Shown here: in pieces, positions 1-64,000 of the stretch
Layout of the letters: every line of letters begins with the position of its first letter
Numbering within the stretch: the first letter of the stretch is position 1
Assembly (NCBI RefSeq): GCF_000003815.2
Contig: NC_049986.1
Span: 5,093,000 to 5,156,999, forward strand
Reading direction: 5' to 3'
DNA: 64,000 bases
Source of the DNA: Branchiostoma floridae
Lineage: Eukaryota; Chordata; Leptocardii; Amphioxiformes; Branchiostomatidae
The notes under the pieces: model-generated
Databases searched by the model: none
What the model was told of the DNA's origin: nothing
The model's input: only the letters and a program-made list of their open reading frames with translations
Made by a program: the position numbers and the translations under genes

Positions 1-93
1 ACCACTAGTGATCGTGAGTAGTGATAGACATAGACCAGCCAAGGGATGACAATCCCTGCCTATACAATCTACACAATGTACATGTATATCATA

Positions 94-557
94 TACAGTC
101 AAACCTGTTTAATGCGGCCATTTAAGGGACTGGCCAACAGAAACGGTCACTATAAAGAGAAAATGCTGATCAATTGACCACAAGTCACGCCTTACCTTCC
201 GCTACTGATTGATATCGCCCGTTTGCGACCTCAAAAACTTCGCAAACTACTGGTTGACCGGACAAGGACATTTTTCTTGACAATACAAAATATTAAACGG
301 TACTAAACCCTGCAGAGGGTGACGATACTGCCGTTGTGTGGCTGAATGCATGCCATGACCGTAGGCTGGCTGGCTGCCATGGACGTAGTCAGCAGTGTGT
401 CTGTATCTATGGGACTGAAAATTGTGTGGCTGTGGCCGCGTTGGGCAGGTGGCCGCTATAGACTATTTCTTAATGCTTAGGTCAATGAGAAAAATCCAAA
501 GGACCGACAAAAAGTGGCCACTATGGCCAGGTGGCCGGTAATACAGGTTTGACTGTA
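94..557. mobile_element. Pogo/Tigger-like MITE, full copy
   Basis: Termini TACAGTCAAACCTGT and ACAGGTTTGACTGTA are inverted, and TA lies at both ends. Internal GTGGCC/CTATAG motifs are shared with copies at 12064-13371 and 20042-20265. CAGT ends with TA target sites are typical of Tc1/mariner-pogo elements. No transposase is seen. Confidence 0.75.
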
Positions 558-594
558 TAGACATGCATGGCCTGTCATGTACATGTAGTCCTGG

Positions 595-770
595 TTAGTT
601 GTTCTCAGCCCTCCCATTGTTTTCTAGTTCTTGTTGTTCATACTGGTGGCATGTTGCCAGGACCATGTTGACCAGCTGTTTGACCGGAGGGTAGGGCTGG
701 GGATTGTTCAATATTGCCTCCAGCAGGGTAATACCTCCCTCATCCCGCAGCAGCTGGACATACTTGTCAG
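595..770 (-). CDS. ZER1: ZER1 last coding exon
   Basis: Encodes the end of the armadillo-like domain, DKYVQLLRDEGGITLLEAI, and a polar tail ending NNGRAENN before TAA at 597-595. It matches the human pattern YCPLLIKEGGMPLL. A pogo-like MITE begins 37 bp beyond the stop, so the 3' UTR runs into it. I saw no AATAAA on the minus strand before the window edge. A minus-strand ATTAAA near 108-113 lies inside the MITE. Confidence 0.9.
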
Positions 771-3700
771 CTAGAAGGACACAAAGGACTTCACAGTATA
801 TTGTTGCATGATGATGTGCAAGTAGTCACTTCTACATGCCTCTTGCGTTTTTAACTTACATGGATAGAATGTGACTGTACAATCACATTTATCAGTCAAA
901 ATCACTTTTCATTGTAACAGTTGTCAAAAGACAACCTGACTGAAAATGCATGCTAAAAATCAGCATACGTGGTACGACTAGGCTGATAACAGCCTGTGTA
1001 AAGGCGCAATACCGACAACTTTGAACTATTGTGGAATGTCGTGGGCGGGTCCGGGGCCCATCCGCTAAAGGCCATCAAAGCCTGCATTACGATTTGGGAG
1101 ACAACTTGCCGTGACATACTCAATAAATGTTCTCTATCCGTCCATTGTCTAATTACTATTACAGTAATTGCATTTAAGGTCGCTGAGAAACGTTAACGTT
1201 GCGTTCAGGAGAGGATATTCGTAGTGAGAGAATAATTGTAGTGGTTGGTTTGAAGTTCTTGGCAGCCAGTCGGAAACCACTCAGTGACTCGGGTCCTACT
1301 GACGGACATAGCAGTTGCTTTTGGCACTGCGGTACTTTCGTGATCATCAACTGTCAGTGTTGATCTAACCGTATCTACCCTCTGGATACATAGTTGTACA
1401 GTACAGTGTACTTTACAAAGTGTTGGCTGTCAAACCTGTCCCAACATTAGACAGTGCACTGCTCTGGGCTGTAATCATTGACGTGTCACAGTGCACAGTA
1501 CGCTGTAACGTATACAGTATATACGGTCCAGCTTTGTAACTTCGCATTATTGCACAAACCGGACAATTGCACGAAATATGCCGGCAAATTGGGTGTGCAA
1601 TTAAATGACTTCTACTGTACTGTCAATTGTTTATTTGCAGTAAGGATTTAATGATCTATGTGATCCACATCCACCTGTAATGATAGGCAATCTAAAAACT
1701 TAAAAATCTAAAATAAGTCAGTTTTTGCCCAAGCTCTGTCTTACACAAAACAGATGATATATACATATTGTAGGTTACAACAAGCTGATGGACGCTTACA
1801 TAGCTTGAAGGATGCATGCTGGTGAGAGTAAAATGTGAGCCTGCTGCCAGTTCATTTTGCTCCCATAAATGACTGATAAATGACTGACAGTGTGCATTTA
1901 CATGTACTTACGGTAGACTCTGGTGAGGTTGGTTAGGGCCCAGACAGCCCAGTGTTGAACCTGTGGTGTGTCATGGTCTGACAACAGTTTCAGGATGGGT
2001 TCAAATGACCTGAACAAAAGAACCCGCATTAAGTACAGAGCCTGAATGACTTGGGACCATTTTCTGTGATTTACGTGAAACTGTCAACAATTCGACGAAC
2101 AAGAACTTGTCAATGTCAACTACAAACTGCAAAATAGAAAATGAATACAACTTACAAATATCTTAGGATTCTAGTCACTATAAACAATGCAGGCTTAACA
2201 AACGCATACATGTACATGTTGTATCTCTAATCTCAATACAATTAGGTAGGGCGTATCTTTTCTTATGACAAAATTTTAAGCAATCCTTTACATGTACTTT
2301 GTAACTATGTATTTTTTTTTACATTGTGAGAGCTGTCTGATCTAAACATATAGAAATCTGTTTGTCGATTGGGTCTCTTGAAAACCAATGTATTCTGACA
2401 AAGGAATATAAATACATGGAACTTATTATTATTATTATTCATTCATTCATTCATATTACCTTAGACATCATATCAAGAGCATTCCATGACAAAGAATACG
2501 ACTAAACAGGCACATTTTGTAGCTTTAACAGTTGCTTTTGAATGCTGGTCAAACTAGTGAAACTCCAGCTTTTAACACTAAAACTTTTCCCCTTCCAGTT
2601 TACATTGTGTAGAGTTTTCTTATACTGTCAATGCATTGAAGTTTGTGGGGATTAAATTTCGCAGAAGTGGGAAAAAGGAGTTTTCACGGTGGCTTTAAAT
2701 TTGCGGTAGCACCATGCACTGTAGTCTCTTACTGCCATGGATAAATGTTCGCGGCGGTTTTAAGTTCGCAGTGAAGTGACTACCGCAAAAACCGCGAACA
2801 TAAAACATTTCTGCATTTACAGTATCACCAACCTGTAGTTAATATTTCTCTTGGTTGCGATGTCCCATCTCTCTATTGCCTGGACCATCCTCTCCAGCAC
2901 CTGCTGCCGACATGGCTGAGAGACGGTCCAGCAGTCTGCTCCATCTGACATCATGTGGGACAGCACACCACAGGAGTTGTACGACACCTCAATGCCATCA
3001 CTCTCACTCTCCAGCAGTGAACTGAGGCAAACAGAAACAAATTAAAAGAGCATTTTTACCTTTTTACATAATGCAGCATCCACTGTCTTTTGTCAGTGAC
3101 ACTATCTTCTGTCAGTGCTACATGTAAAATGTCTGACCGTTTCCAAAATCATACACAGTTCATTTTTGGCCCATTGCAGTATCCAGTTTGTCATATCTAT
3201 CCTTCGTCATCGAGACAAAATAAACTAGACTGGCAAATTTGTGAGCAAATACAGCATACACTACATTTCAACCATCTCCCAATCCATACAAAAATGGACT
3301 GTTCCAAAAGTGAACCCCCGTGCGAGAATGGACTATTCATGAGGCACATCCACTTAGAATTCCAAAAACACTTCTGGGCAAAAAAATTGAATTTTGAATC
3401 ACCAACCGAGTGTTTAAAAAATCCCCCCCCCATGAAAGAATAGACTCTCCCAATAACACCCTTTTGTAAAGTGGGGCAGTCCAAAAGCACTTCATCTGAA
3501 AAAAGGACTTTTGCATAATCTCCCTAGTTTGAAAAAGAATTAAAAGACAAAAAAAAAGACCTGCAAGAAATTGGACTCTTACAGCGTACCCCATGTAAAA
3601 TAGTAAAATGGACCAGTCCCCAAACACTTTTGCTCAAAACAAGGGAATTTGTGTAATGAATCCAGTAAAAAATTGAATTTAAAAAAGTGTGCCCCGTGCA

Positions 3701-6700
3701 TCAATGGACTCTTCCAGATTAAAAACCTCCAACTTTGTCCAAGCAAACCATTTTGAAGTACCATGAGCCAAATTGTGTAAACTATGCCCTGTTGGCAAAG
3801 GTCCTGTGATATGGTCATAATACTTACTTGAAGACTGTGACATATCTTTCCTGCATCAAACGAGGCCTAAGGAACTTGACTTCAGCAACATTACCCTAAA
3901 ACATAAAATCAATCAATACATTCTCAGTAATGTAATCAACTTCGCAAATAGAATAAAAAACAATCAATGTTGACTAAAATGTATCAAGCATCATTGCGTA
4001 TATATAGAATACAACACGGTGTATTCCGCATCACCCGAGGTATCAGCCCGACTGCGGGTCGGATCGCCCGACGGCCTTTGCCAGAAGTTGAACAAATTTT
4101 GTGCCCTCGAACAAAAAGTTCCAACGTCTGAATCAGGTATCGAACATTAGATGGCGCTGCACTCGGCCCGCTCGAAACAGTTTGATTTATTCGAATGGAG
4201 CCTGTGTGATACGCCTTTCGAACTGGTCTGATACGGAAGTTATGACCCAGTCCGGAACACCCGTATCAAACGTTTTTGCGTCACAGGTATGACATAAAAG
4301 ACTGTACCAGATATCCATATCACCTACTCCAATTTTCTGGCAGTACTAACGGGGGGGATCCAATGTCCGGTAACTGTTCTAAGTGAATGCGCATGGCTTT
4401 TGTCATCGTACGTTTTACTGACAACCCATCAAAAACAATTTAAGATCTTGTTAACAACCATATAACTGTGATTTAAGCTGTGCAGACATATGTTTCCTTT
4501 AACGGCAGCATTCCGAACTTTACTTTGACAGCGCGCGAAAGTTTTGGCAGGTTTGGACTTGCGTTTCAGTGGAACGTTCTAACACAAAAAAGGGGGTCCA
4601 AACTCCGATAAGTTAACAACCAATCCATCTCTGCATATCTTTAAGCATCCTATGCATGCAAAATAACACTAAGCTTCTGCAATACTATTTTTTGTCACAA
4701 ATATATGCAATATTTTGAATTAAGATGCATATTTAAATACGTTTACTTACAAGGATTACCTCTCACGGTGAAACCAACCTGTCGCCAAAAAGAAAAATGG
4801 CGGCACTTTGTTTACGTCTGCCTGCGATTACACTTTTTCACTTTCGGCTTCTGTATTTCCTGCTTCAACCTCGTTTTTAACAGCAGAAATGACTACAGGA
4901 TTTCTTTAGTCGGTAGGGATCGATTTTCTTGAATGATTGGTACTCTACTGACGGGTTGACTAACTCCATCGTGTTGAGCATCGCTTGGCTTCCTTCATAG
5001 GTGATTGACAAAGATGGCAGGGTTGACAGGGCTGTGAACATGCGGCATAATTCAGCTCCGATTATCCAACTATAAAAGCAAAGACACGGCATAGCTGTGC
5101 TTATTTAGGAAGTTTTATAGATAGCATTCTCATCTGTGGTGGTATCTTTTCACATTTCGTATTTGACGATGAATTATTTAATAGTTTCCCGGGCCATGTT
5201 CTCGATATGTTCGCTCGTCAGCATGCACGGAAGGCGTCAAACTTGTGTACTTTTTTCAATCGTTATCTGTTGGGGCTTACCAACTTGGACACATACTCTG
5301 ACTTTTCAGTTATTTACAACAAGGTTTAGTCCATAACAAGTTGCACTTATTATGTGCAGACACTTATGCATATTTCCGCAAAAATGATTTTAAAATCCTA
5401 CCGGACTTTGGACCCCTCCCGTTATATATTTTCCACCCATCACAAGTGTTTGTACATGTACAGGGCAATTCTTCTTAATATGCTTATCCCTACACAACAG
5501 TAGTAAGTTTAATAAGGCTGGTACTTGCTTATGAGCAAAGTCAGCATATTTCACTCCACCCTCCTCCTTATGCAAAAATGGACTGTTCCAAAATTGAATT
5601 TGAATAAAAAGCATCCCCTGTGAGAATGGACTCTTCAATAATGAACATTTTACATGTACATGTAGGTCTGCAAATCATCCCAAATCCCTTCAGCTGACAG
5701 GGAAGCAGGGAAACAAATTGAAAATTTTTTGGTGCTGTAATTCTTGAACTATTACAGTTCACCATTCAAACACTAAAATTTCATCATCCGTTTCAGAAGA
5801 CTAAGTATTGTGTCAGAAACAAATTTATGAGACTTATTCGGCATAATTCAAATGTGCAATCACACAAATTACTGTACAAGATTTAAACGAAATCTCTTAT
5901 AACAGACATCATTAAATCAAGTCAAAGGAATTTATAAGAAAAAAAAAATCTGGGGGTATTGGTCCAATCTAACCTTGTGCCAAATTTCAGTCATTCAAAG
6001 TCATTCAGTCCAGGAATGACAGAGATGTTTCCCTTTAAAGACTACAACAGGAGAAGAAGAAAGAAAAAAAGAAAGAAAGAAGAAGAAGCAGAAACATTAC
6101 AAACACATAATAAGTTTTATTGCAAATTCTTACCCGAGGGCTAATTGCAAGTGACAAAAATAATGGTAAACAGTATAGTAAGCGACTACTCTAGTCTAAC
6201 TTAGATTGGTTAAAGATGCAACTTATTGGGTTTGACTTCTTTTTCTGAGACAGTGGAAGACAAAAGATCCCACTTTTTCTTTAATGTGTGGGTTTTGCGA
6301 CGTTAAAAGGAGAGTAGTTTTCTTTTTTTCTGTAAACGTGGAGATATTAGGATAAAATTTGGTGGCTTCTTTTAAGAGCTCTTTTCTCTCTTGATCATAG
6401 AAGGGGCAGTTTGAGATAAAATGTGTTTCGTCTTCTACCATATCTAACGTACAGTAGTTACAAGTTCTTTCGTACACAGGTAATACAATATTTCATTCCA
6501 TACCATACCTTACTGACATAAGATAGTGAACAAGTACAAACCATCAGTCCCAACATATTTCTGTGTAGTTCCTGCTTGTCTGGGAAAGTCTGAAATGAAA
6601 GTATAACAGGTGTCAAGATATGTCACTACAGAGCAACTATTAACCCTGACAGTTGAAAAAAAGTTAAAAGCTGGCAGTGGTGAAATATTATTATGCAATT

Positions 6701-9700
6701 ACTAAATTGTTATTAAATTCTGAATGGGACCATGTAAAATGCAGTTCCATGTTCATTGTATTCTGTGTTCAACAACAACAAAATGTGTGATGAAGTTCTG
6801 TCAAACAGAGATTTCAAAATTCCCCATTACTTGTAGTCGCAAAATGAGTGTATAGAATTTGTGATCCATCCTTTCAATGTTCTTTGATGAAAATGAAGAA
6901 AGGAGGACATTATGACCATTGTCAATATGGCGGTCTGATTGTTATTATTTTGCTGTTAGGGTAGAAAATTATTGAGATGCCACAGTACTTTTGCACTACA
7001 GCATTACAGTTTCAATTGGCTGATGGACAAGAAGAAATTGTGACAAAGTAGAAAGCCCAATATTACACACTTACATTATCCACCTGAGGGATCAAGCTAG
7101 GTACATACTTCACTCCATAAAGCCCTATCTAACATTGCTTTTTCTAAGTTCTCAAAATCAATACCAGATTCTCTAGTTAAAGTGTCCATAAAAGTCAAAG
7201 TTCTGCAATGTACCCGGCCACCCGGTTTCCACTGGAGAAAGGACGAAACTATTTCCTGGTTGACTGGACAACAAATTTTACGCGTCGGTGGGTGAGCTTC
7301 TGAGATGGCCGTTGGAGACTTCCATAAATTGTTTTAAGACTAGCATGTTGAGTCCAAGATACATTCTGTGGTCTGCTAAGTAACTTTGTATAGGTCCCAT
7401 ATAATCTCTATTGGAGTTTGGTATTAATTGGTATAATCTAAAGCTTAATAAAAATGTCTAAAAAACATTAAAAACAGCTGGAGCCGATTGTCTTTGTGGA
7501 AACTACGATATTCCAGTATGATATACCACTTAATGTGCATAAATTATGTAAAATAGGACCACCCCATATTTGCATATCAATAAATATCAATTTGTATCTC
7601 TTGATGTTCTAAATGCCAAAAATTACATACATCAAAGTCCTGTTATGGAAAATCCTGGGATTGTAGAATTTCCTCAGTAATTATGGAAAATATTAAGTCC
7701 TAATTTGTATAATCCCCTTGTTTACATATTTAAGCTACCTGCCTACTGAATACCATATAAATCCATTGTTCCTTTGTTCAGTTATAATGTACATGTATCT
7801 ACCTTTACAGTATGTACAGGACAAAAGATGCAGAGATGATACTATTAATTGATGATTGAACTGACCTCTAAGCAGCTCAGGAAGAGGTCCATGCCTGACC
7901 CATCTATGAACATCTGACAGTTCTGAGGAGTCTCATCTGTAAACAGGACACAATACATCCAAAAATAATTTCATCACGTTGGTAGATCATAGGGCATAAG
8001 AGTTTTCTTTTACACACACATCAACCAGTTTTTCTCACCTGCTTACATCTCAGAGTTTCTAACTGGAGTTCTGCTTCTCGCCGCTATTTGTAGCCCATGT
8101 TGGTGGCCCTTTTTCCGCCATAACACTATCCCAAACCTGGCTGAGACTGTACCCCATTCGTCTCGGTTCAATCACTGGGGTGGATTTTGCAAAAGCGCCA
8201 CCTACATCGGCTACATATAGCGGCAAGAAGCAGAACTCCAGTTAGAAGCTAGAGTCTGAGGAAGATGTCTGACAGACATCAAAATGTCAGCAGGTGAGAA
8301 AAAACTGGCTGTGTAAAAGAAAACTCTTATGTCCTAGGACAGAATACAGTTGTGACTAGTATGACCATCATCGCCAATGGGCACATCAAAGAGATGATTA
8401 CAATTACTTAAAGGGGCATCATAATTTCTCAGGGAATAAATGATTATGCTTGAATTAAGTTTGCTTGGTCATATTTAAGTTAAATCCTTAACGTAGGTTG
8501 AACATTGTAGTGAACAAGTTCTTGATTCTTGAATTCCCCTGAGGACCCTTCTCATTGTGCACTGGTGGGAGAGGACGTGACTTCGATCATGGGAACAGGC
8601 ACCGGTCGGTACTGGTACACATTTCGATACTATGATATTTTAGGATTACTTTTTGAGTAAACAAACTGTGTGTGCACAAACTTCATTATAACTGCCAGCC
8701 AACCCGTTTCCATTCACCTTGTAAAATGTTCATTTAAATTTTCACTTAAATTGTTTTAGATTGGAAGCAAAAACGTGAGTGACATAAAATGTACATTACA
8801 GCACCTACCAGTTATATTCCACAGAGTACTCCAGGCTATCTCCATCACTTCATTACACTGAAACACAGAAATAACAGTCACTGGGGCATTATTACCAACA
8901 GGAAGGAGGTTCACCCTGATGGTGGCATTTTTTCTGGTTGGACATGTGCATTTCCTTTATCAGTAATGGCATGTTACATTAAAAAGGTGACAATGCAGGG
9001 CTCGAAATACACTTTTGGGTAAACAAGTTGAGCCAAAAGTTACTTGCACCAGAAGAAAATTACTTGCACAACCCAAAGTTCTTCTTCTAAAGCAGTAAAC
9101 TATGAAACCTGTATCTCCTCTTCTGAAAATTTAAAAATGTCGTATGTGAGTAAAGGGAATACGTGAAGATCACACAGGGCTCGAAATACACATACTTAAC
9201 TTGCAATTTGCATGTAATTTTTGAGATTTGCACGTAAAAATATTCTGAACTTGCAATCTTGCATGTTGAAAATAGCTGGCCTATAGTAAAAATACTGAAG
9301 CCACGGTGCCTTTGTTTGGCTAATTAATAACGGGGATTGTCATTGGTCGTCAGTAGGTGTTATAAATAATCAAATTTGGCTTTGCTGCAAACTTACATGT
9401 TGATTATGTGGATATCTTGCCAAAATTTGAAGTTCTGTCTATATTTTCATGCGCCGATTTCTGTCCGTCAAAAGTGACAGAATGAGCAAAATTCTCATCC
9501 AAAATTCTACCAAAGTACAGAATGATGGATGCTGGCTAGAACATTGCAGTATAGACTACGGTAGTTGTAGTTTGCATGTAAATTTTTCAAATTGCATGTT
9601 AAATTTTTGCCAACTTGCAATTTTGCATGTAGCAAAAAAAAAGTATTTCGACCCCTGGCACATGTTTGGATATCTTTTTTTTTTTTTGTGCTATTTTCAG

Positions 9701-12700
9701 AAGTGTGCAGTTATCCTTTGTGCAATTACCTGGCTTCTGAAGTAACTGTATTCTTGATGTGTGTAAGCTTTTTTCTAATGTCAGGTAACACTAACAGTGG
9801 AGTTACACTGGTACAAGTTTGGTCTGAGATTACTTGCACCACACCAATTCCACATGCACAAACTTGCATATGCATGTGGTATTTAAAGCCCTGAGACGTG
9901 TGCATACACATAAAAGGAAAACTACCACTCACTGTCTTAGAGTTCAGTCTTTCATGGATCAATTTCAGCATGGTCTGTGGAAAGAAAATTTTGATTGAAC
10001 AAATTACTAACATGCATTGGCATAATACCGGTCATAAGCCTTATACCGGTCGATTAAAAATAGTGGAACTTAAAGAGATCTACACATGCAACAATAGTTA
10101 TTTCTGAGGTATGCACAGTTCAGACATCTAGGTGTCCAATACATAATTTACAAAGCATCGATAACAATGCATTCGAAGACAACAAGGCCAAAAGTTTTCA
10201 GGTCATTTTCGGGGCAGGCGAGCTCCTCGTGGGACAAACACACTGTCACGTTCATCGCCAGATTTGTAGATAATAATCACATGTGCTCACGGCACAAGAC
10301 GAGCATGATTCAACAGCAATCTTGAATTTCTTTTGGTGACCTACAATCCGTGTAAAAGTGTGAGGAACCGTTGCATTATCACCCGGATCTACGGCTGAAT
10401 GGGTCAAATTGAACGTATGCCGCCATTTTCCCGCCATTTTTAATGCTACGGCCAGCAGTAAACTTTTACGTCATAGCGGTTGTGACGGACCAAAATTAAA
10501 TGAAAATTCTTGTCAGTATACGCCAATTTTCTCATGACTTTTTGTATGCTCATGCAGATTTTTGTTTTGTGCAACTACTAACAGGAAAGAAAGGAACAAC
10601 AGAGGATGTATAAAGGTACATAGCGGCAGTTAATTGTGCCGTGTTTCGTTCGACCGGTATAGTGCACCCCCTTCCAACCACGCGCCCGTTCTCCGTGCAA
10701 TTCCGCGGTGTGTTCCAATTACGATATTATGTTTTTAGCAGGACCAGAGAGACAAAATAATTTACACAGAAGAAGTGGCAAAGGTAAGCTGTAACAGCAA
10801 CATGTAACTGGAGAAAATGATGCGTTGATCATTTGCCAAATTAGCATTGCTTGAGAAATTGCAGTAAACCGACCGGTATTATGCCAATGGATGTTACATG
10901 ACGTGTAAAACATTAATTCAACAAATCTTGACTTAACAAATGAATGCACAATCATGTATTATTTTATGACAGCAAAAAGTGGATATTGATAAATTAAATA
11001 TACTGATCCCCATTTAAAGCTATTTCAGCTGTTCTGTGTCCTAACACTGTGATGCGACCTGCAAGAGGCCAACATTGCAGCACGTGGATGGATCCAGTGG
11101 TGGAGTGATGATAATAACACTCTTTTTCTATGTACATGCCATAAACAGAATTAACTGTTCTACAATCTGAATGACACGCACAAATGTAGTAGAAGACTAA
11201 TACAGAGAACCTTTTATGATACACTCCCCCCTTGATCATAAGTTAGTAATTACTATCATTTTATAGCATTGTTCCGTGTAGGTTTCATTTCCATGACTAC
11301 AGTGTACCCAACAGTAAATATCATCCCTCCTGAAGGGAGAACAACACACTGTCACTAGACTTTGCCTAGCTGGTCCTGATAATACTTGTCCCTATTCTAC
11401 ATGCTGAAGTACAGAAATGACCGGTGCTGACCTCCACCACACCGATCCTGCCCACCAGCTCCTTCTGCTCCCCACTCAGCTGACACACGATGATGTTACA
11501 CAGGTACACTGCGATGCGCTGAATGAATTCTTCATTTCGGAAATTGCTGAAGATTCTCAGTAACACTTTCGCCACTCTCTGGTACTCAAACTCCTAAGTC
11601 AGGCAAACATCATGTCAATCAGACATAAATTCACTTAAGCTCAATCTGAGCTAAAGGGTATCTCCATAAACCATACAAGAGGGGTCACTTGCTCATGCAA
11701 GAGAAATCTTTTTTATCTAGTATTTTTTTATTTTCCTTTACTTCAGGTTCACCAGAAAACTCCGATGTTTGGGGTTACTGTGCTGTCTTGAGATGTATAA
11801 GGAAGTAACCTTTGACTTGAAAAGGTTAAGGATCAGGAAAACAGGGAAACTTGTTCCAATACAATGTGGAAATGCCTGCAGGCCCATTTGAGCTTTCATG
11901 AATAAAAACAAAGGTTCAAACTAACAATAAAGGAGATTAGCTTTCATCATAGAACTTCCTCTTGACAGGTGGATAATGGGGGAGAAAAAGGTAGGTAGCA
12001 AAACAGAAAATTAAGGTGCAGGTCCGGGTCTGGACCTGAATATGATTAACGTTGTAGAGCATGTACAGTCAAACCTGTCTATAGTGGCCACTCAAGGGAC
12101 TGGTCAAAATTGGAAACTATAGAGAGGTGGCCGCTATAGAGAAAATGCTGATTAATTGACCACAAGCAAAAAGTTACACATGGTTTTAATAACAATTGAT
12201 CTTTATTCACATAATCAAGGAGCTTTCATGTACTGTACATGTACTGCAATGATTGTTACACTTTGCGAAAATGCAGCAAAAATTGCAAGAAAAGAAGCAT
12301 CAAGAAAGGCAACATTTTCGCGAAAATGCAGCAAAAAAAAAATTAAAAGTATCATTTTTCCGCCGATTCGATCCCGGAGCGTTGGTTTACCACGCGTGAA
12401 TAATACCACTGAGCCAGTGGTACAACATGTTACAGGAGCACGTTTTAACAGGTATAGAAAGGTATTGCGTAGCTTGAACACTTCCGTTCACCGTTGAATT
12501 TGCAAGTTTCCAAGGTCCAATTTTCTGAAGATAATGTTTTTGTGTGAAAATTTATCAATCTCGTTCATTCCATGGCGGGCAACTTCTTCCTTGAGCGCCT
12601 GTTTGGTCGTTCTCAGCTGCTATAGTATTATCAAACTGCATGCCGAATGTCATTTTGTGTTCTGTGCGTTGATTGGTTCACCTCTGCGTGCACATTCCGC

Positions 12701-15700
12701 GACTTTATTCCAATCAAAAAGCTGGAAACGCGGAGTATATGTTTACAGCTACCATTCTTTCTGAGTTCTGACTATTATTATTTAATATTAAACTCGATGC
12801 CGATTGTGTTCTGTGCGTTGATAGGTTTACCTCTGACGTAAAACCGAGAAAGTGAGACTTTAAGCCAATCAAAAAGCTTGAAACGTGGAGTACATGTTTA
12901 CAGCTTCCATTCTTTCTGATTTCCGGGTGGAATATGCAAATATCTGAGGAAAAACTAAATGTGTGGCTTCGCCCACATAATTAATCTCAGCGATAGTGTA
13001 TTAGAACGCAACTTTGCCACAATTTACCTCCGTAATAGTGGTGTCGTCAGTTGACCTTATATGACCTCGTTTGTCGGCGGTAAGGCAGTTTTGTTTTGAA
13101 AATAAAAAGGTTTTAAATCCGGCGTAGGGTGACGATACGGCTGCTGTATGGCCGAAAGCGTGCCGGACCGTAGATCAGCCGTCAACCGTGGCCGTAATCG
13201 GCAGTGTTTCTGTGTCTGCGGGACCAGAAATCGTGTGGCCCTGGCTGCGTTGGACAGGTGGCCGCTAAGCCTATTTCTTAATCATTACGAATCCAAGGGA
13301 CCGACAAAAAGTGGCCACTATGGCCAGGTGGCCGGTATGCAAAGGTGGCCGCTAATACAGGTTTGACTGTACTACAAGTACATGTATATCATAAACAAGA
13401 GAGCGAGACACAAGCACATGTCTCTGTGCATGCCACTTTCATACCTGTGCGCTCCCCTAACTCTTTTGATTTTGATGGACTACATGACTGTATAATGTAA
13501 GGAAACTGAATGGTGCGGGCCAAATAAAATGTGCCCAGTGCAGGGCATTTGGGATGCTTTCTGCACCTAAGCATTATATTCAGATGTGTGATGCATAGTA
13601 GTTAATGCAGGGTTAGGAAAGGCATAGAGACATCCCTAAAAAATATCCCCATCCTGTAGTATTCTATACTATCCCTTCCCTTACTGCTGACAGACCATCC
13701 CATCCTGTAGTCTTTTAGACCATCCTTTCCTTAATGCCAAAAGACCATCTCCATCCTGTAGTATTCTATACTATCCTTTTCCTTAGTGCTGAAGAGCCAT
13801 CCCCATCTTGTAGTATTCTATACTATCCCTTTCCTTAGTGCTGAAAGACCATCCCCTCCTTAGTGCTGAAAGACCATCCCATCCTGTAGAATTCTATACT
13901 ATCCCTTTCCTTAGTGCTGAAAGACAATCCCATCCTGTAGTATTCTATACTATCCCTTTCCTTAGTGCTGAAGAACCATCCCCTCCTTAGTGCTCGACCA
14001 TCCCATCCTGTAGAATTCTATACTATCCCTTTCCTTAGTGCTGAAAGACCATCCCCTCCTTAGTGCTGAAAGACCATCCCATCCTGTAGAATTCTATACT
14101 ATCCCTTTCCTTAGTGCTGAAAGACCATCCCATCTTGTAGTATGCTATACTATCCCTTTCCTTAGTGCTGAAAGACCATCCCCATCTTGTAGTAAACTAT
14201 CCCTTTCCTTAGTGCCGAAAGACCATCCCCATCCTGTAGTATTCTATATTATCCCTTCCCTTAGTGCTCAAGAACCATCCCCATCCTGTAGTATTCTATA
14301 CTATCCCTTTCCTTAATGCTTAAGAACCATCCCCATCTTGTAGTATGCTATACTATCCCTTTCCTTAGTGCTGAAAGACCATCCCCATCTTGTAGTAAAC
14401 TATCCCTTTCCTTAGTGCCGAAAGACCATCCCCATCCTGTAGTATTCTATATTATCCCTTCCCTTAGTGCTCAAGAACCATCCCCATCCTGTAGTATTCT
14501 ATACTATCCCTTTCCTTAATGCTTAAGAACCATCCCCATCTTGTAGTATGCTATACTATCCCTTTCCTTAGTGCTGAAAGACCATCCCCTCCTTAGTGCT
14601 GAAAGACCATTCCCATCCTGTAGCATTCTATACTATCCTTTTCCTTAGTGCTGAAGAGCCATCCCCATCTTGTAGTATTCTATACTATCCCTTTCCTTAG
14701 TGCTGAAAGACCATCCCATCCTGTAGAATTCTATACTATCCCTTCCCTTAGTGCTGAAAGACCATCCCATCCTGTAGTATTCTGTACTATCCCTTTCCTT
14801 AGTGCTGAAGACCATCACATCCTGTAGAATTCTATACTATCCCTTTCCTTAGTGCTGAAAGACCATCCCATCCTGTAGAATTCTATACTATCCCTTTCCT
14901 TAGTGCTGAAAGACCATCCCATCCTGTAGAATTCTATACTATCCCTTCCCTTAGTGCTGAAAGACCATCCCATCCTGTAGTATTCTGTACTATCCCTTTC
15001 CTTAGTGCTGGAAGACCATCCCATCCTGTAGTATTCTATACTATCCATTCCCTTAGTGCTGAAGAACCATCCCCATCCTGTAGTATTCTATACTATCCCT
15101 TTCCTTAGTGCTGAAAGACCATCCCCTGCTTGTGCCTGCAACTACATGTATTGTATTAAATGTACTAACAGATATCTACAGATGATGGCTCATGGCCATG
15201 TCCAGCACAGGTGTGTGCACAGGTGTGTGCACAGGTGGCAGGTAGGGCAGGAATATCACCTGACAAAGTTTCATCTCTTAATGAAGAGGAATAAAGAAAC
15301 ACTGAAGAAACAAATTCTTCTCAACATCATCAGCTGTAAGTAAACAAAAAGAAACTCACCAGATCCTCCGGAATCCTGAAGTTGCAAAGTGTGAGACAGC
15401 CATTACGCTGCATCTGGAAATAAACAATGAATGACAAAGAACTTAGAAATTACATCATCATGTACTATACATACAAAAAAGGGCCAGTCTTTATTTTAGC
15501 ACAGAGCCACACACAACCTGTCCAGTCTTTTGTTCAATTTGTTTAATTTTGTCATATGATTTCAATTTCTGGTAGTTGGCAGTAATGTGCCTGCCGAGTT
15601 TCCGGTCTGTATACATTTGTACCTTTTCTTATGTCTGCAGTTCTTTCTGAACATTTTTCCAGCACACAGCTACCCAAGGTAGTTTCTCAAACACATGACA

Positions 15701-18700
15701 AAAACAACAAAAGACCAGTCCACACTGAAGATGGACAACTGTAATATAAGCACACATTTGAGTCAAACAGGACTCCCCCTTACATGAACAATGTACAATC
15801 ATGTACATGTATACTGCACAGGGTTGGACATATTCTGTTGCCCAGTTGTACCGGGGGACCATATGTTGTTTGGTGCAAGTCATGTTTAAAACTGGGGCAG
15901 TGCAGCCCATCACCTACATGCAGTTTGGGGGACAAAGACGGTGAGTGCAAGTGTTGCATGTGCAAGAATCTTACCTCTGTGTGCACCAACTTGGCAAGGA
16001 TGAAAATCAATCAGGCTCCACATAAAGAATGAAACATGAGCTATCAGACTTTTAGATTGAAGATCTGTTTCACGACGTGATTTTGTTAAATTCATTACAT
16101 TCACCGTTTTTCAGCTGTCTGATGCAACTTGCTATCAATGGCAACTTTAAATTTTCTGCAAAAAGGATTCTTTGTCAAAATGTGTCCATATGACTTCAAA
16201 TCTTTTTATTGAACTCACCGTTAATTCTTTAGGATGGTGTTCCATTCCAGAGGTGAGAGCTTGGATAGTAACCCTGGAACATAAGGGTTGTGTTAATGCA
16301 TTGCCCATGTACATGTGAACTCTTCCGGTACATAGTTACATGTTTTATGTTTCAACTACGTATAAAACATACATTTTTTTTAGTATAGACAAGAACAGTG
16401 GAACAAGTCTTGAACAAAAATTCTACTTCTTTTAGAATAGCAGAAGCATGAGCAGACTGACCTGCGTAACTTGATGAAGTCCGAAGTTTTGCCCCAGCCT
16501 TTAGTCAGGTGATAGAGAGCAGCGCTGCCTGCCACCTGGATATTTGGATCTTTGGGATGCCTTCTCATCACCATGGTAACAAGCTAGTGTAAACAGTATA
16601 AACAGGTATCCATGATTCCCCATGGCAAATGTATGGCAATCACATATTTATTAACTTGTATTCAAACTACACTTGTTATCTTAATGTTTTATTAATTCTA
16701 ACTGCTTTATGTAACACCGAATGTAATGTTCTTACACCAATTCAGCTGTGAGGCTGCAAGCTGTATGACATGTTGACAAATACATTTGTATGGCAATATT
16801 GTTAACTGACAAAGGTCTGACATAATGTGTTACCGTATTTTCCCTATTTAAGTATTCAAAATCAGAAAGTGGTCGCAAGACTTTGCCAAAGTCGGGTTGC
16901 GTACTTAATTTGATGGTTACTGCCAGGACAAAAATCGGAAGAGGACTCCAAAAGTCACACAGTGGCATGCAAACGGAAAGTTAAAATCTGCATGCACAAC
17001 ATAACTACACGTATCTCAGTGGAGCATAATCTATATTCCTTTTTCCTGGACGATTTTGATTTAAGATCACAGCATGTAAATTTTATGGATGACATCCGCA
17101 CACTCATTAATTTTTGCCTGATTTCAGGAGAAAAAAAAAGAATTTTCTTCTTCTTCATGGATGGTCAGATAGACCAAAATGGGTAAATAGATTGTGCTGT
17201 AAGCTAATATTTGTATGTAGAAGTGACACTAGAGAGGTAGCCTTGACTATAGTTGCAGAAGTGAAACTTGCTGGATAGCTGTAAGAGTGGCACCAATATG
17301 GAAGCCATGACTGTACATTTGTAGTTGCCAAATTGATAAGAGATGCCAGTCTACCACACTAGGGTCACGTTTACTATACTAGACACTTCTTTAATACAAG
17401 AATAAGTGACTTGTTAGCTGTGGTGCCACATTTTGCTATTTCAACTCTTGTTACAGTGTTTATTGTGTCTACTTTGAAAATATGGCAGCTTGGTTTTTTT
17501 TACCCATCTTGTTTTTCTTGCCCTATCTCAAATTTTTGCAGTCTGCAGAGGATGTCATCCATAAGATTTACTTGCTGTGGTCTAAGTAAAGATAGCCAGG
17601 GAAGGGAGAGAAACACCACCAATTCAAATTTGTCTAGTTCGAGAAGGGTTGCATACTTTATTCAGGTTTTCCAATTTGTATGGAACTTGCCCCAGATCAG
17701 GGGTGTGTACTTTAATTGGGGTGCATACTTAAATTGGGAAAATACGGTACATCACCAAAAACATAACTTGATGAAGGTAACTATCAGAAAAGACATACAG
17801 GGGCATTGCAAATCTGTCTCATATTGCTGTAAGCAAGGATGTTATAGGGCCACAATACATGCTACAGATGCTCGCGGCAGAGGATATCTGATACTTTGGT
17901 TTGGCCGTGATAGACCAGTCAACCATCCAAACCTGGTATCTATAGCAAAGAAACTGCCCATACTACATGTACAACTATCCAGTACTTACATGGACAAACT
18001 GCAGAGGGTCCTCCAAGTCTACAGCCTGCAGGAGTTCAAACAGTGCAGTTAAACACTTGGCTAGCATCTGACTGCGGTCCAAGTACACCTGCAGAGCTGT
18101 CAGCACCTGCTGCTCAGTCATGTGACCTGCCACCTGTAGGGCGGGTTAACAAATTTCAATCCTTCCGACTAAGTGTGGTACTTCATAATCTGATAAACTT
18201 TGTAAAGATGGACACTGTATGTAGCACAACCATTTCAAATTGGTCCAGTCCACAACTCTTTCTCACTAAAGGTCGACTGTTCCAATATTACCCCATACTT
18301 TTTATATTATCATACTATAAAACAAAACTAGAGTTCCACGACCTCATACCTTTGCCAAATGATAAGCTTTTTGAGTGAAGGACATTTGTAAAGTGTTTCC
18401 CATTAATAATGCAAATAAGGTCCTTATTGGAATGAATTGTCTCAGTTGATCATTAATGCTGGACAGAAACGAGTGGAGACACAGGTGTCACCTCCAACAA
18501 GAGGATGAACTGAACAGAACTGATCATCTTCTACATCCACTCTTGGAGGGGAGTCCCAACCTTAGGTGTGATGAAGATATCTCTAAAAGTTCCGCATTAC
18601 TGATTATAGGACTTCCAGGGCTCGAAATACCACCTGCATATGCAGGTTAGTGCAGGTAAAATTGGAGCTGTGCAGGTATTTTTGGTGTCTACCTGCACCT

Positions 18701-21700
18701 AACCTGCATTGGTCCATGTACTGGGTTTTATACATGAATGTCCTATGGTGTAGGTGTATATGGATTGTTATTAGCTGCATTGACTGTTACCACCTATAAA
18801 GTATAAAAGAAAAAAATATCAATGGTTCCTGAACAATTTTAGTATGATCCATACTGCCTAAATTCAGAGTGGTGCAGGTAAAATTTGTCTGGTGCAGGTA
18901 ATTTTCAATGTTACCGGCACCAGTGCAGGTATGCAGAAAAAAGTATTTTGAGCCCTGACTTCTCTATTCTGGGAATAGTTCTCTCTCAGGTCTCTACCAG
19001 GCAAGTCCTTTGTAACCTGTTGGCCGCTTGAGTACTCATAGAGGTACTCATAGAAGTGATATTGTATTACTTTTTTTCTAGCATTTCGTCATAAATTATG
19101 TACATGAGACTCTGATTTGCATGATCTATGTCACATGATGTTCACATTTTATTTCCTTTGTAATGCTTCAGGTATGACATTTCCATCATTTACCACAATG
19201 GAATTAGAATATTTTAATTATGCAAATGAGCTCTTTAATATTTGCATAATTGGTATCTATAGACATTCCTCTTATTTATTTATTAATTATGCCAATTACT
19301 TCTTTCATGCATAACTAGTATGATAATCTTTATCATTTGTATCAACTTCATTTTAACTTGTCTACCTTCCTTTCCCATTGGACTACTAAAAATTGTCCTT
19401 ATCTCCTTTGCATTTCAATTCACAGTTAGGATATAAAACCTGCTTTCAAACAAGATCATTCTCTTACGTGTCACTGACGAAAGATAACGGATGTTATCTG
19501 AAACGTCTGACCGTTTCCAAAGTCATATCCAGTTGCTTGAGTAATTGCTATTTGGTGTACAATATGAGAGAAGTCTGACCCTGTGTGCAGGAATGTGCTC
19601 CGCCCCAGCAGCCCCTGTCTCAACTAGACCCAAGAAATCCAGCTTCTGTCTCAGTCCTCTCAGTCCAGCGATAGTACTGCGAACCCCCCCACCATCCTGG
19701 GAGCGGCGTACTTGAACTCTAGAAAAAAAGCAATCTTGAGGACCTGACAACTCTTTGTTTCTGTTTTTTGTTTGTTTGTTTGAAGAGTGCAACATAATAG
19801 TTGCAGAAGTTGGCCAAATGGACAGATAGCATGCCAGAGAAGTTAGCCAGCCTGTGATTACAGTCTGGCAGGACATGTACATGTAGCTACTAACCTTAAA
19901 CAGTATAAAAGTAACAAACCTGGCATGGTCAGCCAACAACCTCCAGTCACAAATTACATTAAAACAGTCTACTAGTACTTGTATAGGACACTATTGTTCA
20001 GAGCAACCCGCAGTCATGAAGAAGTTTTCTTCAGTCACAAACTACGATTTTAAACTCGGCGTAGGGCGACATACTGCCGCCATATGGTCGCAATAGGCAG
20101 TGTTTCTGTATCTATGGGACCAGAAATCGTGTGGCCGTGGCCACGTTGGACAGGTGGCTGCTATAGACTATTTCTTTGGTCAATGGGAAAAATCCAAGGG
20201 ACCGACAAAAAGGGACCGTACTGGCCAGGTGGTCGCTATGAAAAGGCTACACAGGTTTGACTGTATTGTGATCTTCAAATGTACCTTACCCTGAGTCTGT
20301 GTCAGACATGTCGTCTGATCCGCTGTCACTGTCCACATCCCCCAGACTGGTCCCAGAGATGTCCAGGGAAGTCAGGGCTGGGAGGCTGGCAACCAGCTTA
20401 GATAACAGGTGACTCTTTCCTGGGGTCTTCCTCTCCGGGAGGACTGACATGTCCAGGTGTCTGTTTGAAAATGCATTGTAGAATGGACCATGACTTACAC
20501 ATGACCCCAACAGTCATCCTGTATACTGCTACTTTTACTTCTGCAACATGGGAACCCCTCTGCCTTCATATGCCATAACTATGGCCGGGACTGCCATGCG
20601 AGGATTGGCCTACAGAGCCACAGAAGATGCTGTCAAATGCCCTAATATACATTTCTACTAAAGATGAAAGGATGCCTATAACAACAACTACTTCTACTAC
20701 ATATATATTGTCCTGTTCTGATTAACCCAAAGGCAATTGAAAATGAGCTTGACTTGGCTGTAGTTTCCCTGAGCTTACCTGAGTGCCTTCATGCTCATGA
20801 TCATCTGGTAAGCCTGGTCCTTCAGACTGCAGTTGTACAGGACCAGGGAGGACAGCTGGTGCTTTAGAGGTTCCAGAAAGGACAGGTCATCCACGTGTAA
20901 CCCCGACACGTCCAGCGAGGTCAGGTTGGACAGACTCCTGGCCAGGCTCTCCAGGCTGGTCAGCGGAAGTCCGTGCAGGTTCCCGATGTTCAACACTCGC
21001 AGTCGGGGCAGGTCCAGGCGGATGTCTTGATGTGGCCATGGAAAGGACGCGTTGCCGCTGATGTTGAGAGCCAGCAGTGTGTGTTTGGACTGGTGGAGAT
21101 GTTGTAGACAGTCTGCATTGATGTTGGGGCAGCAGGACAGATCCAGCTCCACCAGATGGTGTTCCCGGAGAGCTGACAGGACTTGGTTGTTAATTTTCTC
21201 ATTGCCGTGCAGGTGAACATGTCTCAGTCTGGTCTGCTGGGGGTCTGAGAAGACCCGGACAAATGGTCCATCCGCATAACCTCTCTCATTGGACCTGGGA
21301 TAACAAAAGAGCAGGACTGTTATAAAGGGTCCAGCCTAATTACTGTAAATGCATTTAAGTTTGGAGGATTTCATTTTGCGGTAGTCGGTAGAGTGTTTGT
21401 GGCGGTAGTGCCATATACTGTGGTCACTACAATGGAAAACGTTTGCAGTGATTTTGAGTTTGCGGTGAAGCAGCCACCACAGATTTTGGACCAAGCAGAA
21501 AATGAACAGATTATTGGCAGTATCTTCTGTACCAGTATCCATCCCTAATCAATAGACTAGTATATTCTTACCAGTTGAGTAACTTGTCGCTATATTCACT
21601 GGGGATGCAGATGTCAGTTTTGATGGCCAGTGGAACCCCTGCTCCATCCAGCACACAGAAGGTGCCCAGGTTAGCCAGGCAGTAGTGCACACAGATGTCT

Positions 21701-21735
21701 CCTAGTGACTCAGGCTCCCCTGTCAGGCTCATGCT
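595..21735 (-). CDS. ZER1: ZER1 (protein zer-1 homolog), complete coding region, 17 coding exons
   Basis: Substrate receptor of a CUL2-RBX1-Elongin B/C ubiquitin ligase. With its paralogue ZYG11B it is known to read glycine and other small-residue N-degrons. Exons, 5' to 3' on the minus strand: 21572-21735 (ATG 21732-21730), 20779-21294, 20290-20460, 19580-19718, 17990-18133, 16462-16583, 16219-16273, 15360-15413, 11432-11593, 9933-9974, 8809-8857, 7866-7936, 6542-6589, 3828-3895, 2833-3021, 1912-2009, 595-770 (TAA 597-595). The coding sum is 2265 nt, 754 aa plus stop (human about 766 aa), with every junction in phase and GT/AG ends. Order: N-terminal VHL/BC-like box, about seven leucine-rich repeats (residues ~85-270), an acidic DSGSDD linker, then armadillo-like repeats (~330-750). 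Diagnostic ZER1 blocks are NIQVAGSAALYHLT, IQRIAVYLCN and SALWNIT-like STLWNIT. It is ZER1 rather than ZYG11B because these blocks match ZER1 more closely. Introns hold mainly MITEs. Confidence 0.93.
2626..2822. mobile_element. MITE of the TTCGCGG/TGTAAATGCATTT family
   Basis: Carries the family core of alternating GCGGT and CGCGAA motifs with GCACCATGCACTG and CTCTTACTGCCAT. Related copies lie at 21342-21535, around the insertion at 25241-26982, and at 43868-43986. This copy's ends are degenerate (TACTGTCAATGCATTG; GCATTTACAGTA). Confidence 0.6.
3230..3800. repeat. Degenerate repeats around an ATGGACT(G/C)TTCC motif
   Basis: The motif AATGGACTGTTCC and relatives (AATGGACTCTTCC, AATGGACTATTC) recur at roughly 80-100 bp spacing among A-rich runs. 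A further copy lies at 5575-5640. This is why several short frames stay open here. It is not coding. Confidence 0.45.
6223..6480 (-). pseudogene. LINE reverse transcriptase C-terminal fragment
   Basis: The minus-strand peptide reads YERTCNYCTLDMVEDETHFI, then SNCPFYDQERKELL. The pattern C..C....EDE.HF...CP.Y...R is the zinc-finger-like tail after the RT domain in many non-LTR retrotransposons. About 85 codons remain, with no RT catalytic core nearby. In a ZER1 intron, same strand as the gene. Confidence 0.6.
7993..8335. mobile_element. Foldback element with long inverted arms
   Basis: Left arm (CATAAGAGTTTTCTTTTACA.., CTAACTGGAGTTCTGCTTCT) is mirrored on the right (AGAAGCAGAACTCCAGTTAG.., AAAGAAAACTCTTATG). 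Arms are about 120-140 bp around a short centre. No ORF of note. In the ZER1 intron between exons 12 and 11. Confidence 0.7.
8997..9894. mobile_element. MITE of the CAGGGCTCGAAATA family, nested copies
   Basis: CAGGGCTCGAAATACAC starts at 8997 and again at about 9176. Matching right ends are near 9643 (GTATTTCGACCCCTG) and 9893 (GTATTTAAAGCCCTGA). Read as one element inside another of the same family. The interior is rich in TTGCA motifs. Confidence 0.5.
10010..10895. mobile_element. Inverted-repeat element with ATTGGCATAATACCGGTC ends
   Basis: Left end CATTGGCATAATACCGGTC at about 10013 and right end GACCGGTATTATGCCAATG at about 10870-10890. The 0.85 kb between has no supported ORF. Ends match over about 19 bp. 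Confidence 0.6.
12064..13371. mobile_element. Pogo/Tigger-like MITE, long copy
   Basis: Same termini as the 94-557 copy (TACAGTCAAACCTGT; AGGTTTGACTGTA) and the same subterminal CTATAG-rich sequence, but about 850 bp longer. The extra middle (about 12180-13010) is unrelated to the short copy and may be an insertion or an older internal region. Lies in the ZER1 intron between exons 8 and 9. Confidence 0.7.
13640..15130. repeat. 51-bp minisatellite, about 28 copies
   Basis: The unit includes CCATCCTGTAGTATTCTATA then CTATCCCTTTCCTTAGTGCT. Two neighbouring copies start at 14821 and 14872, a spacing of 51 bp. Variants differ by GAATTC versus TATTC and by short deletions. Since 51 is a multiple of three, it yields long repetitive ORFs on both strands that should not be annotated. 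In the ZER1 intron between exons 9 and 8. Confidence 0.9.
17065..17582. mobile_element. Harbinger-like MITE, TAA target site
   Basis: Ends GATCACAGCATGTAAATTTT and, inverted, AGATTTACTTGCTGTGGTC. Flanked by TAA at 17062-17064 and 17583-17585. Same family as 22683-25226 and 27054-27133. Three-base TWA duplications suggest PIF/Harbinger. Confidence 0.65.
18616..18957. mobile_element. MITE of the CAGGGCTCGAAATA family with 5-bp target duplication
   Basis: Inverted ends CAGGGCTCGAAATAC and GTATTTTGAGCCCTG, 14 of 15 matching, flanked by the direct repeat ACTTC (18611-18615 and 18958-18962). The interior repeats TGCAGGTA. A further left end is at 21776. The superfamily is not clear, as hAT elements would give 8 bp. 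Confidence 0.7.
19370..19560 (+). mobile_element. Solo terminus of a Penelope-like element
   Basis: Matches the 3' end of the PLE at 60633-62703: AGTTAG.ATATAAAA.CCTG, then GTGTCACTGACGAA.., GAAACGTCTGACCGTTTC, ATATCCAGTTGCTTGAGTAA and a final TTTGG(C/T)GTA. No coding part. It stops about 20 bp from the donor of ZER1 exon 4 (19580-19718) and is antisense to ZER1. Confidence 0.7.
19474..19517 (+). ncRNA. Hammerhead-ribozyme-like motif in PLE terminus
   Basis: CTGACGA, an extra A, a 7-bp stem AGATAAC/GTTATCT with a GGAT loop, GAAA, a short CG..CG stem with TCTGAC-type loop, then a TTT site. Core C-U-G-A-N-G-A and GAAA are as in hammerheads. The extra A at the base of stem II and a weak stem I are departures. 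Activity is not shown. Confidence 0.45.
20042..20265. mobile_element. Pogo/Tigger-like MITE, 5'-truncated
   Basis: Shares the right half of the family (GTAGGG..GACA, GACCGACAAAAAG, end CAGGTTTGACTGTA) with the two other copies. The left terminus is missing. Confidence 0.65.
20290..20460 (-). CDS. ZER1: ZER1 exon 3: last LRRs and acidic linker
   Basis: Encodes RHLDMSVL and LTSLDISGTSL, two further LRR strands, then an acidic Ser/Asp stretch (DVDSDSGSDDMSDTDSG). Human ZER1 has a longer, less acidic insert at this place. The donor is GTAAGG at 20289. The acidic linker separates the LRR and armadillo-like parts and looks disordered. Confidence 0.88.
20779..21294 (-). CDS. ZER1: ZER1 exon 2: leucine-rich repeats
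   Basis: A 516-nt exon that opens SNERGYADGPFVRVFSD and carries LRR strands such as LVELDLSCC, LLALNISGN, LRVLNIGNL, LTSLDVSGL and LSSLVLYNC. The acceptor is a TTATCCCAG context at 21296-21295 and the donor GTAAGC is at 20778. Residues are about 54-226 of the protein. It is the longest exon of the gene and contains most of the LRR solenoid. Confidence 0.92.
21342..21535. mobile_element. Diverged MITE of the TGTAAATGCATTT family
   Basis: Left end ACTGTAAATGCATTTAAG at about 21342, then GCGGTAGT and TTTGCGGTGAAG motifs of the family. The right end is degraded. Lies in the short ZER1 intron between exons 1 and 2. Confidence 0.5.
21572..21735 (-). CDS. ZER1: ZER1 first coding exon: start codon and Elongin-binding box
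   Basis: The acceptor lies in a pyrimidine tract ending CTGTAG, followed by CAGC and the ATG at 21732. The peptide starts MSLTGEPESLGDICVHYCLA, like the human N-terminus (PESL..LC..FCLRNL), the VHL-box-type segment that contacts Elongin C. It ends DKLLNW, with the Trp codon split across the intron. If the exon is spliced to the proposed 5' UTR exon at 27378, an in-frame TAA lies upstream and no ATG intervenes, which supports this start. The longer open frame upstream of the acceptor is intron. Confidence 0.9.
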
Positions 21736-21944
21736 GCTACAGACAGGAAAGGACAACAATTTAAAAACATACTCAGGGCTCGAAATACTTTTTCTGCCTA
21801 CCTGCACTGGTGCAGGTAACATTGAAAATTATCTGCACCAGACAAAATTTACCTGCACCACTCTGAATTTAGGAAGTATGGGTCATACTGTACTAGAATT
21901 TTTTAGGAACTATTGCCATTTTTTCTTTATACTTAATAAATAAT

Positions 21945-22622
21945 AGGGGGTCTGCATAAACACAACAAAAGACCACAAACAACCACAAACGACTCTTATA
22001 TGCAGTGTTTATGGGGCAACGACATTATGTACGCCCTGGAGACATTGTTTATACATTTATGAATTAAAAAAACGCAGCAAGTTCTACGTATTCACGAGTT
22101 ATTTTGAGTTAGTCCAGTTTCAAGATTAAAGCAATTCTTAGCTACCATGTTGGATCGAGCTTGCTTACATTGAGCCTTGCCGCGCTGCGTGCCTGCGAAG
22201 CTGGTGTGTTACGCCGAACGGCGGTTATACCGGCTATATAGATACAGATACAGATTGAGGCTGAAAAATACTTAGTATATATACAAGTTTTATAAGTTGA
22301 CAATGATAGAATTACGGTATGTTATAATCTATGAACCAACAGCTTCCATAGTTCTATCGCCCTGTTGTCTATAGAACCGAGGAAGGTATGGAGAACTTCC
22401 CCATGCAGACTCCTAGCACGAGCAATCCAACATGGCGGCCAAGAATCGCTTCGATCTTGAAACCAGTGGACTAACTCGAAATAACTCGTGAATACGTAGG
22501 AGTCGTTGCGTTTTTTAAATTCATAAATGTATAAACATTGTCTCCAGTGCACCACACAAGGTCGTTGCCCCATATACACTGCTTATTAGAGTCGTTTGTG
22601 GTGTTTAGGCAGACCGCTTAAT
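21945..22622. mobile_element. Foldback element in ZER1 intron 1
   Basis: About 180-bp arms: GGTCTGC.TAAACAC.., ACGTATTCACGAGTTATTT on the left and AATAACTCGTGAATACGTAG.., GTGTTTAGGCAGACC on the right. The arms also share a CATGTTGGAT/ATCCAACATG inner stretch. About 0.68 kb in all. Confidence 0.65.
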
Positions 22623-22682
22623 AGGCATTTTTGTAGTATTTAGGTACAGGTATATTAACTTGTGCATAGGTAGTGTTAATAA

Positions 22683-25226
22683 GGCCACAGCAAGTAAATT
22701 TTATGGACGACATCCTCTGCGGACTGCAAAAATAGTGCGTTTGGGTGAGAGAAAAAAACAAGATGGGTGAAAAAACAAGATGGCTACATTTTCAAAAATA
22801 GGCACCATAAAGTTGTGATGACTGTTGTAAAAAGAATTAAAGGGACAAATCATGGTATCAGAGTCAACAAGGCATTCATTCCTGTGACATGTACTGGTGT
22901 GGTAAAAGTGACACTAGTGTGGTAGACTGGCATCACCAACAAAGTTGGTAACCACACTCATACTCATAGCTACCATATTGGTAACTATCCAATAAGTTTC
23001 AGTTCTACAACTACAGTCCTGGGTACCTCGCAAGTGTCACTTCTACAAATACAATTATTAGGCTACAACACAATATATTTGTTCATTTTGGTACTTTATC
23101 GTCATGTTGACCATCCCTGCAGAAGAAACAAGAGTTCGTAGACCTCAGGCCTGCATGAAATGTATTGGGTTTCTGTAGACCTATTGTGTATTTTTGCCTT
23201 TTTGTCTGTGGTACGTGGTTGGAAAAATGAGCTTTTTACCCTGTTGGTTGTGCACCATGCAAAAGTCTGAAATTCCATTTTCTGAATTTGTAAGTTTGGA
23301 CATGGATGAACATTACTTATTTTGGATTTCTTAAGTATGTAACCAACCACAGTACCTTGAAGTTGTTGAGACACAACCTTTTTTTTGTCTCAGATGGCCC
23401 ATGTACATGTAGTTACTCTGTCACATGATATATTCAGTACTTATATCTTCCTATTTCAATGTACTGACCTAATGCAGCTGCTAAATCTCCTTGGTTTGTG
23501 TTCTTCCAATGATAGTCATTAAAGATTTATTTCTGGGGTGTTATTCACTTGACATCGGAAGGTTACTTGCATAATTTGACCAATGATACTTTTATAGTAG
23601 TTCCATAGACATTAGACAATATGAATAGTGCTGGCCCCCATGATGCAGCAGCAACAGTTAGTCCCCAGGGTGGTATGATATTTTTATTCAATCCATCCAA
23701 CCCAAATCTAAATCTCCTGTAGTATCTAAGCCAAATTTAACAGCATAATTTACTATGAAAAATGTCCTTGTCAATCCCATTTATAGATGGCAAGCTGCTG
23801 GCAATGGAAGCTTTGAAAACTTCAGAAGCTGTTGTAGTCAGAGCGAACACCCAGCAAACATCCCCCCAAACCAATGAGCAGTTGCTTAGAAGGGGAATTT
23901 CATCATATATTTGCCGCGACAAAATGCAACAAACGATACTGAATTTAAAACAGAACCAAGCTAAGCCTCCACCACTTAACCCTGCCTGTACTATAGATTA
24001 AGCAGGCCCAAAAACCAAGCGAATATGACTAGCCCAAAACTACAAATTACCTGTATACAGTATGGAATTGGAAATGGCATTACCAAAGAAACAAAAAGAA
24101 ACACAGGACAAATCATACACATACCTTTCTCTTATGCCCACACTCTATACAATTCTCCTCCACATTAGAAAATTGCATCTTCTTCTGTTTAAGTTCAAGT
24201 TCAACCATGATTGCCAACAGGGTAAAGGAACTTGTACCAGAACTTTCAACTCAGTACTATACAGCTCTAGAAACACCACAAAGAGTAATAAGCAAACTCC
24301 AATTATACCTGACCAACAGATATATCATCTGGTACACTCCCGTCATCTGGCACACCCGTCAGTGCCACTCAGACAGGGGATACAAAGTAACCTGATACAT
24401 TGAAGGTTGCCCCAGGCCAGATGATGGTTCTACACCCAACCGTAATCTGTTTTCAGAACCAAGCAGATATTGGGAGGATGCCCCAACCACACCAAAACAG
24501 GGTCAACCTATACAGTATCAAGTTCAAGCACTAGGAGGCCCAAAATCAAACCTCACCACCAAGACACCACCAACAACTCACGTACCAAATAGCAACACAA
24601 TGGCACCTTGCGTTCCGGAGATACAGCGCACGCCACGTGCCCGCACAAAAGGTAACCTAAAATGTCAAGTTCAAGCACCAAGGGCGCCAAAATCAAAATT
24701 GAGAATTATTCAGCCACCGCCGACACATGTGCCAAATATCATCGCGCCCGCACCAACCGTTCAGAAGATATAACTCCGGAAATACCCCTCCCGGACACAA
24801 AATTCGACCTGCCGCGTCAAGTTCAAACGCGACAAGGCCCAAAGTCAATCCTAGGCAACAGGCAACAACTTCCCACCCATGCACCAAAAATCGTCGCAAT
24901 GGTGCGTATCGTTCTGGACACACAGCGCCAAAAGTGCCCCAAAAACACCAAAAATGCCACCTGCAATGTCAAGTTCAAGCGCCAGGAGGCCCAAAATCAA
25001 ACCTGAGTGTCAGGCCACCACCCCCAACCCACGTACCAAAAATCGTCGTGCTCGCACCATCCGTTCTCGAGATACAGTGCCCTAAATCCCCAGCTTCCAA
25101 ATTTTCCCACGCCCGTGAAAACCATACCTGCATACATGCAGGTAAAAAATTCTTGTTTTTTTTCTGAAATCAGGTGAAAATTAATGCACACGCTGATGTC
25201 ATCCATAAAATTTACTTGCTGTGGCC
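22683..25226. mobile_element. Harbinger-like nonautonomous element, 2.5 kb, TAA target site
   Basis: Left end GGCCACAGCAAGTAAATTTT with TAA at 22680-22682; right end AAATTTACTTGCTGTGGCC with TAA at 25227-25229. No transposase ORF is evident. Its right third holds a diverged tandem repeat (24509-25085). In ZER1 intron 1. Confidence 0.65.
24509..25085. repeat. Four diverged tandem copies of a ~120-160 bp unit
   Basis: Copies begin with (G)TCAAGTTCAAGC or a variant near 24518, 24664, 24817 and 24968 and share CACGTACCAAA/CATGCACCAAA, CGTTC and GAGATACAG(C/T)GC motifs. C/A-rich and open in several frames, but without a recognisable domain. Confidence 0.6.
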
Positions 25227-25240
25227 TAATGAGAAAATAC

Positions 25241-26982
25241 TGTAAATGCATTTAACGCTAGTTAACCTTTATTCGTTGCGTTTTTTCACCAAGAGTCAGC
25301 TTATTCCAATCTGGCAGAAGAACAAAGCATAATTTCTGTATTCAACATGGTGATAATAATTGTTGTTTACCTTTGTCATTCATCCCGTCCACGATATATT
25401 TTCTCTCCTACCATGCTAATATGAAAATGTCTCAATTTGAAAACACCGTCGCGTTGCGTTGAGAACGACGGCGCTCCCGGAGGGCGTGACCTTTATTCGT
25501 TCTGACGAGACTCGTTATGTTTGTCCGCTGCTAATTACTTTATGCTGAAGCTATTGTTCCTTTCTTGACATGAGTGCTCTAGATTACAAACTTATTCAGG
25601 CAACAAAAAAATCCCGACAACTACCGCTGAGTATTTACCGTCACACGCAGTAGCGCGTTGGTAAAAAAAATGAGGTTGTTGGGTCAGTAGACCGTGACGT
25701 AAAATCGATCCTGGCGCCATGATCGTTCCATGAAACTTATGCACCTTTCGTTGCAACTTGAACGGCGTGCTGTGGCTACTTCCAAGCGGGTAATCATCAG
25801 TTTGCAGTACAACAATCTGTACAGTGTTTTGCAGTGTTTTGCATCTTCCACGCGGCAAAATGTAACCCGATATATTTGTGTCAAAGGTCTATTCCGGCGG
25901 CCAACAACACTAAAGATGAAGGGGTGTGAAGTCTGATATGCCGCTGTTGTCAATGCCCTGGATCAAAGAACGAAAGATTCCACAATAAATGATATAAAAC
26001 ATTGCTGTCAGACTTGTGGTCGACAAATATGCAGTGCAAATCTTGTTATCGGTGTACCATACCCGTACTGAGACAGTTGGTATCGTCTTCAAGGCCGTAT
26101 TTGCAACAGTTTACATGATCTGGCTTGGGACTTTCACATTTTAAAAAAAGGGGACCAGAGTAAAATCAATTAATTTGTCGATGTTCAATATCATTTCCAT
26201 TTTTGGTGGTGCATAAATTGTTTAATAGATGGCTGCTTAATGATCTAAGAGAAAAAGGCGAGTTAGTGAGTTATTAAAGGTAAGTTTAATAAATACCTTT
26301 TAATGTCGTCATCCAATCTTTTTCCCGCGGTTGCGACCGTAGGTTTGTGGGGAAAAAAACATGGCGACGTTCGATCGTGCGCCACAAGTGCGGGAGGTTG
26401 TGGCAACAAAGAGACGGTTTTCGACAATTGATCACACTTTGAGTCTAGTTACTGGTTAGCAACACAAACTTTATTGAGTTGTCTTGTGCATGATAATTGT
26501 GAACTGGAAGCGAATGTGATAGATCTCTGCCATTCCGGCGAACAACACGGTGACGCAATCCTCCCATAGAGCGGTAGGCTATTACAATAAGGGACGGTAC
26601 GTTTTTGACCTCGCTGTTTTCAAATGCGTGGTCATCGGATCCTTTTCATGAATATTCTGAACACTTAAGTCTCTTGGTTATGCATTCCTGTGGTTATTAC
26701 TGATGTTGCATTTACCGTGTCTCCGTAGATTCCCTGTTTTTGAAAAAAACGACTTAAGGTAACTGAACGAATAAAGGTTAACTAGCGTTAAGTTCGCGGG
26801 GATTTAATTTTGCGGTAGCGGGTAAAAGGACTTATCGCAGTGGTTTTACATGTAAGTTCGCGGTAGCACCATGCACTGCAGTCTCTTACTGCCATAGAAA
26901 AATGCTTGCAGTGGTTTTAAATTCCGCGAACATAAAAACCGCGAACATAACACCACCGCGAACATTTCTGAATTTACAGTGG
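25241..26982. mobile_element. MITE of the TGTAAATGCATTT family split by the TTAA element
   Basis: Left fragment ACTGTAAATGCATTTAA ends at 25255; right fragment resumes TTAAGTTCGCGGGGATTTAA at 26788 and runs to about 26982 (GAACATTTCTGAATTTACAG). It also carries the family motifs GCACCATGCACTGCAG and CTCTTACTGCCAT. Confidence 0.65.
25256..26787. mobile_element. TTAA-flanked nonautonomous element nested in a MITE
   Basis: Perfect inverted ends CGCTAGTTAACCTTTATTCG, flanked by TTAA at 25252-25255 and 26788-26791. The host sequence reads ...AAATGCATTTAA on the left and TTAAGTTCGCGG on the right, the broken core of the TGTAAATGCATTT MITE family. TTAA targets suit piggyBac or Kolobok. No transposase ORF of useful length. 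Confidence 0.75.
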
Positions 26983-27053
26983 TAACCGTTATTCACTTGT
27001 GTTTTTGTTACTGTGATACTGTGACATGTTGAAAACATGATATAGCTGACTTA

Positions 27054-27133
27054 GGCCACAGCAAGTAAATTATATGGCTGACATTTTTGCAGTCTGCAGA
27101 GGATGTCATCCATAAAGTGAACTTGCTGTGGCC
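27054..27133. mobile_element. 80-bp Harbinger-like MITE, TTA target site
   Basis: Nearly all inverted repeat (GGCCACAGCAAGTAAATT... and ...AACTTGCTGTGGCC), flanked by TTA at 27051-27053 and 27134-27136. The minimal form of the family; about 245 bp from the ZER1 leader exon donor. Confidence 0.65.
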
Positions 27134-27377
27134 TTATTTCATACAGTAGATGGTGTTGATTCAACTATACGAGGGGCCGAGATTGCTAACGTTACCGATT
27201 TCTTGGAAAGGGGTGGGCAAAAGAAGAAATCACTGGGGGGTCGACATCTCTAGAGGGGAGTGCGAAATATTTGGTCTGCAACATTGTAATGCGGGGACCA
27301 GGTAGAGCTGCTACAACGTTAATGTAAGTCCATTAGAATCAAAATCAAGTTCAGGAGTTCAGACAAGCTTTACTTAC

Positions 27378-27530
27378 ACTCTGCCGTCCTCCTTGGTCAG
27401 ACGTTACGAAGCTTCTCGATAACCTCCTTGAAGCTTGATCGATGCAGAGAAGTCGCTAGTCGCTGTCCGGACTATATTCCTTTCCCGCCGCTGTAGTCAT
27501 ACAGACTTCAGGGCGCTGAAAAACATCTGT
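27378..27530 (-). other. ZER1: Probable ZER1 5' UTR exon
   Basis: A strong minus-strand donor (AGAGT then GTAAGTAAAG, GT at 27377-27376) ends a non-repetitive, relatively GC-rich stretch. Joined to the ZER1 acceptor at 21736 it gives a spliced leader with an in-frame stop and no upstream in-frame ATG. The 5' end is not defined by sequence, and 27530 is only a guess. Inferred from splice signals alone. Confidence 0.5.
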
Positions 27531-28040
27531 AAACACCACCTATGTCAGCCGAATGTCAGATTGGACTGGCAGTAACGTTACAGACCAGCTTGACACAAAA
27601 TAGTTAGGCTAGCGCCAGCAAAGAGTTAAGAGGCTACAGCAAAGTACGCAAAACAACCTGAAGTGAGGATATTACATTCGATAAGATAGGGGTTTCCTCT
27701 CTATCAGTTTTCAATAGTCGCAAATAATACAGCTTGATGATACTTAATATGGCATTCAATAAATATTAACTGTAAATTTTTATCGTACTTCTAGTTAATG
27801 TTTTTTCAAAAGAAACATAATTTGGATATGTTATATTAGCGAACTTGATAGTACTTCCCCCGACTTTTCGGTGCTGAATGAAACCTTCCATATTCGATCT
27901 CACACCGCAGTTTGAGGTCACATTACTTCCTGACACCACCGCGAGCTTCCAGATTACTAAACATCAACTCAGAAAACTGGAGAAACGCCGTTGCAGCAAC
28001 GCCATCGCTGTTTTCATAGTAACAGACAGACGTGCCAGCC
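27379..28040. promoter_or_regulatory. Putative bidirectional promoter between ZER1 and TSEN2
   Basis: The ZER1 leader exon (minus) and the TSEN2 ATG (plus, 28041) face away from each other with about 0.5-0.65 kb between them. I recognise no TATA box at a convincing place and none of the repeat families that fill the neighbouring introns. The role as a shared promoter is inferred from gene arrangement only. Confidence 0.45.
27620..27860. other. AT-rich part of the ZER1-TSEN2 intergenic region
   Basis: No ORF or repeat family recognised. AT-rich around 27720-27840, then more balanced toward the TSEN2 start. Possibly the core of the shared promoter. Confidence 0.3.
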
Positions 28041-28152
28041 ATGGCTGTTCGTGTCCCAGCTACTTTGCACAGAAAGCGTTGGCGACACCACCATGATGCC
28101 GCCCCCCTCCCCATCCCCATTGCTTCATTGACAGGAGTTGCAGCATCAGATG
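28041..28152 (+). CDS. TSEN2: TSEN2 exon 1 (3' end lost in scaffold gap)
   Basis: The ATG at 28041 opens MAVRVPATLHRKRWRHHH and continues DAAPLPIPIA, matching the human start, where a basic RKR stretch is followed by SPLPIPF. The frame is open to the N run at 28153, so the donor must be in the gap or just past it. The next exon needs a single-base overhang from this one. I take 28041 rather than any upstream non-ATG codon as the start. Confidence 0.72.
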
Positions 28153-31100
28153 NNNNNNNNNNNNNNNNNNNNNNNNNNNNNNNNNNNNNNNNNNNNNNNN
28201 NNNNNNNNNNNNNNNNNNNNNNNNNNNNNNNNNNNNNNNNNNNNNNNNNNNNCTTTTGAGCGAGGTATCCTTGTTGGTCGTAAAGTGTAACATTGGTGTT
28301 CAGTACCGCCTATCGTCTTTGCCCAAGGGCACTAGTGCTTTTGTGGCGACGGTGATAGCGTTCGTGATTTGTGATCTGCCGACCCCGGTTCGATTCCGGG
28401 TAGGGGGCATGTTGTTTTCTTTCTGTTCTTACTCGCCCCTCTGGTTGTTTCATAATTATGGAAGGATTGCTAGTACTCTGCCGACCCGGGTTCGGGTTTG
28501 TTACAGGTTTGCGATAGCACAACCTGTTTTGTTTTCGTTAGCGGAGAAGGGCGCCGCCATGTTGTATTATAGGGCGCCGCCATGTTGGATGATGTCAAGG
28601 GAGTGAGGCATGCTGGGAGTGAGGCATGCCGGGAGTGAGGCATGCCGGGAAAGTTTTTGCCATGTTGGGAAAGGTGTCGCCATGTTTGGTGTGGGGCATG
28701 CTGGGCGTGAGGCATCTTGAGGAAGCTGTGGTTATGTTTTGAGCTTGTTGTTGCGGTCTTGTCGGAAGATATTGGGACCACAGTTTCACAGTTTGTTTGT
28801 AACAAGGACAACATAACAACAACATGAGATGGTAGTTTCTAATGCGATTTTGATGTGTTAACGGTGCTGTGGAATATTGTGAACTTGTTGTCACGGACTT
28901 GTCGGAAAGACATGTAGGGACGACAGCCGCACAACAGATGATTAGTCTGTATTAAACAAGGACAACAAATCAACAACAATGGCCATGGGATGGTGGTTTT
29001 ATATGCGATTTTGATGTGTTAACGATACTGTGGAATATGTGAACTTGTTGTGACGGACTTGTCGGAAAGACATGTAGGGACGACAGCCGCACAACAGATG
29101 ATTAGTCTGTATTAAACAAGGACAACAAATCAACAACAACAATGGCCATGGGATGGTGGTTTTATATGCGATTTTGATGTGTTAACGATACTGTGGAATA
29201 TGTGAACTTGTTGTGACGGACTTGTCGGAAAGACATGTAGGGACGACAGCCGCACAACAGATGATTAGTCTGTATTAAACAAGGACAACAAATCAACAAC
29301 AACAATGGCCATGGGATGGTGGTTTTATATGCGATTTTGATGTGTTAACGATACTGTGGAATATGTGAACTTGCTGTGACGGACTTGTCGGAAAGACATG
29401 TAGGGACGACAGCCGCACAACAGATGATTAGTCTGTATTAAACAAGGACAACAAATCAACAACAACAATGGCCATGGGATGGTGGTTTTATATGCGATTT
29501 TGATGTGTTAACGATGCTGTGGAATATGTGAACTTGCTGTGACGGACTTGTCGGAAAGACATGTAGGGACGACAGCCGCACAACAGATGATTAGTCGGTT
29601 TTCAAGAAGGACAACAAAAGAACAACAACAATGGCCATGGGGTGGTGGTTTTATATGCGATTTTGATGTGTTAACGATGCTGTGGAATATGTGAACTTGC
29701 TGTGACGGACTTGTCGGAAAGACATGTAGGGACGACAGCCGCACAACAGATGATTAGTCTGTTTTAAACAAGGACAACAAAACAACAATAATGTGATCGT
29801 GGATTTATGCGATTTTGATGTGTTAACGATGCTGTGGAATATTGTGAACTTGTTGTGACGGACTTGTCGGAAAAACATGTAGGGACGACAGCCGCACAAC
29901 AGATGATTAGTCTTTAATTAGGACAACAAAACAACAATGGGCTGGTGGTTTTGTATGCGATTTTGATGTGTTAACGATGCTGTGGCGCACAACAATGGAT
30001 GACTAGTTTTGTATGCGATTTTGATGTGTTAACGATGCTGTGGAATGTTGTGAACTTGTTGTCACGGACTTGTCGGAAAGACATGTAGGGACGACAGCCG
30101 CACAACAGATGATTAGTCTGTATTAAACACTGGACAACAAATCAACAACAACAATGGCCATGGGATGGTGGTTTTATATGCGATTTTGATGTGTTAACGA
30201 TACTGTGGAATATGTGAACTTGCTGTGACGGACTTGTCGGAAAGACATGTAGGGACGACAGCCGCACAACAGATGATTAGTCGGTTTTCAAGAAGGACAA
30301 CAAAAGAACAACAACAATGGCCATGGGATGGTGGTTTTATATGCGATTTTGATGTGTTAACGATGCTGTGGAATATGTGAACTTGCTGTGACGGACTTGT
30401 CGGAAAGACATGTAGGGACGACAGCCGCACAACAGATGATTAGTCTGTTTTAAACAAGGTCAACAAAACAACAACAATGTGGTGGTGGTTTTTGTATTCG
30501 ATTTTGATGTGTTAACGATGATGTGGAATGTTGTGAACTTGTTGTCATGGACTTGTCGGAAAGACATGTAGGGGCGAGAGCCACACAACAATGATGGTCA
30601 GTCAGTGTTATGGTGGGATAGTGGTTTTGTATGAGATTAAAATGTTATATGAGTCATAGCTGTTAATTTTTGTACATGAAGTTTTGCTTACAATATGGAA
30701 TGATTTGCATTGACAGGGGCGTTTTGGAATTCAACAAGGTAGAATTCGATATGGTAGATGATTCAGAATTGAAATACCTGTTTACCGATGTTTCTGACAA
30801 CGTTTTCCTTTCTGTAATAATCAATGGCATGCTTGGACATGNNNNNNNNNNNNNNNNNNNNNNNNNNNNNNNNNNNNNNNNNNNNNNNNNNNNNNNNNNN
30901 NNNNNNNNNNNNNNNNNNNNNNNNNNNNNNNNNNNNNNNNNNNNNNNNNNNNNNNNNNNNNNNNNNNNNNNNNNNNNNNNNNNNNNNNNNNNNNNNNNNN
31001 NNNNNNNNNNNNNNNNNNNNNNNNNNNNNNNNNNNNNNNNNNNNNNNNNNNNNNNNNNNNNNNNNNNNNNNNNNNNNNNNNNNNNNNNNNNNNNNNNNNN

Positions 31101-34100
31101 NNNNNNNNNNNNNNNNNNNNNNNNNNNNNNNNNNNNNNNNNNNNNNNNNNNNNNNNNNNNNNNNNNNNNNNNNNNNNNNNNNNNNNNNNNNNNNNNNNNN
31201 NNNNNNNNNNNNNNNNNNNNNNNNNNNNNNNNNNNNNNNNNNNNNNNNNNNNNNNNNNNNNNNNNNNNNNNNNNNNNNNNNNNNNNNNNNNNNNNNNNNN
31301 NNNNNNNNNNNNNNNNNNNNNNNNNNNNNNNNNNNNNNNNNNNNNNNNNNNNNNNNNNNNNNNNNNNNNNNNNNNNNNNNNNNNNNNNNNNGTCTGGGTC
31401 GGAGGCACACAGTTCTGGGTTCTGTCTTCTGAGTTGTACGGTCGTAGCTAAAAAGTGCCCGCTCCGGTGCGTGCTAACTGCATATTCGGTCATAAAAAAG
31501 ACTGAATGATTAGCTATTGCAATTGTCGTGAATTTGTTTACATGATAAATGGTAAATAAGCGCAACAAAGAAAGAATGGTATAAATATATTTCAAGTATG
31601 TGCATTATGTTCGCCACCATGTAAAACACGTATCTCTGCATTATTTCCAATGCAGTTAAAAACTCATCAATGAGACCTTACGTACGTTTGTATCGTTTTC
31701 ATTCGAAAATCCACCCTTAGTTTGATTTTGCCCGTCTTCGTCTGAGTCAATTACACTACTTGAATGTATATTCTTTGATACACATGATAGAATAGACAAT
31801 ACATATTCGTATAAGTCAAATAACGCAGACAACACGTGAACGTCAGTCCATGAATTCTCTAACTGGTGTCATTTTTTCGATAGTTGTAGCAGTGCAATCG
31901 CTTGGCTGTACGTGGCTCTGCTCCGGTCTGGCACTTCCTTCTCATGGCCTTGTTCTGTAGGGCGACGTTGTTCCGGGTTTTGCACGGCCCCCACCTTCGG
32001 TCCCATCGTTGCAATTTGCACACGGACGTCGTTCCCTTCAGTGATACAGCTCGTCGTCCAGTGATAGGCATCAGCAACATCCCTTGCGGTGGTAGGAGCT
32101 GTGTGGATCGCTCTAGCCCGACCTGTGCAAAGGTCGAGACACACACACACACACACACATCAACCTGAACGCTCTAGCCGATCGAAATATTCAAACTATT
32201 CCAAAATGATTTGTTTTTTTAATAAGAATCAGGAGAATTAAAATGATAAGAGATATAAGAAGAAGAATGATAAGAAATATAATAATACACGTTTTTTGAA
32301 GTTATCAAATTGAAAATATATCTGTTTTAAAATAGGATATATCTTCTAATGTTACACACAATGTCCTAAATCTGGGACGCAATCCTCTGATGACTGTTTT
32401 CCAGACACTGCATACGACAAGATATATTTCATTTTCAAAGCATCTTTACGGTCTTTGTGACAGTGTTTCTGCTTCGTACAGAAATAATTCTTTGGTGGAG
32501 CAAACTTTGACATTTGATTCAAGTCGAAGCGTCCGTGATGATGAAATTGTTCTTTTCCTTTTCTTTATGATAAGACCCTTCAACAACTCTGCCAAAAAGA
32601 ACGGGTCAAGTGCATTTACCTATCGCTTCATCTCATATCCGCTCCTCGTCGTCCCTTCTTCATGATAATCCTGCTCCTGACATCATCCTACAGCCCCGAC
32701 CTCGTTTCTGCTAAGTTGACATGTAAAAAAAATCAGACCAATCTTGAATTCATGATAGCTTGGACATATTCTACAAGCATTCCTTAGGCTGTGGTGGGGA
32801 CTGGGACAGACTAGGTGACATACATGTTTACAGTAAGCTACGACTTAATTTCCTGTCATTGAAACAGGCAGCTGCGTTCTGACAGTTCCAAAATTTTAGG
32901 AGACAGTTCGTTAAATCATTTACATTTGAAATTTCTTTGCTATGAAATGGAAAACGGTTGTGGTCACGCACTAACCCTTTAAATACACATATTAGAACAC
33001 TTAGTGACTTGCGATAGTTAGACCTGACCAGAGCGTCAAATTAACCGTGAATCAAATTACGTCGCTACAGAAAAAAAAAACACAGACCAATGCGTTGGCT
33101 TACCGCAGCAGAATGTCCAGTTTCTATCCCTTGTTTTAGACATGCCATTGTCTTTTCATGTCAAGATATGTTTATATGTTTATATGGGTTTGGCAGGTTG
33201 CTCTGGAACTGCAAGGACTGTCAATGTTAGGACTTCTAATACCGACGAGGCGGGAGGCCGGCACTCGCGATACACATACAATTATTCTGTCTTAGTACAT
33301 CATATGGAACTTATCGGTCTGGCTTACTCTCAATCTTGATTCGGATTTTCACATTAAAAGAAAACACACATTTGTTGGTCATGGCTAATACGGTGGCGTA
33401 CACTCGCCATTAGTCATAGGTGTCACGGACATGTTCGATAAAATCTCTTGGTGTACTGGAAACAATAAATCATTTTTGCATACATTATTATTTTCAACGA
33501 GCCAGCCTTTTAACATGCACCTACTACTATGATCCTTCAAAATTCTAAGTGGAATACATTGTCATTTGGCCTTTTCTTTTGAGCTTAAAGTGGATCAAGA
33601 GTAACAGTTAGAACCTGTTAGTAGAAAACCCAACCAGAAGCTTTCAGTGCAGTTTTAAGTTTCTTTTTTATCAATTACAACTATTTCTGTTGTCCAATAC
33701 AACAGCGTCATTAATTAATGAATCAAACATACCTGAAAACGACTATGTAAAACTATAGGCCTTTCCTTATCAACAGTTGTCATACAAGCACATCAGGAAT
33801 CTTCAAGGGTCAGAAAATGAACACTTTTTCTGCCGCTTGTGATTTTCACGACATTTGACGTCATTTGGACTAGTATTTATTATTTTTCAATTCTGGGTAT
33901 ATTTGTCATTTGTCTAACTTCCATAAAAAGCCCTAGCCCAAAAGAGACCACAATTCATCTAAATATGACCAAGAGACACCGAGCTATCATTCAATGGTAC
34001 TAGACTAAATTTTTATTTTGCGTTCAGGGTGCGTAACGTTTTTCATATTTTGATCGAAGCTACTGGTTGTGCACAAATGGAATTTTGGGGCGATGCTAAC

Positions 34101-37100
34101 TAGTACAACTTTGTCTGATGTCTGACAAAGACATAATTTGAGAAGGGAATCGTTGTTTTGAATAGCAAAATTATGGGTAAACAGTGATGCTCCCAACAAA
34201 GGTCGAATCAGAGATCGAAACTCGAGGCAGAGATCTCGTATCATTTTATATCATGTATATCATTTTGTAGAAAAATCCCCCCCAAGTGATAATAAAAATA
34301 TAAAGATTGATGTGACTTACTCAGCGTCCACTGTTTGGGCGATCGTCCAGCGACATGACGACGGTAGGAGCAGGCGGGCGCTGAGTTGAGTTACCTTACC
34401 TGGCCGGAGAAGTTAAGGATCGGTGGCCAGGTGGAGGCAATCATTCCTTGCTTCTCAGTCGTGCTTTCTGGACAGTATGTGTTTCAAACTGGATCGATAA
34501 CTTGTGATGACCTTCCAGTCCCTTTTGTAGATGTCTTCGGACGACAACCTTACCAGTGACCCGACTTCTCCGTAGAGATTGTTTCGAGATTCAAAGAACG
34601 TGGCCTGGCCAGCGATGTCTGCGCTGTACTGTTTGGGAGGCCGGCACGGCACAACACTTAGTGTGTTCAGGATTTTTCCTTCCACCATATTCTCAGGAAA
34701 CGGCAGATGCATCTCACGAGGAAGGCATTCATTCTATGAATTTCTCCTGCTTTGCACAGGTTTACAAAGTTCCACTCCTTCAGTGTGCCGATAACGCATG
34801 CAGCGTACCCCTCCATCTTCGTCTTGTTGTTGTTGTTGACGGACAATTTGCCAGAGTTCTCCAGCACTCGAGTCTTGCTACGTGAGCATGTGGCCTTTCC
34901 GATCCTCCTGTCAACCTTCATGTGGGAAAATCTGCCGCTGACGACGAACCCGAAGGCGGTTTTCTGTATCACCACATCCTAGTGACAGCCAATACGAGAC
35001 TTAAAGAACCAGAGAGAAGAGAGAATCACGTGGAAATAATCCAATCACGAGCTTTCTTTGAAGACGTGAAAAACGTTACTCCTGCGATTTCTCCCCGGAA
35101 ATCCACACCGTGAGAAAGCCACCAGGTGCAATCCGAAGAAACAGTTGATTGACATTTGAATGACAGGTCGTGACTCACTCGATATTGTCCGGATTAAGCT
35201 TAAGGTGCCCCAGAGAGACCCGGTCCGGGTCTGGGGGCACGTAGGGGTTACTATCTTTTCAACCCCGTAGCGTAGGCATTTTTCATCCTACTACAACGAA
35301 ACTTGGACACAACTTACAGAAGTATATGTACATAACAGCCATCAAGTTATATTTAAGGAAATAGATCTAGTCAAAGGTTTGAATAAAATTACGGCCGAAT
35401 CTCAACTTCCGGTTTCAAAGACTGCCGTCCGTTTGTCTGAAAGTTATTTAAAAACACATCAAAATATTGCCAAAATGATGGTCACAAGCAGTTATGTGAA
35501 CACAAAGTTAACGTTGTTAAGAATATTTGTTCACAATTCACATATATGTAAGTAAAAAGATTTTAAAAAATATGTCGAAACCAATTAAAAATATTTTAGA
35601 AAATAAGTCGAAACCAAGTAAAAAGATTTTTTTTAAATAAGTCGAAACCAAGTAAAAAGATTTTTAAAAATAAGTCGAAACCGAGTAAAAAGATTTTTAA
35701 AAATAAGTCGAAACCAAGTAAAAAGATTTTTTATAGTTAAGATTTTAAAAAATAAGTCGAAACCAAGTAAAAAGATTTTTAAAAATAAGTCGAAACCAAA
35801 TAAAAAGATTTTAAAAAATAAGTCGAAAGTTTTTTTATAGTAAAAAGATTTTTTTAAAATAAGTCGAAACCAATTAAAAATATTTTAGAAAATTAGTCGA
35901 AACCAAGTAAAAAGATTTTTAAAAATAAGTCGAAAGTTAGTATAAAGATTTTAGCAAATAAGTCGAAACCAAGTAAAAAGATTTTTAAAAATAAGTCAAA
36001 AGTTTTTATAGTAAAAAGATTTAAAAAAATAAGTCGAAAGTTTTTTTATAGTAAAAATATTTTTAAAAATAAATCGAAACCAAGTAAAAACATTTTTAAA
36101 AATATGTCGAAATCAAGTAATAACATTTTTAAAGATAAGTCGAATTTTTTTTATAGTAAAAAGATTTTAGAAAATAAGTCGAAACCAAGTAAAAAGATTT
36201 TAAAAAATAAGTCGAAACCAAGTAAAAAGATTTTTAAAAATAAGTCGAAAGTTTTTTTTATGGTAAAAAGATTTTAAAAAATAAGTCAAAAGTTTTTTAT
36301 AGTAAAAAGATTTTAAAAAATAAGTGGAAACCAAGTAAAAACATTTTTAAAATAAGTCGAAACCAAGTAAAAAGATTTTTAAAAATAAGTCGAAATCAAG
36401 TAATAACATTTTTAAAAATAAATCGAATTTTTTTATAGTAAAAAGATTTTTAAAAATAAGTCGAAACCAAGTAAAAACATTTTTAAAATAAATCGGAACC
36501 AAGTAAAAAGATTTTTAAAAATAAGTCGAAAGTTTTTTTTATGGTAAAAAGATTTTGAAAAATAAGTCAAAAGTTTTTTATAGTAAAAAGATTTTAAAAA
36601 ATAAGTGGAAACCAAGTAAAAACATTTTTTTAAATAAGTCGAAAGTTTTTTTTTTGTAAAAAGATTTTAAAAAATAAGTCGAAAGTTTTTTTATAGTAAA
36701 AAGATTTTAAAAAATAAGTCGAAAGTTTTTTTATAGTAAAAAGATTTTTAAAAACAAGTCGAAACCAATTAAAAATATTTTAGAAAATTAGTCGAAACCA
36801 AGTAAAAAGATTTTAAAAGATAAGTCGAAAGTTTTTTTATAATAAAAAGATTTTAAAAAATAAGTCGAAAGTTAGTAAAAAGATTTTAGAAAATAGGTCG
36901 AAACCAAGTAAAAAGATTTTCAAAAATAAGTCGAAACCAAGTAAAAAGATTTTTAAAAATATGTCGAAACCAATTAAAAATATTCTAGAAAATTAGTCGA
37001 AACCAAGTAAAAAGATTTTAAAGAATAAGTCGAAATTTTTTTTTATAGTGAAAAGATTTTAAAAAATAAGTCGAAACCAAGTAAAAAGATTTTTAAAAAT

Positions 37101-40100
37101 AAGTCGAAACCAAGTTAAAAGATTTTTTAAAAAATAAGTCGAAACCAACTAAAAATATTTTTAAAAATAAGTCGAAACCAAGTAAAAAGATTAAAAAAAA
37201 TAAGTCGAAACCAAGTAAAAAGATTTTAGAAAATTAGTCGAAACCAAGTAAAAACATTTTAAAAAATAAGTCGAAAGTTAGTAAAAAGATTTTAGCAAAT
37301 AAGTCGAAACCAAGTAAAAAGATTTTTAAAAATAAGTCAAAAGTTTTTATAGTAAAAAGATTTTTAAAAATAAGTCGAAACCAAGTAAAAACATTTTTAA
37401 AAATAAATCGAAACCAAGTAAAAACATTTTTAAAAATAAGTCGAAACCAAGTAAAAACATTTTTAAAAATAAGTCGAATTTTTTTTATAGTAAAAAGATT
37501 TTAGAAAATAAGTCGAAACCAATCATCCTGCTCCTGACAGCGTCCTACTGCCCTGACCTCGTTTCTGCCAAGTTGACAAAAAAATGTCAAAAAAAAAATT
37601 ACACCAACCTCGAAAGCTTGGACATATTCTACAAACATTCCTTAGGCTGTGGTGGGGACTGGCGCTTGCTATACTAAATCTATCAGCCACAACTACATAA
37701 CATGTATAAAACATACGTGGAAAACACGTATTGCATGAAAAGTCCGTTTTTGTAAATATCTCGACAAACTTAGAAAATGTTAAATCAGGGTTTAGTCAGT
37801 TGATTTTGTGGTCGCTTTTTTTCACAATTGAAACAAGGAGGCAGAGGAAAGAAAGTTCCACGTCACAAACACGGACAACTTTAGTGAGGGTTGACAAATG
37901 TCACTTTGTCAGAAAAACCATGTCAGAAACAGACAAGTTCAGCGAGGTTTCACAAATGTAGAATATCCATGTTACAAAGTTTGTATACAAACAGACTATA
38001 TCTGTGAAGGTTGACAAATATAGAAAGTCCATGTGACAAACGGACAATTTCCATGCGGATGAGATCACATCTTATATATGTATTAGCTTATTGATTATTT
38101 GACATTTCCTATTTTGTTGTGATATGAGCTGTTTCAAAAGTCCTAAGTATACCAGCAAGCCCAAAGACAACGAAAAGCCAACGAAAGTCTTCTTACCTTC
38201 CTTTGTTTCGAATGACATATTTCCATTTATATACATCATGCAATTTCAAAACGTTTTTCTAACGGGCAAGTAACTGTTGGTGATGGCCGTAATTTTATTC
38301 AAACCTTTGACCAGATCTATTTCCTTAAACTTTGAACTTTAAATATAACTTGATGGCTGTTATGTACATATACTTCTGTAAGTTGTGTCCAAGTTTCGTT
38401 GTAGTAGGATGAAAAATGCCTACGTTACAGGGTTGAAAAGATAGTAACCCCTACGTGCCCCCAGACCCGCGCCGGGTCTCTCTGGGGGCACCTTAAGCTT
38501 AATCCGGGCAATATCGAGTAAGTCACGACCTGTCATTCAAATGTCAATCAACTGTTTCTTCGGATTGCACCTGGTGGCTTTCTCACGGTGTGGATTAGGG
38601 CAAGTAACTGTTGGTGATCGAGATCTGTGTTATCCAAAACAGGGGAACAAGATTAGGGGATGCTGTTTTATATCAAAGTTACTCATGCAGGATGTTTTCG
38701 ACTTATTTTTAAAAATCTTTTTACTTGGTTTCGACTTATTTTCTAAAATCATACAGAGGTGACAGGGATGGTCACAGTTCCTCTTTCTCCTAGTTGTGGA
38801 TCTGTGCAGCCACTGGCTTCATATCCCTAATGTGTACATAGTGATTCACCCCTGCACACAGTGGTGCCTAATTGACCAGCTTGACAGGGGTATTTATTGC
38901 CCAGCTGGTTTGCTCTAGAATTACCAGATAAACTAGGACCACTCTACTCCTGTCAAAAAGGGGTGTAAATATTTTTTTTTAAACAAACCACAAAACTGCT
39001 GCAAACTTCTAATGCGCGCTGTAGCACAATGACTCACAATATCTATCCCCATAGCAAAGGGACGAAGAGGAGCGGATATATGAGATGAAGCGATAGGTAA
39101 ATGCACTTTACCTGTCCTTTTTGGCCGGGTTGTTAAAGGGTCTTATCATAATGATATTCAAAAAAATTATTGCAACTAAGGCTTGCAGTAAAAAAAACAA
39201 TTTCATCATCACGGACGCTTCTAGTTGAATCAAATGTCAAAGTTTGTGCTACCAAAGAATTATTTCTGTACGAAGCAGAAACACTGTCACAACGATCGTA
39301 CAGATACTTTGAAAATGGAATATATCTTGTCGTATGCAGTGTCTGGAAAAAGTGTTTGGGTTGTCTCCAGAGGATTGCGCCCCAGATTTAGGACTTTGTG
39401 TGTAACATTAGAAGGTACGGGTATATCTTATTTTAAAACAGATATAATTCCAATTTGATAACTTCAAAAAACATGTATTATTGTAATTCTTTTCATTCTT
39501 ATTACCTGTTTGAAAAAGCAGGTCTTGATTCTGGTCAATACACTAGTATACACATCGGGGATATGTGCCAGGTGCAGGTGTAACAATAGGAAATAAAAAT
39601 GCAATGGTGAGGTACAAGAAGGTGTAGTTTTGGATCTCACTGTTTACCATAGGTAGATAATTTTTTTTATATAAGAACAATGATGGAATAATTTTGCCAA
39701 ACGTCAAACCCTAACAACCTAACATGATAGTGCAAGAGTCTTTTCTTTGGCAGGTCTTTAGAAGTGTTTTTGAACGTCGATTTTAATTTTTATGTTAATT
39801 CCCTAACATGAGTTACTCACGCGCAAACCTGTTCTCGTATTTGCTGGAATAGCTAATATTACACTCTAGTTTCTTTCTGTTCTTACTCGACCATCTGAAT
39901 TCTTTACAGTACTAAAGGAAGTGACCTGAAATGACAAGAGGGGCGAGTAGAACAGAAAGAAACAGTATATACAAATATCCTGACTGACCCAGGAATCGAA
40001 CCCGGGCCATTAGATCACAACCCTAGCAGCGTAACCGATCGAGCCAAATGCCTGAAAGGCATTTGGCATGGTCGGTTGGCGCTACTTGAACCACCACTGT

Positions 40101-43100
40101 TACCCTTGAACTTCACTGAGCGACATCCATGGCATAGGTTGACCAAACTCGCCCCTCACTTATCATTTCATCACAAATTTTTCCTTTCTAAGTTTTCATC
40201 AAGTGTTTCTATTTAGTGTGCAGCATTTCCTACCTACTGATGATGTGCAAGGTTCTGGCAGTAAACATTGCGAGACTGCCAGATTGCCCACAGAATTGAT
40301 GGATAAAGCATGTCACAATGACGGGCGGGCTGTTTGGACACCACGCTGTGATAATGAATGTGTGATGTGAAGTCTTGAGGAAGGAATCCTCAAAAGTATG
40401 ACCGCTGCCCTCCCTCTCATGGCTTCATTAACGGCAAGAAAATATCAGGAAAATTGATAACTTGTTAACTACAACATGCAATCTTTCAGAGATCAAAATC
40501 ACAGGGTTTTATGTTGTACACATCACTGGTTTTGTAAAACACTAGAATTTAAAGTTTTTACTGACAGATTGGTGATGATAAGTTACGGATTAAAATGCTA
40601 ACATATTAATATGAACTGCCGTTGATTTAGTTAACTTGAATTTGAAGTGAATTTAAATCATCATCACCATCATCATCGGTCGACGTGATCACACATGTTC
40701 GCACATGTTTACACACGACGGGGTTATACCGCCCCTTACGGGGTGACATGCCCTTTCGCTGGCTAATTGAATTAAGTTAATGGCTAATTAACAATTAAAT
40801 AAATTACAAATGTAATTAGATAATTAAATGAATAAATAATTACTTCACAGAGGTTTGTGTCCTACGGACTCTTGTTGTTATTGTTATTAGGTGGACCAGC
40901 TGCTCTTCCTGCAGCCAGAGGCCGGATGGTGCTAAATCTAACTTAAGTGTCTAATGGCAGAATCAGCACCTTGTGACCTCAATACAACAACAAGAGTTTG
41001 GAGACCTCATACCTCCATGAAATATTCCTAAATATCACAACCAAAATTTACTGGCTAACCAGCCTCACAGCTGTCACTTCAAGACATTTGAAGGATCATC
41101 ACGAAGACTGGCATTCATAGTTTACAGTTAAATTAATTTTACAGAGAAATTAGTTTTATCGTCTTGTGGGATATTCTTTATATCTGTGGTAATGTACTTT
41201 AGAGCTTTGCGAGCTTTACATTAAGACATCATTTCTTTGTATAGGGAGATTCCTGGGAGACTGTGTCGTGGTCACTGATCTCAAAGAGATGACCATGCTT
41301 TACACCAATGGTTTCTTTGGGAAGGGTACAATGTCCAAGTGTGGCCCTGTCACAGATACATTCAACCAAGAGAAGAGGCAACCATCGCATCTTCAGCTGC
41401 CATTATCCTCAACTTTGTTCCAGTCTAGGAAAAGGGCAAGGTAATATCAGTTACTGTACATTAGATAAAACTATCTTTAAAAGAATAACTTTTAGTTTAA
41501 CTGTACAATTAACAAAATTGAGTTTTTGTCATTATTTCCAGTGTCTTTTTCTGGCCCAACAGGTGGTGTATATGCTTATTTGCTGCATGCTATTTTTCTA
41601 TAAAAAAAAGTCAACAGTAACAATTTACAACTTTCCTCATTATTTTTAACATTAATTAACATTAATCACTATATCATGACTGATCAGCCTGAAAACAGAT
41701 TTAACTGTACCACAGAGTTGAGGAGACATCTACAGCTGACGATGGCATGGAGGGAGGAACCTTGCAGCCTGGACAACTGGAACAGGTCGATGCACTATGG
41801 AATGATCCAAATGGCACAGATCATTATAGAACAGAACATTCCCAGACTCCTGTCACACAGGACTGGGAGGGAGGGGACAGCAGTTGTTGGACAATGCACG
41901 GACAGTCTGGACAGTCTGGTCAGTCATCCTCACCGGTCAGGGAAGAACCAGAGGCTACAAGTGTGCTGTCATTTTCTACTCCCAAACAATCAACATCACA
42001 GAGAGAGCATTCCCATAACTATTTTGCTGGGAGGAAACCTGTCTTCATCAGTGGCTGTGAACAGAAGTGTGAGACAGAGACAGGTCACTCAGACGCTGGG
42101 CTGAGGAACAGTCTGCCTGGTCAGGAAAACAAGGGTGTGATACCTAAAGATTGTGCCAGTCAAAAATACCATATCAGTGGCACATTAGACCAAAACAGGT
42201 AAGATGGTACATGATTCATAGATATCAGCCATTATTTTCAAATTCAAATGAGCCTCTTTTTTCCAAATATGACAGCAGTAAACTTGTACATAGTATTTTG
42301 TCTTACTTCGAAAACACTTTTTCGCAAATTCTTAGTATTCAATTATTTTAATGTATTGCTATAAGGTACCATCAACTGAAGTTGCTTACAGGAAAAAGGA
42401 AAAGGTTCATGTCTTTTTTTCTGAAGAATGTATCTCATTCACCCTGGTTTGTGATGAGTTATGATAAAGCAGATGATAAGTAACTGTAGCGGTCTAAGTC
42501 ATCTGCTGTATTGTAAAGCCCAAGCAGTTTGACTTATTGGAAACAGGAACATCAGAGGGTGAATCTTGTTTTACCTCAGAGTGGGAGAGTCCTTGCAGTT
42601 GAGTCTGGAGGAGGCATTTTTCCTGAGCTATGGTCTCGGGTGTTTGAGTGTTGTTGACGAGTCTGGCTGCCTAATGACACTGACGGACATGTGGCAGTCC
42701 TTCACCCAGACCCAGCACAACTTCCTCCCCAACTACATCGTGTACCACTACCTGCGCAGTAAAGGCTGGGTTCCTCGGGCTGGTGTCAAGTATGGAGCAC
42801 CCTGGGGTGAGTACAACTTCCTAGCTACAGAGTCCAGCACTACAAGTACATGTGTACCAGTAAACCAGATCTGAAAATCAGTACGTACATATAGGTGACA
42901 GGAAAAAAATGAAGGGAGACCTGTGGGTCATGTGGGTCTGTTCTTGTCGTTTGTCATGCCAACAAATGAAGGAGCGCCCTACTAGTAAATTTGACCCACA
43001 CAGATTAGGTCTCAGCTCTGTTGTGCATATTTTTTTCCTTCTCTCTCATAGTCATATGTTTCTAATTTTGAAAAGGGCATCACTTGCAAAGCAATGATCA

Positions 43101-46100
43101 CAGTGATTTGAGATTTGGAGGACATTAATAAAAGGCTTTGGTACATTTAGAGAAGACACATCAGGATTAAGACAGGATGCTGTGTAGTGAAGGGTTGAGT
43201 TTGTTTTGAAATGATACTCTGATGAGGACAGATACATACACACATACATCCATGATATACCCAGTAAAAGTTGGTTACCATTACTGCTTATGCCATATGG
43301 TGTGAAATATCATTTGAAGCACTAATTGCGTAATACACATACAATAAGTGCATGTTCCAAAATATTGTCTGTTTGTTTCTGCATCATGTATTTGTGACTA
43401 TACACTAAATGCAGGAGCTTTTGCGGTGGTTTAATGTTTGCAGTTTTCTCTGTGACTGCTTCACGGTGAACTCAAAGCCACCGTGACCATTTTCCTCCTG
43501 TCTTCTACTAGCGCCACTTATGGCACCCCCTTTTCGCTACATGTACGTAGTATAACATTGTCAAAGTACTTAGATAATGAATGTTTGAGGTCCTTGCCAA
43601 GGTGAAGACATAGGAGTGCAGCATTTTTTTTAGTTCTCATATATTCATCTCTCCATACAACCTACTGTAAAGCACCATGGTAGAAAAGTGTAGCTACACT
43701 ACGTATTCAGAGGGTAGATTCGGTTACAGTGACAATTGGTCACGCCAGAACTGTCAAAGTCAAAAGCGGACTGTTTTGTCCATTTGTAAGACCCTTGCTG
43801 AGTAAACAGTAAGTTTTTTCTGACTAGGCGCCAGGTTTTCCATTACACTATGTGAGGACAGTACAGTACTGTAAATGCATTTAAGTTCGTGGGATGGCGC
43901 TACCGCAAATTCAAAACCGCTGCGAACACTCCATTTTCCCGGTACTACAAAAGTAAATCCCTGCAAACTTAAATGCATTTACTGTAAAATTTTTGCACCT
44001 CTTGTTTTGAGGACTGATCAGTCGACCTTCTTCATAATTTTTATGCTCTCCTTTTTTTTCTTGTCTGCAGTTTTGTACTGGAAAGGGCCCAGTTTCTACC
44101 ATTCCAGCTACTCTGTAGTGGTGCAGACAGTGAGTGGAGACAGCCTGAAGCCTTCCCCTGGTCTGTCCTGCTGCCGGTCCTGGCTGCTGCTGGCAGGGAT
44201 GGACAGAATCACACAGCATGTCGGCAAGGTGAATTCTCTTCCCTCTCCCATCCAGGGCCAGATATATGGCTCGTTCTCATTTAAATGTCGAAATGCTGTC
44301 GCCTGACTTTACGCCTTGATATGGAGCAAATTATAGACAACATCACTGGTTCCTTCATTTTACCACAACCCCTGTAATATTTTACAACAGATGCACCACA
44401 ACATTCGTATTGGTCGATGGCTTAGAAGGTTTAGAATGATTGTTCGGCAGGTGAAACCAGCAACCAAGGCCCTCTGCCCGATCACCTCAGATCGCTCCTG
44501 TCACTGATCTTGGAGGCTGTGTGAGGTGGTTTATGCCTGTCGCCAGATTCGGTAACAAACGTTACCACCACGGTCGATAAGGCGTCAGAAGGATGACGGC
44601 TGAGACACAACGGTTTACCGGTTTCGACCTTTTAATCAAAAGTCTTCATCAGAATGACAAGAGAGTGGTACCGCACTGGCTTTTATAGCTTCTACTCTAG
44701 TTAGGGCAGGGTGCCCTGAGCAGTTAGGGCAGGGGATAGCCAATCAGATTACAGGATATCATATTGCACTAGCTATGTGGCCAATCAGAGTATAGGGTTC
44801 AATGGCCAATCAGCTTACAGGATATCGTTATGCACTGGATAGATCTGGCCAATCAGAGCGTGGTCCATTGTTCTCCCGGCCAATCAGCTTATGGGATGTC
44901 ATCTTGCACTGGCTGTATGGCCAATCAGAGTATTGGGTTCAGTGGCCAATCAGCTTACAGCATATCGTTTTGCACTAACTAGATTTGGCCAATCAGAGCC
45001 TATGTCTAGTCAGGTCAGGGCGCTCTGAGCGTAGTCCATTGTTCTCCTGACCAATAAGGTAGTTCGTCTCATAGACGATTGTTCTACTGGCCAATCAGGT
45101 TACATTTAGTGCCCTATGCCCTTTGTTCTATGACATCATCCGTTAGGCGGGAGATACAGACATGGAGTGCGGTACGGCTAACTATGAGCACTTGTACAGA
45201 GGTAAAAACAAGACTTGTCTATGCATACATGGCTGTGACTATTACAAAAGAGACAATAGTAAATATGCTGTGGTCTTAGCTTGCCGTGTGGAGAGGAGTT
45301 GGCCCCAGTCGTCCTTTGTAGAGTTGTCCTCAGGTGGAGTCTGTCGCGTCTCGGATCCGTTCCATGTGGATGGTAGGATGCTAGTGACCGGCTAATGTGG
45401 CGATTGAGTGTTCATTGGGTGACGGTCACGACGAGATGCTGCTCTTCAAACCCTGGTGATCTCTAAGGACTCCTGGTTCAGGCCCTCTGGATGTAGTGTT
45501 CTGAGTTGATGAATCCAGTAGGACTCCCGTTGCAGGCGGCGTTGTCTTGTGGTGTCTTCATGTCCTGTGTAGCGTAGTTTTTCGATTCCAAGAACTTCAA
45601 GGTCTGCAAGGTTGTGATCTGTGAGGTTGAAGTGGGCTGATACCGGAGTGTCCTTCTTCGTGTTGATGGATGATCGATGGCCGTTCAGTCTATTGGCCAA
45701 TGTTTGTTTGGTCTCGCCCACATATTGTAGCCCGCATTTCTTGCATTGGATGAGATAGACGATGTTTCTGCTTTGGCAATTGATGTGGTTCCTGATGAGA
45801 TGACGCTCTCCCGTGCGGTGGCTTGTGAAGTAGTTGATCTTCTTGATGTGGGTACAAGTGGAGCACTTGTTTCTTCCGCACGGAAGGACCCCGAAGGAGT
45901 GAATTTTTTCAGGAAGTTCTTGTCCTCCTTCGGGATCTGGGCTCTTACTAGGAGATCCTTTATGTTTTTGTTGCGGCGATAGGCAAACAGTGGTGAATCT
46001 TTGAATATGTCCTTGGTTCTTGTGGAGAGTTGCAGAAGGTGCCAGTATTTTCTGATGATGGTTTGTAGTGGCGGAAGGTGTGGACTGTATGTGGTGACCA

Positions 46101-48257
46101 GGACTGTACGTTCTTGTGGTGGTGTCGGCCCCTTTTCCTTCAGTGTGTCTTCGCGGGGGCGTTCTTGTGCACGCGTGATGGCGTCGTCCAGTAGGGCTTC
46201 TTCATAGCCCCTTTGCTGGAAGTGTTGCCGGAATTCTGCAGCCTTTTCCTTGAATCTGGGTGTGCTTGAGCAGATGCGTCTTAGACGTAGGAACTGACCG
46301 TAGGGAATCCCCTGCTTGCAGTGTTTGGGATGGGAAGAGTTTCTGAGTAGGTACTGGTGCTTATCTGTCGGTTTGGTGTAGAGGTCTGTTGTAATTTCCC
46401 CCTCCGAAATGATGACGGTGACGTCTAGGAAGTTGATCGAGGTTTTGGATGTTTCCACTGTGAACTTAATTGTCCTGTGGGCTTCGTTAAGGTCCTGGAT
46501 GAAGGCCTTTAATTCTTCCTCTGATCTTGTCCAGACTGCGAAGATGTCATCGATGTACCTCCACCATATCCATGGTCTTGGGGTTCTTTTGTAAACATGT
46601 CGTTCTTCGAAGTTCCCCATGAATATATTGGCGTAGGATGGGGCCACTCTTGTACCCATAGCCGTGCCTTGGATCTGGATGTAATGTTACCACCACGAGT
46701 ACGATGGTTGCCACGGTTATATTATCCACGTATAAGACTAGAAATGACCGTTTTTGTGACGCTGTACAGTTTTTCTGGCTTCCTAAAGAAACAAGAAAGG
46801 GTTGTTGACTGCTATTTGTATCCCACCTTGCTCAACAAAATGTTGTACAGAAATGTCTGTACCAAACGTTACCATTGTTCGATGCTGTCTAAGCTTTCTA
46901 TCTGACCTGGTGTAAAAAAAGCTGCCCACTTTTCAAATGTCCCTTGGGAGATCCACTTATACCTAAATGATGTAGTCAATAAGGTGAGTCCTTTAGAAGA
47001 AAACAGCGTTAAGTCAACAAACGTTACCGGTAACGTTTGTTACATGCCCTGTAATGCATTACCAATGGGACCGAAAGTAATAAGTTGCCATTTTTTGGCT
47101 ATGGTTGAAAGAGGAATCTTCCTAAAGAACCAGGTAGTTTTCACTGAAAATAAAGCCGATTTATTTTTGCGACCAGAAAAATGCCATTTTCGACATTTCA
47201 ATGAGAACGAGTGATATACATGTAGCATAGGATGTCAGTGTCTGTAGTGTGTGGGTACATAAACTAGGGATGTGCACCAGTACCCAGTACTGGTGCAGTA
47301 CCGTAAAACTCATCTAGGTACAGGTAGCGTCCTTTGTCCAATGTACTGGGACATCAAATTGTGTCGACACTGTACTTCAATGCAAATAACAAGGATAGGA
47401 TAAGACAATACGGAAACATAGTAACTACATAAAGGCATGAGACATGAAATTTCGTGTATGTGTAAGTATAATGTATTTTTTGCATATACAAGGACAACTC
47501 AATGCAGCAAGGTCTTTGCTAGTTCATCGATCAGTCCCCACCTCCGCCATACCAGGCTCAAGTTCATTCCACTCCCTGATGGAATGAGGGAAGACTGAGA
47601 GCCTGTAGTAGTAGTTGGATTTTCTCGTCATGTATGTCAGGTCAAGGGACTAGGTAGGTAGGTAGGTAGGTATGTCAGGTTGAGAGTGTGCAGCAGGAGT
47701 TCCTGTGACCAGTCTGAAGGCAACCTTTGTACCTGGTACATGTACCTGTACCTGATGTACATATCCCATGTACAAACTGTCACATTCAATGTTGACAACT
47801 TTTCAAAGATTTGTGCAATGCTTCACATTAGACTTTTTTTGCTGTTAAACTATTCTAACTGTAATTAAATGTTGTGTCAGTACATACAGTCTCTGTGTAT
47901 GTTACAGTAGACTGTTCTCATGAAGTGATGAGAATCGTGTAGTAAGATTGTGGGTGGCTGCCTGCATCATCACTGGCAGGTGAAGTGCAGGGCACATTTG
48001 GTTTCATATCGCAAATAAATCTGGCTAAATCTTTGTCACAATTGAGTTTTTATGACTTTGTCTGTATCCTGACAGTCCCTGTTGTTGTGCTGTCCTGCCT
48101 ACAGGAGGTTGTGCTGTGTTTTGTGGTGAGACCAGCAGACATGACTGAGGAGGAGCAAACCTCTCCCAGCTGCATCTCCAGGTTCAGAGTTCAGGAGGTG
48201 GTGATGAAGCGATGGGTGTCATCTCAGGAGCGGGAAGAGCACCAAGATGACCACTGA
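28041..48257 (+). CDS. TSEN2: TSEN2, tRNA-splicing endonuclease catalytic subunit (first exon cut by a gap)
   Basis: TSEN2/Sen2 cleaves the 5' splice site of intron-containing pre-tRNAs within the TSEN2-34-15-54 complex. Exons: 28041 to somewhere inside the N run at 28153-28252; 41245-41440; 41716-42198; 42580-42806; 44071-44228; 48105-48257 (TGA 48255-48257). From 41245 on the exons give 404 aa with consistent phases. Exon 1 adds at least 37, so the total is close to the human 465 aa. The catalytic triad is present: Tyr and His in the YWKGPSFYH block (same eight-residue spacing as human Y369/H377) and Lys at the junction HVGK-EVVLCFV. The C-terminus has VQEVVMKRWVSSQER, as in human. Intron 1 is about 13 kb and full of repeats; the last intron holds a PLE. 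Confidence 0.92.
28153..28252. other. Scaffold gap (100 N)
   Basis: A run of exactly 100 N, a conventional unknown-length gap. It hides the 3' end and donor of TSEN2 exon 1. Confidence 0.99.
28340..28455 (+). mobile_element. tRNA-derived SINE fragment
   Basis: Has a tRNA-like B box (GGTTCGATTCC at about 28387) with a weaker A-box-like GTGGCGACGGTGATAGCG upstream, followed by the tail GTTTTCTTTCTGTTCTTACT then CGCCCCTCT. The same tail goes with a tRNA-like head at 39877-40046, which supports a SINE family. Confidence 0.5.
28610..28715. repeat. Short GTGAGGCATGC(T/C)GGGA repeats
   Basis: GTGAGGCATGCTGGGA and GTGAGGCATGCCGGGA recur three times, then in altered form, mixed with CGCCATGTTG. Bridges the SINE and the 163-bp array. 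Confidence 0.7.
28715..30645. repeat. 163-bp satellite array, about 12 units
   Basis: The anchor GATGTGTTAACGAT recurs at 28851, 29013, 29176, 29339, 29502, 29665, 29817, 29965, 30023, 30188, 30351 and 30506. The usual step is 163 bp, with one 58-bp short unit. The unit contains ACTTGTCGGAAAGACATGTA, GGGACGACAGCCGCACAAC and an (AAC)n-ATGGCCATGGG segment. Units with TTTTCAAGAAGG occur twice, which suggests a higher-order duplication. Open frames here are incidental. In TSEN2 intron 1. Confidence 0.92.
30842..31391. other. Scaffold gap (550 N)
   Basis: 550 N in TSEN2 intron 1 just past the 163-bp satellite array. Reading frames that span it are artefacts. Confidence 0.99.
31392..32274. other. 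TSEN2 intron 1, stretch without supported gene
   Basis: Between the large gap and the outer inverted arm. Overlapping frames of 88-99 codons at 31859-32168 are open on both strands and end in a (CA)n run. No known domain, splice context or codon pattern favours either strand. Confidence 0.5.
34455..34985 (-). pseudogene. Decayed LINE reverse transcriptase, C-terminal part
   Basis: Minus-strand peptides in shifted frames include KVDRRIGKATCSRSKTRVLE, then KTKMEGYAACVIGTL, RMNAFLVRCICRFLRI and YGEVGSLVRLSSEDIYKRDW. The order DSRIGKA ... K...Y.ACV...L ... L..FH.RC.RRIL ... is the end of the RT domain of common endonuclease-type LINEs. Interrupted by frameshifts; no YADD core was found. Confidence 0.55.
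35545..37520. repeat. AT-rich minisatellite, 33-bp unit with a 39-bp variant
   Basis: The unit is AAGTCGAAACCAAGTAAAAA plus GATTTTTAAAAAT. A second form replaces CCAAG with a T-run and TATAG. About 55-60 units. A short inverted fragment is at 38697-38750. Minus-strand frames give FDLFLKIFLLG-type repeats and are not genes. Confidence 0.92.
39491..41244. other. Last part of TSEN2 intron 1
   Basis: Apart from the SINE (39877-40046) I see no gene. There is a palindrome AAATGCCTGAAAGGCATTT next to the SINE at 40047 and an ATT-rich stretch at 40765-40850. AACAAGAGTTTGGAGACCTC at 40988 is a short motif met elsewhere in the window. Confidence 0.5.
39877..40046 (-). mobile_element. tRNA-derived SINE
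   Basis: On the minus strand, A box TGGCTCGATCGGTTA (40032-40046), B box GGGTTCGATTCCT (39991-40003), then TTTCTTTCTGTTCTACTCG and CCCCTCTTGTC. An inverted copy of the tail (TTTCTTTCTGTTCTTACTCG) lies at 39870-39889. No functional tRNA fold. Confidence 0.6.
41245..41440 (+). CDS. TSEN2: TSEN2 exon 2
   Basis: The acceptor ATAG ends at 41244 and the donor is GTAATA at 41441. It encodes RFLGDCVVVTDLKEMTMLYT and NGFFGKG, corresponding to the human segment around [21 protein letters not shown] in the N-terminal domain. The tail is less conserved and basic. The first two bases complete a codon begun in exon 1. Confidence 0.85.
41716..42198 (+). CDS. TSEN2: TSEN2 exon 3: variable acidic linker
   Basis: The reading frame is fixed by exon 2 (AG-A) and exon 4 (AG-A) and is open for 483 nt. 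The peptide is Ser/Gln/Glu-rich, low in hydrophobic residues, and begins VEETSTADDGMEGG. It takes the place of the poorly conserved human linker of about 170 residues between the N-terminal and catalytic domains. Assigned by position and phase rather than similarity. Confidence 0.8.
42580..42806 (+). CDS. TSEN2: TSEN2 exon 4: start of endonuclease domain
   Basis: Encodes [20 protein letters not shown], nearly identical to the human [20 protein letters not shown], then YHYLRSKGWVPRAGVKYGA. The acceptor CCTCAG ends at 42579 and the donor GTGAGT starts at 42807. The exon ends inside a codon (TGG-G). Confidence 0.93.
43868..43986. mobile_element. Short intact MITE of the TGTAAATGCATTT family
   Basis: About 119 bp with inverted ends ACTGTAAATGCATTTAAG and CTTAAATGCATTTACTGT. 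In TSEN2 intron 4, just upstream of the exon 5 acceptor region. The smallest and cleanest copy of the family here. Confidence 0.7.
44071..44228 (+). CDS. TSEN2: TSEN2 exon 5: catalytic Tyr and His
   Basis: Follows a TTGTCTGCAG acceptor and encodes VLYWKGPSFYHSSYSVV, with the catalytic Tyr and the His eight residues later. It ends HVGK, whose Lys is the third triad residue. Donor at 44229 (GTGAATTC). Confidence 0.93.
44607..44652 (-). ncRNA. Hammerhead-ribozyme-like motif at the 3' end of PLE 1
   Basis: On the minus strand CTGATGA, an extra A, GACTTTT..AAAAGGTC stem, GAAA, C, a CGGT-AA-ACCG hairpin and TTG. The canonical core residues CTGATGA and GAAA are intact. It differs in sequence but not in layout from the CTGACGA-type motifs at 19474, 55762 and 62622. 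Confidence 0.45.
44735..45100 (-). repeat. Array of CCAATCAG boxes within PLE 1
   Basis: GCCAATCAG occurs about nine times (near 44739, 44782, 44812, 44851, 44880, 44921, 44944, 44988, 45091) plus one CCAATAAG (45051), in alternating contexts ending AGAGT or AGCTTA. CCAATCAG is the classic NF-Y/CCAAT-box sequence. Whether it works as a promoter is unknown. Confidence 0.7.
45446..46690 (-). pseudogene. PLE 1 reverse transcriptase / GIY-YIG polyprotein, broken
   Basis: The RT portion begins IQGTAMGTRVAPSYANIFMG and includes the catalytic WWRYIDDIFAVW, then the primer-grip-like INFLDVTV. A one-base frame change near 45890-45930 passes to the second frame, which reads PCGRNKCSTCTHIKK, then IVYLIQCKKCGLQYVGETKQ (the GIY-YIG core with its linker cysteines) and ends GLNQES. 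The N-terminal RT motifs are missing. The enzyme copies its RNA and nicks target DNA, but this copy cannot be active. Confidence 0.85.
47016..47041. repeat. Perfect 26-bp palindrome
   Basis: AACAAACGTTACC followed at once by its reverse complement GGTAACGTTTGTT. The half-site ACAAACGTTACC also occurs at 44556 and a close form at 46863, on both sides of PLE 1. Confidence 0.8.
47652..47676. repeat. (GTAG)n microsatellite
   Basis: A short run of TAGG units in TSEN2 intron 5. Confidence 0.8.
48105..48257 (+). CDS. TSEN2: TSEN2 last exon
   Basis: The acceptor CTACAG ends at 48104. It encodes EVVLCFVVRPADMTEEEQ, then CISRFRVQEVVMKRWVSSQE and an acidic end EEHQDDH, like the human ..RSDQDDL terminus. 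TGA at 48255. A possible ATTAAA polyadenylation signal lies at 48365. Confidence 0.93.
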   Translation, partial: EVVLCFVVRPADMTEEEQTSPSCISRFRVQEVVMKRWVSSQEREEHQDDH

Positions 48258-50768
48258 TTGGACCAGGGTTGCAGCTAGCACCCGTCCTTCCATCTGTTGA
48301 ATTTTTCGGCTGGGGATGGAAAATTTCTTACCCATTCCATCCTCGGGGACAGGCAAAAGTTGATATTAAAGCTCACTCACTCACTATCCGTCATTTGATT
48401 ATCCTGCTGCTGGAATAAGATATAAAAAAATGAAAGTTTTCACCAGAACAGAAACTGCCGTTGAACTGCTTAGTCTACCAGCAAAATTTACATAGGAATA
48501 CAGCATTTCAAACATACATCTTAAAAAGCAAGAAATAGCGTTTAAAGGGTCTAAATTTTTTGAGGGAGCATGTCCCCAGATCCCCCTAGGAACGTTGCGC
48601 CTTTGATAGAATTTGCATTCAAAATCGCGGAGACGGAAAATGATTTCAGGCTGGCTACAACCCTGGCCTGGATTGTCCTTACTATGCAGTTGTTTGCTGT
48701 CTAATAGATACTAGTATCACTCAGTCTTATGGATAGCTGAATCAAGTATCAGAATTGTCCGTGCCAAAAACACATCAACATCAAATCGTGAGGGCAAAAG
48801 TCAAGTGTATTTTGCAGCTTTATTTATGGACAATAATGAAGCTATGAGGTATCTATTATTGTTTATTTATAATATTGACTCCTGGATAGCCCGATTTAGT
48901 TTTGACAAACTGATTTTCATCGGGCCCAGGTACACATAGAAGGAAGTAAAATAGAAAATAAATAGATATACACAACAGAACATATAAGTACAAATAAGAC
49001 ATGAAAGAAGGTGGACAAATCAAAATCATGGGACAATGCCAGGATATTTTATTAGATTGTTTAATCTGATATAAACAAGAGTTAGGAGACCTGCATAAGC
49101 TTAAATTTCATTTACATTTGATATGCAAATTAGTTAAGAGTTTGGAGACTTGGAGAGTTTAAACCATAAGTTTAACATTCCTGCAATGCAACAACAACAA
49201 AAATATTAGTTGTGCTACATTCCTCAGAAAGCCCTGCCAGTCAATATGGCAGCAGCCTACGTACATATGATGCAACATCTGTCATTATAGAACTTTGGTA
49301 ATGGTAACATTCCTTTATGCTCACCACTGGATGCAGAAGTTGGGCAATGAGACACCTGTGCACGCAGACTTTTCACTATAACGGCTACTGAAACTTACCA
49401 CCAAGGAATTATGCCATTAAAGTTTATCAATGTTGCAAATTAGGACAATATTTGACATCTGTAAATGTCCTATCAGCCAAACATTACATCAGTTCTTTGC
49501 ATTTGGTCAGATTATGGATAACAACAAAATTATAGACTTTCCTCATTAATCACGCAATGTAAGTCATAATTTGCATCTCATTACTGTTATACCTCACTTC
49601 ACCCCCGGAAGGAAAACCCACTGGATTTCAAAAGTCAGAGACATTATCAACTACATGTTAATTGGGCCTCTCATTTCTTTTGACGGGCTACAAATGTACC
49701 AAGGGTGTGGTCATCTTCAACTCAACTCAGTCACTCATAAAAACAAATTGAGATACACATCCGTATTTCAATCTCAGGAGGCTATATGCCTTTATCTTTG
49801 TGCCAGATTTCAACTCAATCGATGAATAAATGAGCCTGTTATAGAACCAATGGCATTACTGTTTGAAACCCCCTCGTATTTGCATGCCTAACACCATGAA
49901 CATTTTCTTAACACATACAAAATATACCGTACAATCCATCCGGAGGGTCTAAAGTTTTCATTACTACAAATATCGAGAGACACAGACAAACGAAAAACTA
50001 TTCCTCCATTTTTCTTGGAGAATGAGATACAAAAAACGTTACCTGGCATACATGTATCAGTAACATATCAACTCCCATAATTCCATAACACCGTCACATG
50101 AGATAACATACATAAATCTATAGTGTTTGAAAAATGCAGCATCAGTAATCCTAAAGTATATGTATATACTTTAGATATTTAGGTGTTTAGGACAATCTTG
50201 AGAGGGCCTCTATAAGACCTTTTTCATGTAGCGGTATTATGGCACCCGGTGGAATTATGCGAGTCAGATCAAAATTCAGAGAAAATACAGAGAAAAGAAT
50301 TGCACTGTAGAGGGTGCCCTGCAAATCAAATCAAAGCTCTGCAAAGTCAGAATGTTTTCTGAAGGTTTAAAAATGTTGTTCCCAAAGGTTTGAGCGCACT
50401 TCCAGCTTTTGACAGTAGACTAAAAAATTGTGATGAAAAAACTGTGCAACTGCTACTCTAAGTAAAAGCGTTTTTCAACTGCTACTTCCAAAAGCGCGGA
50501 AACCACACAGGCCAAAGGCTTTCAGGGAAAAGTCGTTTGGAAATGGTCGCACAGATAATTATATCTGTCACTATCACACTCAGAAGTGTCCTTGCTAAAA
50601 TGTACATAGAAGTACATGCTAGACTATGCGCCCCCTGTCCCTGGAAACAGTGTTTGGGCGTATCAAGTTACCAGGTCTTTGTTCTACTGTAACTTGTACA
50701 TGTAAGTGAAGGGTAACGTAAGAGACCGCTGCAGTAGGCCGGACCAGTCCGTATAACTGCGTCCAGTC
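48258..50768. other. Intergenic region between TSEN2 and calpain
   Basis: No supported ORF. Starts with the TSEN2 3' UTR (possible ATTAAA at 48365) and ends in the calpain 5' region, which turns GC-rich from about 50690. Holds a few short interspersed motifs (AACAAGAGTTAGGAGACCTG near 49074), but no element with clear ends was found. Confidence 0.6.
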
Positions 50769-51380
50769 ATGGGTTGTGGCGCGTCTGCTCCAGTCCGACG
50801 GGACCACTGGGCCCCCAATGCGGTGCATGGGAATAAAGCCCAGGGGAGAGCCAGCAGCTGGGCTCCCCCGCCCCCCGGGTACGCCCCTAACCAGGGGAAC
50901 GTCCAGTACGTAAGATGGCAGCCCCAGGGCCACACAGCCCCTCCACCCCAGTGGCTACATGCAGGCATCGCTCCACCCAGGGGACGGCCCCAGGTAGGCC
51001 CGGGACAGCGACCTCCTTACGTGCCGTTCCCAAACTTTGTGGCACCCCGTCCACCCCCGGGCAGGAAGCCGTTAGACCACGGCGAAGTGTCGCCAGGTCA
51101 CCTCCAACCTGGGCAGAAAATCCGCCCGCGGCCGCAGAAAATCCGCCCGCGGCCGAGGCCGCGTCCGCCGAGAAAAGAGAGATACTCACCGCCGAGAAAA
51201 GAGAGATACTCACCGCCGAGAAAAGAGAGATACTCACCGCCGAGAAAAGAGAGAGACACACCGCCGAGAAGAGACTCACCGCCGAGAAAAGAGAGAGACT
51301 CACCCCCTCCCTCACGGCCCGAAACCCCAGTGGTCGTAGAGGCTCCACCAGAGAGAGTACACGTCAAAGCAGCCACACAG
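50769..51380 (+). CDS. Calpain exon 1: myristoylation-type N-terminus and Pro/Arg repeats
   Basis: The ATG at 50769 gives MGCGASAPV, with Gly2, Cys3 and Ser6 as in N-myristoylated and palmitoylated proteins. There follow about 110 residues rich in Pro, Gly and Gln, then KIRPRP repeats and tandem eight-residue repeats PPRKERYS (24-bp DNA unit, about 51167-51300), shifting to PPRKERD. The whole is low-complexity and probably disordered. Other frames stay open here only because of the GC-rich repeats. Donor GTACGA at 51381. Confidence 0.85.
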
Positions 51381-54300
51381 GTACGAATAGAAAGAAAAAT
51401 CAGCATGTTCACGGTAATCATCAACCATTAACCTTGCTTCAACCCAATTAAAGAACGAATCATTTTTTGCAATGTAACACAAGCAGGCCCTAGTGTTAAC
51501 CTGGGCAGGTGTTTGTGTTGTTACTTAGGTGACAGCTGGTGTCACGTTTCACCACACCCATGTTTCTTATCCTTCAAACAATGTGAACCACAACCGATGA
51601 TTGGATGTGTTATAACTGTTGCTGACTATCTATGACATCTAGTCAACAGAAAATCAAGTAATCATTGTAAACAGTTGTGACGCCAACTAAGCAAAATCGT
51701 ACCCCCCCCCCCCCAAAAAAAAAACAGTTACCAGTGGTCCGAACATAGACAGCAATAGGACTGGTATAGAATGATAATAATGTAGTCGGCCAGCCAAAGG
51801 AGTCAGTGCGCGACCGACTCCCTTAGCATACTACTCACTTTATTTGTCCAATTTCTACTATTTGGCCGCCGATCCGTGGAGCCTGGTAGAGACTACACAA
51901 AATGTATTTTACTAATACTAAAGCTTATTGACTGTCACGGGGGCGAGTCGAAAATCAACGTAAGTGGTTTTCTAAGTATGGCACAAAGGTAATGGATATA
52001 AAGTCAATATCATCGAGACTGAAATATCTTCATTAGTTGGTTTGTTCTTCTTACGAGCCACTGCCTTGATTTCAAGACGACCTCCCATTAGAAGTCCGCT
52101 GAAGCGAACAATATTACAATGGAGTGTCAATGAAAACTCCTTGACTCACTTACAACTATCATACTAGACAAACTACATATGTATCAAAATGCAGATCCTT
52201 AGAAGTCACATTTTTCATTTCTGAAATCCAGTCAGTTTCTTTTTTTCGTTGCTGGAGTGGAGTGAGTTATTGGTGAATTCATATCGGTCACCAGGGTCCT
52301 GAATGTGCGTTGTGTTCTTGAAGACTGCTTCCCTATAAACTGAGAGAAACGAAAAGAGGAAGTGTTGGTAGTTCAGAAATAAACATTGGCATTTAACCGA
52401 CTTGTAATAGTAGCTGTTAAAGATGAATTTCGTTTTGTAATGTCTTGCCCTAAATTTGATACATATAGCGTAGTCAGAAAATCATAGATACACTCAATTG
52501 CGCCCAAGCATGCCAAGTGTCGCTTTTAAAATTACCTTGTACACTGACCGATATTTTTCGTATGCTGTAATCACATCCGACTCCTACATATATATGTCTA
52601 CCTACGTGCATGTGTGATAGAACTATTAATAGTTGACAATATCGTCAGGCTCAAAAACAAAATTTTAGCATTCACACTAGCATTTCTTAAAAACATCCGC
52701 ACCGCCGAGAAGCGTGGTGTTAGGTCAGTCCCAGAGCTAGAGCAGATGCAGGGGGAATGTGGGAAACCTTTGGGCACGAAATTCTGAGTGATTCGTCCAC
52801 CGCCCGCCCCCTCCCTCAAATGGACTTTATGAAGCTAATTTACAGGGATCTGGCTTTACCATGCGACTCGGGCACTTCCCCATAACTCCTGAAGGATGAT
52901 CCAATGATTGCGCAGTGTAAATAGTACTAGCAGGACAATAACGGTTAACATATTTCTTTGATATAGTATTATTATTATTATAAAGTGGGCTGATCATCAG
53001 ATTCAGTATTCTTTCTAATAGCAAAGCAGTCCTTGATATATTTGCCTACTAGTTGGGAGTTCTGACAAAGTGGTCAGTAGTTAACGTGAGCTGACGTTCT
53101 TTCCCCCCTTCGTGTAGGAGATGACAGATGTCATTCGGAGTTGCTTGAAGTCCGGTACGCCGTGGGACGACCCTGACTTCCCCGCAGCTCCAAAGACAAT
53201 AGATCATCGCGGCAAGGCTAGCAACAAAATCGAATGGAAGCGACCACAGGTAGGCTGCAGGGATTCGATATTTACCGTCAAGCCATAGACAGACTGGTAA
53301 AGCTAGGGGTACAACCCGGCGTACATGTAATTTGGTCGTACGTTTGTTTTTTGAGGCCACGTCTGAAAACGTTCAGGCAGTAAAGGGCAGGCACGTCGCC
53401 CATACTGGCACGTACGGGGGGGGGGGGGGTGTACGGGTGTGTGTGTATAGAATCCGCAGCCCGATGGCACACAAAGTTTTGCCTGCACGGAAAGTTCTAC
53501 GGCGTGTCTGTGTGCTCCCAAATCCTTCGGATTCCCTACGAGTTCGTACGGAGGCGGTACTTACCACTTACGCGGATCACAAAAGAGTGAAAGCGTTGTC
53601 CACTATTTATTGTACTGCCCTAACTACAACCAACTTAGAAAATCCCTTCTCTGCAATCTTCAAGACCTTTTAACCCTTGATTTGAAAACTTCGTCTGACC
53701 CAGTCTTAACTCAACTTTTACTCAGGGGTTCACCCACTTTACCAACAGAAACAAATACCCATATTATGCAGCTTACACAGACATACATACTCCAGACCAA
53801 CCGTTTTCAATTTGATTGAACGTTTTCCTTTAAAATCTTGTATGTATATATATTTATTTGTTGGATCCGTCACCCCACTGCTGTACTACTATTTTATTTG
53901 ATCTCACATTGTTTTGTCCTTTGTTTATTTCATTTTCAAATGTCCTAGTGGTAAAGTTAATATTAGCTTTGCTAGAGCACATTTACCACTGTGTCTTGTC
54001 TTGTCTTATATGTTTACCAATAAAAAAAAGATTGACCACGTTTTGTCACATAGCACGCATTTGCACGTAGGGCGGGTTGTGCCCCTAGCTTTAGCTTGAC
54101 GTTGCGTACGTAGGAAAACCGTGACCAAGTGGCCCTGAAAACGTGACCACATTCCCTCAAGAGTAATGAACTCCCGAGACTGACGTCTTACTCGTAATCT
54201 AAGAAATTGACCGTGTTCTTTCCTTTGTTGCAAGGCGCTGGTGGACAATCCGCGCCTTCTTGTGCACGGAGTCAGCACGGACGACGTGCGTCAGGGTACG

Positions 54301-57300
54301 CTGGGAGACTGCTGGTTCCTGTCCTCGTGCGCGGCTATAGCCAGAGAGAGTAAGCTGATGGCTAAGGTGAGTGGTTGGAGTGATAGTCTCCACAACGTAC
54401 CATGTCTGTACCCTTAACGATGTTCTGATTGTCTGTTGATATGCGGCAAACTTCAGACAGTATGGAAAAGGTCACAGTACCGTATGTAGGCGGTCTGAAC
54501 CTCTAACTGTTTTTGCATATTTCTATTGTAGATGAGCATTTTCTCATTGTAACGGAGCATCCTTCGTAACGCTAGTGTGAAATTCTGAAATTGTGAACAC
54601 AACGTCGATATTGGTTGGTAGTGATGTATGGATAAACCATACTTACTCTGGGGAAAGACTTGTGGAAGGCACTTTCCTTGATCATTGGGAATTGCTCATT
54701 GTAGTAAACTATACATGGGGCATTTCATTTTCAACTGTCTTCAAAGAAGAAGTCAAGCCCCGTAATAGTTACGTAGATTTAGTACCCTATTCTGTATCGT
54801 ATGTACATTCGTCCACTTAATATTTGTAGATTAGAACTTAGATTATCTACATGTATTTAGACCACATTCATTAATTTCATGTATCTAGTCTTTCTTCACT
54901 TGCAATTAGCCCCATGGGCATGAACTTGCAATAAAACATTGTTTATTATCCCCAAAGGTTATTCCCAAAGACCAGTACCTGTGGAAGGGCGGAGGCCGGT
55001 ATGCGGGCGTGGCTCACTTCCGGTTCTGGAGGTTCGGGGAGTGGCAGGACGTGTACGTGGACGACAACCTGCCGACCGTATATGGCAACCTCACGTACGC
55101 CAGATGTAGCGATAAAAATGAGTTTTGGCTTCCTCTCATCGAAAAGGCATATGCAAAGTGAGTGTTTTCTATCAATAATCCGCAAACAAATTGTTTTTTT
55201 AAATGGGAGAAAAACTCATACATAGATAGAACTTGGTTTTACGAATAAATTTACAATAGTATATACTAGATTTATTTAGTACATATTATTATTATATATA
55301 GTATTTCAGTGTTTATAAGGTTTTATTGCTTTACATCCATTACCCCACGTGTGTTCATTTGTGCTTTTTCCCCCTTTGGGCATGAGAGGGGTTGATGACC
55401 CGCCCCGATGTAGGATGGTGGCATAACCCCTGGTTTGCTATAAACACAGAAGAAATCCACCGAGTGAAGCGAATGAGGTGGAACAATTCATATATCCGGA
55501 CAATGCGCCAAAAAAGCAGTTACTGAAGCAACTGGATAAGATTTGAGAAACGGTTAGACGTTTCAGACAACCATCCGGGGTTTTTCGTCAGTGACACTGA
55601 AGAGATCTTGTTGGAGTTTTTATATCCTAGCTGTTATATGCAAAAGTGATCTAGCTGGAGAACAGGTTTATCTTAACTATGAGTTATCAATTCACAATTT
55701 ACAATTTGCATATCAAAGGTAGGATATGGAAACTCTCTCCAACAAGATTTCTTCAGTGTCACTGACGAAAGACCCCGGATGGTTGTCTGAAACGTCTGAC
55801 CGTTTCCAAAAATATCCAGTAGCTTGAGTAACTGATTTTTGGCGTATCTTATTACATGGGTGTCTAACCTTCATCGACGTATCCTGACAATGTGTGTGGA
55901 CTATGGATAAGGTCATGTGAATTTCTCCTTACGGTCCTACCGTTCCCTCCCACAGACTGAATGGATCCTACGCGGCGCTTATACAGGGCCATGCCAACGA
56001 TGCCCTGACAGACCTGACTGGAGGAATATGTGAAAGATTCAAAACTGGAAGACATGAAGAAGAAGTTCTGTACAAAACATTGCTGAAAGCTCAGAAACGC
56101 GGTTCTTTCATGACGTGCTCCACACAGGTGACAATTTAATTTGCACTGCGCTTTGGGATGTACATAATTTTGGGCCCCCTGGCATGTGACTTAAGTACTG
56201 CAGCAGAAATTCCGTTTTTTTGTTGTATCTTTTGACCTGGACGTGCCATGGTCTTGATTTTTGGTGGAGGTAGCTTGTGATGCAAGGAATACTTGATGTA
56301 TGTTTGGGTGCCCTAGCAGGTTGTTCTTGAACTGTAGGGGCGTTTTTGTCAAAGTCGGTGCTTTTATAAGTGGCTTTTATGAGAGAACGAGCAGACAAAC
56401 TTTAGCTCATTTTCATGTATTTTGTAGATTGTACCCGGAATTTTAACATATTCAATTCTTGTTAATTACTTTTGCACCCTGTTATACATTTTGAGGCATC
56501 GAACCTCCTCACTTCGGGGTCCTTAACAATGTAAATCCCCATAGATGAAAGACTGTGAGCTACCTTGAGTGTTGGAAGACCAAGGTCAACTTGCACCCCC
56601 CCCTGCCTTGGTACTGCACCAGAACTTCCGCTTTTGTATCTTTTGTCGTACACATGCCGTGGTCTTGCTTTTTAGCAGCAGAGACTACAGTATAGACATG
56701 CAGTGAATGATACATGTAGATATGTCAGTTTTTTACTTTTGCCTCTTTGAACCGACGCAGAGCACGTTTGACGAGGGTAGTAATGAAGGGTTAGTGAGCG
56801 GCCATGCCTACACCATCACAGGAGTCGAGAAGGTATGTTATCGCTATTGAAACACTTTCAAGAGACTTGTCAATCTGTGGATAGTTTCATCAGTTTGGTG
56901 CGACACTGAATAAAGTGCTTCGGTGACCGTCTGTCGCTTTCCCCAGGGCGGTTCTGGCTGGTTCACATTGTACTGCAGCAGTAGGTGTCGCTGCTTACAG
57001 TTACAGATGCAGTCACGAAACAATTTGCATATGTACAATACTGCTTTTGACAATTGATGCATTCTTAAGAAGTAGATTGACAATGTTGCATCGTTATTAT
57101 TGTTTATTGACAACTGCTTGAATATATCACACTCCATTACGTTTCGGACCACATTTAAAAAAGGCAGTCACTGTATATTTGTAAATACTTTAAAATTTGT
57201 AACTGTAAACAGCAACTGTATCTGTAGCTGCATTTGGAACTGTATGCGGAGACACCTAGTGCCGTAACACAATGTGAACCAGTCAGAATTGCCCTTAAGG

Positions 57301-60300
57301 AAGGTAACAGACGGTCACCCAAACTTCGGCGTCGGTGTACATAAGATAACGGTTGTGTGAAAAGAGTGTCTTTATTGAAGATTTGCCAAGGGTCTTCTTT
57401 GAAAGCGTCTTGCGACCAGAGCATTTTCTTATAACTACATGTACGTTCTTGACGACATTAGATAAGGAACTCTGGAAAGACCCACAACCTTCTCCGGATC
57501 AGGAACCCGTGGGGCCGCCAGGAGTGGAAGGGAGCGTGGAGTGACGGGTCAGTAGGCTTTCTCTCATGTGTCACTCACGACGTAAGGCCGGCAATGATGC
57601 TGTCTGATCATGTTTATCAATCCAGAGCACACACACACAGACACAGATACACACACACATTCACACACACATACACACACACACGCACACAGGCGCGCGC
57701 GTGCACGCACACACACACAAGTATACACTAAAATACACACACAGGCACAGACACACACACACACACACACACACAGACATACACATACACACACACAAAC
57801 ATACATGCACACACAGACACGTACGCAGACATATATGAATAAGATATATTTACATATATGTACATATGTACATACGCATATATATAGAGAGAAAAAGAGA
57901 CTGAGAGAAAGAGAAGAAGTAATACCAGGATACCCCATAAGCCCCGGTCACAAAGCGCGTACGATTTCTTGCGATGGTATATTCCGCATATCGTACGATG
58001 AGCGCAGTAAATCGCAACAAAATCGTAAGCAAAATCAGCCATCGCAGAGCATCGGATGATGTTCAAAATTTTTCCAGCGTCGTACGATTTTTCACTTGTG
58101 TTTCTTCTGAATAGCCGCCTGACCGCTTTTGCGCTTCTTTAACCAACCAGATGTGGACATAGCTGTTGAATACCTTCCTATAATATCTTTAACTGTAAAA
58201 ATAAATTAAAAGAGACCATGACAACATGAGTATTACAAGCAAAGGTTCAAATCAAGGACAAGTACTGGTATGGTTATCTCGGCCTGTTTGCCGGCTCTTC
58301 GAGTCAAGCTTTTTCGAAGATCGTATTATGATATGCTATAAACAAAAATGCTATCAACAAAAATGCTATCATACAAAAATCATATCATAAGCATTATATC
58401 ACATATATTTTCGACTCATAGAGCCTGCCTTTCTGTTCGAGTTGTCCCTATGGTTATTACGATCATGGTAAACTGACCCGAGGCAAACGAGAGCTGAGAT
58501 TTGATCTAATTATGAACTCACGTGCATGTAGCGATATAACAATTGTCTGCATCACCTGTGCGTGATACTGAATCTGCCACGTGTAAAACATTGCCTTGAA
58601 GGTAGGCTCCTCAACGGGCGCGCTGTTCTCTGGTTGCTACTGTGGCAGTTGCGACTGATGTAGTTTCCCAGGCCTTTAGAATAGTATCTGCCATTTTTCT
58701 CCCAAACTAAATAATCCCCTTAACACTGCCTTTCGACTGCTGCTTTTTACCAATGTGCGGATTTGCATGACCTCTTATGTACTAGAATGTAGAACTGCTA
58801 TATCTTTGATCATGTAAGATATACGTTTCCAGGTCATCAGAGTGGCAGAGAATGCCAGAAAACGTCCGACAGAGGCTTGGTTATGAGAACAAAGACGATG
58901 GAGAGTTCTGGTACGTAATGCGCTTGTGCGCCGAAGACACATCAAATACGTCACCCCGAATCAGCAGTAGAGTACAATTTTGTAGAATTGCATCAATGAA
59001 CAGAAAACACGGCATGTATAAGATAGAAGAACTGTATTGCACAGCAATTGTGCGCAGTACATGTATGGCAACAACTATTACACATGGTGCAAAATAGAAC
59101 ATATGACTAAATACAAGGCTCTACATACACAGCACGCAGACTTGAAGCAACTGTTTATTGCTATCAGCATATCGCCAGCGAGCTATTCTTCACTGTATTA
59201 TGCCACGTTATGCTATAGCTTTAGTCAATCATATCGACCCCGCGTCATGTATATAAGGTGAATGATTGTTACAATAACACCATGTATGCCCCCCCCCCCC
59301 CCTGTGGTAGGATGGAATGCGGGGATTTTTGTGAGTTCTACAGAGAGGTCACCATCGCTTCGCTGGCAGAACACGAGGTTGTTAAAACTGGTAAGCTCTT
59401 CTGTTGTACTTGGGATTTTCAATCTGTATGATGCTTGTTTTTTATGCAAAATGCCCTGCCATGGACTCCATGGCAGGGCATTTTGCATGGAGTGTTTTTT
59501 AAAAGACCCATGTCCACTTTTTTAAAAGACCCATGTCTACTAGAGGACGGGACCAAAAGTTTCATAGACCAATTCGAATTTCATACGTAATAACGAATAT
59601 TTAACATTCCGTGTGTTTTGTTTTCTTCTAAATCATACTTACATATTGCACCATATTCCACTAATGAAATGAAGGGTCACATGAAACCAACTGGTCCCTG
59701 TACGGTCGGTCAGCGATCGCAGTCCAGTGGAATTCCTTATACCCCTGTCACATTGTCGACTTTAGCCGACTCTTAGCCGACCCAGGTCGGCAGTAGTTCG
59801 GGAGTTTGACGCTTATCTTTTAGTGCAGAACATGTACCAAACATGTCCTAACCATCTCCCGACCAGTAAATGACTTACTACCGACTGTGTCCCGCATGTT
59901 ATCTACCCTATTCCCAATCATCCCGACCTCTAGCTGCAGACTGCCAAATTCGGCTGTGTGTAACTGGGGCTTGAGTCGACATGAAGCTTGAAGTGTGTTT
60001 CTGCCTTTATCAACAACAATAAGTGTTTTACACTTTCATAAAGACATTAGGGCAGACGCCAGAACCAAGGTTTCTTCCAGCCATAGCCTATAAGATGGTG
60101 TGTATTCTTTGGTATAACCGCTTTGATTCTGTAACAGATGTGAAGTCGAAGTGGGACGTTGCACAGGAAATAGGAGAGTGGGAGAAGGGTGAAACCGCTG
60201 GAGGCTGCCGCAACCACATGAAAACCTACGCCAAAAACCCGCAGTACCTCTTCACACTGTCGTCTCCAGGTACGAAAATCCACAGTACCTTTTCTCACCA

Positions 60301-63300
60301 TCGTCTGTAAGTATTAAAAAACACAGTACCTCATCACACTGTTTTCTGTAGGTTCTTAAAATCCGCAGTACCTATTCACACTGTTGTCTGCAGGCACGAA
60401 AAACCCACCGTACCTTTTCTTACCATCGTCTGTAAGTATGAAAAACACAGTACCTCATCACACTGTTTTCTGTAGGTTCTTAAAATCCGCAGTACCTCTT
60501 CATATTGTCGTCTGCAGGTACGAAAATCCACCGTACCTTTTCTCACCGTCGTATGTATGAAAAACACAGTACCTCATCAAACTATTTTCTGTAGGTACGT
60601 CGATGTAGGTTAGACATCCAGGTAATAAGATGCGCCAAAAATAGTTACTCAAGCAACTGGATATGGTTTTGAGCTAAAAGTAACTCGCGGCCAACAAGCC
60701 CAACACGATAAGGGGAAAGCCAGACAAAGGGACAAATTTGAACGTCTATTACAAAAAGAAGGGAACAGTCGTGCAGATAGGGACCCCAATTGGAGATCAA
60801 ACAGTTCCAAAACCCCAGTTCAGACTAGAACAGACGAAAGGTGGATCAGGAATCTCAGTAGCCATACTCTTACAGAACCGAGAAATCGCTACTGTCTAAA
60901 GGCCTAAATTTTGCAGTAGCCCCTAACAAGATCCCCAGCATCGACATTGTCACAGAAACTGAGTCAGCAATCCACCGGGCCCGTTTGCCACAGAGACAGG
61001 CTGAAGCCTTACGCGCCAAAGTAGCTACCACTTTGAAAGTTTCAAAACCCCCTCCCAGCAACATCACTCGGGAAGAACAAACTGCTCTCAGAGATTTGGC
61101 CACCAATCAAGACATAGTAATTCTGCCGGCAGACAAGGGGAGATGCACAGTAGTCTTAGACAGGGAACAGTACGACAGAAAGGTACAAGATCTATTAGGG
61201 GACAAAAACACCTACGCGCCTTTGAAGAAGGACCCCACCTCCCAGTTTAAAGGGAAAATCATCACGGCTCTCAAGGAATTGGAAGACAAGGAAAAAAAGA
61301 TTGACCGTGCCACCTATCTAAAACTCTACCCCACTTCGGAACAACCCCCAACCTTCTACGGCCTCCCACAAACAGGATGTCCCCCTACGCCCCATTGTGT
61401 CCAGCATAGGTTCTGTCACGTACGAGTTAGCAAAATTTCTAGCTAAGATCCTGGGACCTTTAGTGGGGAAGTCTCAACATCACGTTCAGAATAGTGCAGA
61501 CTTCGTTGACAAAATCAAAGATCTCCGGGTAGAAGAAGATGAAATCATCACTTCTTACGATGTCTGTTCGCTTTTCACTTGCATACCTCCTAAGGACGCA
61601 GTCTCGGTAGTCAAGGAAGCCCTGGAGGCTGACAACACACTAACAGACAGAACCAAGCTATCTCCAGACCAACTGTGCAAACTGCTAGACCTTTGCCTAG
61701 GGTGTATTTCTCTTTCAAAGGACAGTTCTACCAACAACTGCACGGCTGGAGGAACACAAACACCTCCGAAGTGCATTGAACAAATGTGGTTACCAAAACT
61801 GGACTTTCAACAAAGCCCTCAAACCCTCGGACCACTCAAAGAAAACAGCCAAGTGCAAACCATTGACCGACAGAAAGAAAGCCAACATTACCATCCCCTA
61901 TGACCAAGGAGTTTCGGAAAAACTCAGACGGATCTTCCAAAACTTCAACATCGCCACTTACTTCAAACCTCACTCAACCCTCCGACACAAACTGGTACAT
62001 CCAAAAGACAAACCACAGAAAGGTACTAAGGCCAATGTAATCTACAGACTCAAATGCGAGGAACCCAACTGTAACAACACATACATTGGTGAGACTAGTC
62101 GTCCACTAAAAGCAAGGTACCAAGAACATTGCAAACCGAAGGCCAACGGCTACTCTTCTGCTATTTTCAACCACCTAGAACACAACCAAGGACATTCCTT
62201 CAACCTCCAATCTACCGACATCCTAGACCGCGAAGCCCGCTGTTTTGAACGGGGAGTTAGAGAGGCCATATATGAGAGAATATACAATCCCACCCTCAAC
62301 AAAAAAGGGGGGCTACGTATGGAACTTTCCGGCACTTGGGACATAGCACTGACCCCCCCCCCCCCGCCAACAAAACTTTAGCTCCTGTAACTAAAACAAC
62401 AGGAGCTAATTGACTCATTTGCATTAACTGTGTCTTAGCCTTGCTATCCTTTGAAATCCAAGTTGTCTTCAGCTTGACTTTGGTTTAGCTTTGTTTTCTT
62501 TGGAATCCAAATTGTCTTCAGTCTGAATTGTCTTACAACCTTTCCTATTGGACATCTGAAATTGTCTTCATTCATAGTTAGAGTATAAAAGACCTGTTTC
62601 TTCCAGATCTCTTCAGTGTCACTGACGAAGGATAGTGTATTCTATCCGAAACGTCTGACCGTTTCAAAACCATATCCAGTTGCTTGAGTAACTATTTTTG
62701 GCGTATTTTCTGTAGGGTCTTAAAAACCGCAGTACCTCTTCACATGTCGTAAGTACGAAAAACCCACAGTACCTTTTCTCACCGTCATCTGTAAGTATGA
62801 AACAAGAAAGCTTCTGAAAATAGCTGGCCGGTGCGTATTTTGGAAATAGCCTGGATGGTAAACAAAATCACACGAAAAAAGAGTTTTTAAACATCGAATT
62901 ACTGAAATGGTCTTTCTTCTATTAAAAAAACACTACATGATATTTGTCTAACAAAGAAAAAAAAATTAGCAAGTGGGGTTCGAACCTACGATCTACGGCT
63001 GGAGAAGCCAACTAAGATAGGTTCCGTGCTCGGCCACGCTGGCTTGAATACGCAATAGCACGTATAGAAGGGCTATTTGGTTAAATTGACCGATCCATGC
63101 ATCCATGGATCCATGCAACCGCTTCTCCCGTCTCACCGGCAAAAAGCCTTCACACTGTTTTCTAAAGGTTCGAAAGGTCACGCTTGCAACCGCCAATCGG
63201 GGTTCGCTTGCAACACCTCTAGGTTCCGTGAAGGTACATCTGCGTTATCGAACCCCACAGTGCCGCACCAATGCCCCAAGTGTAGTGGGATACAACCTTA

Positions 63301-63602
63301 AGCTGGGATTTTCCTACCTTACACTCAGGTTTGGGCGGATTCACAGAAGTTTAAGATTTCAAAATCTTGTTACGATACACAAATGTTAATCTTGAGAAAT
63401 TCATGAAGGCTATATGCAGCCACTTTGTTTCCTTAATCGCTGCCTAATTTATTGTAACCAACTCATTCACATACCAGATCACTTTGACCCTGAAGAGGAC
63501 GATGAGGAAGACCGCGGCACATGTGATGTGTTGATTGGTCTCCATCAAGAGTTGCCGAAATTCAAAGGGAAACTCGAGCACATCGGTTTCCAAGTATACG
63601 AG
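50769..63602 (+). CDS. Classical calpain (calcium-dependent cysteine protease), C-terminus beyond window
   Basis: Exons: 50769-51380, 53118-53249, 54235-54366, 54958-55157, 55956-56127, 56761-56832, 57462-57547, 58833-58910, 59311-59390, 60138-60269, 63478-63602, then a GTAAG donor. They sum to 1821 nt, 607 aa, all in phase. The triad is C274 ([10 protein letters not shown]), H431 ([11 protein letters not shown]) and N455 (LLRIRNPWG). The spacings of 157 and 24 are the same as in human CAPN1. A domain III beta-sandwich follows ([14 protein letters not shown], then IGFQVYE after an acidic loop). A penta-EF-hand domain would be expected in exons past the window. The 200-residue N-terminal extension is Pro/Arg-rich. 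Cytosolic, probably membrane-tethered. Which CAPN paralogue it matches cannot be decided from this part. Confidence 0.93.
51381..53117. other. Calpain intron 1
   Basis: No ORF with support. Contains a poly-C then poly-A run (51700-51725) and otherwise unique-looking sequence. I recognise no element. Confidence 0.6.
53299..54092. mobile_element. Inverted-repeat element carrying a LINE fragment
   Basis: Ends AAAGCTAGGGGTACAACCCG and, inverted, CGGGTTGTGCCCCTAGCTTT, both continuing into (C/T)TACGTGCAA-like sequence. A single related end is at 63628 (AAAGCTAAGGGCACAACCCG). In calpain intron 2. Confidence 0.65.
53580..53820 (+). pseudogene. LINE C-terminal tail fragment
   Basis: Plus-strand peptide [20 protein letters not shown], then [13 protein letters not shown] and [17 protein letters not shown]. 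The H..L.CP.Y..LR pattern is the tail of LINE ORF2 proteins, as at 6223-6480 but from another lineage. Lies inside the inverted-repeat element 53299-54092. Confidence 0.55.
54235..54366 (+). CDS. Calpain exon 3: catalytic cysteine
   Basis: Encodes [20 protein letters not shown]. Cys274 in GDCW is the nucleophile, and the QG.LGDCW block includes the Gln that forms the oxyanion hole. Acceptor TTGCAAG ends at 54234; donor GTGAGT at 54367. Confidence 0.94.
54958..55157 (+). CDS. Calpain exon 4: protease core IIa/IIb
   Basis: Encodes [20 protein letters not shown] followed by [14 protein letters not shown], the standard calpain core segment linking the two protease subdomains. It ends inside the Lys codon (AA), completed by exon 5 at 55956. 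Confidence 0.93.
55545..55591 (-). ncRNA. Hammerhead-like motif, left half of PLE pair
   Basis: Inverse copy of the motif at 55762 with TCGTCAG at 55585-55591. Its stem II 5' side reads AAAACCCC, so pairing is poorer than in the right half. Probably a decayed copy. Confidence 0.3.
55762..55808 (+). ncRNA. Hammerhead-like motif, right half of PLE pair
   Basis: CTGACGA, A, stem AGAC..GTCT with partial upper pairing around GGAT, GAAA, CGTCTGACCG, TTTC. Same layout as the 19474 and 62622 motifs. Stem II is damaged by mismatches. Confidence 0.35.
55956..56127 (+). CDS. Calpain exon 5
   Basis: Encodes [20 protein letters not shown], then LTGGICERF and [13 protein letters not shown]. This is the usual calpain block before the catalytic His. 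The acceptor CTCCCACAG ends at 55955. A head-to-head PLE remnant (55506-55844) sits in the intron just upstream. Confidence 0.92.
56761..56832 (+). CDS. Calpain exon 6: catalytic histidine
   Basis: A 72-nt exon encoding [20 protein letters not shown] and GVEK. His431 in GHAYTITGV is the general base. Acceptor GACGCAG ends at 56760; donor GTATGT at 56833. Confidence 0.93.
56912..57336. mobile_element. Inverted-repeat element in calpain intron 6
   Basis: Arms of about 100 bp: GGTGACCGTCTGTCGCTT.., TGGTTCACATTGTACTGC on the left and, inverted, ACAATGTGAACCAGTCAG.., ACAGACGGTCACCCAAAC on the right. The centre is unique. No coding potential. Confidence 0.7.
57462..57547 (+). CDS. Calpain exon 7: catalytic asparagine
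   Basis: Encodes [20 protein letters not shown], then EWKGAWSDG. Asn455 is in RNPWG. Of two possible donors, GTCAGT at 57548 is right, because it makes GG-G-TCA-TCA and restores the conserved WSDGSSEW with exon 8; the GT five bases later breaks the frame. Confidence 0.92.
57628..57840. repeat. (CA)n microsatellite, interrupted
   Basis: Long ACAC runs broken by GACACAG, ATAC and GCGCGCG. It keeps several frames open on both strands without any codon structure. In calpain intron 7. Confidence 0.95.
58833..60269 (+). CDS. Calpain exons 8-10: end of protease core and domain III
   Basis: Exon 8 (58833-58910) encodes [16 protein letters not shown] and ends GEFW. Exon 9 (59311-59390) encodes [20 protein letters not shown]. 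Exon 10 (60138-60269) encodes [20 protein letters not shown], then [10 protein letters not shown], typical of the domain III start. The 3' end of exon 10 seeds a minisatellite in the following intron. Confidence 0.92.
59745..59973. mobile_element. Small MITE with CCCCTGTCACA/GTAACTGGGG ends
   Basis: Left end ACCCCTGTCACATTGTCG and right end CTGTGTGTAACTGGGGCT are inverted with mismatches. A related left end (GCCCCGGTCACAAAGCGC) is at 57942. In calpain intron 9. Confidence 0.45.
60255..60600. repeat. Minisatellite grown from the exon 10/intron 10 boundary of calpain
   Basis: Repeats CGCAGTACCTCTTCACACTG, then TCGTC(T)GCAGGTACGAAAA and CACAGTACCT.. TTTTCTCACCATCGTCTGTA. The first unit is the coding end of exon 10 with its donor. 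More units appear at 62715-62800, past the PLE, so the array was split by that insertion. Confidence 0.75.
60730..62381 (+). pseudogene. PLE 2 reverse transcriptase / GIY-YIG polyprotein, broken
   Basis: Three frames are needed. 60985-61365 holds the PLE N-terminal RT region ([20 protein letters not shown]). A small deletion at GLP..HK near 61365 shifts frame to [20 protein letters not shown] and [13 protein letters not shown] (RT motif A). After [14 protein letters not shown] near 61745 the stretch that should hold the AMGSP and Y.DD catalytic motifs is deleted. The last frame (61776-62381) reads [14 protein letters not shown], then [20 protein letters not shown], the GIY-YIG core, with R and E residues following. 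Not functional. Confidence 0.85.
62622..62665 (+). ncRNA. Hammerhead-ribozyme-like motif at the 3' end of PLE 2
   Basis: CTGACGA, A, perfect 6-bp stem GGATAG/CTATCC with TGTATT loop, GAAA, then CG-TCTGAC-CG and TTTC. The best-paired copy. Compared with 19474 (AGATAAC/GTTATCT), stem II changes on both sides so that pairing is kept. Stem I is weak, and the extra A next to stem II is shared by all copies. Confidence 0.5.
62955..63046 (-). tRNA. tRNA-like sequence (probable pseudogene or SINE head) with Pol III terminator
   Basis: The minus strand reads GCCAGCGTGGCCGAGCACGG (A-box match), a possible anticodon arm TTGGC-TTCTCCA-GCC, then GTAGGTTCGAACCCCAC (T arm and B box) and a run of T after CTTGCTAA. 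The acceptor stem does not pair, so it is unlikely to be a working tRNA. Confidence 0.35.
63478..63602 (+). CDS. Calpain exon 11: domain III acidic loop
   Basis: Encodes [20 protein letters not shown], then [11 protein letters not shown] and HIGFQVYE. The run of Asp/Glu is the acidic loop of domain III. The donor GTAAGA at 63603 shows that coding continues beyond the window. Confidence 0.92.
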
Positions 63603-64000
63603 GTAAGACAAAAAAGTCATTTGTAAAGCTAAGGGCACAACCCGCCGTACGTGCAATTTGTCCATACGTTTTTTTGGCGACGCCTCAGGGGCGAGCCAAA
63701 TGGTATATATTATGTTCAGTCTGCAAAAATTCTAGGAATTGCACAGGCATGTTTCCACAGGCATGGATGGAATAGCCTCAATGAATGTGAAATGGAATTT
63801 GGGTCATGTCCCAGGAAGCTGGGATCAGGGGGATGGTTGGGTCAGCTGATAGGGATAGCCATTTACCATAGGTAGACAGGAAATGTTACATATGAAGGTC
63901 ATAATCTTGAACACTGTTGTCTATATACATGTAGCTAGTAGTTGTTGTCATACATTGTCAGGGGTGCCTAAGCATCTGCACGAACCCTATGAGATTCGTA

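Follow-up and report, generated by a model that had tools for sequence, protein, structure and literature searches.

Does this region of the lancelet genome carry hammerhead ribozymes at the ends of its Penelope-like elements (PLEs), and how could motifs with almost no third stem be active? The question is raised by a stretch of 64,000 nucleotides from Branchiostoma floridae contig NC_049986.1 (hereafter the window), in which a first-pass annotation, made from the letters alone, had claimed a hammerhead-like core with a covarying stem II in a Penelope-like context. Our analysis supports that reading, with the reservations that Rfam returned no hammerhead match and that cleavage is predicted from the sequence. 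The best explanation, to which we give a probability of roughly three in four, is that two distinct Penelope-like retroelements in the window carry minimal type I hammerhead motifs in their terminal, pLTR-type regions, and that two motifs must share a palindromic stem III in order to act. The core, the covariation and the context form the basis of the hammerhead reading. The class of motif is already known and the copies are new; their placement relative to a predicted promoter is the part worth testing. Amphioxus, Penelope and hammerhead all occur in PMC3409120.

Copies of the motif in the window

The motif occurs in two versions (Table 1). The lineage A form comprises CTGACGAA, a hairpin and then GAAACGTC, and is found at 19474, 55762 and 62622 on the forward strand and at 55591-55557 on the reverse strand, while lineage B is a more diverged second version at 44652 on the reverse strand. 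The first-pass annotation had listed 19474, 55762, 62622 (+) and 44652 (-) as sharing CTGA(C/T)GA, a hairpin and GAAA; all four places are as described, and the fifth copy, at 55591-55557 (-), had been overlooked. The copies at 55557 (-) and 55762 (+) form a head-to-head pair that matches at 93% over 75 nt.

Table 1. Positions in the window of the hammerhead cores, their stems, the predicted promoter elements and the remains of the Penelope-like reading frames
Feature	Position	Strand	Details
TATAAAA	19432..19438	+	42 nt before 19474 core
Lineage A hammerhead core	19474..19507	+	stem II 7-8 bp
Lineage B hammerhead core	44616..44652	-	CTGATGA followed by an additional A; 7-bp stem II; GAA and palindromic ACCGGT; cleavage predicted 3' of A44616
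Initiator-like TCATT	44653..44657	-	A 44655 lies 32 nt after first T of TATA and 3 nt before core
ATTGG/CCAAT-rich stretch	44653..45102	-	450 nt before lineage B core; 10 ATTGG (inverted CCAAT) and 1 CCAAT, within repeats
TATAAAA	44681..44687	-	first base 35 nt before lineage B core
Lineage B Penelope-like ORF	45446..46683	-	frame-broken, apparently 5'-truncated; RVT_1 and GIY-YIG
Lineage A hammerhead core	55557..55591	-	absent from first-pass annotation; mismatches in stems I and II
Lineage A hammerhead core	55762..55796	+	decayed stem II with 4 outer bp remaining; has lost its TATA box
Lineage A ORF remains	60862..62381	+	spread over three frames; ~61959-62252 resembles lineage B GIY-YIG region
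TATAAAA	62584..62590	+	first base 38 nt before 62622 core
Initiator-like TCAGT	62613..62617	+	A 62615 lies 31 nt after first T of TATA and 7 nt before core
Stem I, 5' strand (62622 copy)	62618..62621	+	GTCA, pairs with TGAC 62656-62659
Lineage A hammerhead core	62622..62655	+	CTGACGA 62622-62628, extra A 62629, GAAACGTC 62648-62655; predicted cut after C62655
Stem II (62622 copy)	62630-62647	+	6 bp
Stem I, 3' strand (62622 copy)	62656..62659	+	TGAC

Such motifs are short, and the core alone is common: two core-pattern scans of a viral collection matched 57 and 93 stretches (80 of the 93 listed; 144 loci were analysed in all), with hairpins at about the chance rate. The 57 stretches contained 67 core matches. 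Six of these had a stem of at least 4 bp, a single repeated sequence accounting for three of the six; in 200 shuffles the corresponding number averaged 2.3 and peaked at 6. The 144 loci gave 73 unique matches once identical ones were merged, five with a stem of at least 4 bp against a mean of 3.6 in 500 shuffles. The viral core matches show no clear excess of hairpins, unlike the window copies. There, the pattern CTGANGAA-N8..36-GAAACGTC matched four times against 0.01 expected (pattern scan, 100 shuffles). A looser, lineage-blind scan (CTGANGA, 0-2 nt, stem, GAAA) yielded 14 candidates, the longest stems being 8, 7, 6, 4 and 4 bp; five stems reached at least 4 bp against a mean of 0.38 in 500 shuffles, and two reached at least 7 bp against a mean of 0.016. 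These counts, well above the shuffles and accompanied by the covariation described below, make a chance resemblance very improbable. Four of the top five candidates of the looser scan are the places listed by the first-pass annotation, and the stem of the 55591 (-) copy falls below 4 bp in it. A candidate at 12525, with a 4-bp stem in the same scan, is unrelated to the other copies and was set aside.

A model built from the window copies (R1) recovered five copies in the window at E of 1.8e-12 or lower, the next match standing at E 0.31. The copies used to build R1 score 50-63 bits; the best score among the 57 viral loci was 20.5 bits (E 0.012), and among 75 of the 87 further viral loci 22.2 bits (E 0.0051, a match shared by two loci), values that we take as chance, the loci having been preselected by the core pattern. 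Relatives of the lineage B reverse transcriptase fragment were also sought in the viral collection, where six stretches matched a pattern and none was confirmed. One viral contig (L007) has four core-pattern matches at 6252-6855 (-), three of them within ~180 nt and none among the best 20 hairpins.

Conservation of the core and covariation of stem II

We applied hammerhead numbering to the core, with the positions that we take to be U16.1 and H17. On this assignment the core positions CTGAnGA, GAAA, U16.1 and an H17 that is not G are present in all five copies, H17 being A in lineage B. Three of the four lineage A copies have a stem I of 4 bp and the remaining one carries a mismatch in it; in lineage B stem I is 2 bp.

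A covarying stem II had been proposed from the first, and the alignment of the five copies agrees: all seven pairs have changed on both sides, the covariation score of 0.771 was reached in 0 of 500 shuffles, which average 0.342, and 82.9% of stem II cells pair, falling to 22.9-51.5% when the partners are slid, figures that are suggestive, coming from five sequences, four of them close relatives, in an alignment picked with the structure in mind. The accompanying statement that pairing is kept in the hairpin holds for three of the five copies and fails for 55762 and 55591 (-), where stem II has decayed. The former retains pairs 1-4, followed by two C-T mismatches at pairs 5 and 6; the latter has the same two mismatches and a broken pair 2 in addition.

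The extra A next to stem II that had been pointed out is present in all five copies, and its standing as a novelty was dropped, citing the accessible part of PMC10085705. Insertions after A6 and next to C3 lower activity elsewhere, and none after A9 was encountered in the portion of PMC3088659 available to us.

Penelope-like context of the motif

The motif at 44652 (-) lies downstream of an RVT_1 fragment and a GIY-YIG domain. The GIY-YIG match (E 2.8e-8, 34.4 bits) is above its Pfam cut-off of 22.6, and the RVT_1 fragment (E 5.8e-6, 26.6 bits) is below its cut-off of 29.6. The motif at 62622 (+) lies downstream of the broken lineage A ORF, for which Pfam gave no relevant match and no reverse transcriptase; part of this ORF aligns with the lineage B GIY-YIG region (27% across 98 columns; pairwise E 1e-5). 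The Penelope-like context asserted by the first-pass annotation is borne out by these domains in lineage B and by this resemblance in lineage A. Every copy in the window lies inside or close to a broken element and could be a relic.

A related placement is seen in the Terminons, where hammerheads also occur at the end of Penelope-related elements (PMC6431247, excerpt). Theirs differ in sitting at the 3' end beside telomeric repeats, which were not seen in the window; the same review, in the part available, suggests that they have an auxiliary role in preprocessing RNA templates.

Several repeats were recorded around these elements. A minisatellite with a unit of ~41 bp flanks the lineage A ORF at 60234-60574 and 62706-62810 (+), its second part beginning ~50 nt past the hammerhead. 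An inverted repeat of 46 nt (96%) joins 60627-60672 and 62664-62709, such that the stretch just 3' of the 62622 hammerhead recurs inverted before the ORF. Inverted repeats of 101 nt (94%) lie 2.8 kb apart at 18841-18941 and 21789-21889 with the 19474 hammerhead between them, and are possibly the ends of another transposon within which the Penelope fragment is nested. The window also includes a CA-rich microsatellite of varied units (57624-57847) and runs of N at ~28.1-28.6 kb and 30.8-31.4 kb, which appear as X in translations.

A loop-less, palindromic stem III

The third stem had been described as very short. Short it is, and the description was incomplete, as its two sides touch without a loop. 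The sequence here is GAAACGTC in lineage A and GAAACCGGTA in lineage B; on the hammerhead reading the bases from A15.1 to U16.1 are ACGU and ACCGGU, respectively. Both are palindromic and free of non-conserved bases, ACGU in all four lineage A copies and ACCGGU in lineage B. Because there is no loop, stem III cannot close within one molecule, and because ACGU and ACCGGU are palindromic, a common helix of 4 or 6 bp can form between two motifs. The bare palindrome duplexes have computed energies of -1.7 kcal/mol for ACGU and -8.3 kcal/mol for ACCGGU. We infer a dimer, its cleavage and its role on the following model: each motif would contribute a conserved core, a stem II hairpin, a weak stem I and a loop-less stem III, and two motifs would pair through ACGU in lineage A or ACCGGU in lineage B, sharing one stem III, in order to become active.

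This arrangement closely resembles the minimal type I PLE hammerheads of Cervera & De la Pena 2014 and Lunse, Weinberg & Breaker 2017, as cited in the available parts of PMC7761336, PMC6155905 and PMC6466107. The type I core, the missing non-conserved part of helix III, the PLE location and the stem III palindrome are common to both, and those parts establish no difference; in lineage B the palindrome measures 6 nt and stem I is nearly absent. The published motifs are usually without non-conserved helix III bases and may cleave as dimers (PMC7761336, in part); they sit in PLE pLTRs, again with possible cleavage as dimers (PMC6155905, in part); and hammerhead dimers are stated to require a stem III palindrome and, in eukaryotes, tandem motifs (PMC6466107, in part). 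Model R1 found no direct tandem pair of motifs in the window, the one pair being the head-to-head 55557/55762, and the elements are incomplete. Weak stem III helices and dimer activity are also features of the double hammerheads of newt satellites and ASBVd, with a palindromic loop in salamanders; in these the short stem III is closed by a loop, whereas the window motifs are loop-less (PMC6155905, PMC7229834, both from excerpts).

All four lineage A copies could alternatively form an ordinary stem III of 3 bp, in which ACG pairs with CGU across a 6-nt loop; the cut would then fall further downstream and the motif would be active as a monomer. With such a looped stem, stem I would keep ~1 bp next to the core, compared with GUCA/UGAC on the loop-less reading, and the usual lack of non-conserved helix III bases in published minimal PLE motifs (PMC7761336, excerpt) likewise speaks against it. 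We give this alternative a slim chance.

Single-molecule folds and covariance models

An Rfam covariance-model search had been named by the first-pass annotation as a test that could refute it, and it returned no hammerhead match: at the gathering score there were 0 matches in the whole window, and up to E = 10 no hammerhead family appeared around 62622, 19474 and 44652, the copies at 55.6-55.8 kb being covered at the gathering score only. We count this as a negative result and not as a decisive one, because the published minimal variant is without part of what the full models score. The motif is classed with that published minimal variant and not with any Rfam family. Moreover, the lineage B site was absent among the 25 matches up to E = 10 of a second model (R2), built from the four lineage A copies only; the link between the lineages therefore rests on the core motif together with an alignment chosen beforehand.

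Single molecules are predicted to fold otherwise. In three of the four lineage A copies the lowest-energy fold is a long hairpin that ties the core's GACG to CGUC, at -15.5 kcal/mol in the 62622 copy, where the hammerhead pairing minus stem III comes to -11.2; with 160 nt of context, GAAACG is predicted to pair with CGUUUC. These predicted folds fit an activity that would be weak, assisted or confined to dimers, and in lineage A would also fit a non-catalytic hairpin. Either the GUCA-GACG-stem II-CGUC-UGAC hairpin, which is this minimum-energy fold, or GAAACG/CGUUUC could serve the element protein as a binding site or act as a priming structure; GAAACG..CGTTTC is intact in all four lineage A copies, and lineage B has, by eye, a partial counterpart (CGG/CCG, with A-U pairs across a bulged C). 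The GACG/CGUC pairing is impossible in lineage B, yet the hammerhead core bases are kept there, and the CTGAnGA conserved in both lineages is explained by neither hairpin. We consider a purely structural hairpin unlikely.

If the motifs are hammerheads, the protein of the element would probably assist cleavage. The precedent is the Anolis Poseidon element PAc, whose hammerhead cleaves only with its protein; for that element public RNA-seq was without reads ending at the cleavage site, and insertion in vitro was independent of cleavage (PMC11167929, available in part). Stem I, stem II, the core and a Penelope-like context are common to PAc and the window copies (PMC11167929, excerpt). The interval between stem II and the cut is similar too, amounting to 26 nt in the 62622 copy when counted from where stem II begins to the predicted site. 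The two differ in that the PAc ORF starts at stem II (same excerpt), whereas the lineage A core CTGACGA has no ATG and the ATG of CTGATGAAG in lineage B opens just a 5-codon frame.

A predicted promoter in front of the core

Both lineages have promoter-like elements immediately upstream of a hammerhead core. TATA boxes and TCA(G/T)T belong to the core promoter, and NF-Y binds CCAAT. TATA(A/T)AA stands 33-42 nt before the core in four of the five copies, and TCA(G/T)T starts at most 10 nt from it in four of the five. The 10 nt before the 19474 core contain no TCA(G/T)T, while the 55591 (-) copy has both the TATA box and TCAGT at a spacing of 26 nt. Taking both strands together, TATAAA-TCA(G/T)T pairs at a spacing of 29-33 occur twice in the window, each time directly before a hammerhead (62622 and 44652), against ~1 expected by chance (arithmetic from 73 TATAAA and 342 TCA(G/T)T, both strands); noticed post hoc, they are striking by position and not by number. 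Since the lineage A copies share descent, these are two independent cases. TCACT spans the start of the core in all four lineage A copies, and transcription might start there instead.

We tentatively raise a scenario, on the doubtful side of our estimates, in which the ribozyme is built into the transcription start. The RNA would begin 7 nt (62622) or 3 nt (44652) before the core, so that all transcripts initiated at that point would have the ribozyme at their extreme 5' end. On cleavage they would lose the cap together with ~40 nt, and a translatable mRNA would become a template that has no cap; the protein encoded by the element, after its synthesis, could trigger this switch if the hammerhead is protein-assisted like that of Anolis. 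The role of PLE hammerheads is called unknown, a mystery, in the accessible part of a 2020 review (PMC7761336). The predicted start-site placement in one copy per lineage makes cap removal, as a switch from translation to template, testable by mapping of 5' ends.

Parts of this scenario have counterparts elsewhere. The plant LTR retrozyme NbRZ1 also has a terminal-repeat promoter upstream of a hammerhead, and the ribozyme cuts off the 5' part of the transcript; it differs as a type III hammerhead in a non-autonomous element (PMC12029980, excerpt). In the pLTR of the Adineta vaga Penelope element Pen2a, a putative TATA box is followed by an Inr-like TCACT, and the pLTRs are inverted, comparable to the 55557/55762 pair (PMC3846280, in part); a difference is that the term hammerhead has 0 occurrences there. 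Our literature search returned no account uniting Penelope, hammerhead, TATA box and transcription start or promoter within a coverage that left out key papers of 2014, 2017 and 2008, and the idea may already be in print.

The lineage B core is further preceded by the ATTGG/CCAAT-rich stretch listed in Table 1; when 450-nt stretches were drawn at random from the window, the region itself among them, 0.16% contained as many of these motifs. The repeats in question occupy 44739-45098 (-) upstream of the hammerhead, and comprise two 121-nt copies lying 140 nt apart, along with a 47-nt family; CTGATTGGCC, the inverted form of CCAAT, is frequent in them.
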